A DNA stretch of 64,000 nt from Streptacidiphilus anmyonensis (lineage in GTDB: Bacteria; Actinomycetota; Actinomycetes; Streptomycetales; Streptomycetaceae): the NCBI RefSeq assembly GCF_000787855.1, contig NZ_BBPQ01000012.1, positions 22,383-86,382 on the forward strand, given 5' to 3'. A model generated the notes under the pieces. The model did no database searches. It was not told the DNA's origin and was given only the letters and a program-made list of their open reading frames with translations. A program made the position numbers and the translations under genes. Position 1 is the first letter of the stretch. Each line of letters begins with the position of its first letter. Shown here in pieces: positions 1-64,000 of this stretch.

Positions 1-144
1 ACGTCACCTGACCCCTCCGTGACACCGTATCGAGGGGCACTACGGTACGGGCCCGCCCAGCGGCACGGAAGCCGAATCCGGCGTCTGCACCAACTCCCCC
101 TAAACCTCTTCCTGATCCGTTCCGGAGAGCTTAACCGTCCGTGT

Positions 145-173
145 GCCGGCCCGTGCCTTGCCACCGGGCCGGC
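145..173 (-). terminator. hairpin terminator after asd
   Basis: A 9-bp perfect stem (GCCGGCCCG at 145-153 with CGGGCCGGC at 165-173) encloses an 11-nt loop and begins 8 bp beyond the asd stop codon. It has no clear U tract, as is usual in streptomycetes. It probably ends the lysC-asd transcript. The bases from 1 to 144 hold no gene I can support. Confidence 0.6.
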
Positions 174-180
174 GGGGGCT

Positions 181-1344
181 TCAGGCGTGCGCGGGGTCCT
201 CGGCGGCGACCAGTTCGGCGATCTGCACGCAGTTCAGCGCCGCTCCCTTGCGCAGGTTGTCCCCGCACAGGAACAGCTCCAGACCGTTCGGCTCGTCGAG
301 CGAGCGCCGCACCCGGCCGACCCAGGTCGGATCGGAGCCCACCACGTCCGCGGGCGTCGGGTACTCGCCCTTGTCCGGGTCGTCGTAGACGACGACGCCG
401 GCCGAGGAGTCGAGGATCTCGCGGACCCGGTGCACGTCCGGCTCACGCTCGAAGACCGCGTGGACGGTCAGCGAGTGTCCGCTGACGACCGGCACGCGCA
501 GGCAGGTCGCCGAGATCGGCAGCTCGGGCAGGCCCAGGATCTTGCGGGTCTCGTTGCGCAGGCCCAGCTCCTCGCTCGACCAGCCCTCCTCGGCGGCGTC
601 ACCGGCCCAGGGCAGCAGGTTGTAGGCGAGCGGCGCCTCGAACGGGTCGTCGTCCTGCTCCGACACGGCCCGGCGCAGGTCTCCGGTGCGGGTGCCGACC
701 GTCGGGTCGCCCGCGACCTCGGCGGTCTGCCGGCGCAGCGTGTCGACGCCGATCCGGCCGCGGCCGGAGGCGGCCAGCGCGGCCGTGACCACCAGTCGGC
801 TCAGCCCGAACTCGGCGTGCAGCGCGGCCAGCGCGACCGTCAGGACCAGCGTCGCGCAGCGCGGCGCGGCGACGATCCCGATCCGGCGCATCCGCGCGGC
901 CGAGGGATTGATCTCCGGGACCACCAGCGGCACGTCCGGATGGAGCCGGAACGCGGCGGACCCGTCCACCGCGACCGCGCCCGCCGCGACGGCGAGCGGC
1001 GCCCAGTGCTCCACCACGTCCTCGGGGGCCTCGAAGAGCGCGATGTCGACGCCCTCGAAGCACCCCGGCTCCAGGGCGCGGACGGGCTCGGCCCGGCCCA
1101 GGACCGGCACCTCGGTGCCGATGCCCTCGGGCCCGGCGAAGAGCCGGACCTCGCCCCACATGTCCGCGCGGGTGGCGAGCAGCTCCACCAGCACCCGTCC
1201 CACCGCTCCGGTGGCGCCGATGACGGCCAGGGTCGGCCGTCGCGCCGACTTGGCGGCTCCGGCCGTCCCGGTGGCGCCCGTGGCGCCGTTGGTGCCGGTG
1301 GTTCCGACGGTCCTGGCGGGGTGCTCGCCCCCCGGAACGGTCAT
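181..1344 (-). CDS. asd: aspartate-semialdehyde dehydrogenase-like protein (diverged paralogue)
   Basis: 387 aa, Asd family: NADPH-dependent reduction of aspartyl phosphate to the semialdehyde for Lys, Met, Thr and diaminopimelate synthesis. The Rossmann motif VIGATGAVG is at about residues 41-49, the active-site Cys is C163, and the substrate Arg (R283, in CLRVPV) and His (H290, in SGHS) are present. Two usual active-site positions differ. The Asn before the Cys is Arg (PRCATL instead of NPNCTT), and the catalytic Gln of the STYQAxSG motif is Leu (L190 in TAALAASG). Residues 1-35 are a Gly/Thr/Ala-rich extension not needed for the fold. It overlaps the lysC stop by 4 bp (ATGA), so the two are co-translated. 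The family call is secure; full catalytic activity is not. A second canonical asd elsewhere in the genome is likely. Confidence 0.88.
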
Positions 1345-1862
1345 CGGCCGGTGCCGCCGTAGACGATGGCCTCGTCAGTCTCGCTGTCCAGGCCGAACGC
1401 GGTGTGCACGGCCTGCACCGCGGCGTTGACGTCCTCGGAGCGGGTCACGACGGAGATGCGGATCTCGGAGGTGGAGATCAGCTCGATGTTGACGCCCGCG
1501 GCCGACAGCGCCTCGAAGAACGTGGCGGTGACGCCCGGGTGCGAACGCATGCCCGCGCCGACCAGCGAGATCTTGCCGATCGCGTCGTCGTAGCGCAGCG
1601 CCTCGAAGCCGATCGACTCCTGGACCTTCTCCAGCGCGTCGATGGCCTTGCGGCCCTCGGTCTTGGGTGCGGTGAAGGAGATGTCGGTGCGACCGGTGGT
1701 CGCGGCGGAGACGTTCTGGACCACCATGTCGATGTTGATCTCGGCGTCCGCCACGGCACGGAAGATGCGCGCGGCCTCGCCCGGCTTGTCGGGGACGCCG
1801 ACGACCGTGACCTTCGCCTCGGAGGTGTCGTGGGCCACACCGGAGATGATGGCCTGCTCCAT
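1341..1862 (-). other. probable internal start for the aspartokinase beta subunit
   Basis: In-frame ATG at 1862-1860 of the lysC gene (protein segment [11 protein letters not shown]) is preceded by a purine-rich GAAGGGGGCGAG about 6 nt upstream. In Corynebacterium and Bacillus the aspartokinase beta subunit is made from such an internal start just before the ACT domains. The predicted product is 173 aa. This is inferred from position and Shine-Dalgarno quality only. Confidence 0.5.
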
Positions 1863-2627
1863 GTCGATCTCGCCCCCTTCGGGCTTGGTCAGCGGCTTGT
1901 TGGAGACCCAGGTACCGGTCAGCCCGGAGAAGGACGAACGGACGTGGATCGGGATGTCGTACCGCCGCGCGTACTCGACACAGCGGGCCAGCAGCACCTT
2001 GGAACCGGAGGACGCCAGCTCCAGCATGTCGTCGAAGGCGATCCAGTCGATCTTCTTTGCCTTCTTCACCACGCGCGGGTCGGCGGTGAAGACGCCGTCC
2101 ACGTCGGTGTAGATCTCGCAGACCTCGGCCTTCAGCGCCGCCGCGAGCGCGACGGCGGTGGTGTCCGAGCCGCCGCGACCGAGGGTGGTGATGTCCTTGG
2201 TGTCCTGCGAGACGCCCTGGAACCCGGCGACGATGCCGATGTTGCCCTTGTCGAGCGCGGCACGGATGCGACCCGGCGTCACATCGATGATGCGGGCCTT
2301 GTTGTGGACGGCGTCAGTGATCACACCCGCCTGGCTGCCCGTGAAGGACTGTGCCTCGTGGCCCAGGTTTTTGATCGCCATCGCCAGCAGGGCCATGGAG
2401 ATCCGCTCTCCGGCGGTCAGCAGCATGTCGAGCTCGCGGCCCGCCGGGAAGGGCGACACCTGCTCCGCGAGATCGATGAGCTCGTCCGTCGTGTCACCCA
2501 TGGCGGACACCACGACGACGACCTCATGGCCGGCCTTCTTGGTGTCGACGATCCGTCGGGCGACCCGCTTGATGCCTTCGGCATCCGCTACGGATGAGCC
2601 GCCGTACTTCTGCACGACAAGGCCCAC
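1341..2627 (-). CDS. lysC: aspartokinase, alpha subunit
   Basis: 428 aa aspartate kinase, first step of the aspartate pathway (aspartate to aspartyl-4-phosphate). The start is GTG, read as [13 protein letters not shown] with the family KYGGSSV motif at residues 7-13. The kinase domain covers about residues 1-240, with [12 protein letters not shown] and the [12 protein letters not shown] motif. Two C-terminal ACT domains (about 260-425) include TGRTDISF and the [13 protein letters not shown] segment, which normally bind Lys/Thr for concerted feedback inhibition. It lies upstream of and overlaps asd, the standard ask-asd operon of actinomycetes. Confidence 0.97.
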
Positions 2628-3137
2628 GTGCGCTCCTCGACTCTGGTGGTCCTGGCCTTCGGAGGTGGGTGTCCGGCAGGCCTGTGGTCGCTGGCCAGTC
2701 TAGCGATCGGCCTTGTCCCGGCGGGTGGCGTCCGAAGGCCGAGACGGGAGTATCAGTATTCGATCATCGGCCGTCCGGGCCCGGATGGGAGGTGGACGGA
2801 AGATTTGCCGGGCGGGGGTGGACTCGCGTCCGGATTTCCCGGCAGCGCGGGCAGACGCGTCTCTGCTGTGGCCTTCACCACATTCCGGCTTCTGGGCTTC
2901 GAGCCTCGGCGCTGCCGCACGGCGCAGCCGCGGACACGGCGCAGTCGACCCGACCCCGGCCGGGAGCGGGCGGCCCGTGGGGCTGCTCGGTGCCGACCGG
3001 GGTCGATGCCGTGTGAGGTCACAGCTGTGAGGTCACAGCGGTGGGCGCGGCCCGGACCCAGCTCGGCCCGGACCCGACCCGGCCCGAACTCGGACCCCTG
3101 CCCAGACCCTTGCCCGGATCCCTGCCCGGATCCCTGC
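2628..3137. other. intergenic region between lysC and the DUF5063 gene
   Basis: 510 bp without a convincing gene. It must hold the lysC promoter. Two short repeat patterns are visible: tandem TGTGAGGTCACA boxes (3012-3037, listed separately) and a 12-bp near-tandem repeat CCTGCCCGGATC from about 3109 to 3144 that runs into the 3' end of the DUF5063 gene. ORFs in this stretch have arginine/proline-rich shadow translations and no likely ribosome site. Confidence 0.6.
3012..3037. promoter_or_regulatory. tandem TGTGA-GG-TCACA boxes, possible operator
   Basis: Two identical 12-mers TGTGAGGTCACA (3012-3023 and 3026-3037) are spaced 14 bp apart. Each is an inverted repeat TGTGA/TCACA around two bases. 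The arrangement is typical of a dimeric regulator site. The regulator is unknown, and the site is about 390 bp from the lysC start and just behind the end of the DUF5063 gene, so its target is not obvious. Confidence 0.35.
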
Positions 3138-3842
3138 TCAGATCCCCAGCTCGGAGGCGAGCTCGGCGGCCATCAGGTCGCCGGCCTGCTGCTCCAGCTG
3201 CTCGTCGGTCAGCCCGTCGTGGTCGGTGTCGGTGCCGTCGACGGGCGCGGAGATCGGGCTGTCCATCCGGACGTGCGCCACCAGCGACTGCAGCGCGCGC
3301 AGCACGCTCGTCGCCGTGGAGCCCCAGGTGGCGAGGTAGGAGTACTGCCACCACCACAGCGCCTCGGAGATCCGGCCCTCGCGGTAGTGGGCCATGCCGT
3401 GGCGCAGCTCGGTGACCACCTCGGCCAGGTCGTCCGAGATCCGGCAGGGCAGCGGCTTGTCCGGCGGCCCGTACGGGTCGAAGACCTCGTGGTAGACGTC
3501 GATCGGCGCCAGCAGCTCGGCCAGCTGGCGGCGCAGCTCGTCCTCGTCCGCGTCGGGGCCGGTGTCGGCCTCGTAGCGGTCGTCGGGCACGACGTCCTCG
3601 ATGGCGCCCAGGCGGCCGCCGGTCAGCAGCAGCTGGGAGACCTCCAGCAGCAGCAGGCTGACCGCGCTGCCCGGCTCGTCGCCCTTGGCGATCTCCGGCA
3701 GGGAGAGCAGGAAGCTCTGCACCGAGTCCGCGATCTGCACGGCGAACTCGTCCGGCGTGCCGTCGCCGTGCACACCGATCTGAGGCTGCCCGCTCACCGG
3801 GATGTCTACGGTGCGTGTGCGCGTGTCGGACGTGTCAGACAT
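3138..3842 (-). CDS. DUF5063 domain protein
   Basis: 234 aa, predicted cytosolic, acidic and rich in helix-forming segments. It matches the DUF5063 family, which in actinomycetes sits directly behind recR. Recognisable parts are the FLLSLPEIA segment near residue 45 and the conserved [19 protein letters not shown] stretch at about residues 157-175. No catalytic motif is visible and the function is unknown. Its start overlaps the recR stop by 8 bp, so translation is coupled. The conserved dnaX-ybaB-recR neighbourhood suggests, but does not prove, a role near replication or repair. Confidence 0.85.
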
Positions 3843-4434
3843 CGAGAAGTCGTCTCCCTTCGAAGGCCCGGCCGAGGGTGACCTCGTCGGCGTACTCCAG
3901 GTCTCCCCCGACGGGCAGGCCGCTGGCCAGGCGGGTGACCTTCAGGCCCATCGGCTTGAGCAGCCGGGCCAGGTAGGTGGCGGTGGCCTCGCCCTCGAGG
4001 TTCGGGTCGGTGGCGAGGATCAGCTCGGTGACCGTGCCGTCCGCCAGCCGCTGCATCAGCTCGCGGATCCGCAGGTCGTCCGGGCCGACGCCCTCGATCG
4101 GGCTGATCGCCCCGCCGAGCACGTGGTAGCGGCCGCGGAACTCGCGGGTGCGCTCGACCGCGACCACGTCCTTCGGCTCCTCGACGACGCAGATCAGGCT
4201 CGGGTCGCGGCGCGGATCCTGGCAGACCCGGCACAGGTCCGCCTCGGAGACGTTGCCGCAGACGGTGCAGAACCGCACCTTCTCCTTGACCTCCGTCAGG
4301 GCGTGCGCGAGCCGGCGCACGTCCGTCGGATCGGCCTGAAGGATGTGGAAGGCGATCCGCTGCGCGCTCTTGGGCCCGACGCCGGGCAGCCTGCCCAACT
4401 CGTCGATGAGGTCCTGGACCACGCCCTCGTACAC
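3835..4434 (-). CDS. recR: recombination protein RecR
   Basis: 199 aa, normal length for RecR, which works with RecF and RecO to load RecA at gaps. Domain order is as expected: helix-hairpin-helix ([11 protein letters not shown], residues 16-26), C4 zinc finger (C56, C59, C68, C71), Toprim domain ([14 protein letters not shown] from about 81) and the C-terminal Walker-B-like [22 protein letters not shown]. It follows ybaB in the usual actinomycete order. Confidence 0.97.
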
Positions 4435-4673
4435 GCTGCGTTACCTGTCTCTCTGGTGCTCGTCGGTCGGTTTCTACCTTTTCGCGCCCATCATCCTCCG
4501 GACGGGCGCGCTGTCACAGCTCCCCGACACACCCACTTACGCGCGGGGAGCCGTCTGGGTTCCGCGGAAGGCCGATCCGCACGGGACGCGGAACAGCCGG
4601 ATCAGCGGGAACAGCGGGATCAGCTGGAACGTCCGGAACAGCTGGAACGTCCGGAACAGCCGGAACAGCTGGA

Positions 4674-5015
4674 TCAGAACGGCAGGCCGGGGATGCCGCC
4701 CCCGCCACCCAGCCCCTGGGCCAGTGGGCCGAGGCGCTCGGCCGCCATCCGCTGCGCGCCCGCCGTGGCGTCCCGGACCGCGGCGAGGACCAGGTCGGCC
4801 AGGGTCTCGGTGTCCTCCGGGTCGACCACCTTGGGGTCGATCACGAGCGCGCGCAGCTCACCTGCGCCGGTGACGGTGGCCTTGACCAGGCCGCCGCCGG
4901 AGCTGCCCTCGACCTCGGCGGCGGCGAGCTCCGCCTGCGCCTGGGCGAGCTGCTGCTGCATCTGCTGTGCCTGCTGGAGCAGGGCCTGCATATCGGGCTG
5001 GCCGCCGGGGAACAT
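4674..5015 (-). CDS. ybaB: YbaB/EbfC nucleoid-associated protein
   Basis: 113 aa small DNA-binding protein of the YbaB/EbfC family. I start it at the ATG at 5015 ([22 protein letters not shown]), which has AGGAG 6-7 nt upstream. A start 13 codons earlier is possible but lacks this site. The N-terminal Gln-rich amphipathic helix, central [20 protein letters not shown] strand segment and Gly-rich tail are typical. It lies between dnaX and recR, as in many bacteria. The 239 bp downstream (4435-4673) contain short near-repeats built on GGAACAGCTGGAACGTCC and no gene. Confidence 0.93.
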
Positions 5016-5180
5016 GGGCGCTCCTGTCCTGCGTGTCGTGGTGACTGTCGTCATGACGTGCCGGAGCGGGACCGCTCCAGGGTTGAGCCTACGGGTTGGG
5101 CGTGTCGGATCGCCGTCAGTTCACATGCGGGTACAGCCTTCTGAACCTCGGCGACGGCACGGTGACGGCTGAGCGACGGC

Positions 5181-7400
5181 TCAGCGATCGTGCTGGGTCT
5201 CCTCGATCACGGTGGCGCCGAGCTCGCGGATGATCAGGTCGTGGCCGGAGACGGAGGTGGTGTCCTGCTCAGGGATGTCCTCCTCCGGGTCGAAGGGGGG
5301 CGGCGGCATGTCGTCGTCGTCCGGGTCGTCCGGATAGCCGCCGGGAGCACCGAGGGAACTGGCGGAGTTGGAGGCGCTGGAGGCACTGGGTGTCCCGAGC
5401 GCGCTCGAGCCGCTCGGACCACTCGGCCCGCCGGAGTGGCGCGCGGGCGCGGCAGGGCTCGGGACCGGCGTGGGCGCGGGCGGCGCGCTGGGCGCGTTCT
5501 GCGCCGGGGGCTGGAACGGCGCAGGCGCGGGTGCCTGCTGACGCGGTGGCATCGCGGACGCGCCGCCACCGCCGTAGCCGCTCCCGCCGGAGGCACCGCC
5601 GAAGCCGCCACCTGACCCGGCCCCGGACCGCTGCGGCGCGGAACCGGTGGGCCCGATCAGACACTCGACCTTCCACGAGACGCCGACGGCGTCCTGCAGC
5701 GCCTGCCGCAGGATCTCGTCGTGCCCGCCGTTGACGAACCCGTCACGGGTCCCGGCGTGCTCGAACGAGACCTGGAGCGCGCCGCCGTCGAAGCCGGCGA
5801 CCTGTGCCTGCTGCAGCAGCATCCAGGTGACCCGTCGGCGGCCCTTCACCGCGTCCAGCACCTGCGGCCAGAACTGGCGCACCTGTGCCGCGCTGATGCC
5901 TCCGGCATCCCCGGACGCGGGGGCCGCGGTCGGGGCGGCGGCCTGCGGTGCGGGGGCGGGGGCCGATGCGGGTGCGGGTGCGGGTGCGGAGTCCGGGGCG
6001 GACGCGGGGCTCGGAGCCCCGAAGCTGGGCGACACCGGCCAAGCGCCGGGAGCCCGCCCACCAGCGCCGACAGGCGGCGGCGAGACCACGGGCTGCGCGC
6101 TGACCGGCTGCGGAGCGGCAGGAGCCGCAGCCGCGGTCGACACCTGGACGACGGGCGCGTCAGCCTGGACATGCGGGACGCTCGCGGCGGACGCCATGGG
6201 ACCCACGGCCGCCGCGCCCGTGGCGGCCATCGGCCCGCCGACGGCCGGACGCCGCTCCAGCTTCTCCAGACGGGCCTGCCACGAGGTCTCGTCCGCGAAC
6301 GCGGCCGGAAGCATCACGCGGGCGCAGATCAACTCGAGCTGCAGCCGGGGCGAGGTGGCCCCGCGCATCTCGGTCAGCCCGGTGTTGACGATATCCGCGG
6401 CACGGCTGAGCTCGGCGGAGCCGAAGCGCCGCGCCTGCTCCTCCATCACGGCGACCCGGTCGGCCGGCGCGTCGATCAGCCCCTTCTCGCCCGCGTCCGG
6501 CACGGCGGCGAGGATCACCAGATCCCGCAGCCGCTCCAGCAGGTCGGCGACGAAACGACGCGGATCGTGACCGCCCTCGATCACTCGGTCGACGATCCCG
6601 AAGACCGTCGCCCCGTCGTGCGCGGCGAAGGCGTCGACGATCTCGTCCAGCAGCGCGGCGTCGGTGTACCCGAGCAGCGCGGTGGCCATGGCGTACGTCA
6701 CGCCGCCCGCGTCCGCCCCGGCGAGCAGCTGGTCCATCACGGACATCGAGTCACGCACGGACCCGGCGCCGGCGCGGACGACCAGGGGAAAGACGGAGTC
6801 CTCGACCTGGATGCTCTCCCGGCCGCAGACGTCGGTCAGATAGTCGCGCAGCACGCCCGGCGGCACGAGCCGGAAGGGGTAGTGGTGCGTGCGGGAGCGG
6901 ATCGTCCCGATGACCTTCTCGGGCTCCGTCGTGGCGAAGATGAACTTCAGATGCTCCGGCGGCTCCTCGACGACCTTCAGCAGGGCGTTGAAGCCGGCCG
7001 TCGAGACCATGTGGGCCTCGTCGATGATGTAGATCTTGTACCGGCTGGAGGCGGGCGCGAAGAACGCCTTCTCCCGCAGGTCACGCGTGTCGTCGACACC
7101 ACCGTGCGAAGCGGCGTCGATCTCGATCACGTCGATCGACCCGGGGCCGCCACGGGCCAGGTCCTGACACGAACGGCACTCGCCGCAGGGCGTCGGAGTG
7201 GGACCTTGCTCACAGTTCAGACACCGGGCGAGGATGCGCGCGCTCGTCGTCTTGCCGCACCCGCGCGGCCCACTGAACAGGTACGCGTGGTTGACCCGGT
7301 TGTTCCGCAGGGCCTGCTGCAGCGGTCCGGTCACGTGCTCCTGCCCGATGACCTCGGCGAAGGTCTCGGGTCGGTACCGGCGATAGAGAGCGAGCGACAC
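5181..7400 (-). CDS. dnaX: DNA polymerase III subunit gamma/tau
   Basis: 739 aa clamp-loader subunit. I start it at GTG 7400 (MSLALYRRYRPETFAEVIGQ), the start conserved in actinomycete DnaX. The upstream in-frame TTG would add ten unlike residues. AAA+ features are the P-loop GPRGCGKT (residues 44-51), zinc-ribbon cysteines between 60 and 78, Walker B YIIDEAHMV, sensor FATTEPEK and the SRC-type GTIRSRTHHY. Domain III follows to about residue 380. A long Ala/Pro/Ser-rich linker contains the tau-type domain QFWPQVLDAVKGRRRVTWMLLQQ and ends in an acidic tail. The 165 bp between it and ybaB hold nothing evident. Confidence 0.95.
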   Translation of the reverse strand: MSLALYRRYRPETFAEVIGQEHVTGPLQQALRNNRVNHAYLFSGPRGCGKTTSARILARCLNCEQGPTPTPCGECRSCQDLARGGPGSIDVIEIDAASHGGVDDTRDLREKAFFAPASSRYKIYIIDEAHMVSTAGFNALLKVVEEPPEHLKFIFATTEPEKVIGTIRSRTHHYPFRLVPPGVLRDYLTDVCGRESIQVEDSVFPLVVRAGAGSVRDSMSVMDQLLAGADAGGVTYAMATALLGYTDAALLDEIVDAFAAHDGATVFGIVDRVIEGGHDPRRFVADLLERLRDLVILAAVPDAGEKGLIDAPADRVAVMEEQARRFGSAELSRAADIVNTGLTEMRGATSPRLQLELICARVMLPAAFADETSWQARLEKLERRPAVGGPMAATGAAAVGPMASAASVPHVQADAPVVQVSTAAAAPAAPQPVSAQPVVSPPPVGAGGRAPGAWPVSPSFGAPSPASAPDSAPAPAPASAPAPAPQAAAPTAAPASGDAGGISAAQVRQFWPQVLDAVKGRRRVTWMLLQQAQVAGFDGGALQVSFEHAGTRDGFVNGGHDEILRQALQDAVGVSWKVECLIGPTGSAPQRSGAGSGGGFGGASGGSGYGGGGASAMPPRQQAPAPAPFQPPAQNAPSAPPAPTPVPSPAAPARHSGGPSGPSGSSALGTPSASSASNSASSLGAPGGYPDDPDDDDMPPPPFDPEEDIPEQDTTSVSGHDLIIRELGATVIEETQHDR

Positions 7401-7450
7401 GTCTTCGACCCTAACGGTCTCCACCGACAAATCGGTGCCCTACAACGCAA

Positions 7451-7544
7451 GGACCCCCCGTGCACCCGCCAGAGCTCACCTACCCTTGCTGCCTTCCGGC
7501 CCTGGGGGGTTCAGCGAGATAGCGCCACACGAGGGGCTAGGCCC
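7451..7544 (-). ncRNA. ffs: signal recognition particle RNA (small bacterial type)
   Basis: Read on the minus strand the segment shows the invariant SRP apical core CCGGAAGGCAGCAAGGGT preceded by AGGG. The flanking arms (CCCCUCGUG near the 5' end with CACGGGGGG near the 3' end) close a single long hairpin. About 94 nt, small SRP RNA without Alu domain. It lies upstream of dnaX as in other actinomycetes. The ends are placed by pairing and may be off by a few bases. Confidence 0.93.
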
Positions 7545-7650
7545 AACAGTACCGGATCCCGGCCCCTGTCATCACCGCCCCACCCTCTCCCCTCCCACCT
7601 GCGTCGACCGTGTGCACGAGCACCCCCAAACATCTAGTAAGCTCTCCCAC

Positions 7651-7735
7651 GGAGGATTCGCCTAGAGGCCTAGGGCGCACGCTTGGAAAGCGTGTTGGGG
7701 GCAACCCCTCACGAGTTCGAATCTCGTATCCTCCG
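7651..7735 (+). tRNA. tRNA-Ser (anticodon GGA)
   Basis: 85-nt class II tRNA. Acceptor GGAGGAT (7651-7657) pairs with ATCCTCC (7728-7734), with discriminator G at 7735. The anticodon stem CACGC/GCGTG holds loop TTGGAAA with GGA at 7685-7687. It has a long variable arm (TTGGGGGCAACCCCTC) and a normal T arm with GTTCGAATC. CCA is not encoded. Its 3' half is the integration site of the element that follows; integration restores the full tRNA, so the gene should be functional. Confidence 0.97.
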
Positions 7736-7737
7736 CA
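7683..7737 (+). repeat. attL, 55-bp att core overlapping tRNA-Ser 3' end
   Basis: Starts at the anticodon loop (TTGGAAAGCG) and ends 2 bp after the discriminator base. It is identical over 55 bp to 21769-21823. The flanking bases differ on both sides (C before and C after here, G before and G after at attR), which defines the core exactly. Confidence 0.95.
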
Positions 7738-7753
7738 CCGCCTGAACAGGCAA

Positions 7754-7790
7754 AAGAAGGACCCCACCGCTCTGCGGTGGGGTCCTTCTT
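7754..7790. terminator. 16-bp hairpin between tRNA/attL and integrase
   Basis: Perfect 16-bp stem (7754-7769 with 7775-7790) around a 5-nt loop, only 9 bp beyond the integrase stop codon. Read on the minus strand it is followed by TTTTG, so it is a good intrinsic terminator for int. It may also stop tRNA transcription from the other side. A diverged copy with its flanks occurs at 23262-23350. Confidence 0.85.
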
Positions 7791-7798
7791 GGTTCTAC

Positions 7799-9079
7799 TC
7801 AACCCTCGTTGTTCTGGTCTTTGTCCACAGAGGCCGTTTCGGGCGGACCCCAGATGGCTTCGGCGATCTTCCGGGCCACGTCCTTGAGCATCGCGTCCGG
7901 CACGTGGAGGTACCTCGCCCGCATCCGCGCGGAAGTTCCGGCTTCCCATCCCATGATCTGGTCGATGACGCGATCAGGGATGCCGAGCAGCATCAGCACC
8001 GTGGCGGCCGTGTGCCGGGCATCGTGCAGCCGGCCGTCCCGGACCTTCGCGTCTTCGAGCAGACGCTTCCAGTCGTGGTAGTCCGTGTTCGGACTCAGCG
8101 GACCGCCGAGCGGCTTGGTGAACACATAGTCCGACTCCGTCCACAGGTCGCCAGCCGCGCCCCGCTCGCGCGCTTGCTCCTCCGCGTGAGAGCGGAGCAT
8201 CGCAACGAGTGGGCCCGGAAGGGGGACCGCGCGCCGCCCGGCTCGGGACTTGGTGTTCTTGGTCTCCCGCCGAACCTGCACGCGCTCCGGGCAGTAGCCA
8301 GCCTTCCGCTCGCACGGCGAGGCTTCTCCGCAGCCGTGCTCGTACCTCGGGCGCAAGCGGTTCCGGCGCAGCTTCAAGTACTCGTTGTCCAGGTCGACGT
8401 CAGACCAGCGGAGTCCCAACGTCTCGCCCTGCCGCAGCCCCAGCGCCAGTGCCAGCATCCAACGTGCACTGTTCCGCCGCTTGTTGACTTGGAGCAGCAG
8501 GCGTTGGACCTCTTCCACGGAGTAGGGCTCGACTTCCGTCTCCTCCTCTTCCATCCGCGGAGGCTTCGCCAGGGCGGCGGCGTTCTTGCCCGCGTGGCCG
8601 CGTCGCACCGCTTCCCCGAGTGCGGTGCGGATGGTGCGGTGAGCCTGGTGCGCTGTGGCGGCCTTACTGCCGCTGCTCTGCATGCGGCGGTACAGGCTTT
8701 CCAGGTGCTCGGGCTCCAGGCGGTCGATGCGGTGCTTGCCGACGCTGGGCACGAGGTGGACGCGAACCGCGACTTCGTAGCCGTCGTAGGTGTTCTCGCT
8801 TACAACCGGTTTGGCGATGTCCTCAACCCAGTGCAGGAGCCACTTCTCGACCGTCCACGGCTTGCCCGGTTGGCGGGCCGAACCCTCGTCCCGCTGCTTC
8901 TCCAGCCGCCGGACCTCTTCGACCAGCTCTTTCCGCGTCGGGCGGGTCAGGTGCCGGCGGTAAGGCGTCCCGTCGTCCTTGTACCCCATGGGCACTCGGG
9001 CGTGCCAACGGCCGTCCTGCCCCAGGTAGATGGCGGATTCGCCGTTGGCGCGGCGTGTGCGCTTCTTCTCCTCTGCCAC
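7799..9079 (-). CDS. int: site-specific tyrosine integrase of the AICE
   Basis: 426 aa phage-type integrase. I start it at GTG 9079 (MAEEKKRTRRANGE), which has AGGAG 7 nt upstream. Longer reading frames would overlap the excisionase. An N-terminal AP2-like arm-binding region (ESAIYLGQDGRWHARV) is followed by a SAM-like core-binding domain (about 90-180). The catalytic domain has the Arg in LGLRQGETLGLRWSDVD, HDARHTAATVL (HxxR) and the Tyr nucleophile in ARMRARYLHV. The second conserved His is Trp (GWEAG), a common substitution. It sits next to attL in the classic pSAM2-like arrangement. Confidence 0.96.
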   Translation of the reverse strand: MAEEKKRTRRANGESAIYLGQDGRWHARVPMGYKDDGTPYRRHLTRPTRKELVEEVRRLEKQRDEGSARQPGKPWTVEKWLLHWVEDIAKPVVSENTYDGYEVAVRVHLVPSVGKHRIDRLEPEHLESLYRRMQSSGSKAATAHQAHRTIRTALGEAVRRGHAGKNAAALAKPPRMEEEETEVEPYSVEEVQRLLLQVNKRRNSARWMLALALGLRQGETLGLRWSDVDLDNEYLKLRRNRLRPRYEHGCGEASPCERKAGYCPERVQVRRETKNTKSRAGRRAVPLPGPLVAMLRSHAEEQARERGAAGDLWTESDYVFTKPLGGPLSPNTDYHDWKRLLEDAKVRDGRLHDARHTAATVLMLLGIPDRVIDQIMGWEAGTSARMRARYLHVPDAMLKDVARKIAEAIWGPPETASVDKDQNNEG

Positions 9080-9159
9080 AGGCAGGCTCCTGATTCTTGG
9101 TGTCGGATACGAAGCGGGGGCGGCGGATCGGTCTGCGCGGGACCGCCGCCCCGGCGACG

Positions 9160-9381
9160 TCAAGCGGCGCGGCTGGCGGTGCGGAGGCGGGCGACGTACG
9201 CAGCCGGCGCGTCGGAGGGAACGCGGCGGAGGCGGCCGACGGGAACGGACTCCAGCTCCCCGGAGCGAATGAGCGCGTAGCAGGTGGTCCGGCCGATTCG
9301 GAGGCGGCGGGCGGCCTCTTCGACGGTCAGGAGAACCAGTGTTGAGTCCTCGACAGCGGGTGCGGGCATAGCGGCGGTCAC
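9160..9381 (-). CDS. xis: excisionase (MerR/HTH-17 type)
   Basis: 73 aa. The GTG start at 9381 has GGAG 8 nt upstream. The body is a winged helix-turn-helix of the excisionase kind (LTVEEAARRLRIGRTTCYALIRSGELESVPVGRLRRVP). It lies 80 bp upstream of int on the same strand, so the two are probably transcribed together. Expected role: bend DNA at att and direct integrase toward excision. Confidence 0.9.
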   Translation of the reverse strand: MTAAMPAPAVEDSTLVLLTVEEAARRLRIGRTTCYALIRSGELESVPVGRLRRVPSDAPAAYVARLRTASRAA

Positions 9382-9444
9382 TGCGACTTCTCCTTGATGG
9401 CGGGGGCGCGAGCGAGTTGGGTGTGTGTCCTAGGTGCGGATTTC

Positions 9445-9661
9445 TGCGTCATTGCGTCATCAGCGTCATCCGCGCCTCTGACCTGGGGCTTTGGGTGTCG
9501 CAGCGGTTCGGGCCTGCGTCATCGGTGCGTCACCGGCTGCGTCACCGTGACGCGGCCGGGTGACGCAGGTGACGCAGGATGACGCAGAGCCAGCCGTCTG
9601 CGTCACCCCCTTTGCCGCAGGTCAGGGGCCGTTTTTCGGCCCGGGTGACGCAGGTGACGCA
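9445..9661. repeat. iteron field: 11 copies of TGCGTCA
   Basis: The heptamer TGCGTCA occurs forward at 9445, 9453, 9515, 9526, 9538 and 9599 and reversed (TGACGCA) at 9561, 9570, 9580, 9646 and 9655, often extended to GTGACGCAG and spaced 8-11 bp. It lies in the 461-bp gene-free stretch 9382-9842 between xis and the replication genes. An AT-richer patch (9675-9715) adjoins it. This is what a replication origin with initiator-binding iterons looks like, or alternatively a multi-site operator. Confidence 0.8.
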
Positions 9662-9770
9662 GCGTCTTCCCTCTTAGGAAAAAAGAGAGGGTGTTTGTAG
9701 GTAGTTAGGTGCGCCTCAGAGCGAAAGGAGGGAGCCGCTGCGCGGCGCGTCCTTCGGGCGGCGTTCCGCC

Positions 9771-9821
9771 GAACAGCAAGAGGAGCACCCGGGCGGGGCG
9801 GTGGTGCTCCTCTTGCTGTTC
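9771..9821. terminator. 18-bp inverted repeat behind the replication genes
   Basis: 18-bp perfect stem (9771-9788 with 9804-9821) with a 15-nt G-rich loop, 22 bp beyond the stop codon of the replication ATPase. There is no U tract. It most likely ends the long minus-strand AICE operon and shields the iteron region from transcription. Confidence 0.75.
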
Positions 9822-9842
9822 AGGGGTGAGCGCGAGCGCGGG

Positions 9843-11318
9843 TCAGAGGATTCGCTGTTGTTCGGGTGGGGGTGTGGGGCCCGGGCGGGTCATTTCGAGG
9901 TAGCGCCCCTCTTTTGTCCGGCCCGCCTCGATGAGTACCTGACGGGCCGCCAGGGTGGGTTGGAGGCGCTTGAGGCGGTCGGAGAGGACTTTGCCGGTGG
10001 TCGGCCAGCCCTTCGGCAGCGCCCGCAGCTCGTCTCCGCTGTAGACGCGGCCCAGGCAGGCCAGCCACTCGGTCGAGGTCATGCGCTGCGCGGTGCCCGG
10101 GGCGATGGTCTCGGCATGCGTGAGGACGGTCTGCGCGAGCAGATCGCCCTCGATCACGTCGTCGTTCAGGTCGTCCAGGCTGGCCCGATACGCGGCGAGC
10201 GAACCGAGGCCGGTCGCCGCGTCGAGCTGCGCGCACAGGTGCGCGAAGTCCGCCATCCGCAGATCGGTCGGGGTCTCCGCCTCCATCGCCCGGACCTGCA
10301 CCGTGAGGTCGAGCAGCGACCCGAGAACGACGGGCAGCGCCTCCGCGTACTCCGCCCACAGCTCGGCCTCGGTGCGCCGGACGGCGGGCCGCTCCAGGCG
10401 TAGCGGCAGGAGGCGTTCGGCGAGGTCGGGCCGGATCACACCGACGTCGATGCCCGTCAGGAGCATGGGGCGGCGGTAGCCGACGCGGAAGACGTCCCCG
10501 TCGGTGAACAGGGCGCGTTTGACGTTTTCGGCTCCGGTGACGATGCAGCACATGGCGTCGGACAGGTCGGGGGTCATGTGGGAGAGGTTGTCCAGGGCTG
10601 TGATCCATCCGGCCGCCACGGCGGCCAGCAGGTTTTCCTCGTCCTTCGGTGCGCGGCGCAGGTCACCGCTCATGCCCTCGATGATCCGCAGGAGCATCCG
10701 GCCGGCGGTGGATTTGCCCGCGCCCTGGGGGCCGGTGAGGAAGGGGGCGGGGACGGGCACGGACGGTCCGAGGCAGCCGATGAGCCAGGCCAGGGCCAGG
10801 CTTTCGGTCGCGGCGTTCGCGAAGTTGCACAGCCGGAACAGCAGGTCGATGCCCTTCCCGTCGGTGTCCCGGGTGGGCAGGGGCAGTTCGCCGGTGAGCT
10901 GGGTGCGCCGCCAGCACACCTCCTTGGGGTCGGGGGTGCGGATGTCCCAGCCGGTCGGGTGGATGCGGACGGACTGGCCGTCGGTGCGCCCGAGGTCGAG
11001 CCAGGTGGCCCCGTCGAATCCGGGGGCGACGCGGATGTGGACGGGCTGCACCGCCTCGGACAGCGCGAGTGCTTCGATCAGGTCCAGCGCCTCTTTGAGG
11101 GCGGTTCCGTTGAACACGCCGCGTCCGTCCTTGAACAGGCCGACCATGAGTTCCTGGCGGTGGCTGCCGGTGGTGCCCTGGGAGCGGATCGGGCGGGCCA
11201 CGGGGTGGCCCTTCCGTTGGGCGTACACCGTGCCGTCGGCGGTGCGGAAGTACCGGAAGTGCTCTTGGGCGTAGTCGGCGATGACCTCGCGCGCGGGAGT
11301 CTTGTCGTCTTCGGACAT
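9843..11318 (-). CDS. AICE replication ATPase/helicase-like protein
   Basis: 491 aa from the ATG at 11318 (MSEDDKTPAREVIADYAQEHF); the upstream part of the frame is a shadow of the prim-pol gene. An N-terminal region of about 190 aa (HFRYFRTADGTVYAQRKGHPVARPIR) is followed by an ATPase with Walker A FLTGPQGAGKST at about residues 185-196 and a Walker-B-like GWITALDNLSHM. The pattern prim-pol followed by such an ATPase is a known replication module of actinomycete plasmids and AICEs. It starts 2 bp after the prim-pol stop. Helicase activity is inferred. Confidence 0.8.
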   Translation of the reverse strand: MSEDDKTPAREVIADYAQEHFRYFRTADGTVYAQRKGHPVARPIRSQGTTGSHRQELMVGLFKDGRGVFNGTALKEALDLIEALALSEAVQPVHIRVAPGFDGATWLDLGRTDGQSVRIHPTGWDIRTPDPKEVCWRRTQLTGELPLPTRDTDGKGIDLLFRLCNFANAATESLALAWLIGCLGPSVPVPAPFLTGPQGAGKSTAGRMLLRIIEGMSGDLRRAPKDEENLLAAVAAGWITALDNLSHMTPDLSDAMCCIVTGAENVKRALFTDGDVFRVGYRRPMLLTGIDVGVIRPDLAERLLPLRLERPAVRRTEAELWAEYAEALPVVLGSLLDLTVQVRAMEAETPTDLRMADFAHLCAQLDAATGLGSLAAYRASLDDLNDDVIEGDLLAQTVLTHAETIAPGTAQRMTSTEWLACLGRVYSGDELRALPKGWPTTGKVLSDRLKRLQPTLAARQVLIEAGRTKEGRYLEMTRPGPTPPPEQQRIL

Positions 11319-11320
11319 GG

Positions 11321-12160
11321 TTACAGTCCCAACGTGGTGCGGGCGTTGGTCCAGGCGTCGGTGCAGTGCCGGGCGGTTTCGCCCTTGGCAGCCGCGGCGG
11401 TGAACAGCCGCGCGGTGTGCGCTTCGGTGAGGCAGCCGCACCGGCCGTGCGTGGACAGCACCGCGAGGAACGTCCGGTACACGGTGGCGTGCACCGCACT
11501 GGACGCCTCGGTGATGCGCTGCTCGGCCATGGCAATGCCACGCTCGAGGTAGGTGGGCGTGCGGTGGGGGCACTCCCCGCCGCCAGCACCCACCGACACG
11601 GCGATGGCCTGCGAGCCCCGGGGGGCCGTGGCGGGCTCCTTCACGGCCAGACTCAGCACCGCCGCCGGCAGTGGGGTCATGGCACCGGTTCCCGGACCGA
11701 GCCACCGTGCGTAGGACATCAGCGACTTGATGTCCACGCCGTCCCGCACGCCGTTGCGGGAGCGCATCACGCCCCGGTACAGCCAGTGCTCGCCACGCGT
11801 CGTGGCCACGGTCCGGGTGGCCGGCAGGGTGTCCCTGGCCCACGCGACCGCGTCGGCGTTGTCGAGGTCCACCACGGTCAGCCCCCCGCCGCCCGGGTGG
11901 TAGGCCACCGCTGCCGCCTGGCGCCACGCCATCGTCCACGTGGCTGCGTTGATGGTCTGGGGGCTGGTAGTGGCGGCGGCCCATCCGTGACAGGGCAGGA
12001 GGCAGGTGCAGACGCCGGGGGTCTTCATGTTCGGGCGGCCCCCGCAGGCGTTTTCGGTGCATGCCGGGCAGTTCCCGAAAGGCAACTTCCCTTCGCGCAG
12101 CGGCAACACGGGCAGACCGGACGAAGCGAGTCGGAGGGCCAGGCGCAGGTGCTCACTCAC
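11321..12160 (-). CDS. bifunctional DNA primase/polymerase (prim-pol)
   Basis: 279 aa from GTG 12160, with AGGAGG 7 nt upstream and a GTGA overlap with the methyltransferase stop. A Cys-rich N-terminus (CPACTENACGGRPNMK, then CTCLLPCHGW) is followed by a prim-pol fold with the metal-binding DxD in LTVVDLDN and the His of TTRGEHWLYRG. Expected role: prime and extend replication of the excised element at the nearby iteron region. It takes the place of the RepSA rolling-circle protein found in pSAM2. Confidence 0.85.
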   Translation of the reverse strand: MSEHLRLALRLASSGLPVLPLREGKLPFGNCPACTENACGGRPNMKTPGVCTCLLPCHGWAAATTSPQTINAATWTMAWRQAAAVAYHPGGGGLTVVDLDNADAVAWARDTLPATRTVATTRGEHWLYRGVMRSRNGVRDGVDIKSLMSYARWLGPGTGAMTPLPAAVLSLAVKEPATAPRGSQAIAVSVGAGGGECPHRTPTYLERGIAMAEQRITEASSAVHATVYRTFLAVLSTHGRCGCLTEAHTARLFTAAAAKGETARHCTDAWTNARTTLGL

Positions 12161-12885
12161 GCCGCCACCTCCTGCGCCGTCCGTGCGAGGAAGGCACGGC
12201 CGATGAACTCGGTATACGCAGGTGGGATGGCCTCGGTCAGTTCCTCGCGCATCGCCGTCCACGTGATGCCCATCGCCGCTTGCAGCTCCGCGACGGAGGG
12301 CTTCCCTCCGCCGTTCCCGTAGGCGGCCACATACGGCCCGTCGTAAAAGCGTCCATGGCGGTAGCCACGGACACGGCCCCGGTGCGGGACGTGCGCCGGC
12401 CGTTCGATCGCCCAGCCGCCCAGCTCGAAGTTGCGGTGACGGATGACTCCAAGACCGAACATCTCGCCGCACAGGGTGAGGTCTTTGCGGATGTCCGCCC
12501 GGCCGTTGGGCTGCTCGATCACGTACGGCAGGCCCGTGAGTTCGAGGAGATCCCGGGTGGGGGCGACCAGGTCCACATGGGTGCCGCCCCAGCCCTGCGA
12601 GGCGTTCGTGCCCACGGTCAGCGTGCATTTGCCCTGGCAAGGCGGGGAGGCGTGCACAAACGCGTACTCGTAGATCTCCCCGGTGGTGATCAGGCTGGCG
12701 AGGTATTCGAGAGCGTCCCCCCGGTGGTAAGGGAAGGGGTAGCGGGGACGGTCGGCGATGTCGCAGCCGTCCACGGCGAATCCCGCCCGAGCGAGACCGG
12801 TACCAGCGCCCCCGGCGCAGGAATACAGGTCCAGTGCACGGGGCCGCGTGGCGCGCTCTCGCCTGATGTCGGTGGGTTGCGTCAT
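12157..12885 (-). CDS. orphan DNA C5-cytosine methyltransferase
   Basis: 242 aa, short for the family. Motif I LDLYSCAGGAGTGLARAGF (residues 18-36) binds SAM, the catalytic Cys is C83 in SPPCQ, and motif VI is YVIEQPNG (Gln instead of the usual ENV). The target-recognition region is very short. No restriction gene lies nearby, so it is a solitary enzyme. Its place inside the replication operon, overlapping prim-pol by 4 bp, suggests marking of element DNA against host restriction or control of replication. Similar small enzymes occur in actinophages and AICEs. Confidence 0.88.
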   Translation of the reverse strand: MTQPTDIRRERATRPRALDLYSCAGGAGTGLARAGFAVDGCDIADRPRYPFPYHRGDALEYLASLITTGEIYEYAFVHASPPCQGKCTLTVGTNASQGWGGTHVDLVAPTRDLLELTGLPYVIEQPNGRADIRKDLTLCGEMFGLGVIRHRNFELGGWAIERPAHVPHRGRVRGYRHGRFYDGPYVAAYGNGGGKPSVAELQAAMGITWTAMREELTEAIPPAYTEFIGRAFLARTAQEVAA

Positions 12886-12993
12886 GCTGGATCTCTCCAG
12901 TTCGGTGTAGGCGTGCTGGATTGGCGGCGGCCCCGGTTCTTGGCGGAAGGGGGCCGCCGTTGTCGTTTCGTGGGGTCGGTTAGGCGGGAGAGC

Positions 12994-14910
12994 TCACGCC
13001 GCCTCACGGCCGGGCAGGAGCAGGCCGTCGTCGCCCCTGCGGAGAGCGCCGGCGGACGTCAAGGCCTTGATCTCGCGCGAAACGGTGCCCTTGTTGATTC
13101 CGGTCCGGTCGGTGATGTCCCGCAGGGTGCGAGCGCCGTCATGCACGGCCCGCAGCACCCGGTCACGATTCGACTCCGCACCAGGCGTTGCGGGCGCGGA
13201 CGGGACGGCGTCCGCCGGGGGGATCGAGTCCTTGACCAGGCGCAGCGTGGTCACGGTCGGGCTGGCGGTCTCGCGGTGCCAGACGGGCCGGTCGGGGAGG
13301 GCGATGACGTCGGCAGGCGAGAACGCGCGGGTGTTGATCGGGTGCGGCTTGGCCTTGGGGCCCCAGCGGAGCATCGCGACGCCCGGCATAGGCAGCTCGT
13401 GGGCGTGCCAGCCCTTCTCCGTGGCGTCCTCGCCGAACACGTTCCGGGCCTCGGCCGACGTCGCCAGCGCGAGCGCGGCCCGGTAGGTGATCTGTGCGCT
13501 GATCTGTGCGTCGATACCGCCGTTGGCCTCGTCCATCGTCGGCTTCTGCGTTGCCCACAGCAGGATGATCTCGGCGGCGCGCCCCATCCGGGCCAGGGTC
13601 CGGAAGTTCCGCATGATGCGGGACCAGTCCGGGTCGCCCGGATCGTCTTTGGAGCCCTTCTGGCGAGGTGTCTTGGCCATGGCCTTGACCTCCGCGCCCT
13701 CGTCCACGAACACCGTGATCCGGGGCCGCTCCGCGCTGATCTCGATCGTGTCCCGGCCGCGCGGGACCAGCGCCAGGCGCTCGTGCATCTCGGCAACCAG
13801 CTCGTCCGAGACATCGAGCACGTCGCCCAGCTCGATCGCGGTGCGGGCGCGATGCTGCCAGTTGATCGCCTCCACCCGCTTCGGGTCGATGACGACCAGG
13901 CGGTGGTCCTCGGTCTCCGATGCCTCCGCGAGCAGGGCCCGCGTGGACCAGGATTTGCCCGCGCCGGAGGTACCGGCGATCAGCATGCGGCGGCCCAGCG
14001 GGACCATGACCGGCTCGCCCGTGATCGTGTCCACGCCCCACGGGGCTCCCGGGGTCCAGCCGGACAGGTCGATGCCGTCCGCCGCGCTGCGGGTCCGCAG
14101 CGTGATCGCGGCGCGGTCGCCATGGCTCCCGGTCTTGATCTCTATGCGCAGGTCGGTCCGGGCACCGAGTAGCGCCCGGATCTCGTCCTCCTTCGCTCGG
14201 AACGTCTTCGGTGTCCAGCGACCGTCCAGCCGCACGTGCGAGACCAGGCCTGCAGGGGTGAGCTTTGCGGGCGTGGGCACGGTGCCGGACAAGCCGCGGG
14301 CATCGGCGTTCTGAACCCAGAACGACGGGTCCAGCCGTGAGGCCAGGCGGCGCTCTTCCGCCGACAGTCCGTCATCGAGCCGCACCGACGGCTGGCGTCG
14401 CCCGAGCCACAGCCCTGCGATGTTCAGGCCGATCAGCCCGGCGGATACGGACGCCGGCCACAGCACGAGCGTGTGTGTGGCCTCTGACGTCAGCCATGAA
14501 GCGAGCCCGCTCGGCACCGCATGCGCGGCGTGCGTCTGCAACGCGCGCGCCGCGAGAGTGGCGGGGTAGCTCCTCCGTGCCGCCTTCAGCACGGACCGTG
14601 CCTGACTGTGGTACTGCCGTGCGGCTTTGTCCGCTGTGCGGGCGGCTCGACGGGTTGCGGACAGTGGATTGTTGGACGCCTGGCGGGCCGCGCGGCGCTG
14701 ATTGCGTGCCATGGCTGCGGTGGAGCGGGCGGAGTTGTGCTCCCGCTGCGCCCTCATCAGCGCCTTGAGGTTGTCCGGGGTGCGCAACTGTGTCCGGCGC
14801 TCAGCCTCCCTGTCCCAGCGGGCGGCGAACGGCGCGCACATCGGCGCGACTGCGTCCAGTGCCGTGTTGGTCGTCGTGGCCGTGGTCGACCATGCTTGTT
14901 TCCAGTCCAC
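12994..14910 (-). CDS. FtsK/SpoIIIE-type conjugative DNA translocase (TraSA-like)
   Basis: 638 aa from GTG 14910 (MDWKQAWSTTATTTN) with GGAGG 8 nt upstream. A basic helical N-terminus and membrane-associated stretch (TLVLWPASVSAGLIGLNIAGLWL) precede the motor domain with Walker A LIAGTSGAGKSWST and Walker B RITVFVDEGAEV. A C-terminal winged helix (RVLRAVHDGARTLRDITDRTG) resembles the DNA-reading gamma domain. Streptomyces Tra proteins move double-stranded DNA between mycelia after binding 8-bp clt repeats. A 108-bp gap separates it from the methyltransferase. Confidence 0.92.
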   Translation of the reverse strand: MDWKQAWSTTATTTNTALDAVAPMCAPFAARWDREAERRTQLRTPDNLKALMRAQREHNSARSTAAMARNQRRAARQASNNPLSATRRAARTADKAARQYHSQARSVLKAARRSYPATLAARALQTHAAHAVPSGLASWLTSEATHTLVLWPASVSAGLIGLNIAGLWLGRRQPSVRLDDGLSAEERRLASRLDPSFWVQNADARGLSGTVPTPAKLTPAGLVSHVRLDGRWTPKTFRAKEDEIRALLGARTDLRIEIKTGSHGDRAAITLRTRSAADGIDLSGWTPGAPWGVDTITGEPVMVPLGRRMLIAGTSGAGKSWSTRALLAEASETEDHRLVVIDPKRVEAINWQHRARTAIELGDVLDVSDELVAEMHERLALVPRGRDTIEISAERPRITVFVDEGAEVKAMAKTPRQKGSKDDPGDPDWSRIMRNFRTLARMGRAAEIILLWATQKPTMDEANGGIDAQISAQITYRAALALATSAEARNVFGEDATEKGWHAHELPMPGVAMLRWGPKAKPHPINTRAFSPADVIALPDRPVWHRETASPTVTTLRLVKDSIPPADAVPSAPATPGAESNRDRVLRAVHDGARTLRDITDRTGINKGTVSREIKALTSAGALRRGDDGLLLPGREAA

Positions 14911-15248
14911 GAAAGGTCCTCCAAGACCGTGGATAGGGGCCGGTGCGCCGTTGCGTGGCGTCACCGGCCCGCCCGTTTTGCGTGGTTGGCGGTGCCGGTT
15001 GCGTCGACAACGCCGGTTGAGCCCCGCAACCCGCCTGCGACCTGCGGAGTTGCAGAGTTGCGCCGTTCCAGGGAGAGGGGCCCTACGCGCACGCGCGCAT
15101 AGGACGCCGGAAAATGCCCTCACCCGGGTCTCTGTGAGGGCAGGAGCGGCCGTTCGCGACCCTGGGGGTCTCGACCCACACGGAAGGGGTGTCGGACGCT
15201 CAGCGGGCCGCCTACGCCTTCGGCTTCCTGGGGAGGCGGCCGAAGGGG
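14911..15248. other. intergenic region upstream of tra, possible clt
   Basis: 338 bp without a gene. It contains two exact 8-mers GCCGGTTG at 14994 and 15012 and several relatives (GCCGGTGC, GCCGTTGC), the kind of short repeats that form clt sites near Streptomyces tra genes. It also holds the tra ribosome site and the terminator at 15115-15142. Confidence 0.35.
15115..15142 (-). terminator. intrinsic terminator between spread genes and tra
   Basis: 9-bp perfect stem TGCCCTCAC/GTGAGGGCA around a 10-nt loop. Read on the minus strand it is followed directly by TTTT. It should end or attenuate the DUF6284-SpdB-RRQRL-membrane protein transcript before tra. Confidence 0.75.
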
Positions 15249-15620
15249 TCAACGGCCCTTGCGTCCAAGCCTCTTGGCGGCGGCCTTGCCGTCACTACCG
15301 CCCACCGAGCGGACGATCGTGACGACGCCCCAGGCCATGACGGCGGCCAGGAAGGCGAGCACCGCGAGGTCGGCGGCCATCGCAGTCAGCACGCCGACCA
15401 GCAACGGGCCGAAGTAGACCCCGGCGGCCACCGCGCCAGCTCCGACGCCGGAACCGAGCGCGATGCGCTGCACGGTGCGGTCCGGCGGGGCGTGGTGGAT
15501 GTGCTGAATCACCGTCGGCTGCGGTGCCACCGACCGGACAGGGGCAGGGTTGTCGTCGTAGACGTACCGGCCGTCCGGGAGGCGGACGACGCCGGGCACG
15601 GGCAGATTGTCGGAGTCCAC
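15249..15620 (-). CDS. small AICE membrane protein (DUF6251-like, spread)
   Basis: 123 aa from GTG 15620. A hydrophilic N-terminus with a His-rich TVIQHIHHAPP segment is followed by two hydrophobic helices (GVGAGAVAAGVYFGPLLVGVL and LAVLAFLAAVMAWGVVTIV) and a basic tail. Such proteins accompany SpdB in AICEs and are thought to help intramycelial plasmid spread. Family assignment is from memory of its layout; the role is inferred. Confidence 0.65.
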   Translation of the reverse strand: MDSDNLPVPGVVRLPDGRYVYDDNPAPVRSVAPQPTVIQHIHHAPPDRTVQRIALGSGVGAGAVAAGVYFGPLLVGVLTAMAADLAVLAFLAAVMAWGVVTIVRSVGGSDGKAAAKRLGRKGR

Positions 15621-15635
15621 CGGGGACCTCCCAGA

Positions 15636-15977
15636 TCAGTCGGAGTCGGCGCAGGGCACGCACGCACCGAGCGCGGCCGGGATGACATAACCGGCATCGA
15701 GTCGGCAGGAAGGGCAGACCCGCCGGGCACGATTGGCCCTGGCGAGCGCGGCCCGACGCCCCGGCGTCATCGGCCGTACGGGCATGGCTGCGTCGATGCG
15801 GTAGAGGTAGGCAACCAGCGGGCCTCGCCGACGGCGGGGACGCTGGAGTTCGGCTGCCACGTCCTGACCACCCGGACGCAGTCCCATCGCACGGAGTTGT
15901 CGGCGGGTGGCCAGTCCGTCAGGAGCGAGTCGCCACCGGTAGACAGGCAAGGTGCCGCCTGCCAGCGCGGTGCTCAT
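15636..15977 (-). CDS. RRQRL-motif zinc-binding protein
   Basis: 113 aa. It carries the RRQLRAMGLRPGGQDVAAEL motif near residues 25-44 that gives this actinomycete family its name. The middle is Arg-rich, and a C-terminal CPSC ... CVPC pair could hold zinc. It is found almost only in AICEs and conjugative plasmids; the function is unknown. Its ATG overlaps the SpdB stop (TGATG). Confidence 0.8.
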   Translation of the reverse strand: MSTALAGGTLPVYRWRLAPDGLATRRQLRAMGLRPGGQDVAAELQRPRRRRGPLVAYLYRIDAAMPVRPMTPGRRAALARANRARRVCPSCRLDAGYVIPAALGACVPCADSD

Positions 15978-16987
15978 CAGTGGCCCAAGCTGACGAGGTC
16001 AACCGGCACGGTGCGGGCAGGCTCGCGGAGTTCGGCATACCGGGCCGAGACCCAGCCCACCGACCAGCCACACAGCTCGGCTGCCGTCCGGACCGACAGG
16101 CCCTCGGCACGGGCAGCGGCCACGATGGCGCGGGCGTCGTCCTCGGGCAGCTTCTCCGTGGCAGGCCCGGCGGACAGCAGCGCGGCGCGTTCACGAGCGG
16201 CCCGCTCCTCCCGCTCCGCCTCCGCCCGGCGCTCACGTTCGGCACGCTCGCGCTGCTCCCGCTCGGCGCGTTCTGCGGCCTCGCGATCACGGCGTTCACG
16301 CTCCTTCTCGCGCCGTTCACGCTCCTGCTCGCGGCGCTCCCGCTCGGCCCTCTCGCTTTGCTCCCGGGCTTCCTCGCGCTCGCGTTCCTCACGCTGCCTG
16401 GCGGCCTCTCGCTCAGCCTGTTCACGGGCCATGCGGGCTTCGTGCTCGCGCTGTTCACGCGCCAGTGCAGCGGCGTGCTCACGTTCCTCGCGGGCCCGTC
16501 GTGCAGCGTCGTCCCGCCGCTCGATCGCGGCCCGCTCGCGGGCTTCCCGCTCGGCTTGCTGCTTCACCTCCAGCGCCAGCACGGCGGCGGTGATGGCCCG
16601 GCGGTAGGCGAGCCCAGTCTCCGCCGTGACGATCAGCAGCAGCGGCGCGACCGCGTGCACAGCCACGCCCACCAGGTCGTTCCTCAGCGCGGAGTCAGCG
16701 ACGTTGAGGGCAAGCGTCATGCAGCCGGTCATCCACCGAAGCGCGATGGGCCACCGTCCGCCGTTCCCCCCGAGCCGGGCGACCACCGCGTCCAAACGGA
16801 CCACGATGACCACGGCCGCATCGACCACGAGGGGAAGAATCGGTGCCGTCCACGCCCACCGGCCCGGGGTGTGAGCGGCAGCGAGCGGCGTGACGGTGAG
16901 GATCGAATACAACATCGCGCCCGCCACGATGAGCCACGTGCCGGCCGACAACGCACGCTCGGCCGAACGGACCTGAACGGCGTTCAC
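15977..16987 (-). CDS. DUF2637 / SpdB-like spread protein with long coiled coil
   Basis: 336 aa from GTG 16987 (MNAVQVRSAERALSAGTW). The N-terminal DUF2637 part has four hydrophobic helices (from LSAGTWLIVAGAMLYSILTV to VAPLLLIVTAETGLAY). About 120 residues of almost pure Arg/Glu/Ala follow (ERERREKERERRDREAAE), predicted coiled coil, then a small HTH-like C-terminus (LSVRTAAELCGWSVGWVSARY). DUF2637/SpdB proteins act in plasmid spread along septa. The fused HTH suggests contact with element DNA. Confidence 0.85.
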   Translation of the reverse strand: MNAVQVRSAERALSAGTWLIVAGAMLYSILTVTPLAAAHTPGRWAWTAPILPLVVDAAVVIVVRLDAVVARLGGNGGRWPIALRWMTGCMTLALNVADSALRNDLVGVAVHAVAPLLLIVTAETGLAYRRAITAAVLALEVKQQAEREARERAAIERRDDAARRAREEREHAAALAREQREHEARMAREQAEREAARQREEREREEAREQSERAERERREQERERREKERERRDREAAERAEREQRERAERERRAEAEREERAARERAALLSAGPATEKLPEDDARAIVAAARAEGLSVRTAAELCGWSVGWVSARYAELREPARTVPVDLVSLGH

Positions 16988-17039
16988 GCGCCCACCCCCG
17001 ATAGGAAGCAGGCCCGGATCCGCGCGGTCTTCTGCCCGC

Positions 17040-17297
17040 TCACGCCACACCGCCCCGCTGACCGTTCGCCGCCTGGCTCACCAGCGCGGTGAACAGGCGG
17101 CGGCGGGCCCGGCGGATGCGCCGGTTGTCCAACTCCGTGGGAGTGCGGTCGAGCGTGATGATCTGCACGTCCAGCAGGTCGACGTCCGCGAGGATCGCGG
17201 GCATCTCCCGCTCGATCGCGTCGAGCTCGGCGTTCGTCGGCTCCATGAAGTCGGCGAACGCGGTAACAGCGTCCTGAACAGTGACGATGTAGTCCAT
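17040..17297 (-). CDS. DUF6284 family protein
   Basis: 85 aa, acidic N-terminal half (MEPTNAELDAIEREMPAIL) and Arg-rich C-terminus (RRIRRARRRLF). It resembles the DUF6284 proteins that open the transfer operon in many Streptomyces AICEs; function unknown. It is first in the minus-strand operon, and a 439-bp control region separates it from the divergent GntR gene. Confidence 0.7.
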   Translation of the reverse strand: MDYIVTVQDAVTAFADFMEPTNAELDAIEREMPAILADVDLLDVQIITLDRTPTELDNRRIRRARRRLFTALVSQAANGQRGGVA

Positions 17298-17473
17298 TGG
17301 GTCGTGTTCCTTTCACGTGGAACGGCCCGAACAGCGCCCCCGGAGTAGCCGCTCCGGGGGCGCGCTTGTTGAAGTCGGATCTTCCGGCTCCCCTCAGCCC
17401 CGCCCGTGCGAGACGGGCGGAGGAGGCAACCGGCCGTCGCCAACGCGACGGAAGTTGAGTTGCGCTGTTCCTC

Positions 17474-17489
17474 ATGCGGAGATCCGCAT
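17474..17489. promoter_or_regulatory. inverted repeat ATGCGGA-GA-TCCGCAT, putative operator
   Basis: A 16-bp inverted repeat with 7-bp arms lies in the divergent control region 17298-17736 between the transfer operon and the GntR gene. The region otherwise holds no gene I can support. It is a likely site for the element's own GntR regulator or another AICE regulator. Confidence 0.45.
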
Positions 17490-17668
17490 TGCCGCCTACT
17501 TGGTCGAGGAGAGGCGGCGCGATCCCCCATGTAGTTGTCAAGGTGCGAGCGCATCCCTGGCCCTGCGAACAGGACTTCCGGGCGCATCGGTGCAGCTCAG
17601 AGCAGCCCAAAGAAGGCCCCTCTGTGTCGCTCCCGCTTCTCTCGGCGGCGACACACTCAACATAGACA

Positions 17669-17684
17669 ACCTGCCTAAGCAGGT
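17669..17684. promoter_or_regulatory. inverted repeat ACCTGC-CTAA-GCAGGT, putative GntR operator
   Basis: A 16-bp inverted repeat centred about 60 bp upstream of the GntR start codon, next to the -10-like CATAGA. Position and symmetry suit autoregulation, as KorSA regulates its own gene in pSAM2. Which of the two palindromes is bound cannot be told from sequence. Confidence 0.5.
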
Positions 17685-17736
17685 CAAGAGACTTGGGTTA
17701 CTCGCGCCTGTTGGGCATGTCCCCTAGCATGTAGGC

Positions 17737-18585
17737 ATGACTCTCGACCTGGATGACCCGCGTCCGCCGTATCAGCAGGTCAGCACGCTGATTCGCGCAG
17801 CGATCCTCACCAAGAAGCCCGGTTTCGAGGCTGGCGAGAAGCTGCCTTCCGGTCCGCAGTTGGCCAAGCACTATGGCGTGGCGCGCGGCACCATCGACCG
17901 GGCCCTGGAGCTGCTCCGGAGCGAGGGCCTCATCGTCACGCGGCAGGGAAGCGGCTCGTTCGTGCGGGAACGCACTGAGCGGCCCGTCGGGCTCCGTCCG
18001 CACCTGGAGGCCGCTTTTTCGCAGCCGCAGGTGACGATCGACTTCGCAGGCTTCTCGAGCGAGACCCTGCACGGTGCCATGCAGGAGCCCTTGGACAAGA
18101 TCCGGTCCGGTCGACTCGCGCCTGAGTCCATCGCTGTCCGACTTCTGCTGCCGGACACCTCGCAGCCCATGGCAGTCCCGGTGCTGGTGGACGGCCTCAA
18201 GGATGAACCGGCGCTACGCGACCGGGTCCGCCAGATCGCATCGACTAACGCCGGAGGGATTGCCCATTCGGTCGAGGTGCTGGCTGAACTCGGTTTGGTT
18301 CAGTCCGCAACAGTGCAGGTCAAGGTGCATCGGGGGGCAAGCCTCTTCAAGCTCTACATCCTGAACAGCTCCGAAGCGTTCTTCGGCTTCTATCCGCTGC
18401 GAGAGCGCACCTTGTCCGTCGGGGGCGACGCCCACACCTTCTACGACGTGACGGGGAAGGACACGACGTTGTTCCACCACTCCGCAGGTCCGGACGACGC
18501 CTCGCTGGGGTCGCAGTACGTCCAGCAGTCTCAGGCGTGGTTCAACAGCGTGTGGTCCACCATCGCGTATGAGCGCCAGCCGTGA
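17737..18585 (+). CDS. GntR-family regulator of the AICE (KorSA-like)
   Basis: 282 aa. The N-terminal winged helix (PYQQVSTLIRAAILTKKPGFEAGEKLPSG ... VARGTIDRALELL ... GSGSFVRE, residues 11-78) is clear. The C-terminal 200 aa are not a standard UTRA domain and recur in AICE regulators that end in QQSQAWFNSVW. Expected role: repress transfer and replication operons while the element is integrated. Its stop overlaps the next gene by 4 bp (GTGA), so regulator and HAD enzyme are co-translated. Confidence 0.88.
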   Translation: MTLDLDDPRPPYQQVSTLIRAAILTKKPGFEAGEKLPSGPQLAKHYGVARGTIDRALELLRSEGLIVTRQGSGSFVRERTERPVGLRPHLEAAFSQPQVTIDFAGFSSETLHGAMQEPLDKIRSGRLAPESIAVRLLLPDTSQPMAVPVLVDGLKDEPALRDRVRQIASTNAGGIAHSVEVLAELGLVQSATVQVKVHRGASLFKLYILNSSEAFFGFYPLRERTLSVGGDAHTFYDVTGKDTTLFHHSAGPDDASLGSQYVQQSQAWFNSVWSTIAYERQP

Positions 18586-19268
18586 CAGGAGCTTCCCCGT
18601 CTCTCTCGGACCTGCTTCGGCGTGCGCGTCATATCCTGCTCGACTTCGACGGCCCGGTGTGCTCGGTGTTCGCCGGGCTGCCGGCCGCCGAGATCGCTGA
18701 ACGTGTGCGTGGGCAGCTGCTCGCCCAGGGCGAGCAGCTGCCCACGCAGTGGTCCACCGAGAAAGATCCCCTTGCGCTGCTCCGGTACGTCGCCGATACG
18801 CGGTCCGACCTCGTGCCGGGTGTAGATGCGGCCCTGACTGCGCTTGAGATTGAAGCGGTGGGCCTAAGTCAGCCCACCCCGGGCAGTCGTGAGCTGCTGC
18901 TCGCCTGTGCCGATTCCGGGCGTTCCGTTTCTATGGTTAGCAACAACTCCGGGGCGGCAATCACGGCGTTTCTTGCAGCTCAGGGCCTCAACGGCTATGT
19001 GGCTGGTGTCTTTGGGCGGGTGCCCGGCGACCCATCGTCCATGAAGCCGAGTCCGCGGCTACTCCTTGAAGCGATGGAGGCCGAGGCCACCAAACCGGAG
19101 CAGTGCATCTTCATCGGTGATGCGGCGCGCGACGTGGAGGCAGGCGAGGCGGCCGGGGTGGCAACGATCGGCTACGCCAACAAGCCAGGGAAGGACGTTC
19201 GACTGGCCGACTCGGGTGCGGCTGCCGTCGTGTACTCCATGCGGACGATCGCGGACGCCGTCACCTAG
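18582..19268 (+). CDS. HAD-family hydrolase coupled to the GntR regulator
   Basis: 228 aa haloacid-dehalogenase phosphatase. Motif I is LLDFDGPVC (nucleophile and acid Asp, residues 20-22), motif II VSNNS, motif III Lys in SMKPSPR, and motif IV FIGDAARDVEAG. The order and size fit a phosphoglycolate-phosphatase-like member. It overlaps the regulator. In pSAM2 the comparable position holds a Nudix hydrolase (Pif) needed for immunity to redundant transfer, so a signalling or immunity role is possible, but the substrate is unknown. Confidence 0.85.
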   Translation: MTGASPSLSDLLRRARHILLDFDGPVCSVFAGLPAAEIAERVRGQLLAQGEQLPTQWSTEKDPLALLRYVADTRSDLVPGVDAALTALEIEAVGLSQPTPGSRELLLACADSGRSVSMVSNNSGAAITAFLAAQGLNGYVAGVFGRVPGDPSSMKPSPRLLLEAMEAEATKPEQCIFIGDAARDVEAGEAAGVATIGYANKPGKDVRLADSGAAAVVYSMRTIADAVT

Positions 19269-19283
19269 ATTCCGGACCTGCTT

Positions 19284-19305
19284 GCAGCCTGAATCTTCGG
19301 GCTGC
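19284..19305. terminator. weak hairpin between convergent HAD and RloB genes
   Basis: Short 6-bp stem GCAGCC/GGCTGC around a 10-nt loop in the 77-bp gap between two convergent genes. Position suits a shared terminator; the stem is short and without U tract. Confidence 0.3.
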
Positions 19306-19345
19306 TCCTCTTGGTGCGTGAGCCCGAGGCTGCTGGAATCACGCA

Positions 19346-19936
19346 TTACGTCACGAAGTACTGAACCACTCGCCAAACTCCGGTGTTCGGATTTACCCCC
19401 GGTGGCTCTTGCTGTCCATCCCGCTTCTTGGCCCGTTGGATCGCCAATTCCACGTTGCTCGAGTAGTCGGAAAAGCGGAGACTGTCCTTATCGTAGCCCT
19501 GCAGATGCTTCTTCAGCTTGCCGACGGTGGCCTTGTAGTTTTCTAGGTGGGAGTTAATCTCGCAAAAATGGAGAAGCAGCCAATACTCAAAGCACGGGTT
19601 TGAAATGGCGAGTTGGATGCCTTTTTCCCTCGCGAGTGCAATGGCCGACTTCACGTCAAACTCGTCGACGTCAAATACTGCCCAGTATTCATCGAAGGCG
19701 TCTGGATCGGCACTGCGTATATCCGCGGCCTTCTTTACGACGTGGAGTGGGGAGCGCTCGTCGATGCAAATCTTGATCGAAATATTCGAGCGCCGGCGAT
19801 CCGTGCGGAGGGCGTTGAGATAGTCTTTTTCTGTCCGCGCTCCCCCGCAGACAATCAGCAGCCGCTTATTAAGGCTTCTTTCGCGCACTTCGCGGCGACG
19901 CCGATGACTACCGCCGCGATCCCCACTACGCGTCAA
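19346..19936 (-). CDS. RloB-like protein (Toprim-type, putative defence effector)
   Basis: 196 aa, from a TTG at 19936 with GGAG 7 nt upstream. A basic N-terminus leads to the RloB signature CGGARTEKDYLNAL (residues 30-43), the acidic pair VFDVDEFD (D89, D91) and ISNPCFEYWLLLHF (111-124). These give a Toprim-like E...DxD metal site. It lies 2 bp behind an AAA ATPase, the pairing known for RloA/RloB and analogous to Toprim effectors of defence systems. Base composition is clearly lower in GC than the flanks. Expected role: nuclease effector triggered by phage; the defence assignment is inference. Confidence 0.82.
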   Translation of the reverse strand: MTRSGDRGGSHRRRREVRERSLNKRLLIVCGGARTEKDYLNALRTDRRRSNISIKICIDERSPLHVVKKAADIRSADPDAFDEYWAVFDVDEFDVKSAIALAREKGIQLAISNPCFEYWLLLHFCEINSHLENYKATVGKLKKHLQGYDKDSLRFSDYSSNVELAIQRAKKRDGQQEPPGVNPNTGVWRVVQYFVT

Positions 19937-19938
19937 TT

Positions 19939-21282
19939 CTACGCTCCAACATCTGTGCGGACGTCTGACCCTGACGCAGGATCATCGGCGACTCCGTCAA
20001 AGTTATCGGCGATGAATGGAATGGCCCCTACTGCCCCACCCAGGTAGCGCTTTTCCCAATTCAGTCCGGCCCGCGGTCGGAAGTCGGTGAGGGGAAAGAG
20101 CTCAGTTGCTCCGGTTTCGCTGTTCTTCTCGGTGAACCAAATCTCATCACGCTTCAGGAGCTCTTCACCCCCCGGACGACCCATGAGGGACGCATCATGG
20201 GTCGTGAAAATGAGCTGTGCCCCGTGCCCGTTGGTTTCGCTGTGCTGGAATAGCCGGATCATCTGTGCCAGGAGCAAAGGATGCAGGCTGGTGTCCAGCT
20301 CATCAACGACAAGCGTCCATCCCTTGCTCAGGGCTTGGGTCACCACTCCAGCAATATCGAACCAGGTTTGGGTTCCGCGTGACTCATCGTCTATCGTAAA
20401 GTCCCTGGCTCGATCTCCAAGGTGCTGGAATCGAATCGTGGTTCGCTGGTGCAGATTTTCGAGAACCGCCTGCTCCAGATTTGATGCCAACTTGCCATTG
20501 AACTTAATCCTGGCAATCCCGTCCCGCTCCTCGACTGCAAAGGATCCAGGAGCAAGACTGTCGTCCGAGACCTCTTCAAACTGCCATTTTAGGTTGCTAA
20601 CCGTGGCCCGGTTGATTCCGAAGTCGGCAGCCTTGAGGAGGGTTTCGATTGAATTCCGAGTCTCTGGATCAACCAAGAGTTCGCGGGTCATTGCGCGACG
20701 CGACTGGCGGCTTTTATCGTCGTCATCGGCAAACCAGACTGAGTCTCTGAACCATTCAGTGATGATTTTAGCGTCTGGCGCATCAGCCCTGGATGCATTG
20801 GTGATAAAAAGCTCTTTTGCGCCTGTGATTTCCGAAAGCAGGCCAGCCTTGGCCGAGCCGAAGGTTGGGCCGAAGTAGTACCCATCCTTTGAGCGCTCGA
20901 AAAGGATTCGCTTCTTCTTCTTGGGGAAGGAGAATAGCCACTCTTCGGCGATCCCGTCCATGTCAATGGAGAAGCCATATGAGTAGGGTGTGCCACCGAT
21001 TAGCAGGTCAACCGAGAATCGTGATGGCTTTGTTCGCGATTCATGGTCCAACAGGAAGGGGGCCCAGTACATGTTTCCGGCCTGGTCACGATCAGCCTGA
21101 CCGGTAATCGCGTCATGGATGAAGCGAATGCCGCGAAGCACATTCGACTTTCCCGAAGCATTGGCTCCATAAAGAGCGGCGACAGACTGGGCGTCAGCCT
21201 CAGACTGGTAAACCGGGCGCAGATCTAGGGTCTGATCACCCTGAAGGGATCGAAAATTCGAAATCGTGACACTGAGTAGCAT
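19939..21282 (-). CDS. AAA/ABC-type ATPase partner of RloB (RloA-like)
   Basis: 447 aa SMC-like ATPase. Features are the N-terminal strand MLLSVTISNFRSL, Walker A YGANASGKS (38-46), an ABC-signature-like SRGTQTW, Walker B LVVDELDTSLHP and a switch His in FTTHDASLM. It resembles the ATPases of RloA, PARIS and OLD-type systems that sense infection and control a Toprim nuclease. It is first in a two-gene operon. Codon use and GC are lower than neighbours, indicating recent acquisition as AICE cargo close to attR. Confidence 0.85.
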   Translation of the reverse strand: MLLSVTISNFRSLQGDQTLDLRPVYQSEADAQSVAALYGANASGKSNVLRGIRFIHDAITGQADRDQAGNMYWAPFLLDHESRTKPSRFSVDLLIGGTPYSYGFSIDMDGIAEEWLFSFPKKKKRILFERSKDGYYFGPTFGSAKAGLLSEITGAKELFITNASRADAPDAKIITEWFRDSVWFADDDDKSRQSRRAMTRELLVDPETRNSIETLLKAADFGINRATVSNLKWQFEEVSDDSLAPGSFAVEERDGIARIKFNGKLASNLEQAVLENLHQRTTIRFQHLGDRARDFTIDDESRGTQTWFDIAGVVTQALSKGWTLVVDELDTSLHPLLLAQMIRLFQHSETNGHGAQLIFTTHDASLMGRPGGEELLKRDEIWFTEKNSETGATELFPLTDFRPRAGLNWEKRYLGGAVGAIPFIADNFDGVADDPASGSDVRTDVGA

Positions 21283-21768
21283 TGTTCCCCATCTCGCTCA
21301 GCTTCACGTCCTTGTGAACAAGTGAACTGCATGAACTGGCTTCTGGCCCAGCGTAGATGCATGGCTAGGACTCGTAAAGGGATCACCACTGGGAGTAGCC
21401 CGAACGAGACCTCATGTCGAACGATCCCCGAGGTGGTATCCCGTCCCGGCGGGCGTCCAGGACGGCTGCCGCCTGGCCGTGCAGGGATGGCAGCGGCGCT
21501 GGGCGCCGTACGGAGTTGCTGGATCCTCGGGTCGGCTGCACGATCCAGACAGGTTCGCTGGACGCCTCGGGTGCGTGCTGCCGTACTCGGATGGCCTCAC
21601 CCAGGTACAGCGGCCGTCGTGCCCAGCCAGCAGGGCCAAGCCTGAGTGATGCGTTGTCCTGCTCTTTGTCCAGTGCGCTGACGAGCGCTGGCGTTCAACG
21701 GAGTACGCCCACCGCGTCCTACATGAACGTGAACCCCCACGGACGGCCTTGCACGGTCCGGCGGACAG
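21283..21768. other. gene-free right end of the AICE
   Basis: About 490 bp between the ATPase start and attR. Both strands show only long shadow frames without ribosome sites or recognisable protein. It must hold the promoter of the ATPase/RloB operon, which reads leftwards. Confidence 0.55.
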
Positions 21769-21823
21769 TTGGAAAGCGTGTTGGGGGCAACCCCTCACGA
21801 GTTCGAATCTCGTATCCTCCGCA
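21769..21823 (+). repeat. attR, 55-bp copy of the tRNA-Ser 3' end
   Basis: Identical to 7683-7737. Only the part from the anticodon loop onward is present, so it is not a second tRNA gene. Confidence 0.95.
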
Positions 21824-21826
21824 GGT

Positions 21827-21862
21827 AGAAGGCCCGCACTGGGAAACCGGTGCGGGCCTTCT
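21827..21862 (+). terminator. native tRNA-Ser terminator, displaced by the AICE
   Basis: 13-bp stem AGAAGGCCCGCAC with its complement around a 10-nt loop, starting 4 bp after the att core. It is most simply the original terminator of the tRNA gene before the element inserted. Confidence 0.75.
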
Positions 21863-21915
21863 GCGTTCCCCGGTCCGGTGCGGGCCGACGGGCGCGTCTT
21901 CGGCGAGTGCACAGG

Positions 21916-22320
21916 TCAGACAGAGATGATCTCGACGCCCTGCTCCAAGCCCTTGAAGTCCCCGGCGTTGCGGGTGAAGAGCGGGAGCCCGTGCGCGGAG
22001 GCGGTGGCAGCGATCAACAGATCCATGCGACGGGGGCGGGGGTTTCGATTCGCCTTGACGGTGAGTGCGACCAGCGTTCCGAACCGGCGGGCGGCTTCCC
22101 GGTCGAAAGGGATGGCCGCGAATTCCGCCTCGACGTCGGCCAGGCGTTGCGCGCGCGCCATCATCTCCGCCGGGTCCCTGGTCATCGCCACGCCCTGAGT
22201 CAGCTCCGCCAGGACGATCGAGGAGACGGCCGCTTCCACGGGGAGAAGCCCCGAATCGATCAGCGGCAGATCGATGACGACGCACGTGTCCAGCAGTCCG
22301 CGTGGCCGCCTCCCGGTCAT
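21916..22320 (-). CDS. PIN-domain toxin (VapC-like)
   Basis: 134 aa from ATG 22320, overlapping the antitoxin stop by 4 bp. PIN-domain acidic residues are visible: D11 in LLDTCVVIDLP, Glu in SSIVLAELTQG, Asp in RRMDLLIAATA and the terminal FTRNAGDF. Expected function: Mg-dependent RNase, inhibited by the upstream antitoxin. It lies about 90 bp outside attR, so it belongs to the chromosome or an older insertion. Confidence 0.92.
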   Translation of the reverse strand: MTGRRPRGLLDTCVVIDLPLIDSGLLPVEAAVSSIVLAELTQGVAMTRDPAEMMARAQRLADVEAEFAAIPFDREAARRFGTLVALTVKANRNPRPRRMDLLIAATASAHGLPLFTRNAGDFKGLEQGVEIISV

Positions 22321-22592
22321 GCGCGATCCCACGGGTTGCCGTCGTCGACGCGGTCCTCGGAACCGAAGAACGCGTCTCCCTCGGCTTGCATCTGAGCGGC
22401 GTCGATCTGAGGTGCGTGTCGCCACTTCCGCTGCAGTTCGTCGACCGGGACGAAACGTCGCCTGTTTCCAAGTGGGCGAACTTCGGCGATTTCAGTGCCG
22501 TTTCGGGTGATGTGGTAGGTCTCACCGGCTTCGACATCATCGAGCACAGCCTTGGAGCGTGCGGCGAGCTCCCGCTGGGTGATGGTCTTCAT
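22317..22592 (-). CDS. Phd/YefM-type antitoxin (VapB role)
   Basis: 91 aa from the ATG at 22592 (MKTITQRELAARSKAVLDDVEAGETYHITRNGTEIAEVRP). The N-terminal Phd/YefM DNA-binding fold is clear. The acidic, Trp-containing C-terminus (AEGDAFFGSEDRVDDGNPW) would wrap the toxin. Gene order antitoxin then toxin with ATGA overlap is the usual one, and the protein should autorepress the pair. Confidence 0.9.
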   Translation of the reverse strand: MKTITQRELAARSKAVLDDVEAGETYHITRNGTEIAEVRPLGNRRRFVPVDELQRKWRHAPQIDAAQMQAEGDAFFGSEDRVDDGNPWDRA

Positions 22593-22763
22593 GGAACCAG
22601 CGTATAGCGCTGTAATGCATTGCGCTACGGAGTGATGGTTTCGCGACACGGAGTGCCGCCGATGACCATCCCGCTCCGCCGATCCTGGGCTGCACCGATT
22701 GCCTCCCGGAGGCCGCGCATTCGCGGATCTTGGTGGCGGCGTCGGTCGGCATCCGGGTGGTGA

Positions 22764-23270
22764 GGTGTCGGCTCCGCCGCCCTCGTTCAGAGCGAGGACT
22801 TCCAGCGGGGCCTGACCCCGTCCGGTGCGACCGTCGCACTGACTGGACGTCAGGGGTTGTCCGCATGCTCGGGCGAGGAGACGATGCACGACCTGACCAA
22901 GGGCAAGGCCACTGCTTACGCATCAGTGACCTGGACCTTCGACACGGACGGTCTTCTGATCGAGTCGGCCGCGAGCGCTCCTGCCGGCAGCGCGGCGGCC
23001 ACCTGGGAGAAGCAGCTTGTCGCGCTCGTCCAGGAGTGCCAGGACGAGCCTGTCGGCCACTGGCACTACGGCGCGGCCCACACACTGACCCTCACCGGCG
23101 GCACCGGGCGCTGGTACCCGTCCTACAACGGCGACGGCAGCGCCACCGGCGGCGTCGCGGTCCTGCGCAGCGGCACCAGGGTCGCCATCGTCGAGCTCAC
23201 CGGCCGGCCCACCGACGACCCGGCCTACGTCAAGGGCATCGCCACCGCGGCACTGAACCGCCTCGCCTGA
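22764..23270 (+). pseudogene. C-terminal remnant of a secreted sensor-domain-like protein
   Basis: The frame from 22764 (after a TGA at 22761) reads continuously for about 168 codons, including the stretch LVQSEDFQRGLTPSGATVALTG, through a Cys pair region (SACSG ... VQECQDEP) to AALNRLA. It looks like the C-terminal half of a PknH-like extracellular sensor or lipoprotein, but no signal peptide or good start exists. The only internal starts are a TTG at 22857 or ATG at 22884. I regard it as a truncated gene; a short expressed protein is not excluded. Confidence 0.5.
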
Positions 23271-23350
23271 ACAGGCAGAAGAAGGGCTCCATCGCTGCCC
23301 GGTGGAGCCCTTCTTCGTTTCGCTCAACCTTCGTCGGTCCACAGATGGCG
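23262..23350. repeat. diverged copy of the AICE left end (element relic)
   Basis: CGCCTGAACAGGCAGAAGAAGG is followed by a hairpin, a CTCAACC(T)TCG run and GTCCACAGA. This parallels, step for step, the sequence that follows attL (7739-7850), which is the integrase terminator and 3' end. Twenty of the first 22 bases match. The hairpin here (13-bp stem, 23279-23291 with 23303-23315) is compensated rather than identical. It suggests the remains of an older related element. Confidence 0.5.
23279..23315 (+). terminator. hairpin terminator of the remnant gene
   Basis: Perfect 13-bp stem AAGAAGGGCTCCA with its complement, loop of 11 nt, 9 bp after the stop codon at 23270. Confidence 0.75.
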
Positions 23351-23476
23351 GGTGTGATCCCCCTCCGCGCCGAGCCGCCGAGCCGCCGGGCCGGAGAGCC
23401 GTGCTCCGCCCGGCGGTCGCATCAAAGCGGGTACCGCCACGACGTCCACCTCGTCCGAGCGGGTGTGTGCGCGAAG

Positions 23477-23512
23477 CGGCACGCCCGGCCCGAGGAGGGA
23501 CCGGGCGTGCCG
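23477..23512 (-). terminator. hairpin terminator of the sigma/anti-sigma operon
   Basis: Perfect 12-bp stem CGGCACGCCCGG/CCGGGCGTGCCG with 12-nt loop, 8 bp beyond the stop codon of the minus-strand membrane protein gene. Confidence 0.8.
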
Positions 23513-23519
23513 TGTGTGG

Positions 23520-24524
23520 TCAGCGCAGCACGTCGGTGGTCCAGTCCCGGCGGTTGGCGTCGAGCAGGGTGATGCTGTGGAGGGCCATGAACTGCTTCAG
23601 CCACGCCGCGTCATCGGCGTTCGGCTTGGTCCCGTACCGGAGGAAGCCGAGGGAGCTGCAGGCCTTGAGTCCTCCCTGGGTCCTGCAGTTCAGGTGCTTG
23701 ACGCTGTTGACGGTGTCGACGAACTTCTCCGTGCCGATGACCAGGTCGGCGGCGTAGTCCCCCTTCCTGAACTCGGCGTTCATCCACCACGTGGCACCGC
23801 CGTCCGTCGTGTTCGTCGTCATGGAGGTCACGCTGAACCCGGGCCCGGTGTCCGACAGGTAGAAGGGCAGCGGGAGGGGTTCCTGCCGGGCGTCGTAGGC
23901 GGCGGCCGTGTGCAGCATGTTCTGCTTCAGGTCGGTTCCCGGCAGCGAGCTGCCGTTCAGGTACATCCAGTGCCCGTCGGCAGACTGCCACCACAGCATG
24001 ACGTCCCATCCGTTCAGCCGCGGACCGCTCGCCAGCCAGTAGGCCCGACGTCCGTTCACGGTCGTGACCGCGTAGGCGTTCTTTCCGAGAGCCAGGCTGG
24101 GTTCGGGGGTGACCGTGAGCCAGGTGGTGCGCCGCCCGCTGTGGGGGTCGGTGATGTAGGCCCCGGACTCCTCGGTCACCTGCCCGTTGGACTGGTTGCG
24201 CTGCCAGGAGGTCTCGTTGAAGCCCGGGGGCAGCCAGCCGAATCCGGCCGGAGCGGTGAGCGGAGCATGCGGCGTGTGGGGCGGAGCGACGTTCGGGGCT
24301 GCGGTGGTTCCCGTCAGGCCGCCTGCCAGTAGGGCGACGGCTGCGGCCGCCGCCACCAGTCCGCTCACCGTGGCCCCCGCGGTCACGCGGCGACGACGAA
24401 GGCGCCTCCGGCCGTCGCGGATGGCGCGGGTGATGTCGATTGCGCTCAAGGGGGCTGGGACGTCAGGCAGTTGCGCGAGTTCCCAGGCCAGCCGCTCGTC
24501 GTCGTGGATCTGGTCGGCGGTCAT
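23520..24524 (-). CDS. membrane protein coupled to a SigE-type sigma factor
   Basis: 334 aa from ATG 24524, overlapping the sigma-factor stop by 4 bp. An N-terminal cytosolic part of about 48 aa (IHDDERLAWELAQLPDVPAPLSAIDITRAI) precedes a very basic RRRLRRRR and a single membrane helix (about 50-70). An extracellular domain of about 260 aa follows, rich in Trp and Tyr with two Cys near the C-terminus (C280, C289). This layout is the usual partner of SigE-family sigma factors in Streptomyces. It is probably an anti-sigma factor or surface sensor, though no zinc anti-sigma motif is present. Confidence 0.75.
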   Translation of the reverse strand: MTADQIHDDERLAWELAQLPDVPAPLSAIDITRAIRDGRRRLRRRRVTAGATVSGLVAAAAAVALLAGGLTGTTAAPNVAPPHTPHAPLTAPAGFGWLPPGFNETSWQRNQSNGQVTEESGAYITDPHSGRRTTWLTVTPEPSLALGKNAYAVTTVNGRRAYWLASGPRLNGWDVMLWWQSADGHWMYLNGSSLPGTDLKQNMLHTAAAYDARQEPLPLPFYLSDTGPGFSVTSMTTNTTDGGATWWMNAEFRKGDYAADLVIGTEKFVDTVNSVKHLNCRTQGGLKACSSLGFLRYGTKPNADDAAWLKQFMALHSITLLDANRRDWTTDVLR

Positions 24525-25036
24525 TGGTCGGCACCTCCCGTGTTCAGGGCCGGCGTGCGGGGTCCGAGCAGGCGGCGCAGCGCCTCCAGGCCGCGCGCGG
24601 TCTGGCTCTTGACGGTGCCGACGGAACAGTTGAGTGCCTCTGCGGTCTGCTCCACGGTGAGGTCCTCGTAGAACCGCAGCACCACGGTCGCCCGCTGGCG
24701 CGGCGGCACCGCGGCCAGCGCCTGCCGCAGGTCCAGGCGGGCCTCGACGTCGACCCGGGGTACCGCCCAGTCCTCGTCCTTGTGCATCAACCGCCACCGC
24801 CTGGATGAGCGTTGCTCCTTGAGGAAGGCGTTGACCAGCATGGTCCGGAGATAGCCGTCCGGATTGTGCATTCTGCTCACCCGAGGCCAATGGGTGTAGA
24901 GCCTCGTGATCGTCGTCTGGGTGAGGTCGTCCGCGTGATGCCAGTCGCCGCACAGCGCGAAGGCGACCTGCCGGAGCCATGCGAGCCTGGCGCCGACGTA
25001 CGCGGTGAACTCCTCGTCCCGGTCATGTCCTGCCAC
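24521..25036 (-). CDS. SigE-family (ECF) RNA polymerase sigma factor
   Basis: 171 aa from GTG 25036. Region 2 (LRQVAFALCGDWHHADDLTQTTITRLYTHW) and region 4 (AALNCSVGTVKSQTARGLEALRRLL) are both intact. The sequence and length fit the actinomycete SigE subfamily (ECF). It heads a two-gene operon with the membrane protein. The promoter must lie in the 175-bp gap 25037-25211 shared with a divergent gene. Confidence 0.94.
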   Translation of the reverse strand: MAGHDRDEEFTAYVGARLAWLRQVAFALCGDWHHADDLTQTTITRLYTHWPRVSRMHNPDGYLRTMLVNAFLKEQRSSRRWRLMHKDEDWAVPRVDVEARLDLRQALAAVPPRQRATVVLRFYEDLTVEQTAEALNCSVGTVKSQTARGLEALRRLLGPRTPALNTGGADQ

Positions 25037-25211
25037 TCGGCCTCCTTTCCGCTTCCCTAATCCACGACGGGGCGGAAGGGTTGCACGCCGCAGGACAGTA
25101 AACCGGCGGTCGCCGCCTCGGCTTGAGCCAGGCGGCGCACGGGGATGGTGACCATGCTGCTGCGTGGCTTCAGGCCGGGAGCTGTCGGTGCCCGCCGCTA
25201 CGTTTCGTGCC

Positions 25212-25748
25212 GTGTCGAACTCCTACACCGTGTTGTGGACCAACGATCTGTGCCGCGAGCTGATACGCGGCGGCTTCGCCGGGCAACGTCCGACCGTGCT
25301 GTTCGGTGGTCCCCACCAGTCCCGCCCGAGCTTTCGGCGTGCTGGCGTGGCAGCTGGTGATCGGGTGTTCGCCGTGCGTGCGTGGCGGGCCGCGCTCTAC
25401 CCGGTCTGCGCGATGGAGGTCCGGCAGATCGTCGACTACGACCGAGCCGGCGCCGAGCTGGCAGACGAGGACTACCCCAGGCTGACCCACTGGCGGCCAT
25501 TGAAGAGCGGGTGCATCTCGGAAGTCGTGATCGGCGCGCCCGGCACTCCGATCCGGTTCGACGCGCCGTTGCCAGGCGACTGCCTGGAGCAGCTCACTTT
25601 CAGGTCGCGGCGCGGCGAACGGAAGCTCAAGTACGTCGAGGACGGACGGCTCCTGCGGGCTCTGAGCCTGCAGGGCATCTACCGGCTCGCTCCGGACTCG
25701 GCGGACATCCTCGCCCGACACCTCACCGATCAGGCGGCGGAAGCATGA
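25212..25748 (+). CDS. hypothetical protein upstream of an SMI1-like gene
   Basis: 178 aa from GTG 25212 (MSNSYTVLWTNDLCREL). I do not recognise the family. It has a Tyr/Asp-rich centre (ALYPVCAMEVRQIVDYDRAGAELADEDYPRLTHWRPLKSG split by turns) and a basic KLKYVEDGRLLRALSLQG segment, with no signal peptide or membrane helix. It overlaps the SMI1-like gene by 4 bp, so the two are one unit. Confidence 0.7.
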   Translation: MSNSYTVLWTNDLCRELIRGGFAGQRPTVLFGGPHQSRPSFRRAGVAAGDRVFAVRAWRAALYPVCAMEVRQIVDYDRAGAELADEDYPRLTHWRPLKSGCISEVVIGAPGTPIRFDAPLPGDCLEQLTFRSRRGERKLKYVEDGRLLRALSLQGIYRLAPDSADILARHLTDQAAEA

Positions 25749-26287
25749 GCGACTTTTCGGACCTGGTGCGGCGAGTCCGCGAATGCGCAGTCGAGCAGGC
25801 GGAGTCCTTGCCGGACTGCGTCACGGACCTGGACATCGCGGCCGCCGAGGGTGAGCTCGGATTCGCTCTGCCGATGATTCTGGGTCTTTTGTACCGGCAG
25901 GTGGCCAACGGGGGCTTCGGCCCGGAGTACACCCTGCTGCCCCTCATCGGACAGGGACGGACGGCCGTGTCGGAGTACGGACCCCTCCGCGGGGCCGCCT
26001 CCGACTACTGGCCGCAGGGAGTGCTGCCCATCCTGGACTGGGGCTGCGGCATGTATGCCGCTGTGGACTGCCTCGATCCTGCCGCGCCCGTCTTGCTGTT
26101 CGAGCCGAACGCCGGCTCGGACGACTGGGCCGACGCATGGTTTCTTGACTCGCCGTCCCTGGCAGCGTGGCTGACCGCCTGGCTGGAAGGGACCGGCTGG
26201 TGGGAGGAGGAGGTCATGATGGCCGAGGACGCGCAGGAACCCATGCCCTGGCCCGATGCCTCACGGCGGCTCGCGGCGGACCGCTGA
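25745..26287 (+). CDS. SMI1/KNR4 (SUKH) family protein
   Basis: 180 aa. The SUKH fold is recognisable from AAEGELGFALPMILGLLYRQVANGGFGP (the family ExxLGxxLPxxYxxxxxxxNGG pattern), then YTLLPLIG and PILDWGCGMYAAVDC. Members often serve as immunity proteins to secreted toxins, but many stand alone. No toxin gene is visible beside it here. Confidence 0.85.
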   Translation: MSDFSDLVRRVRECAVEQAESLPDCVTDLDIAAAEGELGFALPMILGLLYRQVANGGFGPEYTLLPLIGQGRTAVSEYGPLRGAASDYWPQGVLPILDWGCGMYAAVDCLDPAAPVLLFEPNAGSDDWADAWFLDSPSLAAWLTAWLEGTGWWEEEVMMAEDAQEPMPWPDASRRLAADR

Positions 26288-26482
26288 GCGAGGTACGGCG
26301 CGTCGACCGGCAAGATCGAGAGAGGATGCCGAGACCTCTGGCGGCGCCGGCCGAGCCCCGGCTCATGTGTCGCGCCGCAGGTCAGGGAGGTAGCGAATCC
26401 GCCTGGACCCCCGGACGAACGGACTGGGAACCTGTGCGGGCCTTCGGCTCACTGGTCTCGTCTGTGGCTGTCCCGGGTCAAC

Positions 26483-26683
26483 GTGGCGGAGTTGGGCAAG
26501 GAGCAGGCACGGCAGGCACGTCGGATCCTCGCGCATGCGGGACTGCACGGGCACGAGTACGCGATCGACGCCATGCCGGCGGTCGTGGCGCTGCAGCAGA
26601 GGGGGCAAGTGACGGCGTTCACCTCTGACACTGATGACTTGGAGAAGCTGGTACCGAGTCACATCGTCGTCAAGAAGGTCTGA
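26483..26683 (+). pseudogene. C-terminal fragment of a PIN-like toxin
   Basis: 66 codons reading ELGKEQARQARRILAHAGLHGHEYAIDAMPAVVALQQRGQVTAFTSDTDDLEKLV, which is the C-terminal half of a PIN/VapC-like protein with its Asp in YAIDAM and TSDTDD. Sense continues some codons upstream (RLWLSRVNV) without a start. The N-terminal catalytic half is absent, so it is a decayed toxin gene. Confidence 0.6.
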
Positions 26684-26736
26684 AGCGCCGCCCGGCCGTC
26701 GGTAGAGACGGCCAGGGGCCACCTGGCCGGTGAGTC

Positions 26737-26922
26737 GTGGCGTCGTTGACCAACATCGCCCGGCACGCCTCGCATGCGCGTACCGCGAGCATCGAGGTTG
26801 GGCTCGTCGGTATGTGCGAACGGGTGGAGGCACTCGGCGGCTCACTGGGTGCGGGGACCGGAGCCGCGCGGCGGCTGGCACGTGTCGGCCCGCATTCCCT
26901 TCTCCGCCGGGGAGGCCGGGGG
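26737..26922 (+). pseudogene. remnant of a sensor histidine kinase
   Basis: The frame opens within an HATPase domain (LTNIARHASHARTASIEV, then GLVGMCERVEALGGSLGAG, the N and G boxes). The C-terminal GGWHVSARIPF continues in another frame, showing a frameshift. The whole N-terminal sensor and the segment between N and G boxes are missing. It is a NarL/LiaS-type kinase that has decayed. Confidence 0.7.
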
Positions 26923-27440
26923 ACGATCAGGGTCCGGCTGGCGGACGACCAGGCGATGAGCCGCAGCGGGCTGCGGCTCATCCTGGAGGACCAGGACGAC
27001 ATCATGGTTGCCGGGGAGGCCGCGGAAGGCGCCGAAGCCGTGGAGTTGGACCGCCGGCTGCGGCCGGACGTCTGCCTCGTCCACATCCGGTTGCCCCGCC
27101 CGGACGGCATCGAGGTGACCCGCGCCCTGGCCGGGCCAGGCGTTCTTGACCCGTTGCGCGTGGTCATCGTCACCACCTTCGACCTCGACGAGTACGTCTA
27201 CGACGGCCGCGCGCAGGGGCTGTCGGCTTCGTCTTCACCATCACACTGCGGCTACGGCGGGCCTGGCCCCGACGCGCGCCGCGACCCTGTCGGGGCCCGC
27301 GCAGCCGCTCTCGCTGCGGGAGTTGGAGGTCGTCCAGGCGATTGCCCGCGGCCGGAGCCGGCTCGAGGGTTCCTTCGCGCCCAGGAGCGGACCGGGGCTC
27401 CGCTCTGGTTGCCGGGCGCACCTGGTCCAGGGGGTTGAGA
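26923..27440 (+). pseudogene. decayed NarL-type response regulator
   Basis: A receiver domain reads IRVRLADDQAMSRSGLRLILEDQDDIMVAG to about 27200. The LuxR-type HTH (LSLRELEVVQAIARGRS) then continues in a different frame near 27310-27360, so there is at least one frameshift. The expected start codon is ACG (26923) behind a GGAGG, and the phosphorylated Asp position is His (DVCLVHIRLP). These together mark a pseudogene, partner of the kinase remnant. Confidence 0.75.
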
Positions 27441-27666
27441 TGTCCTCCGGCCGCATCACGATCCTGGGCTGATGCCGGTCGACCGCCGCGCCGGTCGACG
27501 GTTGGCGATCCGGGCCGAGCTGGACGCTTTATGTCATGGCCGGTCTTGTCCAGCCTGCAGATCTTTTCTCTCCCCGCGGCCTGCGGAAGTATTCATGTTG
27601 TCGGAGCCGCGAGGAACGAAAGAACTCGGAAAGCGGCGATGCCAACGAGGGTCATCGAGGAGAGCC

Positions 27667-27849
27667 ATGAATCGGCAGTACGTGAGCAAGAGCACTTCGG
27701 TCGTCTTGATGCTGGCGATCTGCGCGACTTTCCTCGGTGTCATTCTTGCGCAAGCTTGGACCGGCGGCCAAGGGGCCGTCGGAAACCGAGCCTTCGCCGT
27801 GTCGGCCAGCCAGCCGGTCACGCCTTCCGACCTCACCTGGGGAAACTGA
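27667..27849 (+). CDS. 60-aa single-span membrane or secreted peptide
   Basis: Strong start: AGGAG 4 nt before ATG 27667. MNRQYVSKS is followed by one hydrophobic helix (VVLMLAICATFLGVILAQAW, residues 12-31), which could be a signal peptide or anchor. A 29-aa tail follows, ending in TPSDLTWGN. It starts the cluster, 31 bp upstream of the first precursor. It could be an immunity or processing helper, or simply a small exported peptide. I do not recognise a family. Confidence 0.7.
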   Translation: MNRQYVSKSTSVVLMLAICATFLGVILAQAWTGGQGAVGNRAFAVSASQPVTPSDLTWGN

Positions 27850-27880
27850 GGCGACGATAAGTCGCGAAGGGGTCAGCTAA

Positions 27881-28036
27881 ATGGAGAAGAACAGCCTTCC
27901 CGAGATCGGCCCTGCTGTCGAGAACTCAGTGGGAGACGCCGGCGGCGCCGAAATCTCGTTCGCGATGTGGGAGGTGTTCGAGCCGACGATCGAGGAGAGC
28001 ATCCTCGCGAGCGGCCACCACATCGCCGGGATCTGA
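27881..28036 (+). CDS. RiPP precursor peptide 1
   Basis: 51 aa, acidic leader (MEKNSLPEIGPAVEN, then EISFAMWEV) followed by FEPTIEESILASGHHIAGI to the stop. The start has AAGGGG 8 nt upstream. It shares 15 of 19 C-terminal positions with precursor 2, while the N-terminal parts differ. If the cluster's prolyl-oligopeptidase-like enzyme cuts after the conserved Pro35, the core would be TIEESILASGHHIAGI (16 aa). No Cys, Asp or Asn is in that core; Ser, Thr, His and Ile are the candidate modified residues. Confidence 0.85.
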   Translation: MEKNSLPEIGPAVENSVGDAGGAEISFAMWEVFEPTIEESILASGHHIAGI

Positions 28037-28063
28037 CGGGACTCCGGAATCCGCATCAAGTCT

Positions 28064-28087
28064 TCCCCCGGCGAACCGACCGGGGGA
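28064..28087 (+). promoter_or_regulatory. hairpin between the two precursor genes
   Basis: 8-bp stem TCCCCCGG/CCGGGGGA with an 8-nt loop, 27 bp after precursor 1 and 26 bp before precursor 2. It may stabilise or partly terminate the precursor 1 message. Confidence 0.5.
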
Positions 28088-28113
28088 CTCACGAAAAACC
28101 ACAGGAGGAAATG

Positions 28114-28260
28114 ATGGGCGAGAACCTGACCAACGTGAACGGCGACGTCGAGGCCGTCGAGGAGACCGTCTCCGAGCCGTTCACGGTCGGCGACAGCTTC
28201 GAGCCGACCGTCGAGGAGAGCATCCTCGCCAGCGGCCTGCACATCCAGGGCGGCTGGTAA
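28114..28260 (+). CDS. RiPP precursor peptide 2
   Basis: 48 aa. Two adjacent ATGs (28111, 28114) follow AGGAGG; the second has the better 5-nt spacing. Leader GENLTNVNGDVEAVEETVSEP is followed by FEPTVEESILASGLHIQGGW. The leader is highly acidic. Cleavage after the conserved Pro31 would give TVEESILASGLHIQGGW (17 aa). It differs from peptide 1 in the variable positions H to L, A to Q, and in a terminal GW. Confidence 0.87.
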   Translation: MGENLTNVNGDVEAVEETVSEPFTVGDSFEPTVEESILASGLHIQGGW

Positions 28261-28269
28261 CCAACGACT

Positions 28270-28286
28270 GACGGGCTTCGCCCGTC
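28270..28286 (+). promoter_or_regulatory. small hairpin after precursor 2
   Basis: 7-bp stem GACGGGC/GCCCGTC with a UUC loop, 9 bp after the precursor 2 stop. It probably protects the 3' end of the abundant precursor message. Confidence 0.5.
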
Positions 28287-28302
28287 GCCGTTCCTTCGGA
28301 GC

Positions 28303-28346
28303 GCGACCCGCGGCCACAGGGATGTACCCGGTCGGCCGCGGGTCGC
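28303..28346 (+). terminator. 13-bp stem-loop between precursors and maturation genes (attenuator)
   Basis: Perfect 13-bp stem (28303-28315 with 28334-28346), loop 18 nt, no U tract. It lies in the 113-bp gap before the first kinase, the longest gap in the operon. Such partial terminators let precursor mRNA exceed enzyme mRNA in RiPP operons. Confidence 0.6.
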
Positions 28347-28373
28347 CTCCGTTCGTATCCGAAGGGCAGAACT

Positions 28374-29249
28374 ATGTCCAGGCACATCGTCCGACTCGAT
28401 TTCTGGGGCGTCGGCGTTCGGGTCGATCTCCCCACAGCGGTGGATCAGGAGCATTTCAGCTTCCAGTTCAGAAACCACCTCGTCGAGGAACCCGCTGAAG
28501 GGCCAGATCAGCAGAGCGCTCAGGATCTGACCGTCGTCTTCCGATCGGACGGGGACGTCCCTTGGTGTCGAGCGGTGCTCGATCCGGGGATTCGAAAGGA
28601 TATCTGGATCAAGACGGGCGGCGGAGAGGCCCAGCTCTATGATTCATGGCTGAGGGGCTCCTCGCGACCCTCTCCCCTCCCCCCGCTCGGTTTTCCTCCG
28701 CTGGCCGGAGAATTCCGGGCGGTGCACGCCGCGTGCGCTCTTCCCGCCGACGGTGGTCCGGGGATCGTGGTGACGGGTGAGAGCGGAGCGGGAAAGAGCT
28801 CGATCCTGCTCTACCTGCTCGAATCCGGACACCTTTACGGAGGAGACGACCTGGTGCCGGTATCGCGCTCCGGGATCCGACCCTATCTCCGGACCATGAA
28901 TATCCGCACCGCTACATTGCGCAGCCTGCCCGCCGGCCTTCAGGAGAGGATCCGAGAGCACGGCCGACCGATGGAGACGCCTTCGGGGGTGACCTATCTG
29001 GTCCAGCCCGCCGATCTCGGTTACCCCTCGGCCGCTGCGGAGGTCGTGACGGAGGTGCATCGGGTCCATCTGACGGCCGCCGACGCGTTCTCGGCGGAGG
29101 TCCAGGCGGACGGTCGTCTCGCGATCGGGTGGGACGCCCCGCGCCATCGGGCCGAGGCGATGAGCGCGGTGGGACAGTACGTTCGATCGGCGAAGCCGTT
29201 CCGATTCGCGCCTGACGGGATCAGCGCGAAGGCAGCGGTCGCCGCATGA
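28374..29249 (+). CDS. HPr-kinase-like protein A
   Basis: 291 aa. An N-terminal domain (VRLDFWGVGVRVDLP, then FSFQFRNHLVEEP) resembles that of protein B. The HprK-like kinase core has VHAACALPADGGPGIVVTGESGAGKSS (P-loop G135-S142) and GGDDLVPV with the Asp pair D158/D159 that in HprK follows RGHrLvaDD. All catalytic elements are therefore present. HprK-related kinases occur in lasso peptide clusters, where one phosphorylates the peptide on Ser. The likely substrate here is a Ser or Thr of the precursors. Stop overlaps the next gene by 4 bp. Confidence 0.8.
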   Translation: MSRHIVRLDFWGVGVRVDLPTAVDQEHFSFQFRNHLVEEPAEGPDQQSAQDLTVVFRSDGDVPWCRAVLDPGIRKDIWIKTGGGEAQLYDSWLRGSSRPSPLPPLGFPPLAGEFRAVHAACALPADGGPGIVVTGESGAGKSSILLYLLESGHLYGGDDLVPVSRSGIRPYLRTMNIRTATLRSLPAGLQERIREHGRPMETPSGVTYLVQPADLGYPSAAAEVVTEVHRVHLTAADAFSAEVQADGRLAIGWDAPRHRAEAMSAVGQYVRSAKPFRFAPDGISAKAAVAA

Positions 29250-30091
29250 GCACACAGCGCCTGGACTTCGATTTCTTTGGCATCTCCACCGTGCTGGAGC
29301 TCGATGAGGAGGACGTCGCCACAGCCTCCTGGTTCTTTCGCCGACACCTGCTGGCGCAACCCCTCCCCGCCCACAAGATGCCGAAGGTGCGGGTGGCGTG
29401 CGGCCGCGGGTTCTTCGAGTCGCTGCTCGCGCACTCCACCGACGAGAAGTCGATGAGGCTGACAGACAGTCAGGGCACCCGCGAACTCACGTTCACCTCG
29501 TGGTCGCACGCTCCGAGCTTCATGCCGCCCTTCGCCAGCCACGAGTTCCTGGACCGCTACGCGATCATGCACGGTGCCGCTCTGGCAACGCCTGAGGGCC
29601 GTGGCCTGGTGCTGGTGGGGCGCAACTACATCGGCAAGACCGCACTGACGTTGGAGTTGCTCAAGCGCGGCTTCCACCTCGTCAGCGACAGCTGCGTCGT
29701 CATCGACTACGGGAGCCCGGTGGGGCCGCGACTACGTCGTTACGAGACGCCCTTCGGATTCCGACGCAACACCTTGCGGCGGTGGAAGCAGCAACTGGCA
29801 GGGGTGGAGCGGCGAAGCCAGATCTCGGAAGTGACCGGCGAGGTCGTCCTCGCGCACGCGCACGACGTCCTGCCGGACCTGAAGACCGCAGACCGGGTTC
29901 CGCTCGATCTGATGGTGTCCCTGACCGCGGAGGACGCGGACGAGGCGCCCTCGCAGGTGTTGCGTGTCTATCCGGAAGCTGCGGGACCTCGCGTGATGGA
30001 GACGGTCAATCTGGCGCGTCGCCACCGTCTGGGCGGGGTCGACCAGATGAAGGTCCGGGACTCGGCGGACAGGATCACGCAGCTGCTCTGA
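29246..30091 (+). CDS. HPr-kinase-like protein B
   Basis: 281 aa paralogue of protein A. The N-terminus (FDFFGISTVLELDEED) matches A. The core reads MHGAALATPEGRGLVLVGRNYIGKTALTLELLKRGFHLVSDSCVVI, close to HprK, with P-loop G125-T132. The second Asp of the HprK DD pair is Ser (SDS, 147-149), so its catalysis may be altered or it may act as a heteromer partner or binding protein. Translation is coupled to protein A. Confidence 0.8.
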   Translation: MSTQRLDFDFFGISTVLELDEEDVATASWFFRRHLLAQPLPAHKMPKVRVACGRGFFESLLAHSTDEKSMRLTDSQGTRELTFTSWSHAPSFMPPFASHEFLDRYAIMHGAALATPEGRGLVLVGRNYIGKTALTLELLKRGFHLVSDSCVVIDYGSPVGPRLRRYETPFGFRRNTLRRWKQQLAGVERRSQISEVTGEVVLAHAHDVLPDLKTADRVPLDLMVSLTAEDADEAPSQVLRVYPEAAGPRVMETVNLARRHRLGGVDQMKVRDSADRITQLL

Positions 30092-30142
30092 CGATGCCCC
30101 GGCTCCGTGCGATCGCCCGAGAGCCGGCCCGATGTAGGACAG

Positions 30143-31444
30143 ATGAGAGAGACGACAGTGCAGATTCTCGAGGCAGGTCAGCGCCGGGCGCTGAGGGTAA
30201 GGGACTTCCGACGACTGTGGGCCGGTGCTTCGGTCAGTCTGCTGGGCACGCAGGTGACTGTGCTCGCCCTGCCCACCGTGTTCGTGTTGTCCATCCATGG
30301 CGGACCGTTGGAGGTCTCGCTGGTCAATGCGATCCAGTACGCCGCCATGCTGCTGGGGCTCGGCTGGGCGGGCCGTGTGGCGGACCGGTTGGACCCGAGG
30401 ACCATCATGGTCGGCTGTGACTCGGTCCGAGCCACTGCCCTGGTGGCCATCCTCGTGATGAGCACGCTCGCCCGGCCCCAGGGCTGGGCGGTCCTGCTGG
30501 TGGCTGCGGTCATCGGCGCCGCCAGTGCGTTCAACGACACCGCGGTGGCTGTTGTGGTCCCTCGGGCACTCGTCGCGGACCTGCGCATCTACGGCAACAC
30601 GCTCTATGCCCAGAGCCAGTACGTGGCCTTCTCCCTGGGGCCGCCCCTCGCCGGCCTGTTGGTCGGTCTGTTCGGGGGAGGCCGTGCGGTCGCCATCGAC
30701 GCGGGCAGCTACGTCGTTTCCGCCTTCTTCGCCAGCCGACTCAGCCGTGCGGTGACCGGGGGCGAGGGACGGAGCAACTCCGCGCCCGCGGGCTCGTCCC
30801 GGGCTTCGGCCGCCCGCATGGTGTGGGGGACGAAGGCGCTGCGGAGCGTCGCCCTGGCGTCGGCCACGGGCAACCTCGGCCACCAGATGGTGCAGGGCGT
30901 CTACCTGCTGTTCCTCTACCGGTCCTACGGACTGTCCCCGGAGCTGGTGGGTCTGGGGTTCGGCGTCGGCGGGGTGGCCGGGATCTTCGGAGCGCGCTCA
31001 GCTGGTCCGCTCGCCCGGCGACTGGGCAACGGTTGGGCGCTCATGCTCGCGACGGTGTCGGGCGGCGGATCGTGGTTGCTGCTGTTCGTTCCGGGCGTCC
31101 CTCACGTCGTGGTGGTCGGCCTGGCAGCGACTCTGATCAGCTTCTGCATGCCGCTCTTCGGCGTCGTGCAGGCCACCCTGCGACAGGCGGTCACGCCGGC
31201 GGAGCGGCAGGGAGCGGCAGCCGCGGGGGTCGGCTTCATCAGCCTGTGCACCGTGCCGGTCGGATTCCTCCTCGGTGGGTTGCTCGCGCAGGGCGCGGGA
31301 CTCACCACCACCCTGATCACCGGGGCGGGCGTGGCGATGCTCTCGGGTCTGTGGTGTCTGCCGCTCGTCCGCGAATCCTCGACGACGACGCCGAAGACGC
31401 ACGGGGTGTCCGACCTGCCCGTGCCGGCGCCGGCGATCGACTGA
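30143..31444 (+). CDS. MFS exporter
   Basis: 433 aa from ATG 30143, with GGA 3-6 nt upstream. About twelve hydrophobic helices are visible, and the loop AGRVADRLDPRTIMVGCDSVRA between helices 2 and 3 is the MFS motif-A region of the MFS_3/MdtH-like branch. It lies between the kinases and the radical SAM gene. Expected role: export of the mature peptide and self-resistance. Confidence 0.9.
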   Translation: MRETTVQILEAGQRRALRVRDFRRLWAGASVSLLGTQVTVLALPTVFVLSIHGGPLEVSLVNAIQYAAMLLGLGWAGRVADRLDPRTIMVGCDSVRATALVAILVMSTLARPQGWAVLLVAAVIGAASAFNDTAVAVVVPRALVADLRIYGNTLYAQSQYVAFSLGPPLAGLLVGLFGGGRAVAIDAGSYVVSAFFASRLSRAVTGGEGRSNSAPAGSSRASAARMVWGTKALRSVALASATGNLGHQMVQGVYLLFLYRSYGLSPELVGLGFGVGGVAGIFGARSAGPLARRLGNGWALMLATVSGGGSWLLLFVPGVPHVVVVGLAATLISFCMPLFGVVQATLRQAVTPAERQGAAAAGVGFISLCTVPVGFLLGGLLAQGAGLTTTLITGAGVAMLSGLWCLPLVRESSTTTPKTHGVSDLPVPAPAID

Positions 31445-31478
31445 AGACACCGCAGAGCCAGCCCCAGGAGCCTCAACC

Positions 31479-33341
31479 ATGTCCAAGCAGATATTCGAAC
31501 TGACTCCGGTCCGGCGCTCCGGAAAAGGCCGGACAAGCCCTCTACAGCTCGCCTTCCACCGGGTCGCGGTCGTCTCCTTGCCGTTCTACACGCAGTACAC
31601 GGCCTGTCTGCCGGCCATGCTGCTGCGGGAGATCACCAAGGCTCACGGCGCCGAGGCCGACCTGTTCGCGGGCCACATCGAGTTCGCGCTCGAGTTCATC
31701 CGCAGCCAGCGTGATCACGACGTCTACAAGGACCTGACGCACGAGGCGTCCTTCGCCGACCTCTGTCTGCTGCCCCTGCTCCGCGGGTGGGACGAGACGG
31801 ACATGCGTGCCGGTCTGGACGCCTACGCCGACCGGATCTCCGCGCCGGACCGGGAGTTCAGGGACCGTCTCGGCGCGGCCTTCGACTCGTATCTGGACGC
31901 GCTCGTGGAGCGACTGCACGGATACGACGTCATCGCGTTGACGGCGACCCACTTTCAGCTCGTCCCGTCCCTTCTGCTGGCCGAGCGGCTCAAGTCACGC
32001 TACGGATCGACCGGCCCGAAGGTCGTGCTGGGCGGGTACCTGGCGTCGATCGAGAACGCGCGACTTCTTCTGGAACAACACCAGGACGTCGACGTCATCG
32101 TCTACGGGGAGGGCGAGGACGTCTGGCCGCGGGTCATGCGGGCGCTGGAGCAGGGCCGACGGAAGGTGGTGCGGGGTTCCGCAGCGTCGTTCAGGAACTT
32201 CTTCCCCAAGCACGACGACCTCCTGCGTCAGGTGGCTCGCGTGCCGTGGCTGAAGGGGCGCTTCGCCGCGACCCTGGAGATCAGCCGCGGCTGCTACTGG
32301 GACAAGTGCGACTTCTGCAACTTCAACGCGGCCTACGACGCGGTCTTCAAGGCGCATGCCGCCGAGCGCACCCTCGCGGAGATGGACCGTCTGGAGCGGG
32401 AGTTCGGGCAACGCAAGTTCCAGTTCACCGACACCGCGATCCCACGTACCCTCACCCGGCATCTCATCCAGCAGGACCTCCGTCGGGATTGGGACGTCTT
32501 CCTCGAGATCCGCCCGGACTTCGACTACTACGAGTACGAGGCGCTGCAACGACTGGGGACGATCCGCGTCCAGATCGGCATCGAGTCCATCGTCGAGAGC
32601 CACCTGGACAGGATGAACAAGAACTCCACGGTCGGCGACAACGTCCGCGCGCTGCTCATCTGCCAGCAGTTGGACATCGCGCCGACCTGGGGACTGCTGA
32701 TCAACCATCCGAACGAGACCGTCGAGGAGCTCGACGCGACCCTTGAGCGGATGCGCGCCTGGCGCCATCTTCCCCCACCGAAGTACGCGAGCTTCTGCGA
32801 GCTGCGCGTCGGAAGCGCCCTGGACCAGCAGCGTGACGAGATCCTCTCGGCTCCCGTGTATCCCTGCCCGGCCTACGCGCTGTTGCTTCCGCTTCGGCCG
32901 GAGTGCGCCGACTTCGTGCCGGTGGAGTCCTCCGACCAGCCGGCGGATCCGGAACGCGTATCGAGGCTGAAGCTGATCCAGCGCGAGATCGACGCCTGGC
33001 AGGCGGACTACGACGCCGGATCACGCTTGCTCGGGAGGCTGACGGAGAGCGGCCTGGTCGAGATCTCGGACCGCCGTCGCCCGGGACACGAGCAGATCGA
33101 CCTGCTGAACGAGCACGCGAGCGCTGTCATTCGCACGATGGCCAACGGTGCTCTGACCGTCGAGGAGATCACCGCGCTGGTCTCCTGCTCCACGAGTGCG
33201 GCGCAGCAGCTCTGCTCGGAGCTGGTGGACGCCGGATACGCCTTCTGGTCGGTTCAGCGGCGCTCGGCCCGACCGGTCCTGGAGGGCCTCGTCGGGGGGT
33301 TGATCGCCGCAGCCGCGCCGCTCCCGGAAAGGGTGTCCTGA
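31479..33341 (+). CDS. B12-binding radical SAM RiPP maturase
   Basis: 620 aa. An N-terminal cobalamin-binding Rossmann region (about 25-240; VVLGGYLASIENA, VIVYGEGEDVWP) is followed by a radical SAM core with cluster motif CYWDKCDFC (C272, C277, C280; spacing CX4CX2C rather than CX3CX2C). The barrel segments EIRPDFDYYEYE and VQIGIESI come next. Residues about 545-600 (LLNEHASAVIRTMANGALTVEEITALV) resemble a PqqD-like leader-recognition fold. Expected reaction: C-methylation at unactivated carbons of the peptide. No separate recognition protein is present, consistent with the fused domain. The stop overlaps the next start (TGATG). Confidence 0.85.
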   Translation: MSKQIFELTPVRRSGKGRTSPLQLAFHRVAVVSLPFYTQYTACLPAMLLREITKAHGAEADLFAGHIEFALEFIRSQRDHDVYKDLTHEASFADLCLLPLLRGWDETDMRAGLDAYADRISAPDREFRDRLGAAFDSYLDALVERLHGYDVIALTATHFQLVPSLLLAERLKSRYGSTGPKVVLGGYLASIENARLLLEQHQDVDVIVYGEGEDVWPRVMRALEQGRRKVVRGSAASFRNFFPKHDDLLRQVARVPWLKGRFAATLEISRGCYWDKCDFCNFNAAYDAVFKAHAAERTLAEMDRLEREFGQRKFQFTDTAIPRTLTRHLIQQDLRRDWDVFLEIRPDFDYYEYEALQRLGTIRVQIGIESIVESHLDRMNKNSTVGDNVRALLICQQLDIAPTWGLLINHPNETVEELDATLERMRAWRHLPPPKYASFCELRVGSALDQQRDEILSAPVYPCPAYALLLPLRPECADFVPVESSDQPADPERVSRLKLIQREIDAWQADYDAGSRLLGRLTESGLVEISDRRRPGHEQIDLLNEHASAVIRTMANGALTVEEITALVSCSTSAAQQLCSELVDAGYAFWSVQRRSARPVLEGLVGGLIAAAAPLPERVS

Positions 33342-35263
33342 TGTCCGCACTCTCAGCTGCGCCCGCGGGGGTTCAGGAGCTGCTGGAAGCGCTGGCGGCG
33401 AACCGGGAGCTGCCCGGTGACGGCATCTCGGTCTCGTGCGACCGACTGGCCTATCTGGAGCGGGCGGCCGGGGCGCAGCTTCCCGATCTGATGCTGCAGA
33501 GCCTTTCCGACGGCGAGAGCCGACGCTGGCCGCCGGGTGCGCACCTGCCTGCCGGTGCCAGACTCGGTAAGCCGACTCTGTCACCTCAGGGTCGCTATGT
33601 CGCTTTCCCGGTGACCCTCGACGGCAACGAGACCGGGGAACTGCGTGTGCTGGACCTTTCCACCGAGAGGCTGCTGGACGGCGCGCTGCCCGAAGTCCGC
33701 CATCCCGCGGTGGTCTGGGCGGGCGACGAGCGAAGCCTCTGGTGCACGCGGAGCGCGTCTCCTCACGGGGTGCCTGATCAGGTGGTGCGGTACCGGCTCG
33801 CCGGCGGCGAGGGAGGAGGAGAGGCCGGAGCCGTCGAGGAGGTCTTCCGCATCCAGGCCGGGGAAGGCGTCGTCTCGCAGGTGAGCCTCTCGGACGACCA
33901 GCGCCATCTCGCGATCCACGTCACGGTCATGCCACGGGGGACCGATCTCTACGTCGTCGACACCGCGACCCACGCGGTCGTCAGCTCACTGGTCGGCGGA
34001 CGTGGGCAACTTCGTGCGCATCTCGCCGGCGGGTACGTCTGGGCCACCAGCAATCGCGCGCATCCCGCCGGGGAGCTTCTGCGCCTGCGGCTCGACGACT
34101 CGCGCGCACCCGCTTGGGAGACGGTCTTCCGGCCGGACAGCGCGAGTGCCCGTCTGGTGGCCATGGCTGCCGGACCGAGGTCCCTCTTCGTTCACTACCG
34201 CGATACACGGCAGGGAGATCTGCTGGCCGAGGTGGACCTGGACAACGGACGCGTTTCACCGTTGGACTCCCCCGACGGAGTGGTCGCGGACCTGGTGGCC
34301 GTCCCCGACGCGAATCTCCTGGCGTACTCCGAGTTCACCGCCGACTTCGCCGACGGAGGCAGCTACGCCGTCGCCTCGTCACAGCCCAGCGGCGCCAGGC
34401 GCGTCCTGGTGCACAACCGCCTGCCGCACACGGTCCGGCTCAGGACGGACAGCTACGTCAGCGCGGACGGCGGCGCACGGCGCTTGTTCGTCGTGGAGGA
34501 GCAGGGAAGGGATCCGGACCGTGCTGGACCGGTCTTCGTCACCGCCTTTCCCGGTCTGCCCACACTTGCGACGAGCCCGCTGTACCGGTGGCTGATTCCG
34601 GTGCTCTGCGCCCGTGGAGTGCGCGTCGTGCTCCCCGTGATCGCCGGCCCGCTGTCGCCCCGGACGAGGTCCGCCCGCAGACCGATCGAGGATTTGGAGC
34701 TGGCCTGCCGGGAGCTGGTGGACAGGGGCTGGGTCGGCCCGGAAGGCATGGTCGCCGACGGCTGGAGCGAGGGGGGTCTCTACGTCGCCATGGCCATGAG
34801 CCGCAGCCCCGAGCTCTTCGCGGGGGTGGTTCTGCGCAACGCGCTGTTGGATCTCACCGTCACGGATCCAGGCCCGGTCGGCAAGGCCCGCTCGGCCCTC
34901 TACGGGCAGCCGGACAACCCGGGTGAACTCCCATGGCTCGAATCCCACTCGCCCATCCACCGGATCAGGCCGGGTCTCGCGTATCCGCCTGTCCTGGCAG
35001 CGGTGAACTCGCGTGACATGCGGGTGTCGCCCGACCAGTCCCGACGCTTCGTCGAGGCCCTGCACGACCGGGCGGCACCGCCGGCCTACGGTCGCCATCA
35101 ACTCATCGAGTCACCCGGTGGACACTTCGGCGCGGTCACCAAGTCGGATCAGATCGCCGAGGTCGCCGCACTGTCGGCGTTCGTCCTGGGGTGCTTCTCC
35201 ACGCCCCAGGGCTCCAGGATCTCTGACTTCCACAAGCCCGGAAAGGATCGCACGCATGAGTGA
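33341..35263 (+). CDS. prolyl-oligopeptidase-family (S9) peptidase
   Basis: 640 aa, no signal peptide, so cytosolic. The N-terminal half has beta-propeller-like repeats (LSPQGRYVAFPVTL, LSDDQRHLAIHVTV). The C-terminal alpha/beta hydrolase has nucleophile S476 in GWSEGG, Asp D559 in NSRDMRV and His H595 in SPGGHFGA, a complete triad. Members cut after Pro in short peptides, and one such enzyme (FlaP) processes a lanthipeptide leader. Both precursors have one conserved Pro in FEPT just before the shared core, so it is the likely leader peptidase. Confidence 0.87.
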   Translation: MSALSAAPAGVQELLEALAANRELPGDGISVSCDRLAYLERAAGAQLPDLMLQSLSDGESRRWPPGAHLPAGARLGKPTLSPQGRYVAFPVTLDGNETGELRVLDLSTERLLDGALPEVRHPAVVWAGDERSLWCTRSASPHGVPDQVVRYRLAGGEGGGEAGAVEEVFRIQAGEGVVSQVSLSDDQRHLAIHVTVMPRGTDLYVVDTATHAVVSSLVGGRGQLRAHLAGGYVWATSNRAHPAGELLRLRLDDSRAPAWETVFRPDSASARLVAMAAGPRSLFVHYRDTRQGDLLAEVDLDNGRVSPLDSPDGVVADLVAVPDANLLAYSEFTADFADGGSYAVASSQPSGARRVLVHNRLPHTVRLRTDSYVSADGGARRLFVVEEQGRDPDRAGPVFVTAFPGLPTLATSPLYRWLIPVLCARGVRVVLPVIAGPLSPRTRSARRPIEDLELACRELVDRGWVGPEGMVADGWSEGGLYVAMAMSRSPELFAGVVLRNALLDLTVTDPGPVGKARSALYGQPDNPGELPWLESHSPIHRIRPGLAYPPVLAAVNSRDMRVSPDQSRRFVEALHDRAAPPAYGRHQLIESPGGHFGAVTKSDQIAEVAALSAFVLGCFSTPQGSRISDFHKPGKDRTHE

Positions 35264-35927
35264 AACGCCCACCATGCTCAGGCCCAGGGACTGGGCTCGC
35301 GTCATGGCCGACTTCGAGGCCGCCGGACCACGGCCCGTGCTGGTCATCGACGACCTGTTCTCGGTGGCCGGCCTGAAGCTTCTGCACGACGAGTTGTCCG
35401 ACGACACACCGTGGGAGGAGTTCGCCACCTCTCGTCGGCGGAACAGGCCGCAGAGCCCTGGCCTGATCAGGGCCGGTGCCGAGCTGAGCGAGGCTCTCCA
35501 CCCCATGCTCGGCGCGATGAAGATCATCAGCCACTGGGTGATCGCCGCCGGCCGAGGCACAGGAATTCGGATGCATGCCGACAACTCCACCTACAGCATG
35601 AACATCTGGCTGAGCCCAGGCCCCCCGCGCCCGACTGCAGCCACCGACGGGATGCTCTTCTACGACGTGCTCCGGCCCGAGCGGATGCCCTATTCGAGGT
35701 TCTCCTCCCACGACGCGTGCGAGGAATTCGTCCGTGAACAGAACGGGATCGTCGCGCATCGCATCCCCTACCGGTGCAACCGGGCGGTGCTCTTCGACGC
35801 CCGCGTGATGCACCGCAGCGAACCGGTCTCGTTCCCGGGCGAAGCCGTCAGCGACAGCCGGATCAACCTCACCTACTCCTGGGACCACCTGGACTGGGCC
35901 CGTGCCCGCACGGAGATGTCGGCCTGA
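35256..35927 (+). CDS. 2OG-Fe(II) oxygenase
   Basis: 223 aa from ATG 35256, overlapping the S9 stop by 8 bp. The cupin core shows the facial triad H107xD109 (RMHADNSTYSMNIWL) and H186 (MHRSEP), plus the 2-oxoglutarate Arg R202 (SRINLTY). Size and pattern fit prolyl-4-hydroxylase-type enzymes. Expected reaction: hydroxylation of a peptide side chain, coupled to 2OG decarboxylation. Confidence 0.85.
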   Translation: MSETPTMLRPRDWARVMADFEAAGPRPVLVIDDLFSVAGLKLLHDELSDDTPWEEFATSRRRNRPQSPGLIRAGAELSEALHPMLGAMKIISHWVIAAGRGTGIRMHADNSTYSMNIWLSPGPPRPTAATDGMLFYDVLRPERMPYSRFSSHDACEEFVREQNGIVAHRIPYRCNRAVLFDARVMHRSEPVSFPGEAVSDSRINLTYSWDHLDWARARTEMSA

Positions 35928-35945
35928 GCCGGAAGGAGAACGTAC

Positions 35946-36962
35946 GTGTTGACCGATAGCGGGACCCCGGGGTGTCCGGCCGCCGCCGTGAGGTTGCCGG
36001 CCACGACGGACGCGGCCCGGCTCGTCGAAGAGCTTCAGCTGCTCACTGCCGAACGCTGGCGCCAGCAGCGCGTGTTCGGAGCGTCTCTCAGCAGCAGTCC
36101 GACGGACGCGGACTGGCGGATCCTCCCTCTCCGCAGCCCCGATGGCAGTCTGGAGCGGACGGATCCCGGCGGGCCCGGGACCGATGACTTCGCCGACACC
36201 ACCTGGATGGCCCGGGTCCCGTATATGCGCTCTCTGGTCCGGGCGATTCCTGTGCCCGTCCGGGCGGTGCGACTGATGGCGTTGGGCCCGGCCGCGGCCA
36301 GTCCGACGCACAGCGACCTCAAGTACGGTCCCCGATGGGGGCTGGCCCGCATCCATATTCCCGTCGTCACCAATCCTGGCGCCCTTCTGGACATCCAGGG
36401 AAACGAGTACTGTTGGCAACCTGGTGAAATCTGGTTCGGGGATTTCAGTCGGCCGCACCACATCCGGAACAGTGGACCGGAGACCAGGGTTCACATGGTG
36501 GTGGACTGCGTCGTGGCGCCCGAACTGACCCGCTACTTCCCGCCCGCATGGCAGGCCTACCTCGGTTCCGAGGACGTACTGAACAGCCGGCCCGAACAGC
36601 CGAGGCTCCGGCCGGGCGGCGGCGAACAGGTACGGCACCGCTTTCACGTGCCGACCCGGTTCCTGGACTGGCGTGAGCCGGCCGAGATGTCAATCGACAC
36701 AGCCCGGCCCCAGACGCTCGTGAGCGTGGTCGAGCGGCGTGAATCGGTGCAGCTGGTCCTGCCCGACCAACGAAAGTTCGGCCTGATTCACGTCGCCGAC
36801 CGGGAATTCCGATTCGCGGGATGGACGCAGGAACGCACCATCGTCCTGCCCGGACCCGACGTGAGCGCTGACTCCGTGGTGCTGCGAGCCAGGACGGGTC
36901 GCCTCCTGTACGAGGTTTCGGTCACGGCGGGATTCGACCGCAGCCCGATTCCGGTCGCCTAG
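35946..36962 (+). CDS. aspartyl/asparaginyl beta-hydroxylase-type oxygenase
   Basis: 338 aa from GTG 35946, with AGGAG 7 nt upstream. The family motifs are in order: THSDLKYG (H122, D124), LARIHIPVVTN (R135, H137), GEIWFGDFSRPHHIRNSG (H171/H172, N175) and RVHMVVD (R181, H183). About 110 extra C-terminal residues form a second, unrecognised domain. The predicted peptide cores lack Asp and Asn, so it may hydroxylate His (as related FIH-type enzymes can), another residue, or a leader site. It ends the operon and overlaps the convergent regulator by 4 bp. Confidence 0.85.
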   Translation: MLTDSGTPGCPAAAVRLPATTDAARLVEELQLLTAERWRQQRVFGASLSSSPTDADWRILPLRSPDGSLERTDPGGPGTDDFADTTWMARVPYMRSLVRAIPVPVRAVRLMALGPAAASPTHSDLKYGPRWGLARIHIPVVTNPGALLDIQGNEYCWQPGEIWFGDFSRPHHIRNSGPETRVHMVVDCVVAPELTRYFPPAWQAYLGSEDVLNSRPEQPRLRPGGGEQVRHRFHVPTRFLDWREPAEMSIDTARPQTLVSVVERRESVQLVLPDQRKFGLIHVADREFRFAGWTQERTIVLPGPDVSADSVVLRARTGRLLYEVSVTAGFDRSPIPVA

Positions 36963-37957
36963 GAGACGGACGCGCGCGTGAACCAGCCTCTTTCCGTCGC
37001 GTTGCAACCGGCCTCGAACCGGCTCTTCGCATCGAGAGCTTCCATCAGCTTGGCCACGGTCCTGCGGGTCGTGCGCGGTGACACCCCGAGCCTGTTGGCG
37101 ATGGCTTCGTCGGTCAGGCCGGCGCGCATGAGCCGTAGGGTCCCCAACTCCTGTGTCGACAGGCCATGTTCATCACGCTTGCCCTGGTCGAGCAGGGTGG
37201 AACCGGTGTCCCAGACGAGCTCGAACAGGGCGGTGAGCGCCGCTATGGTTCCCCTGCCGCGGACGATGAGCGCCCCGTCCGCGGCAGCGGCGGGGTTCGC
37301 GGGAAGGACGGCGAGCCGACCGTCCACGATGATCATCCGCAGCGGGAGCACGGGCACGGTGCGCACCTCCGCACCCTGCTCGCAGAGCCAGTGGACGTGG
37401 TCCACGGTCGGCGGGTCGTTGCGGATGCTGTCCAGATACACCGTGCGGACGGTGACGCCTCGCTCGAAGAGGTCGGCGTTGGGCTGCCGACTCGCGTGCA
37501 GATCCTCGGGGGTGTGTGCGCCACCGGGAGCGAAGGTCATGACCTGCTCGCGTGCCTCCGTGCCGATTTCGGCCAGGCGTGCACGAATCTCGGAGATTCC
37601 GACGACCTCCTCGGCGGCAAGGGCGCCGTCCTCGAGGTCGAGTTCGGCGCACTGGGCCGCGAGAAGCGCCGCTGCGGCACGGGATGCTTCAAGACGCTGT
37701 TGCTGGGCTGCCAACTCGGCCTGCTGCTTGGCTATGAGAGCATCGAGGCCGACGCTGGCGCGTACGGCTCGGAAGCCCGACGGAGTAGCCGAGTTCCGCA
37801 CCAGTGCGAGAGTGCTGAGATGGCCCAGAACGTCCTTAAGACCGGGCTCCCCGAGGCCGATTCTGGCCGCGAGCTCGGGCAGCGTCTCTTTCGGGTGCAC
37901 CAGCATTTCCCGATAGACGCGTTCCGACGTCGCGTCGAGTCCCAATAGTTCGAGCAA
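36959..37957 (-). CDS. LuxR-type regulator with TrmB-like N-terminus
   Basis: 332 aa. No ATG or GTG fits; a TTG at 37957 gives MLELLGLDATSERVYREML, the start typical of this Streptomyces family, behind a GGGG. The N-terminal winged helix (ELAARIGLGEPGLKDVLGHLSTLALV), a coiled coil (LIAKQQAELAAQQQRLEASR) and a PLD-like sensor part precede a C-terminal LuxR HTH (TDEAIANRLGVSPRTTRRTVAKLM). Convergent with the RiPP operon and the best candidate for its local regulator. Confidence 0.88.
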   Translation of the reverse strand: MLELLGLDATSERVYREMLVHPKETLPELAARIGLGEPGLKDVLGHLSTLALVRNSATPSGFRAVRASVGLDALIAKQQAELAAQQQRLEASRAAAALLAAQCAELDLEDGALAAEEVVGISEIRARLAEIGTEAREQVMTFAPGGAHTPEDLHASRQPNADLFERGVTVRTVYLDSIRNDPPTVDHVHWLCEQGAEVRTVPVLPLRMIIVDGRLAVLPANPAAAADGALIVRGRGTIAALTALFELVWDTGSTLLDQGKRDEHGLSTQELGTLRLMRAGLTDEAIANRLGVSPRTTRRTVAKLMEALDAKSRFEAGCNATERGWFTRASVS

Positions 37958-38101
37958 GCCGATCCCCCGGTGTCGGTCGTCCTGGCAACTGGGCAACTAG
38001 ACCGCAATATACTCTAGCGCACCTGGCAGAGGCTGGGCGAGCATGGCAATTGCCCGCTTTGCGCCCTTGGTGCAAGAATGCATCCGGATGGTTGATGAGT
38101 C

Positions 38102-38452
38102 GTGTTCCTTATCCATGCTGAACTTCATTCTGCATCAGCCGACCTGGCTTCGGCCGAGCGAATGGCACGTGATCTCGTGGGGGCGAGTGGCGCATCTGCG
38201 TCCATTGAACATGTCCATTTGCACCCCTTCGTGGACGGTCGCCACGTCCTGGGGATATTCGTGAGCTCGGACTCCCTCGCCACTGCGGAAGCCGCCGCTC
38301 AGCGGGCATGCCGCCGTCTCCTGACCGGCTCATCCGCGTTCGAAGGCCTGCGGCTCGGCCGCTGCGAGGCTGTCATCGTGCCGGAGTACTACGCGCAGTT
38401 GACGACCTTGGACGCCGAGGCGGCCGGTCGGGAAGGGGACGAGGCGATGTGA
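38102..38452 (+). CDS. small hypothetical protein beside the RiPP cluster
   Basis: 116 aa from GTG 38102 (MFLIHAELHSASADL). Alternating strands and helices are rich in Ala; a conserved-looking core is VHLHPFVDGRHVLGIFVSSDSLATAEAAAQRACRRLL. The ferredoxin-like alternation suggests a small binding domain. No known function. It is divergent from the regulator, sharing its 144-bp upstream region, so the regulator may control it. Confidence 0.65.
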   Translation: MFLIHAELHSASADLASAERMARDLVGASGASASIEHVHLHPFVDGRHVLGIFVSSDSLATAEAAAQRACRRLLTGSSAFEGLRLGRCEAVIVPEYYAQLTTLDAEAAGREGDEAM

Positions 38453-38503
38453 GTCACCCGGGCCTCCGGGTGGGACCGGGTCTGTTTCTCGAACAATTCA
38501 TCC

Positions 38504-40339
38504 ATGGGGTGGCCGGGGTCGGCACTCCGAGGCTCCGCCCACACACGATTCCCAGAGAACCTTTACGGACGGGCGTCCGCTCCGCGGCTCGTCCGGAGTG
38601 ATACTACTGACGAGTCATGCTGCTACGGGGGCGGAGGACGGTATGAGACGAGCGGTGACGCACGTCCGGCGGCGGGAAGACCGGACGGGTTCGGGGACGC
38701 ACTGTGGCGCTTACGAGCGGACGCCGGGCTGACGCAGCAGCAGTTGGCCGAGGTGTCGGGGGTGAGCGTTCGCAGCATCAACCACCTGGAGCACGGTCGG
38801 CGACGCCCGTATCCGCGTACGGCGTGCCTCCTGGCCGACGGCCTGGGCCTGGTCGGGCGGCGGCGGACAGAGCTGGTCGATGCGGCACGGGGTCGGCCGG
38901 TCGGCGACGAGCGGCGGCGGTCGGCGACGGCGAGAGCGGCCAGGCCGGCGGCCGGGTGGGACGACCGTGTGGTGCCGCGCCAACTGACGACAGCGGTAAG
39001 GGGATTCGCCGGGCGCGCCCGCGAACTCGCGGTGCTGGATCGGCTGGCCTCAGACCTCGGGGACGGTGGTCCCGCGGTCGGCGTCGACGATGTCGCGGAC
39101 GCTGCACGGTCCGTGGGAACGGCGGCCATCGGCGTCATCAGCGGCATGCCGGGTGTGGGGAAGACGGCGTTGGTTCTCCACTGGGCGCACCGCGTGGCCG
39201 GGCGGTTCCCGGACGGGCAGCTCTACCTCGACCTGCGCGGCTTCAGTCACGACTCCGCGCCGATGGCGCCGGGTGAGGCGATCGACGGGTTGTTGGCGGC
39301 GCTCGGTGTCAGCGCGGACCGGCTGCCGGAGGACGTCGCGGCCCGGGCGGCCGTCTACCGCAGCGCGGTGGCGAACCGGCGGATGCTGATCGTGCTGGAC
39401 AACGCGTCGGACGCGCAGCAGGTCCGACCGCTGCTTCCCGGAGGGTCGCGCACCATGGTCGTCGTGACCAGCCGGGACCGGCTGGCCAGTCTGCTCGCCG
39501 TCGAGGGCGCGCGGCCGATCGGCCTCGATGTGCTGGACATCGGCGACGCCCGTGCCCTGCTGACCGACCGGATCGGCCGCGAGCGGGCGGCCGCCGAGCC
39601 GGACGCGGTGGGCGAGTTGGTCGAGCAGTGCGCCCGTCTGCCCCTGGCGCTGGCCGTGGTCGCGGCCGTCGTCCAGACCTGTCCGGCGCGCAGCCTGGCC
39701 CGGGCGGCGGAGGAACTGCGGGCGGACGGACGTCGGTTGGCGGCGTTGAGTGTCGGGGACGCGGCCGCCGACGTCCGGGCGGTGTTCTCCTGGTCCTACC
39801 GGCGGTTGGACCCGGCGGCGGCACGGGTGTTCCGACTGCTCGGCATCGCCCCGGGGCCGTCTGTCGACCGACCGACGGCCGTGGCGCTGACCGGTCTCAC
39901 GCCCCACGGGCTCGAGGCCGTGGTGGCCCGGCTGTCGCAGGCGCATCTGGTGGAGCAGGACGATCGGGGGTCTCTGCTCCTGAACGACCTGCTGCGCGAG
40001 TACGCCACGGAGTTGGCCGCTCTCCACGGGGAGGGCGGGGGCGAGGGCGAGGGAGGAGTCGGGCGTTCCGGGGAGCAGAGGCGGGCGCCTGCGACGAGGC
40101 GGGCGCTCGCACCCGAGTGGCCCCTCTACCGTCCGAGCGGTGAACGCGATCGGGGTGGCCGGGCCGTCGTAGACGACAGCCCGGGCCACCCCTCCGCCCG
40201 ACCGGCGGTCAGGTCCCCCTCCTCACCGCCGGTGACGAGCCGCGTCTGCGTCGCCGCTCCGCGGCTGCGATCCGGGACGGGACCGGCGGGCTCGGCGGGC
40301 CTGGCAGGCGTGCCAGGCGTCAGAAGCGGCCCGCGTTGA
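38504..40339 (+). CDS. AfsR-like STAND regulator without TPR domain (uncertain start)
   Basis: 611 aa frame. It has an XRE-type HTH (LTQQQLAEVSGVSVRSINHLEHG, about 76-98) and NB-ARC ATPase (P-loop GMPGVGKTA 214-222, Walker B RMLIVLDNA) and ends after the winged-helix part (LLNDLLREYATELAALHGEG). The usual TPR repeats are replaced by low-complexity readthrough. The only in-frame start, 38504, lacks a ribosome site. A perfect GGAGG-ATG at 38643 is one frame off. Either a frameshift near the start or a degenerate gene is likely. The 3' end overlaps the convergent gene by 20 bp. Confidence 0.6.
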   Translation: MGWPGSALRGSAHTRFPENLYGRASAPRLVRSDTTDESCCYGGGGRYETSGDARPAAGRPDGFGDALWRLRADAGLTQQQLAEVSGVSVRSINHLEHGRRRPYPRTACLLADGLGLVGRRRTELVDAARGRPVGDERRRSATARAARPAAGWDDRVVPRQLTTAVRGFAGRARELAVLDRLASDLGDGGPAVGVDDVADAARSVGTAAIGVISGMPGVGKTALVLHWAHRVAGRFPDGQLYLDLRGFSHDSAPMAPGEAIDGLLAALGVSADRLPEDVAARAAVYRSAVANRRMLIVLDNASDAQQVRPLLPGGSRTMVVVTSRDRLASLLAVEGARPIGLDVLDIGDARALLTDRIGRERAAAEPDAVGELVEQCARLPLALAVVAAVVQTCPARSLARAAEELRADGRRLAALSVGDAAADVRAVFSWSYRRLDPAAARVFRLLGIAPGPSVDRPTAVALTGLTPHGLEAVVARLSQAHLVEQDDRGSLLLNDLLREYATELAALHGEGGGEGEGGVGRSGEQRRAPATRRALAPEWPLYRPSGERDRGGRAVVDDSPGHPSARPAVRSPSSPPVTSRVCVAAPRLRSGTGPAGSAGLAGVPGVRSGPR

Positions 40340-41108
40340 GGGCCGTCTGCAGACCCTTGGTGGTCTGCGGGCCCCACTGCCCGTCCTGCGGGACGCCGAC
40401 GTGCGCCTGGAGGGCCCGGACGGTGATCGGGCCGACGTCGCCGTCGACGGCGACGTGGAGGTGGGCCTGAAGGGCCCTCTTGCTCTGCGGGCCGAAGTCG
40501 CCGTCGGTCGCGACCCCGAGCACCCACTGGAGCGCCTTGGTGCTCTGCGGCCCGAAGCTGCCGTCCACCGCGAGCGGGCAGAACGGGTTGCCGTGGGAGC
40601 CGGGCGGCGGCGGGGGAGGCGTGCTGCCGGCGTCCGGCAGTCGCAGGTAGGTGAGCGGCTGGCCGGCGTGCGACTTCGACTCCACCTCCAGCGAGACCTT
40701 GATCGGGTCGGCCTCCTGGCCGTGGGACACGCACATGGCGCCCAGCCCGTTGGCGGCGCTCTCGATCAGGACGACCACGTGCGTGCCGGTGTCGGCGCCG
40801 AAGACCACCAGGTCGCCGGGCAGGGTGTCGGCGGCGGTGATGTGCTGGCAGTGCTGCAGCATCGTGCCGGTGTAGCCCTGGCCGTTGAACCCGGATCCGT
40901 TCGGGTCGCCGGCCCCGCTCCACTTCGCCATCAGGGTGGCGAAGCCCGAGCAGTCGGTGGTGAAGGGCAGCGTGCCCTTCGGGATGTTGATGGGCATCGG
41001 GCGGGTCTCGGCGTAGTGGATCTGCGCCTGGTTCTGGACCCCCCAGAGGCAGTTGTCGACCATCTCCTGCCGGACCTGCGAGCTGGCGGCCTGAGCGGCT
41101 TCAGTCAT
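40320..41108 (-). CDS. NlpC/P60-like protein with four peptidoglycan-binding repeats
   Basis: 262 aa from ATG 41108 (GGGAG upstream). The N-terminal NlpC/P60-type domain has Cys C53 in TTDCSGF and His H110 in TGTHVVVL. A Pro-rich linker (STPPPPPPG) leads to four short repeats of the form DGxxGPQxxxALQ. It would cut stem peptides of peptidoglycan. There is no signal peptide, which is like a phage endolysin. A 9-bp hairpin (41129-41150) lies just upstream of its ribosome site. Confidence 0.8.
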   Translation of the reverse strand: MTEAAQAASSQVRQEMVDNCLWGVQNQAQIHYAETRPMPINIPKGTLPFTTDCSGFATLMAKWSGAGDPNGSGFNGQGYTGTMLQHCQHITAADTLPGDLVVFGADTGTHVVVLIESAANGLGAMCVSHGQEADPIKVSLEVESKSHAGQPLTYLRLPDAGSTPPPPPPGSHGNPFCPLAVDGSFGPQSTKALQWVLGVATDGDFGPQSKRALQAHLHVAVDGDVGPITVRALQAHVGVPQDGQWGPQTTKGLQTALNAGRF

Positions 41109-41335
41109 GCGAGTGCTCCCCTGTTCTCCGCACGGCGGCGACGCCGTGCGAGGCACCTGTTACCCCTCGACCATCCCGTGCGCCGGGGGCCGGCGCCACG
41201 TCGTTCCCTGACGTCTGGCCTGACGTCTTGGACGGCAGGCGGCAGGCGGCCGGCGGCAGGAGGTGGGTGGGGGCCGCAGCCCGGTGCGAGGGGCAGAGGG
41301 GAGAGCGCAGGGGGCAGGGGCCGCGGGGCGGCGGC

Positions 41336-41860
41336 TCAGCCCTCCGTGTCGCCGGGTCGGCTGGCGAGGACGCGGACGAGCAGCTCGGTGAGGGTGGAGC
41401 GCTCGTCGGGGCTGAGGGCGGCGAACCACTGCTGTTCGCGGCGCGTCTGGTCCGCGAACGCCTCCTGGACGGCCTGCTCCCCCTTGGGGGTGAGCGCGGC
41501 GGCGACGGCGCGGCGGTCGTCGGGGACCGGGCGGCGCTCGACGAGGCCGTCGCGTTCGAGGGTGTTGACGGCGTTGGTGACCGCGGCGCGGGACATCGCC
41601 GAGATCTCGGCGAGCCGGGCCGGCTGGGTGGGGCCGAGCAGCCAGAGCTTGAACATCAGCCGGAAGCCCGGGAGCGTCCAGCCGCGCGGGCGGTGGATCT
41701 GGCTCTCCAGGTCCGCGACCACCAGATAGGAAAGGTGCAGCAGGTGGTAGGCGAGGGCGAAGCCCTCGGGGTCGGCGGGAGGCGGCATCTCCGCCAGGCG
41801 CTCACGGGCGTAGGCGGCGTACTTGAGATCTGGGCGGTCCACGGCAGAAGTCTTGCGCAT
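41336..41860 (-). CDS. MarR-family regulator
   Basis: 174 aa from ATG 41860. The winged helix-turn-helix (PARLAEISAMSRAAVTNAVNTLERDGLVERRPVPDDRRAVAAALTPKG, split over helix and wing) is plain. It is divergent from the FAD monooxygenase with a perfect palindrome between them, the standard layout for a ligand-responsive repressor of an enzyme operon. The 227 bp behind its end, up to the endolysin-like gene, hold no gene. Confidence 0.94.
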   Translation of the reverse strand: MRKTSAVDRPDLKYAAYARERLAEMPPPADPEGFALAYHLLHLSYLVVADLESQIHRPRGWTLPGFRLMFKLWLLGPTQPARLAEISAMSRAAVTNAVNTLERDGLVERRPVPDDRRAVAAALTPKGEQAVQEAFADQTRREQQWFAALSPDERSTLTELLVRVLASRPGDTEG

Positions 41861-41875
41861 GGCCACTCCGTACGA

Positions 41876-41897
41876 GATTGTTACGGCCGTAACAATC
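41876..41897. promoter_or_regulatory. perfect 22-bp palindrome, MarR operator
   Basis: Half-site GATTGTTACGG is followed directly by its exact reverse complement. It lies 15 bp upstream of the MarR ATG and 26 bp upstream of the monooxygenase GTG, so binding would block both promoters. TTACGGCCGTAA is a natural MarR core. Confidence 0.85.
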
Positions 41898-41923
41898 ACC
41901 TCGGGGGCTCTCGGGAGGGCACT

Positions 41924-43093
41924 GTGCGGATCACCATCGCGGGAGGCGGCATCGGCGGGCTCGCGGCCGCGCTCAGCCTGCACGCGGCAGGGTTCGAGGA
42001 CGTCGTCGTCTGCGAGGCGGCCGGGGAGATCCGTCCGCTCGGCGTCGGAATCAACCTCCTCCCTCACGCGGTACGGGAGTTGACCGAGCTCGGGCTCGCC
42101 GGGCGGCTGGCCGCGATCGGGGTCGCCACCGCCGAGCTCGCCTACTTCAACCGGTACGGGCAGGCGATCTGGTCCGAGCCCCGCGGGCTCGCCGCCGGAT
42201 ACCGGTGGCCGCAGTACTCGGTGCACCGGGGTGAGCTGCAGATGATGCTGCTCGACGCCGTCCGCGAGCGACTCGGCCCGCACGCGGTGCGGACCGGCAC
42301 CCGCGTCGAGGGGCTGCGGCACGACTCCGACCTGCTCGTCGGCGCCGACGGGATCCACTCCGCCGTCAGGGCCGCCCTCTTCCCCGGGGAGGGTGCGCCG
42401 CCGTGGAACGGGCTCGTGCTGTGGCGCGGGACGACCCGGGCGGACCGGCCGTTCCTGACCGGCCGTTCGATGATCATGGCCGGGGACGGCACGCAGAAGT
42501 TCGTCGCCTACCCCATCGGGGACGGACGGCTGGTCAACTGGATCGCCGAGCGACCAATCGACGGCGAACCGCCCGAGCGCGGCGACTGGAACCGGCCCGC
42601 CGACCTCGCCGCCGTGGTGGCGCACTTCGCCGACTGGACCTTCGACTGGCTCGACGTCCCGGGGCTGATCACCGCGGCCGAGGCCGCCTACGAGTACCCG
42701 ATGGTGGACCGCGAGCCGCTGCCGTTCTGGACCAGGGACGACGTGGTGCTGCTGGGCGACGCCGCCCATGCCATGTACCCGGTCGGCTCGAACGGGGCGT
42801 CCCAGGCGATCATCGACGCCCGGGTGCTCGCCCACTCGCTCGCCACCACCGGCGGGACCGCCGCCTACGAGGAGCTGCGCCGCCCGGCGACCGCGGCGCT
42901 CCAACTCGCCAACCGGCGCCAGGGGCCTGAGATCGTCATGCGTCTCGCCCACGAGCGGGCCCCGGGCGGGTTCGAGGACATCGAGCGGGTCGTCCCGCTG
43001 GAGGAGCGCGCCGGGATCGCCGCCTCCTACAAGCGCACAGCGGGTTTCGACCCGGCCCTGCTCAACGAGCGCGCGTCGTGGAGCGTGCGGTGA
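41924..43093 (+). CDS. FAD-dependent monooxygenase
   Basis: 389 aa from GTG 41924, preceded by GGGAGGGC. The N-terminal FAD-binding motif GGGIGGLAAALSLHAAGF, the central DLLVGADGIHSAVR (DG motif) and the GD motif VLLGDAAHAMYPVGSNGASQAI are complete. This is the salicylate-hydroxylase/UbiH-like class A flavoprotein family, acting on an aromatic or polyketide substrate. Controlled by the divergent MarR protein. Confidence 0.93.
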   Translation: MRITIAGGGIGGLAAALSLHAAGFEDVVVCEAAGEIRPLGVGINLLPHAVRELTELGLAGRLAAIGVATAELAYFNRYGQAIWSEPRGLAAGYRWPQYSVHRGELQMMLLDAVRERLGPHAVRTGTRVEGLRHDSDLLVGADGIHSAVRAALFPGEGAPPWNGLVLWRGTTRADRPFLTGRSMIMAGDGTQKFVAYPIGDGRLVNWIAERPIDGEPPERGDWNRPADLAAVVAHFADWTFDWLDVPGLITAAEAAYEYPMVDREPLPFWTRDDVVLLGDAAHAMYPVGSNGASQAIIDARVLAHSLATTGGTAAYEELRRPATAALQLANRRQGPEIVMRLAHERAPGGFEDIERVVPLEERAGIAASYKRTAGFDPALLNERASWSVR

Positions 43094-43539
43094 ACCTGGA
43101 CCACCTGGCCGACTTCGAGGTCAGCCTGGACCCGCTGCTCGACCTGGGCGACTCCCAGTGGGGCCGCCGCCGGGTGATCAACATCATCGGCGGGAGCTTC
43201 GAGGGACCGCGACTCTCCGGCGAGATCCTCCCCGGCGGCGCGGACTGGCAGGTGCTGCACCCTGACGGGATGGCCAGCATCGACACCCGCTCGACGCTGC
43301 GCACCCACGACGGCGCGCACCTCTACCTCACCACCAGCGGCGTGCGCCACGGTCCACCCGAGGTCCTGCGCCGGCTCGCCGCGGGCGAGCCGGTGGACCC
43401 CGACGACTACTATTTCCGCCTCTTCTGCCGCTTCGAGACCGGCGACGCCCGCTACTCCTGGCTCAACCGCACCCTCGCCGTCGCCACCGGCGGCCGCATG
43501 CCGGACGCGGTCCGCTACCGGGCCTACGCCGTCCGCTAG
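43090..43539 (+). CDS. DUF3237 family protein
   Basis: 149 aa. I choose GTG 43090, which overlaps the monooxygenase stop (GTGA) and has GGAG 7 nt upstream; a GTG 12 bp earlier is also in frame. The family pattern GGSFEGPRLSGEILPGGADWQVLHPDG is clear, with strands to the end. Function unknown; beta-barrel proteins of this kind often accompany monooxygenases, perhaps acting on the same product. Confidence 0.87.
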   Translation: MNLDHLADFEVSLDPLLDLGDSQWGRRRVINIIGGSFEGPRLSGEILPGGADWQVLHPDGMASIDTRSTLRTHDGAHLYLTTSGVRHGPPEVLRRLAAGEPVDPDDYYFRLFCRFETGDARYSWLNRTLAVATGGRMPDAVRYRAYAVR

Positions 43540-43673
43540 TCGGAGCCGTCGGGCAGTCGGAGCCGTCGGGTGGTCGGAGGGGCGGCTTGGCGCGCGGGCT
43601 GCGGGGGCCGACCATGGCAGCGGGCCCGTGCGGCCGGACCGGTCGCATCAGCTGTCAGGGAGAGGCGTCTCGT

Positions 43674-44147
43674 ATGGCCAGGACCGACTACTACCGCGAC
43701 CCCGCCGCGCCGCGTGCCAACTCCGTCGTGCCGTCCGTGGTCGCGGTGGTGCGCAATGCGGAGGGGCAGCTGTTGCTGATCCACCGCACCGACAACGACC
43801 GCTGGGCGCTGCCCGGCGGCGGGCACGACATCGGGGAGCGGATCGCCGAGACGGTGGTGCGTGAGGTGGAGGAGGAGACGGGCATCCTCGTGGCGGTCGA
43901 GTCGGTGGTCGGTCTCTACACCGATCCGGAGCACGTGATGGCCTACGACGACGGGGAGGTCCGGCAGCAGTTCTCGATCTGCTTCCGGGCGCGTCCGGTC
44001 GGCGGTCGGGTGCGGACCAGCAGCGAGTCCAAGGAGGTCCGCTGGGTCGCCCCGGCCGACCTCGACGCGCTGGACATCCACCCGTCCATGCGGCTGCGGA
44101 TCGCCCACGGCCTGAGCGAGGGACTGACCGAGCCGTACATCGGCTGA
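43674..44147 (+). CDS. Nudix hydrolase
   Basis: 157 aa from ATG 43674 with AGGGAGAGG upstream. The Nudix box is exact: GGHDIGERIAETVV followed by REVEEETGI (GX5EX7REUXEEXGU). It cleaves nucleoside diphosphate derivatives; the substrate is not predictable. It ends 3 bp before a convergent kinase gene. Confidence 0.92.
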   Translation: MARTDYYRDPAAPRANSVVPSVVAVVRNAEGQLLLIHRTDNDRWALPGGGHDIGERIAETVVREVEEETGILVAVESVVGLYTDPEHVMAYDDGEVRQQFSICFRARPVGGRVRTSSESKEVRWVAPADLDALDIHPSMRLRIAHGLSEGLTEPYIG

Positions 44148-44150
44148 AGG

Positions 44151-45731
44151 TCAGTCGCCCCCGCCCCCGCCGGCGCCCTGTTGCGTGTCGGTGGAGGCGA
44201 GCCGCCGCAGGGCCGAGCTGATGGAGGCGAGCCTGGTCGACCAGGCGTGTCCGGTGGACTGGTCGACGGTGTGCTCCTTGGTCAGCCGGCGCAGGTCGCG
44301 CTGGGCCGTGCGGATCGCCAGCCCGGCGTCACCGGGCTTGTGCTCGGTCAGGTCCTGGGACGCCTTGTCGAGGGCGGCGAGCAGCGGGTGCTGCTGCGCC
44401 TCGGTCAGGTCGGCAGCCGCCACCGCGTCGCGGAGCGACGCGATCATGCTCGCGGGGCCGGTGGCACGGGGCGAGGGGGCCGCCGAGGTGGGGACGGGGG
44501 TGGACGGCGGCGGCGCGGTGATCGGCGCGCCCGAGGCCGCACCGGACGTCGGCGTGCCGGAGCCGGAGGACTGCGACGCCACCGCTGCTCCGACGCAGGC
44601 CAGCAACGCGACGACGGCGGTCGCGATCAGCGCGGTGCGTCGGCGCCGCCGCGGCGGCCGGGCCTGGAAGCCGGGTTCGGACGGCATCGGCGCCGACCCG
44701 ATGGACGCTGACCCGAGGGACGCTGACCCGAGGGACGCCGAGCCGAAGGACGCCGAGCCGAACGGCTCCGGACCGGTGGCCGGGTCCAGCGGGGGCATCG
44801 CCATGGTCCGGTTCAGCGGCGCGGGATCGGCGACGGACGGCATCCAGGAGGTGGTCATGCCTCGGCCGGTCACGGCCGCCTGAAGCTCCGCGCGGGCGGT
44901 GGCCGCGTCGGCCGGGCGGCGGCCCGGCTCCTTCTCCAGCAGCCGCAGCACCGCCGCGTCCAGCGCGGGCGGGATGTCCGGCCGCAGCGACGAGGGCGGC
45001 GCGGGCCGCTCGCTCACGTTCTTCCAGGCGACCTCGACGGGGGTCGCGCCGACGAATGGCGGACGACCGGTGAGCATCTCCACCAGCACGCAGCCGAGGG
45101 CGTAGAGGTCGGCCCGGCCGTCCACGTCGGAGGCCGTGGCCTGCTCGGGCGCGAGATAGGCGGCGGTGCCCAGCACCGATCCGGTGCCGGTGAGCTGGGC
45201 CTCGTCGTTGCCGGCCTTGGCGATGCCGAAGTCGACGACCTTCACCTGGCCGCCGTCGGCGACCATGATGTTGCCCGGCTTGATGTCCCGGTGGACCAGC
45301 CCGGCCGCGTGCGCGACCTGGAGCGCCTCGCAGACCGTGGACGCGATCGCCACCGCCTGCTCCACGGGCAGCCGTGGCGTCCGTTCCAGCAGCTCGGCCA
45401 GGGTGCCGCCGTCGACGAGCTCCATCACCAGGTACGGCGTGCCGCCTTCGTCCACGCCCGAGTCGTAGACGGTCACGATGGCCGGGTGCACCAGGCTCGC
45501 CGCGTGACGCGCCTCACGGGCGAAGCGCTCGGCGAAGCGGGAGTCCTCGGCGAGGCCCTCGTTCAGCACCTTCACGGCGACGGGGCGTTCCAGCACCCGG
45601 TCGACGCCGCGCCAGACGGTCGCCATTCCGCCCGCGCCGAGCGTCTCGTGCAGCTCGTACCGTCCGTTCAGCAGCCCACCCGGCACCGGCTCGCTCTCCT
45701 CACCCCGGGCCCAGGTCCCGGATCCGCGCAC
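44151..45731 (-). CDS. PknB-like membrane serine/threonine kinase
   Basis: 526 aa. The kinase domain (about 24-285) has the glycine loop GAGGMATV, K54, catalytic HRDIKPGN (D149) and DFG (D167). The juxtamembrane region carries four to five copies of a GSAS(F/L/I) pentapeptide (324-348), encoded by a 15-bp tandem repeat near 44690-44760. One membrane helix (367-386) leads to a Pro/Ser/Thr-rich stalk and a helical extracellular domain. There are no PASTA repeats. The role is signalling across the membrane; the ligand is unknown. Confidence 0.93.
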   Translation of the reverse strand: MRGSGTWARGEESEPVPGGLLNGRYELHETLGAGGMATVWRGVDRVLERPVAVKVLNEGLAEDSRFAERFAREARHAASLVHPAIVTVYDSGVDEGGTPYLVMELVDGGTLAELLERTPRLPVEQAVAIASTVCEALQVAHAAGLVHRDIKPGNIMVADGGQVKVVDFGIAKAGNDEAQLTGTGSVLGTAAYLAPEQATASDVDGRADLYALGCVLVEMLTGRPPFVGATPVEVAWKNVSERPAPPSSLRPDIPPALDAAVLRLLEKEPGRRPADAATARAELQAAVTGRGMTTSWMPSVADPAPLNRTMAMPPLDPATGPEPFGSASFGSASLGSASLGSASIGSAPMPSEPGFQARPPRRRRRTALIATAVVALLACVGAAVASQSSGSGTPTSGAASGAPITAPPPSTPVPTSAAPSPRATGPASMIASLRDAVAAADLTEAQQHPLLAALDKASQDLTEHKPGDAGLAIRTAQRDLRRLTKEHTVDQSTGHAWSTRLASISSALRRLASTDTQQGAGGGGGD

Positions 45732-45866
45732 CCCGGCACCCTAGTACGCGGGCGCCGGGACGGCGGGTGGCGAGCGTCACGCGGCGGGTCAGCGCAGCGG
45801 CTCAGGACAGCGCCTCAGCGCAACGGGTCAGCACAGCGGGTCAGGGCGACGACTCCGGGCGACGGC

Positions 45867-46499
45867 TCAGGACAGCAGGCCGTTGTAGTCCGGGAGCTTG
45901 AACGCGGCGTCGGCGTAGCCGCCGTCCAGGTCGGTGGTGTTGTTGCCGACGTTCGCGACGATGTCGTAGCCCTCGGCCACCAGCTTCCTGCGGGTGTCGG
46001 TCTTGAAGGTCTGGATCGACTCCAGCAGCTGGAGCGGGTTGCGGCTGTAGAGGCCGTCGACGGTGTAGCCGACCGAGGTGAGGTCGAACTCGGTGGCCAG
46101 GTCGATCAGGTCGGGGCGGGCGGTGACGAACAGGACCTTCACGCCGTGTGCGGTCGCGTACTTCGCCAGCTGGAGCACCGGCGGGGTGGCCGGGGTCGGG
46201 TAGGCGGTCGGGTAGAAGTACGACGCGAGCGAGGTGTTGTCGATGTCGAGCACGATCGCCGGGGTGCCGCTGAACGTGCCTGCGGCGATGCGCTGCTGAA
46301 GGTAGCTCAGCGCGGGCGCGGTGGCGGCGGTCGCGTCGGACAGCCACTGGGCGTAGCTCACCGCGGCGGCCGTCGCCGTGGCCGTCGCGGCGGCCGGGGA
46401 CGGCGTCGCGGCGCCCGCCGGGGTGGCGACGCCCGCGCCCAGTGCGGCGGTGGCGGTGACGGTCGCGGCGGCGACGACGAGACGGCGGATACCTCGCAT
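45867..46499 (-). CDS. secreted HAD-family (class III/B) acid phosphatase
   Basis: 210 aa from ATG 46499 with AGGAG 5 nt upstream. A signal peptide (MRGIRRLVVAAATVTATAALGAGVATPAGA) is followed by the HAD core: VLDIDNTSL (nucleophile DxD), FVTARPD and the GNNTTDLDGG motif IV region. Expected to dephosphorylate external organic phosphates. Confidence 0.9.
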   Translation of the reverse strand: MRGIRRLVVAAATVTATAALGAGVATPAGAATPSPAAATATATAAAVSYAQWLSDATAATAPALSYLQQRIAAGTFSGTPAIVLDIDNTSLASYFYPTAYPTPATPPVLQLAKYATAHGVKVLFVTARPDLIDLATEFDLTSVGYTVDGLYSRNPLQLLESIQTFKTDTRRKLVAEGYDIVANVGNNTTDLDGGYADAAFKLPDYNGLLS

Positions 46500-46869
46500 G
46501 CGAACTCCTGGCCGGAAAGGGGTCGACGGGATGGGCGAGCTGAGCGCCCGCCGTCGACCCTCCTCGTCGCGGGGGAACGCGGGGCGGCCATGAAGTGGCC
46601 AAGCCTTGTTCTGCACATGGCATTTACTTGCGAGTAGCTTCGCGCGGCGCGCCCCGGTCCGGCGCGGACGAGCCCAGTGGCACCACGTGATGCCATCCAC
46701 TCGTCCAGATGGCACCAGTTCTGAGCTGCCACGACGCCAATCGGAGCCAGAAAGGCTTGCACTGGTGCCAAAGTGGTGCCACTCTTGGGTCATCAACAAC
46801 GGGCACCGCCCACCGCACGTACCGGATCGCACGTACCGCATCCCACCGCCCTCCGCGAAGGAACCCGAG
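46500..46869. other. divergent control region
   Basis: 370 bp between the phosphatase and the DUF4097 gene, no gene inside. It holds promoters for both sides and the TGGCACCA repeats described separately. Confidence 0.6.
46678..46781. promoter_or_regulatory. four TGGCACCA/TGGTGCCA boxes upstream of the DUF4097-ABC operon
   Basis: TGGCACCA at 46678 and 46710, its reverse complement TGGTGCCA at 46763 and 46774. The last two are 11 bp apart, one helical turn. Such direct plus inverted copies suggest a cooperative regulator controlling the exporter operon that starts at 46870 or the divergent phosphatase. Confidence 0.55.
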
Positions 46870-47781
46870 ATGTCCCGCTCCACGTTCGAGACCCCCGCCC
46901 CGATCGCCGTCGTCCTGGACCTCTACGTCGCCCAGGTCCGCTTCGCCGCCTCGGATCGCACCGACACGGTCGTCGAGGTCCGCCCGAGCGATCCGGACAA
47001 GCCCGCCGACGTCAGGGCCGCCGAGAACACCCGCGTCGAGTACGACGAGACCACCCGCACCCTCGGCGTCGTCACCCGGAAGCCGCTGAACCGGTTCGTG
47101 AACTTCAGCAGCCGGCGCCCCGAGTCGGTCGACGTGCTGATCCAGCTTCCGGCCGGCTCCGACGTCCGCGGTGAGGCCGACCTCGGTGACTTCGACGCCG
47201 AGGGCGCGCTCGGCACCGTCCAGCTCAAGAACGACGTCGGCGCCGTCCACCTCGCCGCCACCGGCTCGGTCAACCTCCGCAACGGCGTCGGCCGGGTCGT
47301 CGTCGACCAGGTCAACGGCAACGCCCAGATCCACACCGGCTCCAGCGACATCAGCGTCGGGTCCGTCGACGGCACCGCCGACGTCACCAACGGCAACGGT
47401 CGGATCCAGATCGGCCTGCTCGCCGGCCCCGCCGGCGTCCGCGGCTCCAACGGCTCGGTCCACGTCGAGCGCGCGTTCGCCGACATCACCGCCGCCAGCG
47501 CCAACGGCGAGGTCCGGATCGGCGAGGTCGTCCGCGGCAAGGTCTCCGCCACCACCAAGAACGGCAGCGTCCACGTCGGCGTCCGCCACGGCAGCGCCGC
47601 CCTCCTCGACCTCCACACCACCGTCGGCCGCGTGCACAACGCCCTCGCCGCCGCCGCAGCCCCGGACGCCGCAGCCGCCGGTACCGCTGCCGCCACCGCC
47701 GACCGGCTCGACATCCACGCCGAGACCAAGCTCGGCGACGTCACCATCCACCGCACCCCGGCCCTGAAGGAGCAGGTGTGA
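46870..47781 (+). CDS. DUF4097 beta-strand repeat protein
   Basis: 303 aa from ATG 46870 (AAGGAA upstream). After a short head (IAVVLDLYVAQVRFAASDR) the protein is a right-handed beta-solenoid of DUF4097 type, with repeated turns such as GSVNLRNGVGRVVVDQVNGNA and GTADVTNGNGRIQIG. Cytosolic. DUF4097 proteins are often linked to ABC exporters and adhesin-like roles. It overlaps the ABC ATPase start by 4 bp. Confidence 0.9.
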   Translation: MSRSTFETPAPIAVVLDLYVAQVRFAASDRTDTVVEVRPSDPDKPADVRAAENTRVEYDETTRTLGVVTRKPLNRFVNFSSRRPESVDVLIQLPAGSDVRGEADLGDFDAEGALGTVQLKNDVGAVHLAATGSVNLRNGVGRVVVDQVNGNAQIHTGSSDISVGSVDGTADVTNGNGRIQIGLLAGPAGVRGSNGSVHVERAFADITAASANGEVRIGEVVRGKVSATTKNGSVHVGVRHGSAALLDLHTTVGRVHNALAAAAAPDAAAAGTAAATADRLDIHAETKLGDVTIHRTPALKEQV

Positions 47782-48725
47782 ACACCTCGACGCGCGACGA
47801 CGCCGCCGCGATCTCGGCCCGCGGCCTCTACAAGGCCTTCGGCGAGAAGACCGTGCTCGACGGCATCGACCTGACGGTCCAGCAGGGCACGATCCTGGCC
47901 CTGCTGGGGCCCAACGGGGCCGGAAAGACCACCGCGGTCCACCTGTTGACCACCTACCTGCGTCCCGACGCCGGCGAGGTCCGCGTCGCCGGCTGGGACG
48001 CCGCGAAGCACCCGCAGGCGGTCCGGCGCGCGATCGGCGTCACCGGTCAGTTCTCCGCCGTGGACGGTTACCTCACCGGCCGCGAGAACCTCATGCTGAT
48101 GGCCGACCTGCACCTGCTGCCGAAGCGGGTCGGCCGGGCCAAGGCCGCGGAGCTGCTGGAACGGTTCGAGCTCGGCGAGGCCGGGGACAAGCCCGCGTCG
48201 ACCTACTCGGGTGGCATGAAGCGCAAGCTCGACCTGGCCATGACGCTGGTCGGCGACCCGAAGGTGATCTTCCTCGACGAGCCGACCACCGGTCTGGACC
48301 CGCGCAGCCGCCGCACCATGTGGGACATCATCCGCGGACTCGTCGCCTCCGGGACGACGCTCCTGCTGACCACCCAGTACCTGGAGGAGGCCGACCAGCT
48401 CGCGGACCGCGTCGCCGTGCTGGACGGCGGCCGGATCGTCGCCGAGGGGACGCCGGCCGAGCTCAAGGCGCGGATCCCCGGCGGGCACATCGAGCTGTCC
48501 TTCGCCGACCGCGCCCGCCTGGAGGCTGCCGCCAGTCTGCTCGACCCGACCGGCCGTGACGACGACGGGCTGACGCTCCAACTGCCCGGCGACGCCCGCG
48601 TCAGCACGCTGTGGCCGCTGCTCCGGCGGCTGAACGACGCCTCGATCGAGGTCGAGGCGCTCACCGTGCACACCCCCGATCTCGACGACGTCTTCTTCGC
48701 CCTCACCGGAAGGAAAGGAGCCTGA
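47778..48725 (+). CDS. DrrA-type ABC exporter ATPase
   Basis: 315 aa from GTG 47778. Walker A GPNGAGKTT, Q-loop GVTGQF, signature YSGGMKRKLDLA, Walker B VIFLDEPTTGLDPRSR, H-loop TTQYLEEA. The C-terminal extension (about 220-315) is typical of daunorubicin-resistance type ATPases. With the next gene it forms a two-component exporter. Confidence 0.95.
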   Translation: MNTSTRDDAAAISARGLYKAFGEKTVLDGIDLTVQQGTILALLGPNGAGKTTAVHLLTTYLRPDAGEVRVAGWDAAKHPQAVRRAIGVTGQFSAVDGYLTGRENLMLMADLHLLPKRVGRAKAAELLERFELGEAGDKPASTYSGGMKRKLDLAMTLVGDPKVIFLDEPTTGLDPRSRRTMWDIIRGLVASGTTLLLTTQYLEEADQLADRVAVLDGGRIVAEGTPAELKARIPGGHIELSFADRARLEAAASLLDPTGRDDDGLTLQLPGDARVSTLWPLLRRLNDASIEVEALTVHTPDLDDVFFALTGRKGA

Positions 48726-48727
48726 CC

Positions 48728-49576
48728 ATGAGCACCCTCACCGCCACCCGCCCCACGGCCGAGATCGACGACCGACGCTCACACGCCCTGGTGCACGCCC
48801 GGATCATGCTGCGCCGCAACCTGCGCCACCTGCTGCGCTATCCGTCGCTGACCGTCATGGTCACGATGATGCCGGTGGTCTTCCTGCTCCTGTTCGTCTA
48901 CGTCTTCGGCGGGACGCTCGGTTCCGGGCTCGGCAGCGGGACGCCGGTCGGCATGCACGGCGGCCGGTCCGCCTACGTGGCCTACGTCACCCCCGGCATC
49001 ATCCTGATGGCCGTGGCCGCAGCGGCGCAGGGCACCGCGATCGCGGTCGCCCAGGACATGACCGAGGGCATCATCGCCCGGTTCCGCACCATGGCGGTGG
49101 CCCGGTCGTCGGTCCTCACCGGGCACGTCGTCGGCGCGACCGTCCAGACGGTGATCGGCGTCGCCGTCGTCACCGGCGTCGCGATCGCCGTCGGCTTCCG
49201 GCCGCACGCGAACGCGGCCGACTGGCTCGCCGCCTTCGGCGTGATCCTGCTGCTGACCTTCGCCGTGACCTGGCTCTGCGTCGGGTTGGGGCTGTCGGCC
49301 AAGAGCGTGGAGACCGCGAGCAACTCCCCGATGTTCCTGACCCTGCTGCCCTTCCTCGGCAGCGGGTTCGTCCCGACCGCCTCGCTGCCGACGGGCATGC
49401 GCTGGTTCGCGGAGTACCAACCGTTCACGCCGGTCACCGAGACGCTGCGTGGACTGCTGACCGGGACGAAGATCGGCGACAACCTGGTCGTCACCCTCGC
49501 CTGGTGCGTCGGCGTCGCGGCGGTCTCCTGCGTCTGGTCGCGGCGGCTGTACGAGCGGGAGCCGAAGCCGAGCTGA
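48728..49576 (+). CDS. DrrB-type ABC-2 permease
   Basis: 282 aa from ATG 48728, 3 bp after the ATPase stop. Six hydrophobic helices and the ABC-2 segment MTEGIIARFRTMAVARSSVLTG are visible. The substrate is unknown, probably a hydrophobic compound or lipid. Ends 10 bp before a convergent methyltransferase gene. Confidence 0.93.
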   Translation: MSTLTATRPTAEIDDRRSHALVHARIMLRRNLRHLLRYPSLTVMVTMMPVVFLLLFVYVFGGTLGSGLGSGTPVGMHGGRSAYVAYVTPGIILMAVAAAAQGTAIAVAQDMTEGIIARFRTMAVARSSVLTGHVVGATVQTVIGVAVVTGVAIAVGFRPHANAADWLAAFGVILLLTFAVTWLCVGLGLSAKSVETASNSPMFLTLLPFLGSGFVPTASLPTGMRWFAEYQPFTPVTETLRGLLTGTKIGDNLVVTLAWCVGVAAVSCVWSRRLYEREPKPS

Positions 49577-49586
49577 CACAGCACTG

Positions 49587-50210
49587 TCAGCCCTTGCGGG
49601 CGAGGAGTTGCAGCTCCTGGAACTGGCGCCGGTCGGTGGGTCGTGGCTCGCAGAGGATGCGGGCCACTTCGCCCATTCCGACCTCGCGCAGCATCCCGGC
49701 GAGGTGGTCGGGCGACCACCGGTAGGCCGTGACCACCGAGTGGTCGTAGGACTGACACGGGATCGAGGGGTCGTCGGTGGCGAACAGGCTGATCAGCAGG
49801 TGTCCACCGGGAGCGAGGACGCGACCGATCTCCGCGAGGACGGCGGGAAGCCCCTCCGGCGGGGTGTGGATGACGGACCAGCGGGCGAGCACGCCGCCCA
49901 GGGAGCCGTCCGCGATGTCCAGCGCGGCCATCGAGCCGTGCTCGAACCGCAGACCCGGATGGGCCTCCCGGGCCAGCCGGACCATCGCCGGTGAGGCGTC
50001 GACGCCGAACGCCTTGAGCCCCAACCCGCCCAGGTGGGCGGTGATCTGACCGGGCCCGCAGCCCAGGTCGGCGACCTCCCCGATCCCGTTCGTCCGGACC
50101 AACTCGGCGAAGGCGCGCAGGAGTGCGCGCTCCAGGGGGCGGTCGCTGAGCGTGTCCCTGAACTGTTCCGCGTAGCGGGAGGCGACGGCGTCGTAGGCGG
50201 CTGCGGTCAT
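49587..50210 (-). CDS. class I SAM-dependent methyltransferase
   Basis: 207 aa. Motif I VADLGCGPGQITAHLGGLG, acidic motif II VDASPAMV and the motif IV region GVLARWSVIHTPP are typical of small-molecule methyltransferases of the UbiE type. Divergent from the membrane protein gene at 50294. Confidence 0.92.
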   Translation of the reverse strand: MTAAAYDAVASRYAEQFRDTLSDRPLERALLRAFAELVRTNGIGEVADLGCGPGQITAHLGGLGLKAFGVDASPAMVRLAREAHPGLRFEHGSMAALDIADGSLGGVLARWSVIHTPPEGLPAVLAEIGRVLAPGGHLLISLFATDDPSIPCQSYDHSVVTAYRWSPDHLAGMLREVGMGEVARILCEPRPTDRRQFQELQLLARKG

Positions 50211-50259
50211 ACGGGGACCGTAGCAGCGGTCACTGACAGTCGAGGCGTCAGGAAACTAC

Positions 50260-50273
50260 TTTCCATTTGGAAA
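50260..50273. promoter_or_regulatory. TTTCCA-TT-TGGAAA inverted repeat, putative operator
   Basis: A 14-bp inverted repeat in the 83-bp gap between two divergent genes, followed by CAAAGTGCTAGCC with a -10-like core. Expected target of the winged-helix regulator encoded two genes downstream (50728-51084). Confidence 0.6.
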
Positions 50274-50293
50274 CAAAGTGCTAGCCTTCGAGC

Positions 50294-50743
50294 ATGGCTG
50301 CTGAGTTGAGCCCGGAAGAGGCTCTGAGGATCGCCGTCGACACCCGTCGCGCCGCCGCGCCGCCGCGCGTCCCCGCGTGGTTCCCCTTCTACGCCGGGGG
50401 CACGTTCGCGCTGGCCATGGTCCTGGCCGGGCTCTCCGACCTGGCCGGCCGGAACCAGGCCGCCGCCTCGTCCCTCGGCATCGCCGCGATCGTCGTGTTC
50501 GTCGCCCACCTCGGCATGTACGTGGAGCTGGTGCGTCGTTGGCGCCGCGGCGGGACGGTCCCGTTGACCAACACCTGTGCGACCCGGGCGCGAAGCCGCA
50601 AGTCCGGCTGGTTCCTGCTGGTCGGGGTGGCCGTCGGCGGCGGGCTCTACTGGGCGGTTGCCCCGGGCTGGGGCGACATCTCCTTCGGCCTGGTCATCGG
50701 CCTGGAGACCTGGTACCGGCTCACCGGATGGACGCGACCGTAG
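50294..50743 (+). CDS. small integral membrane protein
   Basis: 149 aa with about four hydrophobic helices (WFPFYAGGTFALAMVLAGL, SLGIAAIVVFVAHLGMYVEL, GWFLLVGVAVGGGLYWAV, FGLVIGLETWY). No catalytic motif. It overlaps the following regulator gene by 16 bp; the pair recurs in actinomycetes as membrane protein plus winged-helix regulator. Confidence 0.8.
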   Translation: MAAELSPEEALRIAVDTRRAAAPPRVPAWFPFYAGGTFALAMVLAGLSDLAGRNQAAASSLGIAAIVVFVAHLGMYVELVRRWRRGGTVPLTNTCATRARSRKSGWFLLVGVAVGGGLYWAVAPGWGDISFGLVIGLETWYRLTGWTRP

Positions 50744-51084
50744 TGCCCGGCGCCTCCCGATCCCCGCTGCCCGACGAGGCGTTCGGCACCCTGCCCAAGC
50801 TCAAGCTGGCCGCCTTCCTGGCCGGCTGCGGCGAGGCGGACTTCGCCACCGTCGCCGACACCTGCCAGATCGCCGCGCCGACCCTCTCCAAAGCCGCTGT
50901 CGCCCTGGAGGAGCTGGGGTACGTCCGCGTGCGCAAGGGCCACGTCGGCCGACGCCCCCGCACCTGGCTCTCGCTGACGGCCAAGGGCCGCGGCGCGTTC
51001 GAACGCCACCTCTGCGCCCTCTCCGCCCTCACCGCCCAGGGCCGGGCCCACCAGGGTGACGAGGAAACATCGGAGTCCGAGTAA
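50728..51084 (+). CDS. winged-helix transcriptional regulator (MarR-like, HTH_34)
   Basis: 118 aa from ATG 50728. It consists of one winged helix: FGTLPKLKLAAFLAGCGEADFATVADTCQIAAPTLSKAAVALEELGYVRVRKG, then a GRRPRTWLSLTAKGRGAF wing. Likely represses its own operon through the palindrome at 50260. Confidence 0.88.
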   Translation: MDATVVPGASRSPLPDEAFGTLPKLKLAAFLAGCGEADFATVADTCQIAAPTLSKAAVALEELGYVRVRKGHVGRRPRTWLSLTAKGRGAFERHLCALSALTAQGRAHQGDEETSESE

Positions 51085-51154
51085 TTCTCGAAAAGCGAGA
51101 CGCCGCCCCGGAACGTATTGACGAAAGGCGGGAATTGCTGCGACGCTTTCGCCC

Positions 51155-51238
51155 ATGAGCCAGTCCGCGAATTTCGCACTGCGCCGCCACGTCGATCTGC
51201 GACGTGACGCGAGCGCCCTCTGTGCCGCCGGTCGGTGA
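51155..51238 (+). CDS. short RRHVDL leader peptide of a sulfur-responsive operon
   Basis: 27 codons from ATG 51155 to TGA 51238. The peptide contains RRHVDLRRDASALC, the signature of short leader peptides placed ahead of sulfur-assimilation and sulfonate genes in actinomycetes, with a Cys codon just before the end. It lies in an otherwise gene-free 372-bp stretch (51085-51456) and is followed by a terminator-like hairpin. Its job is cis-acting: ribosome pausing when cysteinyl-tRNA is short. Confidence 0.8.
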   Translation: MSQSANFALRRHVDLRRDASALCAAGR

Positions 51239-51283
51239 ACTGACCGGTCGGTAGCCGCTCCCGGCTGACCTGGCCTTCCTGTT

Positions 51284-51316
51284 CGCCGCGCACGTGTGTC
51301 CCGTGCGCGGCGTTTT
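51284..51316 (+). terminator. attenuator/intrinsic terminator ahead of the sulfonate operon
   Basis: Perfect 11-bp stem (51284-51294 with 51302-51312), 7-nt loop, followed by TTTTC. It lies 46 bp after the leader peptide stop and 141 bp before the substrate-binding protein start, so transcription must read through it. An alternative short hairpin (CCGGTC/GACCGG) overlaps the leader stop. This is the usual architecture of transcriptional attenuation. Confidence 0.75.
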
Positions 51317-51456
51317 CATTTCCCCACGCATGGCGCCGGCATTGCGAGAACGTTGCCCGCCGTTGCGCCGGATCTCCCCGTCCGTCCTGCCGTGAATTCC
51401 GCCTGCCTCGAATTCCTCCTGCCCGAATTCCGTTCCCCGAGAGAGGGTTCTTCGCC

Positions 51457-52488
51457 ATGCACTCCTCCGCCTCCAGACGCCGGTTTCTCGCCCTTCTCGG
51501 CGGCTCCGCCGCCGCTGTCACGCTGGCCGGGTGCGGGGCCGCCGCCGCAGGGGAGCCGAGCGGGGGCGGGCAGACCAGGAAACTGCGCTACCAGGGCTGG
51601 GCCGGGCAGGTGCTGCTCCCCGAACTGGCCGAGGATCTCGGCTACTTCGGCGACGTGAAGCTCGACTGGGTGGGCGACACCATCAGCGGTCCGCAGGACA
51701 TCCAGTCCGCCGCCACCGGGCAGGTGGACTTCGGCGGGGCGTTCAACGGGGCGGTGGTAAAGCTGGCCGCCTCGCACGCGCCGGTGCAGGCCGTGATCAG
51801 CTACTACGGCGTCGACCGCTACTCCTACAACGGCTTCTACGTGCTGGACGGCAGCCCGATCCGCTCCGGGCGCGACCTGATCGGGGCCAAGGTCGGGGTG
51901 AACACCCTGGGCGCGCACGACGAGGCGATGCTCGACATCTACCTCAAGCGCCAGGGCCTGAGCCCCGCCGAGATCGCACAGGTCGAGCCGGTCGTGCTGC
52001 CGCCCGTCAGCACCGAGCAGGCGCTGCGGCAGAAGCAGATCCAGGTGGCCGTGCTCGGCGGCGTGCTGCGCGACTCCGCGCTGGCCAAGGGCGGCATCCG
52101 GCCGCTGTTCACCGACTACCAGCTGCTCGGCGCGTTCAGCGCCGGCACGTACGTCATGACCAAGCGTTTCCTGCGCCAGAACCCGGACACCGCACGGACC
52201 TTCGTCACCGGCACCGCCAAGGCCATCGAGTGGGCCCGACGGACGCCGCGCGACGAGGTGGTGGCGCGGATGACCGAGATCGTCCGCAAGCGCGGACGCA
52301 ACGAGAACACGGCGCCGCTGAAGTACTTCGAGTCCTACGGCGTCGCCGAGACCGGCGGCCGGATCACCGACGCCGAGTTCCAGCTCTGGCTCGACTGGCT
52401 CGCGGACCGCGGCACCGTCCCGAAGGGGTCGGTCACCGCGTCCTCGCTCTACACCAACGCCTACAACGGCTACCGGCCCGGGAGTTGA
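51457..52488 (+). CDS. ABC transporter substrate-binding lipoprotein (sulfonate/nitrate type)
   Basis: 343 aa. A Tat-like lipoprotein signal peptide, SRRRFLALLGGSAAAVTLAGC, gives a lipidated Cys at C26. The body has the NMT1/SsuA fold: LRYQGWAGQVLLPELAEDLGYF, VDFGGAFNGAVVKL, GAKVGVNTLGAHDEAML. With the following ATPase, permease and TauD-like dioxygenase it most likely binds alkanesulfonates. The ligand is inferred from neighbours. Confidence 0.92.
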   Translation: MHSSASRRRFLALLGGSAAAVTLAGCGAAAAGEPSGGGQTRKLRYQGWAGQVLLPELAEDLGYFGDVKLDWVGDTISGPQDIQSAATGQVDFGGAFNGAVVKLAASHAPVQAVISYYGVDRYSYNGFYVLDGSPIRSGRDLIGAKVGVNTLGAHDEAMLDIYLKRQGLSPAEIAQVEPVVLPPVSTEQALRQKQIQVAVLGGVLRDSALAKGGIRPLFTDYQLLGAFSAGTYVMTKRFLRQNPDTARTFVTGTAKAIEWARRTPRDEVVARMTEIVRKRGRNENTAPLKYFESYGVAETGGRITDAEFQLWLDWLADRGTVPKGSVTASSLYTNAYNGYRPGS

Positions 52489-52492
52489 GACG

Positions 52493-53308
52493 GTGACGAC
52501 GACGAGGATCGCATTCGAGAACGTCGGCAAGGTCTTCCCCGGGCGGGGCGGGGCCGCCGACCTGGTCGCCCTCGACGGGGTCGACCTGGAGATCGCGGCC
52601 GGGGAGTTCCTGGTCGTGGTCGGGCCCAGCGGCTGCGGCAAGTCGACCCTGCTGGACCTCCTCGGCGGCCTGACCCGCCCGAGCAGCGGACGCGTCCTGC
52701 TGGACGGCGAGCCGGTGACCGGGCCCGGCCTGGACCGGGGCATCGTCTTCCAGCAGTACGCCCTGTTGCCCTGGCGCACCGCCCGGGGCAACGTCGAGTT
52801 CGGCCTGGAGGCGACGGGCGTGCCGCGCCGCGAACGCGCGGCGCGCGCCCGGGAGCATCTGGAACTGGTCGGCCTGGCCGGATTCGAGGACCGGCACCCG
52901 CACGAGCTCTCCGGCGGCATGCGGCAACGCGTCGCGATCGCCCGGAGCCTCGCCTACGACCCCGACGTGCTGCTGATGGACGAGCCGTTCGCCGCGCTCG
53001 ACGCCCAGACCCGCGAGACGCTCCAGGACGAGCTGCTGCGGATCTGGGAGCGGACCGGCAAGACCGTCGTCTTCATCACCCACAGCATCGACGAGGCCGT
53101 CCACCTCGGGCAGCGCGTCGCCGTGCTCACCTCCCGGCCGGGCCGGGTCAAGCACGTCGTGCCGATCGAGCTGGGCGCGCGCCGCCACGAGGCGGACGAC
53201 CCGCGCTCCAGCCCGGAGTTCGCCCGGCACCGGCACGAGATCTGGAGTCTGCTGCGGGACGAGGTCGCCCTCGCGCAGCGCCTGGAGAAGGAGAGGGCGG
53301 TCGTATGA
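52493..53308 (+). CDS. ssuB: sulfonate-type ABC transporter ATPase
   Basis: 271 aa. Walker A GPSGCGKST, signature HELSGGMRQRVAIA, Walker B VLLMDEPFAALD, H-loop FITHSIDEA. Belongs to the SsuB/TauB/NrtD group. Overlaps the permease by 4 bp. Confidence 0.92.
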   Translation: MTTTRIAFENVGKVFPGRGGAADLVALDGVDLEIAAGEFLVVVGPSGCGKSTLLDLLGGLTRPSSGRVLLDGEPVTGPGLDRGIVFQQYALLPWRTARGNVEFGLEATGVPRRERAARAREHLELVGLAGFEDRHPHELSGGMRQRVAIARSLAYDPDVLLMDEPFAALDAQTRETLQDELLRIWERTGKTVVFITHSIDEAVHLGQRVAVLTSRPGRVKHVVPIELGARRHEADDPRSSPEFARHRHEIWSLLRDEVALAQRLEKERAVV

Positions 53309-54240
53309 GCAGCACCGGCACGCAGGTGGCGGAGGACACCGAGGCGCCTCCCTCGGCACCGTCCTCGGCACGTCCCGCGGCACCGCCGTCGGCACCGTCC
53401 TCGGCGCGGGCGGCCGGGGCGGAGGACCGGAATGCGCCCCCGCTCGCCCGTCGTGCGCCCGCGCGCCCGCTCGGGCGTCGCCTCGCCGGGCTGCTGCTGC
53501 GCGGCGTCACCAAGTCCGTCGCGATCGTCGCGCTGCTCGCGCTGTGGGAGATCGCGCCACGGGCGGGTCTGGTGGACTCCACCTTCCTGCCGCCCTTCTC
53601 CGTCGTCGCCGGGGACTGGTGGACCCTCGCGACGAACGGCCAGCTCTGGGCCAACACCGAGGCCAGCCTGGTCCGTTCGCTGAGCGGCTTCGGCCTGGCC
53701 GTGCTGGTCGGGGTGCCGCTCGGGCTGCTGATCGGCTGGTACCGGCCCGTCGCCGCGCTGCTGGGTCCGCTGCTGGAGCTGTTCCGCAACACCGCCGCGC
53801 TCGCCCTGCTGCCGGTCTTCATCCTGCTGCTGGGCATCGGTGAGACCTCGAAGATCGCCATCGTCCTCTACGCCTGCACCTGGCCGATCCTGCTCAACAC
53901 CATCAGCGCGGTGCGCGAGGTGGACCCGACGCTGCTGCGGCTGGCGCGCTCGATGGACCTGTCCGCGCCGCGGATCTTCCAGAAGGTGATCCTCCCGGCG
54001 GCCGTGCCGACCATCTTCACCGGCATCCGACTGGCGGGGGCCGTCTCGATCCTGGTCCTGGTCGCTGCGGAGATGGTCGGCGCCAAGGCCGGGCTCGGCT
54101 ATCTCATCAACTCCGCGCAATTCAACTTCGCCATCCCCGACATGTACGCGGGCATCGTCACCATCGCCGTGCTCGGCGTGCTCTTCAACCAGCTGCTCGT
54201 CGCCGTCGAGCGCCGCCTCGGCGCCTGGCGACTCCCGTGA
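53305..54240 (+). CDS. ssuC: sulfonate-type ABC transporter permease
   Basis: 311 aa. An Ala/Pro/Ser-rich cytosolic N-terminus of about 55 aa with APSSAR repeats precedes a BPD-type permease of about six helices. The EAA-like loop is RLARSMDLSAPRIFQKVILPAAVPTIFTGIRLA. Same operon as the ATPase; the next gene begins about 70 bp later. Confidence 0.92.
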   Translation: MSSTGTQVAEDTEAPPSAPSSARPAAPPSAPSSARAAGAEDRNAPPLARRAPARPLGRRLAGLLLRGVTKSVAIVALLALWEIAPRAGLVDSTFLPPFSVVAGDWWTLATNGQLWANTEASLVRSLSGFGLAVLVGVPLGLLIGWYRPVAALLGPLLELFRNTAALALLPVFILLLGIGETSKIAIVLYACTWPILLNTISAVREVDPTLLRLARSMDLSAPRIFQKVILPAAVPTIFTGIRLAGAVSILVLVAAEMVGAKAGLGYLINSAQFNFAIPDMYAGIVTIAVLGVLFNQLLVAVERRLGAWRLP

Positions 54241-54311
54241 ACCGTCCTCAGACCCGCCTACCGAACCGCCTACCGAACCGCCCACAGCACCGTCCGCAGA
54301 AGGGAACCAGC

Positions 54312-55208
54312 ATGTCCAGCACCGGATTCGACGTCCGCCGCATCGGCGGCCGGATCGGCGCCGAGATCCTCGGCGTCGACCTCACCCAGGAGCTCGACCC
54401 CGCCCTCGTCACGGAGATCAACGCGGCCCTGCTCGAACACAAGGCCCTGGTCTTCCGGGACCAGCACCTCGACGACGACCAGCAGCAGCGCTTCGCCTCG
54501 CTCTTCGGCGAGCTGACCACGGCGCACCCGACCGTCCCCTCGGCCGAGGGGCAGCCCAACGTCCTGTCCGTCGACGGCGAGGCGGGCCAGCGCGCCAACC
54601 GCTGGCACACCGACGTGACCTTCGTGCGCACCCCGCCCAAGGCGTCGACGCTGCGCAGCATCGTCGTCCCGCCCTACGGCGGCAACACCCTCATCGCCAA
54701 CTCCCAGGCCGCCTACGAGGATTTGCCCGAGCCGCTGCGGGAGTTCGCCGACCGGGCCTGGGCGATCCACACCAACGACTACGACTACGCGGTCCCGCGC
54801 GACCAGCGGTCCGCGGAGCGCCGCGCGCAGTTCGTCTCACGCAAGTACCGCACGGCGCACCCCGTCGTCCGGGTCCACCCCGAGACCGGGGCCCGCGGCC
54901 TCTTCGTCGGCGGCTTCGCCCGCACCCTGCTCGGCTTCGACAGCGAGCAGTCGCAGGAACTGCTGCGTGTCCTGCAGTCCTACGTCACCCGCCCGGAGAA
55001 CATCGTCCGCATCGCCTGGAACCCGGGCGACGTCGTCCTCTTCGACAACCGCGCCACCCAGCACTACGCCCCGGACGACTACGGCGACCTGCCGCGCCTG
55101 CTGCACCGCGTCACGGTCGCGGGCGACGTCCCGGTCGGTGTGGACGGTCGGACCAGCTACGTCGTCGAGGGCGACGAGGCCGAGCACTACACCCCGGCGG
55201 TGGCCTGA
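54312..55208 (+). CDS. TauD-family 2OG-Fe(II) dioxygenase
   Basis: 298 aa from ATG 54312 (GAAGGGAACC upstream); the in-frame part before it encodes a repeat of PNRLPNRP and is unlikely to be protein. TauD fold: IGAEILGVDL, H99xD101 in RWHTDVTF, His of ATQHYAPDDYG and the 2OG-binding Arg in LLHRVTV. Removes sulfite from taurine or other alkyl sulfonates/sulfates, so sulfur supplied by the transporter is released here. Confidence 0.92.
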   Translation: MSSTGFDVRRIGGRIGAEILGVDLTQELDPALVTEINAALLEHKALVFRDQHLDDDQQQRFASLFGELTTAHPTVPSAEGQPNVLSVDGEAGQRANRWHTDVTFVRTPPKASTLRSIVVPPYGGNTLIANSQAAYEDLPEPLREFADRAWAIHTNDYDYAVPRDQRSAERRAQFVSRKYRTAHPVVRVHPETGARGLFVGGFARTLLGFDSEQSQELLRVLQSYVTRPENIVRIAWNPGDVVLFDNRATQHYAPDDYGDLPRLLHRVTVAGDVPVGVDGRTSYVVEGDEAEHYTPAVA

Positions 55209-55263
55209 CCGGCGGGTGGTCTGACCGGCCGCGCCTGATCGTCCGTGGGTAGGCTCGCGGGCC

Positions 55264-55824
55264 ATGGACGTTTCCGTTGACGTGGACCCCGGCCTCCTTG
55301 TCTGCACGCTCGACGACCTGCCCGAAGCCCTTGTCGCCGCCGCGCACCAGCTCCTCGCTGAGCTGGTGCGCGGCGGCGCGGCGCTGGGGTGGGTGGAGCC
55401 GCCGTCGCAGGAGGAGGTCCGACGGCTCCTCACGGACGTGGCCGCCGCCGTCCGGGCGGGGGACGCCTCCCTGCGGGTCGCGTTCCTCGGTGACCGCCTC
55501 GTCGGCCTCGGCTACTGGACCCGGTACGCCCGCCCCACCCACCGGCCGCACGCCGACCTGCAGAAGATCGCCGTCGACCCCTCCGCCCAGGGACGCGGGA
55601 TCGGGCGCGCGTTGGTCTCGGCCCTGGTGGAGGACGCCCGGGCCGCGCGGATCGAGGTGCTGACCCTCGACGCGCGCGGCGACAACGCGAACGCCCTCCA
55701 CCTGTACCGCACTCTCGGTTTCACCGAGTACGGCCGCCTGCCCGACTTCGTCGCGGTCGGCGACCGCCGCTACGACAAGGTCCTCTGCATGCGCGACCTG
55801 CGGTCGGCCCCGAAACCGGCCTGA
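55264..55824 (+). CDS. GNAT acetyltransferase
   Basis: 186 aa. Motif A is IAVDPSAQGRGIGRALVSALVEDA (acetyl-CoA pyrophosphate loop QGRGIG), followed by LTLDARGDNANALHLYRTLGFTEYGRLP. Substrate unknown. Begins 55 bp after the dioxygenase and may be transcribed with it. Confidence 0.9.
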   Translation: MDVSVDVDPGLLVCTLDDLPEALVAAAHQLLAELVRGGAALGWVEPPSQEEVRRLLTDVAAAVRAGDASLRVAFLGDRLVGLGYWTRYARPTHRPHADLQKIAVDPSAQGRGIGRALVSALVEDARAARIEVLTLDARGDNANALHLYRTLGFTEYGRLPDFVAVGDRRYDKVLCMRDLRSAPKPA

Positions 55825-55828
55825 ACCG

Positions 55829-55868
55829 CGACGGGGCCCGGCCGCCGAGAAGCAGCCGGGCCCCGTCG
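55829..55868. terminator. bidirectional hairpin terminator
   Basis: Perfect 14-bp stem (55829-55842 with 55855-55868), loop 12 nt, between the convergent acetyltransferase and large secreted protein genes, 4 and 14 bp from their stops. Confidence 0.85.
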
Positions 55869-55882
55869 TTCACCGCAAGGCG

Positions 55883-58800
55883 TCAGGAGCTGGGACCGAA
55901 CCAGCCCTGGAGGTCGGCGAAGACCTGCACCGTCCCGCCCGAGTTGTTGACGAAGTCGACGACGCCGTTCGCCACCGGTACGACGACCTCCCCGGTGATC
56001 TGGGCGTGGGCGGGGAACTGGAGCGCGGCCGAGGCCGGCACCGGCTGTCCGTCCGCGAACACCGTCAACGAGCCCGCGCTCTGCGCGCCGGTGGCGCTGA
56101 CGCCGAGCACGACCGCCGAAGCGCCGGCCGTGGGCCAGCCCGGCAGGCTGGTGACGTTGAGCTGCGCGGAGCTGTGCGGCTGGACCGTCACGCCGGCTCC
56201 GCCGAGCCCGGACCGGGTGTCGAGCACCCGTGCCGGACCGGCGGCCTGGAACCAGGAGCCCTCGGCCGAGTAGAAGCCGGTGACGTCGGCCGTCAGATCG
56301 ACGTTCCCGCCCGAGGCGTTGTACAGGTCGACGGTGCCGTTCACGACCGGCACCACCACCAGGTCCGCGACCGACTGACCCGGAGCGAAGCTGACCTGGC
56401 TGACCCCCGGGCGCCCGGTGCCGTCCGGATAGAGCGTCAGATAGCCGCCCTTGGCGGGCGCGTAGGTGGTCACGCTCAGCGCGACGGCGCTCACGCCCGT
56501 CTTCGGCACCCCGCCGTGTCCGGCGACCTTCAGGTGCACGGTCCCGCCCGCGGCGACGTGGGCCTTCGGTGCGCCGAGACCGGTGCGGGTGTCCAGCAGC
56601 CGCGCGGGGCCGACGGTGGTCAGCCGGGCGTGGCTGCCGCTGCTGGTGAAGTAGCCGGCGAGATCGGCCGTGAGGTCGACCGTGCCGCTCGAGCCGTTGT
56701 ACAGGTCCACGCGCCCGTCGACGACCGGGACCGTGACCTGGTCGGACTGGGCCTGGCCGGTCACGAAGGTCAGGTCGGTCACGCCCGGCCGGGTCTTGCC
56801 GTCCGGGTAGACGACGAGAGAGCCGGCGCGGGTCGGCGCGAGCGCCGACACGTTCAGCACCACGGCGGTGACGCCGCTGGTGGGGACCTTCGCCTTGCCG
56901 GTGACCTGGAGTCGCACGGTCCCGCCCGCGGCGACGTGCGCCTTGGCGGCGCCCAGACCGCTGCGGGTGTCGAGGACACGCACCGGACCGTCCGTCACGA
57001 ACGTGCCGGTCGGCGGCGCGGCGGGCGCGGCGGTCACCTTGAAGGCCCCGGGCAGGTAGCCCGGGGAGGGAGTTCCGGCGCTGTAGCCGATTCCGCTCTG
57101 CACGACGTCGTAGGTGCCGGGCGCGACGCCGTAGGTGTCCAACTGCATCGTGAGCGCGGTGCCGTCGGCGCTGATGGACTCGGGGTAGGACTGGCTGCTC
57201 GAAGCGAGGCCGTTCTGCGCCAGCGCGATACCGGTGCCCAGGTTGAGGTGGGTGCCGTGCACGACGACCTGGTCGGCGCTGCCGGCCGGACCGCTCGACG
57301 GCGAGATCGAGGTGACGACCGGTGCCACGGGCTGGGTCGTGCAGCCGGTGGTGCACACGGCCTGCATGGTGAAGTTCGCGGGCAGCGCGGTCTGGTACGG
57401 CTGGACCAGCAGGAGGTACTGGTCCGCCTGGTTCGGCGACCCGCCGCAGAGCAGGGACCCGCTGCCCTCACCGCACAGGCCGAACTGGGTCCAGTTCGCG
57501 TCGTTGTACAGGTTGAACCAGGGTGAGCCCTGCTGCCCGGCGCCGGGCACGCTGTAGATCTTGAACATCTGGTTGTCCTGGACCGAGACGACCGCGCAGT
57601 AGCCCGTCAGCGACTCGGAGAGCCGTGTCGTGATCGGGGCCCAGCCCGCCGCGCCGGAGAGCGCGTGGGCCTGGCACTCCGGCGCCCAGCCGGAGGCGGT
57701 GCCGATCCGCCAGGTGTCGACATGCGCGGTGATCCCGACGCCCTGGTAGCCGGAGGCGGTGATCAGGACCTGGTAGGTGCCCGAGCCGGTCACGTCGCAC
57801 GCGGTGCCCCACTGACGGCAGACGACGGCGCCGCTCGCGTTCGCGACCTGGAGCACCGCTCCCGACTGGTCCGCGCCGCTCGCGCGCACGCCCAGGGAGA
57901 ACTTGTCCGCCGTCGCGCCGGTGACCCGGACGCAGCGGGTGTCGAGGGCCGAGCCGAGCACGTAGGTGGTGGACGGGCCGCCCACCGTCGTGGAGGCCGC
58001 CGCCGGGCAGGTGGCGCTGCTGGAGATGTCGCGGCGGACCAGCCGGTAGGTGTCCGAGGCGCCGCTGGTCTCGAAGACCAGCGCGGTGTAGGCGACGCCG
58101 GCCGTGTAGGTGCAGCCCGCGGTGCTGGCGCCGATGCAGATGTTCTTGCCGGTCGGGTCGTTGACGTAGAGGCTGCCGTCCACCGCGTTGGCGTTGTTGG
58201 CGTAGTCGATCATCTCGCCGGTGGAGTGCTGGTTCGCCGGGATGCTGAGGCAGCCCGCGTTCGACGACGAGGTCAGGGAGACCGACGCGCCGAAGGAGCC
58301 GCCGAAGCCGGACTGCGGCCAGACCTTGCAACCGGCCTGGGAGTCGGTCCGCTGGACGACCAGCTGGTAGCCGGCCTTGTCGGGCTGGCCCGAGAGCACC
58401 GCGTGGAACGGGGCGGTCCCGGTCAGCGCGCAGGTGACGACATTGGACTGGTAGTTGGAGCACATCTGCGCCCCGGTGGCGTCGAGCACCTGCAGCTGCT
58501 GGGGCGAGGACCCGTCCGCGGTCGGCTGGTTGAGCAGGTAGTCGCCGTGCCCGGCGGCCGTCGGCAGGGCGAGGCAGAGCACGTCGCCCGTGCCCGTGAA
58601 GGTGCCCTTGGCCGCTCCGGTGACGAAGTCCGTGTCACCGGTCGCGACGCAGCCGCGGCTCTCGTTCGCGGCGAGGAAGACCACGCCGAAGTGGGCGGTG
58701 TACGAAGGGGCCGGGTTCGCGACGAAGTCGTAGGACCCCGCCGTGAGCTGGCAGGTGGGACCGCCGTTGGTGCAGGTCGCGGTGCCGTCCGGGAGGTACA

Positions 58801-59908
58801 GGGTGCCGGAGAGGCCGGAGTAGTCGGTGCTCGCCGCGTAGACCTGGTACTGGCCGTCGGCGGTGACCTGAAGGGTCCGGCAGCGGTCGGCGGAGGAGAC
58901 GTCCGGCGCGGTTCCGTAGACGCCCTGCGGCGCCGCGACACAGCCGGAGGGCTGGGTGACGTCGTTCAGCTGGAGGTCGTAGCTGTCGGCGTTGCCGTAC
59001 TGGTCGTCCACCAGGACCCGGTAGGGGCCGGTGCCGGTGAGGGGGCAGTCGCCCTGGTCGTCGAAGCAGACCTGGGCGCCGGTCGCGTCGTAGACGGTGA
59101 CCAACTGCTGGCCCGTCGCGGACGATTCGCCGTGCAGGACGTGCCCGGAGGGGGCCGCCAGCGTGTAGCAGTCCCCGGCCGCGCCGGCGGCCAGCGCGCC
59201 CTGGAGGGTGGGGGTGGCGAACGACGGGTCGGCGACCTTGCAGGAGCTGTCCGACAGCAGCGGCAGGTAGGAGAGCGTGTACGCGGACGCGCCGCCGCTC
59301 TGCACCTGGAGGGTGTAGGTGCCGGACCCGGTCGTGGCGCAGCTCGGCAGCTGGAACCACTGCGGCTGCGAGCAGGTGACGGTCGCGCCGCCCGGTGCGG
59401 TGAGTGTGAAGGAAGGCGAGCCGTTCGTGCCCGTGAGCCGGACCAGGACCAGGTCGGAGGCGTTCGGCAGGGTCAGCGTGTAGCTGTCGGCGCCGGTGGC
59501 CGAGGGGCTCGCGCAGTCGTAGACCGTGCCGGCGTCGACCGGACCGGAGCAGGTGCTCGTCGTGCCGGTGCCGGCCTGCGCGTGCGCGAGCGCGGCGGCC
59601 GCGCTGCGGTGACGCAGCTGCTGGTCCGGGTGCGCGGCGGCCACGGCGTGCGCCTTGACCGGTGCGACCGGCTTGGTGACGGTCTTCGCCGGAGCCTTTG
59701 ACCGGGCCTTCGCCGGTGCCTTCGCGGCGGGCTGCGCCGCCGGGTGCGCCTTGGGCGCGGGCCGCGCCGCGGCGGCGGCCGTGCCGGTCGGCCCGACCAG
59801 CGCGGCGACCACCGCCAGCACCGTCGCCAGCAGGGCGAGCAGGCTGGACGGCTTCGCCCGCCCCCCTGCCCCGGGTCTCCACCGTACGGATGTTCTCGAC
59901 AGGCTCAT
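55883..59908 (-). CDS. large secreted multidomain repeat protein
   Basis: 1341 aa from ATG 59908 (MSLSRTSVRWRPGAG). A signal peptide (SSLLALLATVLAVVAALVGPTGTAAA) is followed by a Lys/Ala/Pro-rich stretch (KAPAKARSKAPAKTVTK). Then come about seven pre-peptidase-like beta modules of about 110 aa, most starting with a Cys (SCKVADPSF, GCVAAPQGVY, GCVATGDTDF, GCKVWPQSGF). One IPT/TIG-like domain (VTSISPSSGPAGSADQVVVHGTHL) and three about 125-aa C-terminal modules (VLDTRSGLG...VPVV.G.VDLYN) complete it. Length and modularity suggest a cell-surface or matrix protein; no enzyme motif. Confidence 0.88.
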   Translation of the reverse strand: MSLSRTSVRWRPGAGGRAKPSSLLALLATVLAVVAALVGPTGTAAAAARPAPKAHPAAQPAAKAPAKARSKAPAKTVTKPVAPVKAHAVAAAHPDQQLRHRSAAAALAHAQAGTGTTSTCSGPVDAGTVYDCASPSATGADSYTLTLPNASDLVLVRLTGTNGSPSFTLTAPGGATVTCSQPQWFQLPSCATTGSGTYTLQVQSGGASAYTLSYLPLLSDSSCKVADPSFATPTLQGALAAGAAGDCYTLAAPSGHVLHGESSATGQQLVTVYDATGAQVCFDDQGDCPLTGTGPYRVLVDDQYGNADSYDLQLNDVTQPSGCVAAPQGVYGTAPDVSSADRCRTLQVTADGQYQVYAASTDYSGLSGTLYLPDGTATCTNGGPTCQLTAGSYDFVANPAPSYTAHFGVVFLAANESRGCVATGDTDFVTGAAKGTFTGTGDVLCLALPTAAGHGDYLLNQPTADGSSPQQLQVLDATGAQMCSNYQSNVVTCALTGTAPFHAVLSGQPDKAGYQLVVQRTDSQAGCKVWPQSGFGGSFGASVSLTSSSNAGCLSIPANQHSTGEMIDYANNANAVDGSLYVNDPTGKNICIGASTAGCTYTAGVAYTALVFETSGASDTYRLVRRDISSSATCPAAASTTVGGPSTTYVLGSALDTRCVRVTGATADKFSLGVRASGADQSGAVLQVANASGAVVCRQWGTACDVTGSGTYQVLITASGYQGVGITAHVDTWRIGTASGWAPECQAHALSGAAGWAPITTRLSESLTGYCAVVSVQDNQMFKIYSVPGAGQQGSPWFNLYNDANWTQFGLCGEGSGSLLCGGSPNQADQYLLLVQPYQTALPANFTMQAVCTTGCTTQPVAPVVTSISPSSGPAGSADQVVVHGTHLNLGTGIALAQNGLASSSQSYPESISADGTALTMQLDTYGVAPGTYDVVQSGIGYSAGTPSPGYLPGAFKVTAAPAAPPTGTFVTDGPVRVLDTRSGLGAAKAHVAAGGTVRLQVTGKAKVPTSGVTAVVLNVSALAPTRAGSLVVYPDGKTRPGVTDLTFVTGQAQSDQVTVPVVDGRVDLYNGSSGTVDLTADLAGYFTSSGSHARLTTVGPARLLDTRTGLGAPKAHVAAGGTVHLKVAGHGGVPKTGVSAVALSVTTYAPAKGGYLTLYPDGTGRPGVSQVSFAPGQSVADLVVVPVVNGTVDLYNASGGNVDLTADVTGFYSAEGSWFQAAGPARVLDTRSGLGGAGVTVQPHSSAQLNVTSLPGWPTAGASAVVLGVSATGAQSAGSLTVFADGQPVPASAALQFPAHAQITGEVVVPVANGVVDFVNNSGGTVQVFADLQGWFGPSS

Positions 59909-60038
59909 GCGCCCCCCGCTTCCACTCCCGCCCGCTTCGCCTCCCCGGCGAAGCCCCAAGGGCAGCGGGAGCGTAGCGCGTCAGTTCGCAGGCGACACAG
60001 CGGATTGACGGGCGGAGCCCTGTCGGACGCGCCACAGC

Positions 60039-60075
60039 GCGTGGGGCTCTGTCGACCGCCGACGGAGCCCCACGC
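60039..60075 (-). terminator. hairpin terminator of the M20 peptidase gene
   Basis: 11-bp stem GCGTGGGGCTC/GAGCCCCACGC with a 15-nt loop, 17 bp beyond the stop of the minus-strand peptidase gene. Confidence 0.75.
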
Positions 60076-60091
60076 CCGGAATGCCCGGTGC

Positions 60092-61477
60092 CTACCGCTT
60101 CGCGTACGAGCGCAGGAAGAGCGCCTCGGCGAGCGAGAGGCGCTCCAGCTCCTCCGGGGAGACGGACTCGTTGACCGCGTGGATCTGCGCCTCCGGCTCG
60201 CTCAGGCCGATGAGGAGGATCTCTGCCTCCGGGTAGAGCGTGGCGAGGGTGTTGCAGAGCGGGATGCTGCCGCCCTGGCCGGCGATCTGCATCTGCTCGC
60301 CCGGGTAGGCGGCGGACATCGCGGCCGCCATGGCGGCGTAGGCCGGGCTGGCGGTGTCGGCGCGGAAGGCCTGGCCCTGGCCGCGGGAGGTGATCGTCAC
60401 GTGCGCGCCCCAGGGGGCGGCGGCGGTGAGGTGGGCGGTGAGGGCCTCCTCCGCGCGGGCGGCGTCGAGGCCCGGCGGGACGCGCAGCGAGACCAGCGCG
60501 GTGGCGGCGGCCTGCACCGACGGGGTGGCGCCGACGACGGGCGGGCAGTCGATGCCGAGGACGGTGACCGCCGGGCGCGCCCAGACGCGGTCGGCGACGG
60601 TGCCGGTGCCGATCAGACTGACGCCGTCGAGGACCTTGGCGTCGGAGCGGAAGTCCGACTCCCCGTACTGCAGGCCCTCCCAGCTCTGCGCCGCCTCCGC
60701 CTCCAGGCCGCGCACCGCCGTCGCCCCGGTCTCGTCACGCAGCGAGTCCAGCATGCGGATCAGGGCCGCCAGCGCGTCCGGCGCGGCGCCGCCGAACTGG
60801 CCCGAGTGCAGGTTGCCGCCGAGCGTGCGGACGGCGACCTCGACCATGGTCATGCCGCGCAGCGTCGCGGTGACGGTCGGCAGGCCGACACGGAAGTTGC
60901 CGGTGTCGCCGATGACGATCGCGTCGGCCGTCAGCAGCTCCGGGTGGGCCTCGGCGTAGCGCTCCAGGCCGCCGGTGCCCTGCTCCTCGGAGCCCTCGGC
61001 GATCACCTTGACGGTGACCGGCACGCCGCCGTCCGCCTTGAGCGCGCGCAGCGCGGTCAGGTGCATCAGCAGGCCGCCCTTGCAGTCGGCCGCGCCGCGT
61101 CCGTACCAGCGCCCGTCGCGCTCGGTCAGCTCGAACGGCGGGGAGACCCAGGCGTCCTCGTCCAGCGGCGGCTGCACGTCGTAGTGCGCGTACAGCAGCA
61201 CCGTCGGCGCGCCCTCGGGGCCGGGCAGCACGCCGTAGACGGACTGGGTCCCGTCAGGGGTGTCCAGCACGGCGACGTCGGTGAAGCCCTCCGCGCTCAG
61301 CGCGTCCGCGACCCAGCGTGCGGCCTTCTCGCACTCCTCCACGGGGAACTGCCGCGGGTCGGCGACGGACCGGAACGAGACCAGCTCGGCCAGCTCGGCC
61401 TTCGCCCGCGGCATCAGCCCGGCGACGGCCGCGGCCAGCTCGGCCTGTCCGGGCGGGGGCGTGGGCGTCTGCGACAT
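60092..61477 (-). CDS. M20-family metallodipeptidase
   Basis: 461 aa, cytosolic, dizinc peptidase of the PepV/carnosinase-like M20 branch. Ligands are seen in VLLYAHYDVQPP (His and Asp), GRGAADCKGG (bridging Asp), EGSEEQGTGG (catalytic and ligand Glu), VIGDTGNF (Asp) and QIHAVNESV (His). The central dimerisation lid domain (about 200-330) is present. A monocistronic gene with GGAGCG before its ATG. Confidence 0.92.
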   Translation of the reverse strand: MSQTPTPPPGQAELAAAVAGLMPRAKAELAELVSFRSVADPRQFPVEECEKAARWVADALSAEGFTDVAVLDTPDGTQSVYGVLPGPEGAPTVLLYAHYDVQPPLDEDAWVSPPFELTERDGRWYGRGAADCKGGLLMHLTALRALKADGGVPVTVKVIAEGSEEQGTGGLERYAEAHPELLTADAIVIGDTGNFRVGLPTVTATLRGMTMVEVAVRTLGGNLHSGQFGGAAPDALAALIRMLDSLRDETGATAVRGLEAEAAQSWEGLQYGESDFRSDAKVLDGVSLIGTGTVADRVWARPAVTVLGIDCPPVVGATPSVQAAATALVSLRVPPGLDAARAEEALTAHLTAAAPWGAHVTITSRGQGQAFRADTASPAYAAMAAAMSAAYPGEQMQIAGQGGSIPLCNTLATLYPEAEILLIGLSEPEAQIHAVNESVSPEELERLSLAEALFLRSYAKR

Positions 61478-61586
61478 GGGGAGCGCTCCTTCTGGGTGCG
61501 GTGGTGGACCCGCGAGGTGGATCCGTGGGGCGGGACCGGTTGTCCCAGCCCCACCTTACGATCCGACCGCGCGACCGGCCCCCGTG

Positions 61587-63341
61587 TCACGGGCGGACGG
61601 CCAGGTACTCCCATCCACCCCAGGCAGCGGCGTTGGCCGCGCCTGCAGCCGGGACGTACTCCGCGCGGATGCGCAGCGTGGCTCCGGTCAGTCCGCGCAG
61701 GTCGAGTGGGAGCGTGGCGACGCCCGCGCTGCTGATGGTGTGACAGGCGGTCGTGTACGTGGTCTTCCAGCTGCCGGCGGTCCAACGCTGGAACTCGAAC
61801 CGGACGCAGGAGCCCGGCGCCGCCGGCGTGAGTGCCGCGGACAGGGACGCCGTCGCGGTGTGGTGCATCAGCAGATACCGCGTCGTGCCGCGCAGTTGTG
61901 TGCCGTAGGAGCCGGTCACCCGCTCGGAGAGCGCGGCGCCGGTCGACACAGTGTGCGAGGCGGTGGTGGGAGCGTAGCGGGAGTCCCCGGCGAAGGCGGC
62001 GGTGAACACGGTGTCGCGGGTCAGCCGGTAGGGGACGGCCAGGTTGCCGTGCTGATCGACCGCACCTGTCCTCAGCAGGACCTTGGCCGCGCCGTGCGGC
62101 TGGGCGTAGACGGAGACGGTGCGTCCGTCGAACGTCGTACCGAGGTGCGCCGTGACGGTCGCGGTGGCGCCGTAGGGGTACGTGGACGCGTTCGTGCCCA
62201 CCGACAGGGCGGTCGCCGCGCGGCTCACCTGGACCGTGGCGGAGGCGGAGGCCGGCGCGTAGGCGGCGTCGCCCGGGTAGCTGACCGTGTACGTGTTCGC
62301 GCCGCCCGCCGGTGGGGTGTCGGTGACCGTGTACGTGCCGTCGGTGCCCAGGGCGATGTCCGGCAGGGCGAGGCCGTGCGGGTGCAGGAGGTCGGTGCGG
62401 GTGACGTGGAGGACCTGGCCGGGGTTGTGGTAGCCGCCGCTCAGTTGCCCGGTCAGGTGCAGCGGCACGGCACGGGGGGCGGTGGCCGGGCCGGTCAGGC
62501 TCGCCGTGGTCGTGCCGGGGAGCTGCCAGGGCACGTAGAACGTGTAGGACGAGGGCGCCTGGCTGGGGAAGCCCGCCGCGTCGACGGACCGCACGTAGAG
62601 GTTCTGGACGCCCCAGTCCGGGGCAAGGGTCAGGGTGGCGTCGCCGTTCGCGTCCACCGGCAGCTTCGTCCAACTGCTCTGGTCGTTCAGGGCGTACTCG
62701 TAGGAGCCGAGTCCGCTGGCGGCGCAGTCCGTTGCCGACGCGTCGGTGCAGCCGGGCGGCAGGTTGTCGTGGCCGCCGGTGATGGTGAAGGTGGTCGGCT
62801 GGCCGCTCTCCTTGGTCGGCTCGCCGGGCGCCCCGACCGGCGGGAAGTCCGGGTTCGTGATCACCGGTGAGCTGGGCGGGGTCGAGTCGACCTTGAAGTA
62901 GCAGGCCGCCGTCGGCTGTGAGTACCCGGTGCCGTCGTAGGTCTGGGCGTACCAGCCGTACGTGTGGCCGGACTGGTAGGTGACGGTCGCGGGGGTGCCG
63001 ACCTCGACGGTCGCCAACGGAGAGAAGGGGGCGACCGAGTCGCCCTGCTGGGAGCCGTCGAGGTCCCAGACATGCACCGAAGCCTGGAAGTTGATGCCGT
63101 TCTGGGTCGAGTGCGGTACGTCGATCTGGAAGCCGTTGCCGGAGAGCCACCCCACCGGGTCGCCGCCGCAGCCGTCCGCGCCGGTCGGCGTGGTCTGCAC
63201 GGCCTGGGCCGGAAGCGTCGGCGTCGGGATGGTCGGATCGATCGGACTCTGCGCCGAAGCCTCCGTCACGGACGCTCCGGCGAGCAGCAGTCCGGCCAGG
63301 GCGGCGACCGCCCAGGTCTGACGACGCGTCGGTCGGTTCAT
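61587..63341 (-). CDS. secreted Ig-like repeat protein
   Basis: 584 aa from ATG 63341, with GGGGG upstream. Signal peptide MNRPTRRQTWAVAALAGLLLAGASVTEASA. A Cys-containing N-terminal domain (GADGCGGDPVGWL) is followed by beta-sandwich modules of bacterial Ig type (TPPSSPVITNPDFP, GTYTVTDTPPAGGANTYTVSYPGDAAYAPA, TVFTAAFAGDSRYAPT) and a C-terminal domain ending GGWEYLAVRP. No enzyme motif; probably exported to the wall or medium. Confidence 0.85.
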   Translation of the reverse strand: MNRPTRRQTWAVAALAGLLLAGASVTEASAQSPIDPTIPTPTLPAQAVQTTPTGADGCGGDPVGWLSGNGFQIDVPHSTQNGINFQASVHVWDLDGSQQGDSVAPFSPLATVEVGTPATVTYQSGHTYGWYAQTYDGTGYSQPTAACYFKVDSTPPSSPVITNPDFPPVGAPGEPTKESGQPTTFTITGGHDNLPPGCTDASATDCAASGLGSYEYALNDQSSWTKLPVDANGDATLTLAPDWGVQNLYVRSVDAAGFPSQAPSSYTFYVPWQLPGTTTASLTGPATAPRAVPLHLTGQLSGGYHNPGQVLHVTRTDLLHPHGLALPDIALGTDGTYTVTDTPPAGGANTYTVSYPGDAAYAPASASATVQVSRAATALSVGTNASTYPYGATATVTAHLGTTFDGRTVSVYAQPHGAAKVLLRTGAVDQHGNLAVPYRLTRDTVFTAAFAGDSRYAPTTASHTVSTGAALSERVTGSYGTQLRGTTRYLLMHHTATASLSAALTPAAPGSCVRFEFQRWTAGSWKTTYTTACHTISSAGVATLPLDLRGLTGATLRIRAEYVPAAGAANAAAWGGWEYLAVRP

Positions 63342-63497
63342 GTATGTCCCCCTCTGTCCTGCGCGCGGGCGACCGGCCCGCAGGGCAGGGGAGACTACCA
63401 GCCTCAAGATCCGTTCCGCGCGGGAGCGGTGTCACGTTTTGGCGGGCCGTCCTGTCCACACTGGAAAGGCAGCTCACAGCGGAAGCGAGGCGCGGGG

Positions 63498-64000
63498 ATG
63501 GACCAGGACCGGATCGTGGTGACCGGGGGGACGGGCGTGCTCGGGCGGGCGGTCGTGGCGCGGCTGTCGACGGAGGGCCGGGCGGTGCGGGTGGTCAGCC
63601 GCCGGCCCCGTCCCGGGAGTGGGGCGGAGGCGTACGAGTGGGCCACGGCCGACCTGCGGTCGGGCGTCGGCGCGGTGGAGGCGCTGCGCGGGGCGCGGGC
63701 CGTCGTCCACTGCGCGAGCGGCTTCCGTCGCGGCGAGGAGGAGGCGCTCGCGCGGACGGTCGTCGCGGCGGCTCGGGAGGCGGAGACGCCGCCGCACCTG
63801 GTCTACGTCTCGATCGTGGGCGTGGACCGGATCCCGTTCGGCTACTACCAGGCGAAGCTCGCCGCGGAGCAGGTCTTCGCGGCGTCCGGGCTCCCGTACA
63901 CCGTGCAGCGGGCCACGCAGTTCCACGACCTGCTGCGGGCGCTCTTCGCGTTCTCGGCGAAGGCCCCGTTGGCGCCGGTGCCCGCGCTGCGGTTCCAGCC
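63498..64000 (+). CDS. NAD(P)-binding SDR/NmrA-like protein, cut by window end
   Basis: Starts at ATG 63498 (GGGG upstream) and is open to the window edge, 167 codons visible. Rossmann motif VTGGTGVLGRAVVARL, the catalytic-type YYQAKLAAEQ and VVHCASG fit atypical SDR (NmrA-like) proteins. The 156-bp gap to the divergent secreted protein gene holds its promoter. Confidence 0.88.
   Translation, partial: MDQDRIVVTGGTGVLGRAVVARLSTEGRAVRVVSRRPRPGSGAEAYEWATADLRSGVGAVEALRGARAVVHCASGFRRGEEEALARTVVAAAREAETPPHLVYVSIVGVDRIPFGYYQAKLAAEQVFAASGLPYTVQRATQFHDLLRALFAFSAKAPLAPVPALRFQ

What the first reader, a model, noticed from the sequence alone, without database searches (positions are those of the whole stretch)
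27667..38452. Unassigned RiPP cluster combining HprK-like kinases, a B12 radical SAM enzyme and two oxygenases
Sequence shows two small precursor genes with a shared C-terminus followed by two HprK-like proteins, an MFS exporter, a cobalamin radical SAM protein with PqqD-like tail, an S9 peptidase and two different 2OG-type oxygenases, almost all overlapping or within tens of bases. From known families, the markers of lanthipeptides, lasso peptides, thiopeptides, graspetides and bottromycins (LanM/LanC, asparagine-synthase-like cyclase, YcaO, ATP-grasp) are absent. Inference: a peptide that is C-methylated, hydroxylated and perhaps phosphorylated, with no macrocyclase gene in sight. I know of no described class with this set.
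Basis: partly seen in the sequence, partly recalled or inferred. Interest (0 to 1): 0.93.

Follow-up and report, generated by a model that had tools for sequence, protein, structure and literature searches.

The report
New kinase-paired RiPP peptide gene cluster
A rare set of neighbouring bacterial genes, carrying the same short peptide signature in the window's own bacterial family and in a distant Rhodobacteraceae genome, is predicted to make a small decorated peptide with a kinase-like protein pair, a vitamin-B12 methylating enzyme and oxygenases, a combination that my literature searches did not find described.

Summary
The gene set is there: two short precursor genes, two HprK-like proteins, an MFS exporter, a B12 radical SAM enzyme, a prolyl-oligopeptidase-type S9 peptidase and two oxygenases (one by motif only), on one strand with gaps of -8 to 113 bases. 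The back-translated motif occurs in 5 of 394 family genomes: in precursors of the 3 genomes with the cluster, and in long unrelated ORFs of 2 others. Thirteen more distant radical SAM loci show neither the pair (tblastn) nor the motif. New: HprK-A keeps the catalytic Asp-Asp while HprK-B lacks the second Asp in 8 of 8, so is likely a pseudokinase partner; the Pro of FEP is the only Pro in the G048 and G1035 precursors and fits the S9 peptidase; the radical SAM tail has RRE-like topology. I found no described class with this set. All product chemistry is untested.

The parts
27881..28036 (+). precursor 1, 51 aa, MEKNSLPEIG...VFEPTIEESILASGHHIAGI
27977..28021 (+). conserved block FEPTIEESILASGHH of precursor 1 (invariant F,E,P,T,E,E,S,G,H)
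   Evidence: Ser44 is the invariant Ser
28114..28260 (+). precursor 2, 48 aa (or 49 aa from ATG 28111), ...FEPTVEESILASGLHIQGGW
28198..28242 (+). conserved block FEPTVEESILASGLH of precursor 2
   Evidence: Ser40 is the invariant Ser
28374..29249 (+). HprK-A: HprK-like, Walker A GESGAGKS and Asp-Asp kept; predicted active kinase
29246..30091 (+). HprK-B: HprK-like, Walker A kept, second catalytic Asp replaced (Ser here); predicted pseudokinase partner
30107..31444 (+). MFS exporter
   Evidence: PF07690 9e-28
31479..33341 (+). B12-binding radical SAM protein, nearest NCBIfam model the RiPP C-methyltransferase TIGR03975 (182.9 bits, cut-off 281.85); CX4CX2C; RRE-like tail, residues about 517-603
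33341..35263 (+). S9 peptidase, prolyl-oligopeptidase type
35256..35927 (+). OG1, HxD...H...R oxygenase candidate (motif only)
35946..36962 (+). OG2, Asp/Asn beta-hydroxylase family (PF05118)
36959..37996 (-). regulator with a LuxR/GerE-type C-terminus and a weak TrmB-like N-terminus; likely cluster regulator by position only
27667..27849 (+). 60-aa ORF with one hydrophobic segment, 31 bases before precursor 1; role unknown

Best explanation
This is a conserved gene cluster, likely of a so far undescribed RiPP class, in which the two short peptides carrying FEPTxEExxxxSGxH near their end are the predicted substrates of the enzymes beside them. Predicted steps: (1) the RRE-like tail of the radical SAM protein, and probably the HprK pair, hold the precursor; (2) HprK-A, which keeps the kinase residues, would phosphorylate the invariant Ser of the S-G-x-H end, with HprK-B as a non-catalytic partner; (3) the B12 radical SAM enzyme would C-methylate an unactivated carbon and the two oxygenases would hydroxylate residues of the same block, the invariant His and Glu residues being the obvious candidates; (4) the S9 peptidase would cut after the Pro of FEP, releasing TIEESILASGHHIAGI and TVEESILASGLHIQGGW in modified form; (5) the MFS protein would export them. 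Shown here: the genes, their order, the precursor conservation, the replaced second Asp in HprK-B and the S9 type. Inferred: every chemical step.
For: Precursor block, radical SAM gene and adjacent HprK-A and HprK-B in 4 of 4 readable loci of the close clade: window, L003 (Rhodobacteraceae MAG WTAL01000049.1), L008 (G048), L038 (G1035). Motif pattern in 5 of 394 family genomes: 4 of its 6 places are precursors, the other 2 lie in reading frames of 730 and 675 codons; the backwards control pattern hit 1 of 394. HprK-B homologues: 5 of 7 database proteins have the same longest-contig length and source as a radical SAM homologue (173252 = window, 8208 = L003, and new ones 68593, 26464, 12893), and a precursor (P0052) carries the 68593 length too. 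P0052 differs from precursor 2 at 6 of the first 28 positions but at 1 of the last 20. HprK-A keeps DD in 3 of 3 aligned and in the G1035 sequence printed, aligned to the DD of solved HPr kinases; HprK-B reads SD[SHQ] in 8 of 8. Radical SAM model pLDDT 89.9; top Foldseek matches are B12 radical SAM enzymes OxsB and MgmA. S9: best PDB matches prolyl endopeptidases; an S9 protein is also in G048 and G1035, whose precursors contain a single Pro, that of FEP.
Against: No product is known and no step has been tested. Only 4 loci could be read; they were chosen by their radical SAM gene, and G048 and G1035 are near copies (76 to 92% identical proteins), so they stand for 3 lineages. L003 is an 8.2-kb MAG contig that ends 416 bases after its oxygenase gene and shows no S9 gene or exporter; its precursor is 94 aa with the block near the N-terminus, which does not fit a simple leader-then-core layout, and its stretch after S-G does contain Ser. 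HprK matches are below Pfam and NCBIfam cut-offs. OG1 has no significant family match and its model is poor (pLDDT 51.7); the G048/G1035 oxygenase is only 20-21% identical to it. The RRE-like tail is missing in 6 of 26 aligned radical SAM homologues and in G048 and G1035; Pfam's PqqD model does not hit it, whereas MarR_2 does at 9.4e-6. The fixed block and variable tail also fit a cut after S-G instead of after Pro.
Confidence: 0.62

Rival explanations
1. Same enzymes, different cut: the conserved block is the recognition leader and the product is only the short variable end after S-G (HHIAGI, LHIQGGW, LHKQFVVD). The FEPT[IV] stretch would be the RRE-binding motif, comparable to the [Y/W]xxPx[L/V/I/A/F/Y] motif of lasso leaders.
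For: Residues after the invariant His vary between loci; the lasso RRE motif is given in PMC13381572 (passage) and resembles F-x-P-x-[IV].
Against: The S-G-x-H part is as conserved as FEPT although it would straddle the cut; the short ends of the window peptides hold no Ser, Thr or Tyr (the G048 end neither, by reading), leaving a Ser-type kinase without a substrate in the product (the longer L003 end does hold Ser); no C39-type peptidase domain was seen among the window proteins scanned.
Confidence: 0.22
2. The peptide end is a scaffold for a small molecule or cofactor (as PQQ or mycofactocin are cut from a conserved peptide end), so the modified residues, not the peptide, are the product.
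For: The C-terminal block is nearly invariant across distant hosts, more like PqqA or MftA (recalled) than like a variable antibiotic core; P0052 against precursor 2 shows the same bias.
Against: The residues after the invariant His vary and the window has two precursors with different ends; an exporter lies in 3 of 4 loci (MFS in the window, ABC in G048 and G1035; none seen on the 8.2 kb of L003); the cluster is rare and patchy, unlike a cofactor pathway.
Confidence: 0.14
3. The HprK-like pair does not phosphorylate the peptide; it binds NTP and serves as a peptide carrier or activates the peptide for another step.
For: Matches reach only the P-loop part of the HprK profile (positions 18-57 and 7-54 of 171); the Glu that follows in HPr kinases (Glu202 in M. 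pneumoniae, PMC11204831, passages) was not traceable in these alignments; HprK-B lacks the second Asp.
Against: HprK-A keeps Walker A and the Asp pair; HprK-like kinases of two other peptide families, paeninodin-type lasso peptides and LPPs, phosphorylate a Ser (PMC13381572, passages).
Confidence: 0.2
4. Ordinary case: a degenerate lasso or LPP cluster that lost its cyclase.
For: Shares an HprK-like kinase and an RRE-like fold with paeninodin and LPP clusters.
Against: No lasso B or C protein, no NTP transferase and no signal-peptidase-like LppS among the cluster proteins scanned; precursors lack the lasso motif and carry their own conserved block; the defining partner is a B12 radical SAM enzyme, not named in the LPP core set.
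Confidence: 0.04

Closest known systems
Linear Polyphosphorylated Peptides (LPP; lpp cluster of P. alginolyticus, PMC13381572, passages read)
   Same: HprK-like kinase beside a small precursor, no macrolactam cyclase; kinase shown there to put phosphates on one Ser
   Different: LPP uses one kinase, a discrete RRE, an NTP transferase, a signal-peptidase-like LppS and an MsbA-like transporter; here two HprK-like proteins (one apparently inactive), a B12 radical SAM enzyme, a prolyl-oligopeptidase-type protein and two oxygenases, and a different precursor block
Paeninodin-type lasso peptides
   Same: HprK-like tailoring kinase (PMC13381572, passages)
   Different: no lasso peptidase or cyclase among the proteins scanned; precursor without the YxxPxL leader
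RiPP radical SAM C-methyltransferases, TIGR03975 (rSAM_ocin_1)
   Same: best NCBIfam match of the radical SAM protein over residues 29-589, E 9.6e-54
   Different: 182.9 bits, below the 281.85 cut-off; own clade around SRGCYWDKCDFCNFN; 13 more distant loci lack the kinase pair and the motif
ApyD-type RiPP radical SAM proteins (NF050148)
   Same: B12-type radical SAM protein of a RiPP pathway (NCBIfam name; B12 type recalled)
   Different: 52.4 bits against a cut-off of 750; that pathway's other enzymes are recalled, only a title and abstract start were seen (PMC10635010)
Prolyl oligopeptidases PCY1 (macrocyclase) and OphP
   Same: the cluster's S9 protein aligns to both
   Different: closer to plain prolyl endopeptidases (2bkl, E 2.3e-22); whether it cleaves or cyclises is unknown

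Membership tests
RiPP (in general) | short precursor gene beside modifying enzymes, conserved together | tested here: met
   4 of 4 readable loci, 3 lineages; motif search
RiPP (in general) | modified peptide product | not testable with these tools
   needs expression and mass spectrometry
Lasso peptides | B2-type leader peptidase and Asn-synthase-like cyclase in the cluster | tested here: not met
   none among the ten proteins scanned
LPP | discrete RRE, NTP transferase and signal-peptidase-like LppS with one HprK-like kinase | tested here: not met
   none of these; definition passages
TIGR03975 RiPP C-methyltransferase | score over the curated cut-off 281.85 | tested here: not met
   182.9 bits
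TIGR03975 RiPP C-methyltransferase | B12-binding plus radical SAM architecture | tested here: met
   PF04055 over and PF02310 under its cut-off; OxsB, MgmA, TsrM, CysS and TokK among the structural matches
HPr kinase | Walker A and catalytic Asp pair in HprK-A | tested here: met
   3 of 3 aligned
HPr kinase | Walker A and catalytic Asp pair in HprK-B | tested here: not met
   SD[SHQ] in 8 of 8
HPr kinase | score over the family cut-off | tested here: not met
   25.2 and 28.9 bits against 33.3
PqqD / RRE domain (radical SAM tail) | three strands followed by three helices | tested here: met
   model strands 517-521, 527-531, 539-542 and helices 545-554, 561-568, 572-584, block pLDDT 91 or more
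PqqD / RRE domain (radical SAM tail) | sequence match to the PqqD family | tested here: inconclusive
   Pfam none; single profile pair 78% and E 1.8e-5 with a hand-chosen 10-row tail, 32% and E 4.8e-4 with the 20-row tail
2OG-Fe(II) oxygenases (OG1) | HxD...H metal triad and 2OG-binding Arg in a double-stranded beta-helix | tested here: inconclusive
   H107, D109, H186, R202 in 4 of 4; model too poor to test the fold
Asp/Asn beta-hydroxylase (OG2) | PF05118 over the cut-off | tested here: met
   51.1 bits against 22.6
Lanthipeptides, graspetides, bottromycins | LanM/LanC, ATP-grasp or YcaO gene in the cluster | tested here: not met
   no such domain among the ten proteins scanned

The most novel reading that the evidence does not exclude
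The founding member of a new RiPP class defined by an HprK-type kinase working with its own pseudokinase twin: the pair phosphorylates the invariant Ser of the FEPTxEExxxxSGxH block, the B12 radical SAM enzyme and the oxygenases methylate and beta-hydroxylate the neighbouring His and Glu residues, and a prolyl oligopeptidase cuts at FEP to release an acidic phospho-histidyl peptide suited to binding metal.
Probability: 0.3. Interest if true: 0.87.

Novelty: new variant of a known kind. Interest (0 to 1): 0.74.

Why it matters
If true, it adds a RiPP class with an enzyme combination not seen together before, would put B12 C-methylation and peptide phosphorylation on one precursor, and would give the first kinase/pseudokinase pair in RiPP biosynthesis that I know of (recalled, not searched for as such). 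The FEPTxEExxxxSGxH signature with an adjacent HprK pair is a handle for genome mining; peptides this short are likely often missed by gene callers (the precursor search returned only the window's own peptide and P0052).

Tried and rejected
Tried without gain: viral-contig scan with the radical SAM alignment (69 stretches, no relative); plasmid collection with the radical SAM protein (67 records, all under 60% identity, none covering 80% of it) and with HprK-B (no match); precursor homology search (only itself and P0052); OG1 against PDB sequences (none) and OG1 structure (pLDDT 51.7, not used further). The genome-contig scan gave 15 stretches and one relative, L003. The pdb_via list shows no RRE chain; it barely covers residues beyond 539, so it says nothing on the tail. 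A first tail-versus-PqqD comparison was invalid because minus-strand loci had been read in the wrong orientation; it was repeated correctly. Of the 50 radical SAM homologues (a capped candidate list), the best 26 were aligned and the 24 with E of 5.7e-12 or worse were left out.

Considered and rejected: ESILASG as the family signature (EEAIM in G048/G1035, EEATM in L003); an ordinary chromosomal HprK as the source of HprK-B (in 189 genomes of the L003 family 41 have a match, but only G575 has a full-length one, 414 bits; the best of the other genomes is 38 bits over a short P-loop stretch); the 116-aa ORF 38102-38452 as part of the cluster (no family match, no tblastn match in the other loci). 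Two weak HMM hits for HprK-like proteins near distant radical SAM loci (L030 E 0.0038, L031 E 0.0086) were judged noise because tblastn at 1e-3 found nothing there. The only SG[LH]H-type hit in small frames of the 13 distant loci was one ASGLH in L027, without FEPT.
Full report
What is in the window. On the + strand from 27881 to 36962 lie two precursor genes, HprK-A, HprK-B, an MFS exporter, a B12 radical SAM gene, an S9 peptidase gene and two oxygenase genes; gaps between consecutive genes from 27667 on run from -8 to 113 bases. A regulator lies on the - strand at 36959-37996, with a LuxR/GerE-type C-terminus and a weak TrmB-like N-terminus. The window lies on contig C142 of a 9.39-Mb draft genome; G+C per 2 kb is 0.66-0.75 outside a dip at 18-22 kb.

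Precursors. The two peptides have unrelated first halves (399 of 1000 shuffles reach their similarity) and a nearly identical block from F-E-P-T on: among its 16 codons, 2 synonymous and 2 amino-acid differences. Together with the peptides of G048 and of the Rhodobacteraceae MAG the invariant positions are F33, E34, P35, T36, E38, E39, S44, G45 and H47 of precursor 1, besides the start Met. The G1035 peptide is the same as that of G048 but for a two-residue insertion, with 2 further synonymous base changes, while the neighbouring proteins compared are 76 to 92% identical.

Conservation of the set. Four loci could be read; G048 and G1035 are near copies, so they stand for three lineages. Window: precursors, A, B, MFS, radical SAM, S9, OG1, OG2. 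L003: precursor, aldo-keto reductase, tetrapyrrole-methylase-family protein, radical SAM, A, B, oxygenase candidate, with a PhyH protein on the other strand. L008 and L038: PhyH-like protein, a second B12 radical SAM protein, precursor, radical SAM, A, B, ABC ATPase, permease, S9, DUF6445-type protein (the family matches were scored on L008). HprK-A is directly followed by HprK-B in all four. The S9 gene is in three; L003's contig ends 416 bases after the oxygenase gene. Database proteins extend this: 5 of 7 HprK-B homologues share longest-contig length and source with a radical SAM homologue; two of these five are the window and L003 themselves, three are new (68593, 26464, 12893); P0056 (4767) and P0058 (30954) have no such partner. 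That they lie on one contig is inferred from the lengths; the contigs were not read.

Specificity. A back-translated FEPT[IV]EE pattern found 6 places in 5 of 394 genomes of the window's family: 4 are the precursors of the 3 genomes with the cluster, 2 lie inside frames of 730 and 675 codons; the backwards control hit 1 of 394. Radical SAM searches gave the close clade (621 bits or more) in 3 of 394 family genomes. In the other draws the close-clade genomes were G000 and G048 of 199 relatives, G000 of 396 of the phylum and G575 of 390 of the L003 order; further genomes there matched more weakly. The draws overlap. Thirteen of these more distant loci (L009, L010, L016-L018, L027-L034) show no tblastn match to HprK-A or HprK-B at 1e-3 and no precursor motif in small frames; two HMM hits of E 0.0038 and 0.0086 in L030 and L031 were taken as noise. 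A HprK-B search of 189 genomes of the L003 family gave one full-length match, G575.

Enzymes. Radical SAM: invariant C272-x4-C277-x2-C280 in 26 of 26 aligned homologues; model pLDDT 89.9; structural matches to OxsB, MgmA, TsrM, CysS and TokK. Its tail has the RRE order of strands and helices, with moderate profile support and a competing MarR_2 match. HprK-A and HprK-B: the profile of HprK-A matches HPr kinases 1ko7, 1jb1 and 1knx, aligning its DD with theirs. By count along the 1knx alignment these are Asp177 and Asp178, listed as conserved in PMC11204831 (passages); that the second is the catalytic base is recalled. HprK-B reads S-D-[SHQ] in 8 of 8. S9: nearest solved relatives are prolyl endopeptidases, then OphP and PCY1, then oligopeptidase B. 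OG2 is PF05118. OG1 rests on a motif.

Mechanism. The only invariant Ser of the block, next to Gly-x-His, is the natural target of HprK-A, because HprK-like kinases of LPP and paeninodin clusters phosphorylate Ser (PMC13381572, passages) and the ends after S-G contain no Ser, Thr or Tyr in the window peptides or, by reading, in that of G048; the longer L003 end does contain Ser. The only Pro in the G048 and G1035 precursors is that of FEP, which fits a prolyl-oligopeptidase cut. These are inferences, and both are testable.

Comparison with the literature. Searches combining RiPP, HPr kinase/HprK, radical SAM, prolyl oligopeptidase and lasso terms listed no paper with this gene set by title and abstract start; passages were read only in PMC13381572, the nearest case, and in PMC11204831. 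The library holds open-licence PMC papers only, so an article elsewhere cannot be excluded.

Verdict. A real, rare, conserved cluster with a new precursor signature and an unusual pair of an intact and a degenerate HprK-like protein; product and chemistry unproven.

Noticed in passing
window 26737-27472: Response-regulator receiver domain (PF00072) whose frame seems to shift near its end, the rest continuing in another frame: likely a decayed regulator just upstream of the cluster.
   Followed up: partly
window 18001-22000: G+C falls to 0.59-0.62 against 0.66-0.75 elsewhere; holds an AAA_21 ATPase gene on the - strand at 19942-21282: possible mobile or defence island.
   Followed up: partly
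window 27667-27849: 60-aa ORF with one hydrophobic segment ending PSDLTWGN, purine-rich stretch before its start, 31 bases before precursor 1; no family over a cut-off.
   Followed up: partly
L003 1816-3706: 94-aa precursor with the block near its N-terminus, with an aldo-keto reductase gene and then a tetrapyrrole-methylase-family protein (PF00590 1.7e-12) behind it: possibly borosin-like backbone N-methylation of the same precursor family (borosin link recalled).
   Followed up: no
L008 6812-9244 and the matching stretch of L038: A second B12 radical SAM protein of about 800 aa directly before the precursor, 88% identical between G048 and G1035.
   Followed up: no
protein P0056 (383 aa): HprK-B homologue that runs into a sequence resembling the start of the L003 oxygenase: a natural or assembly fusion of the two neighbours.
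   Followed up: no
window 38102-38452: 116-aa ORF after the divergent regulator; no Pfam or NCBIfam match, no copy in the other loci.
   Followed up: partly
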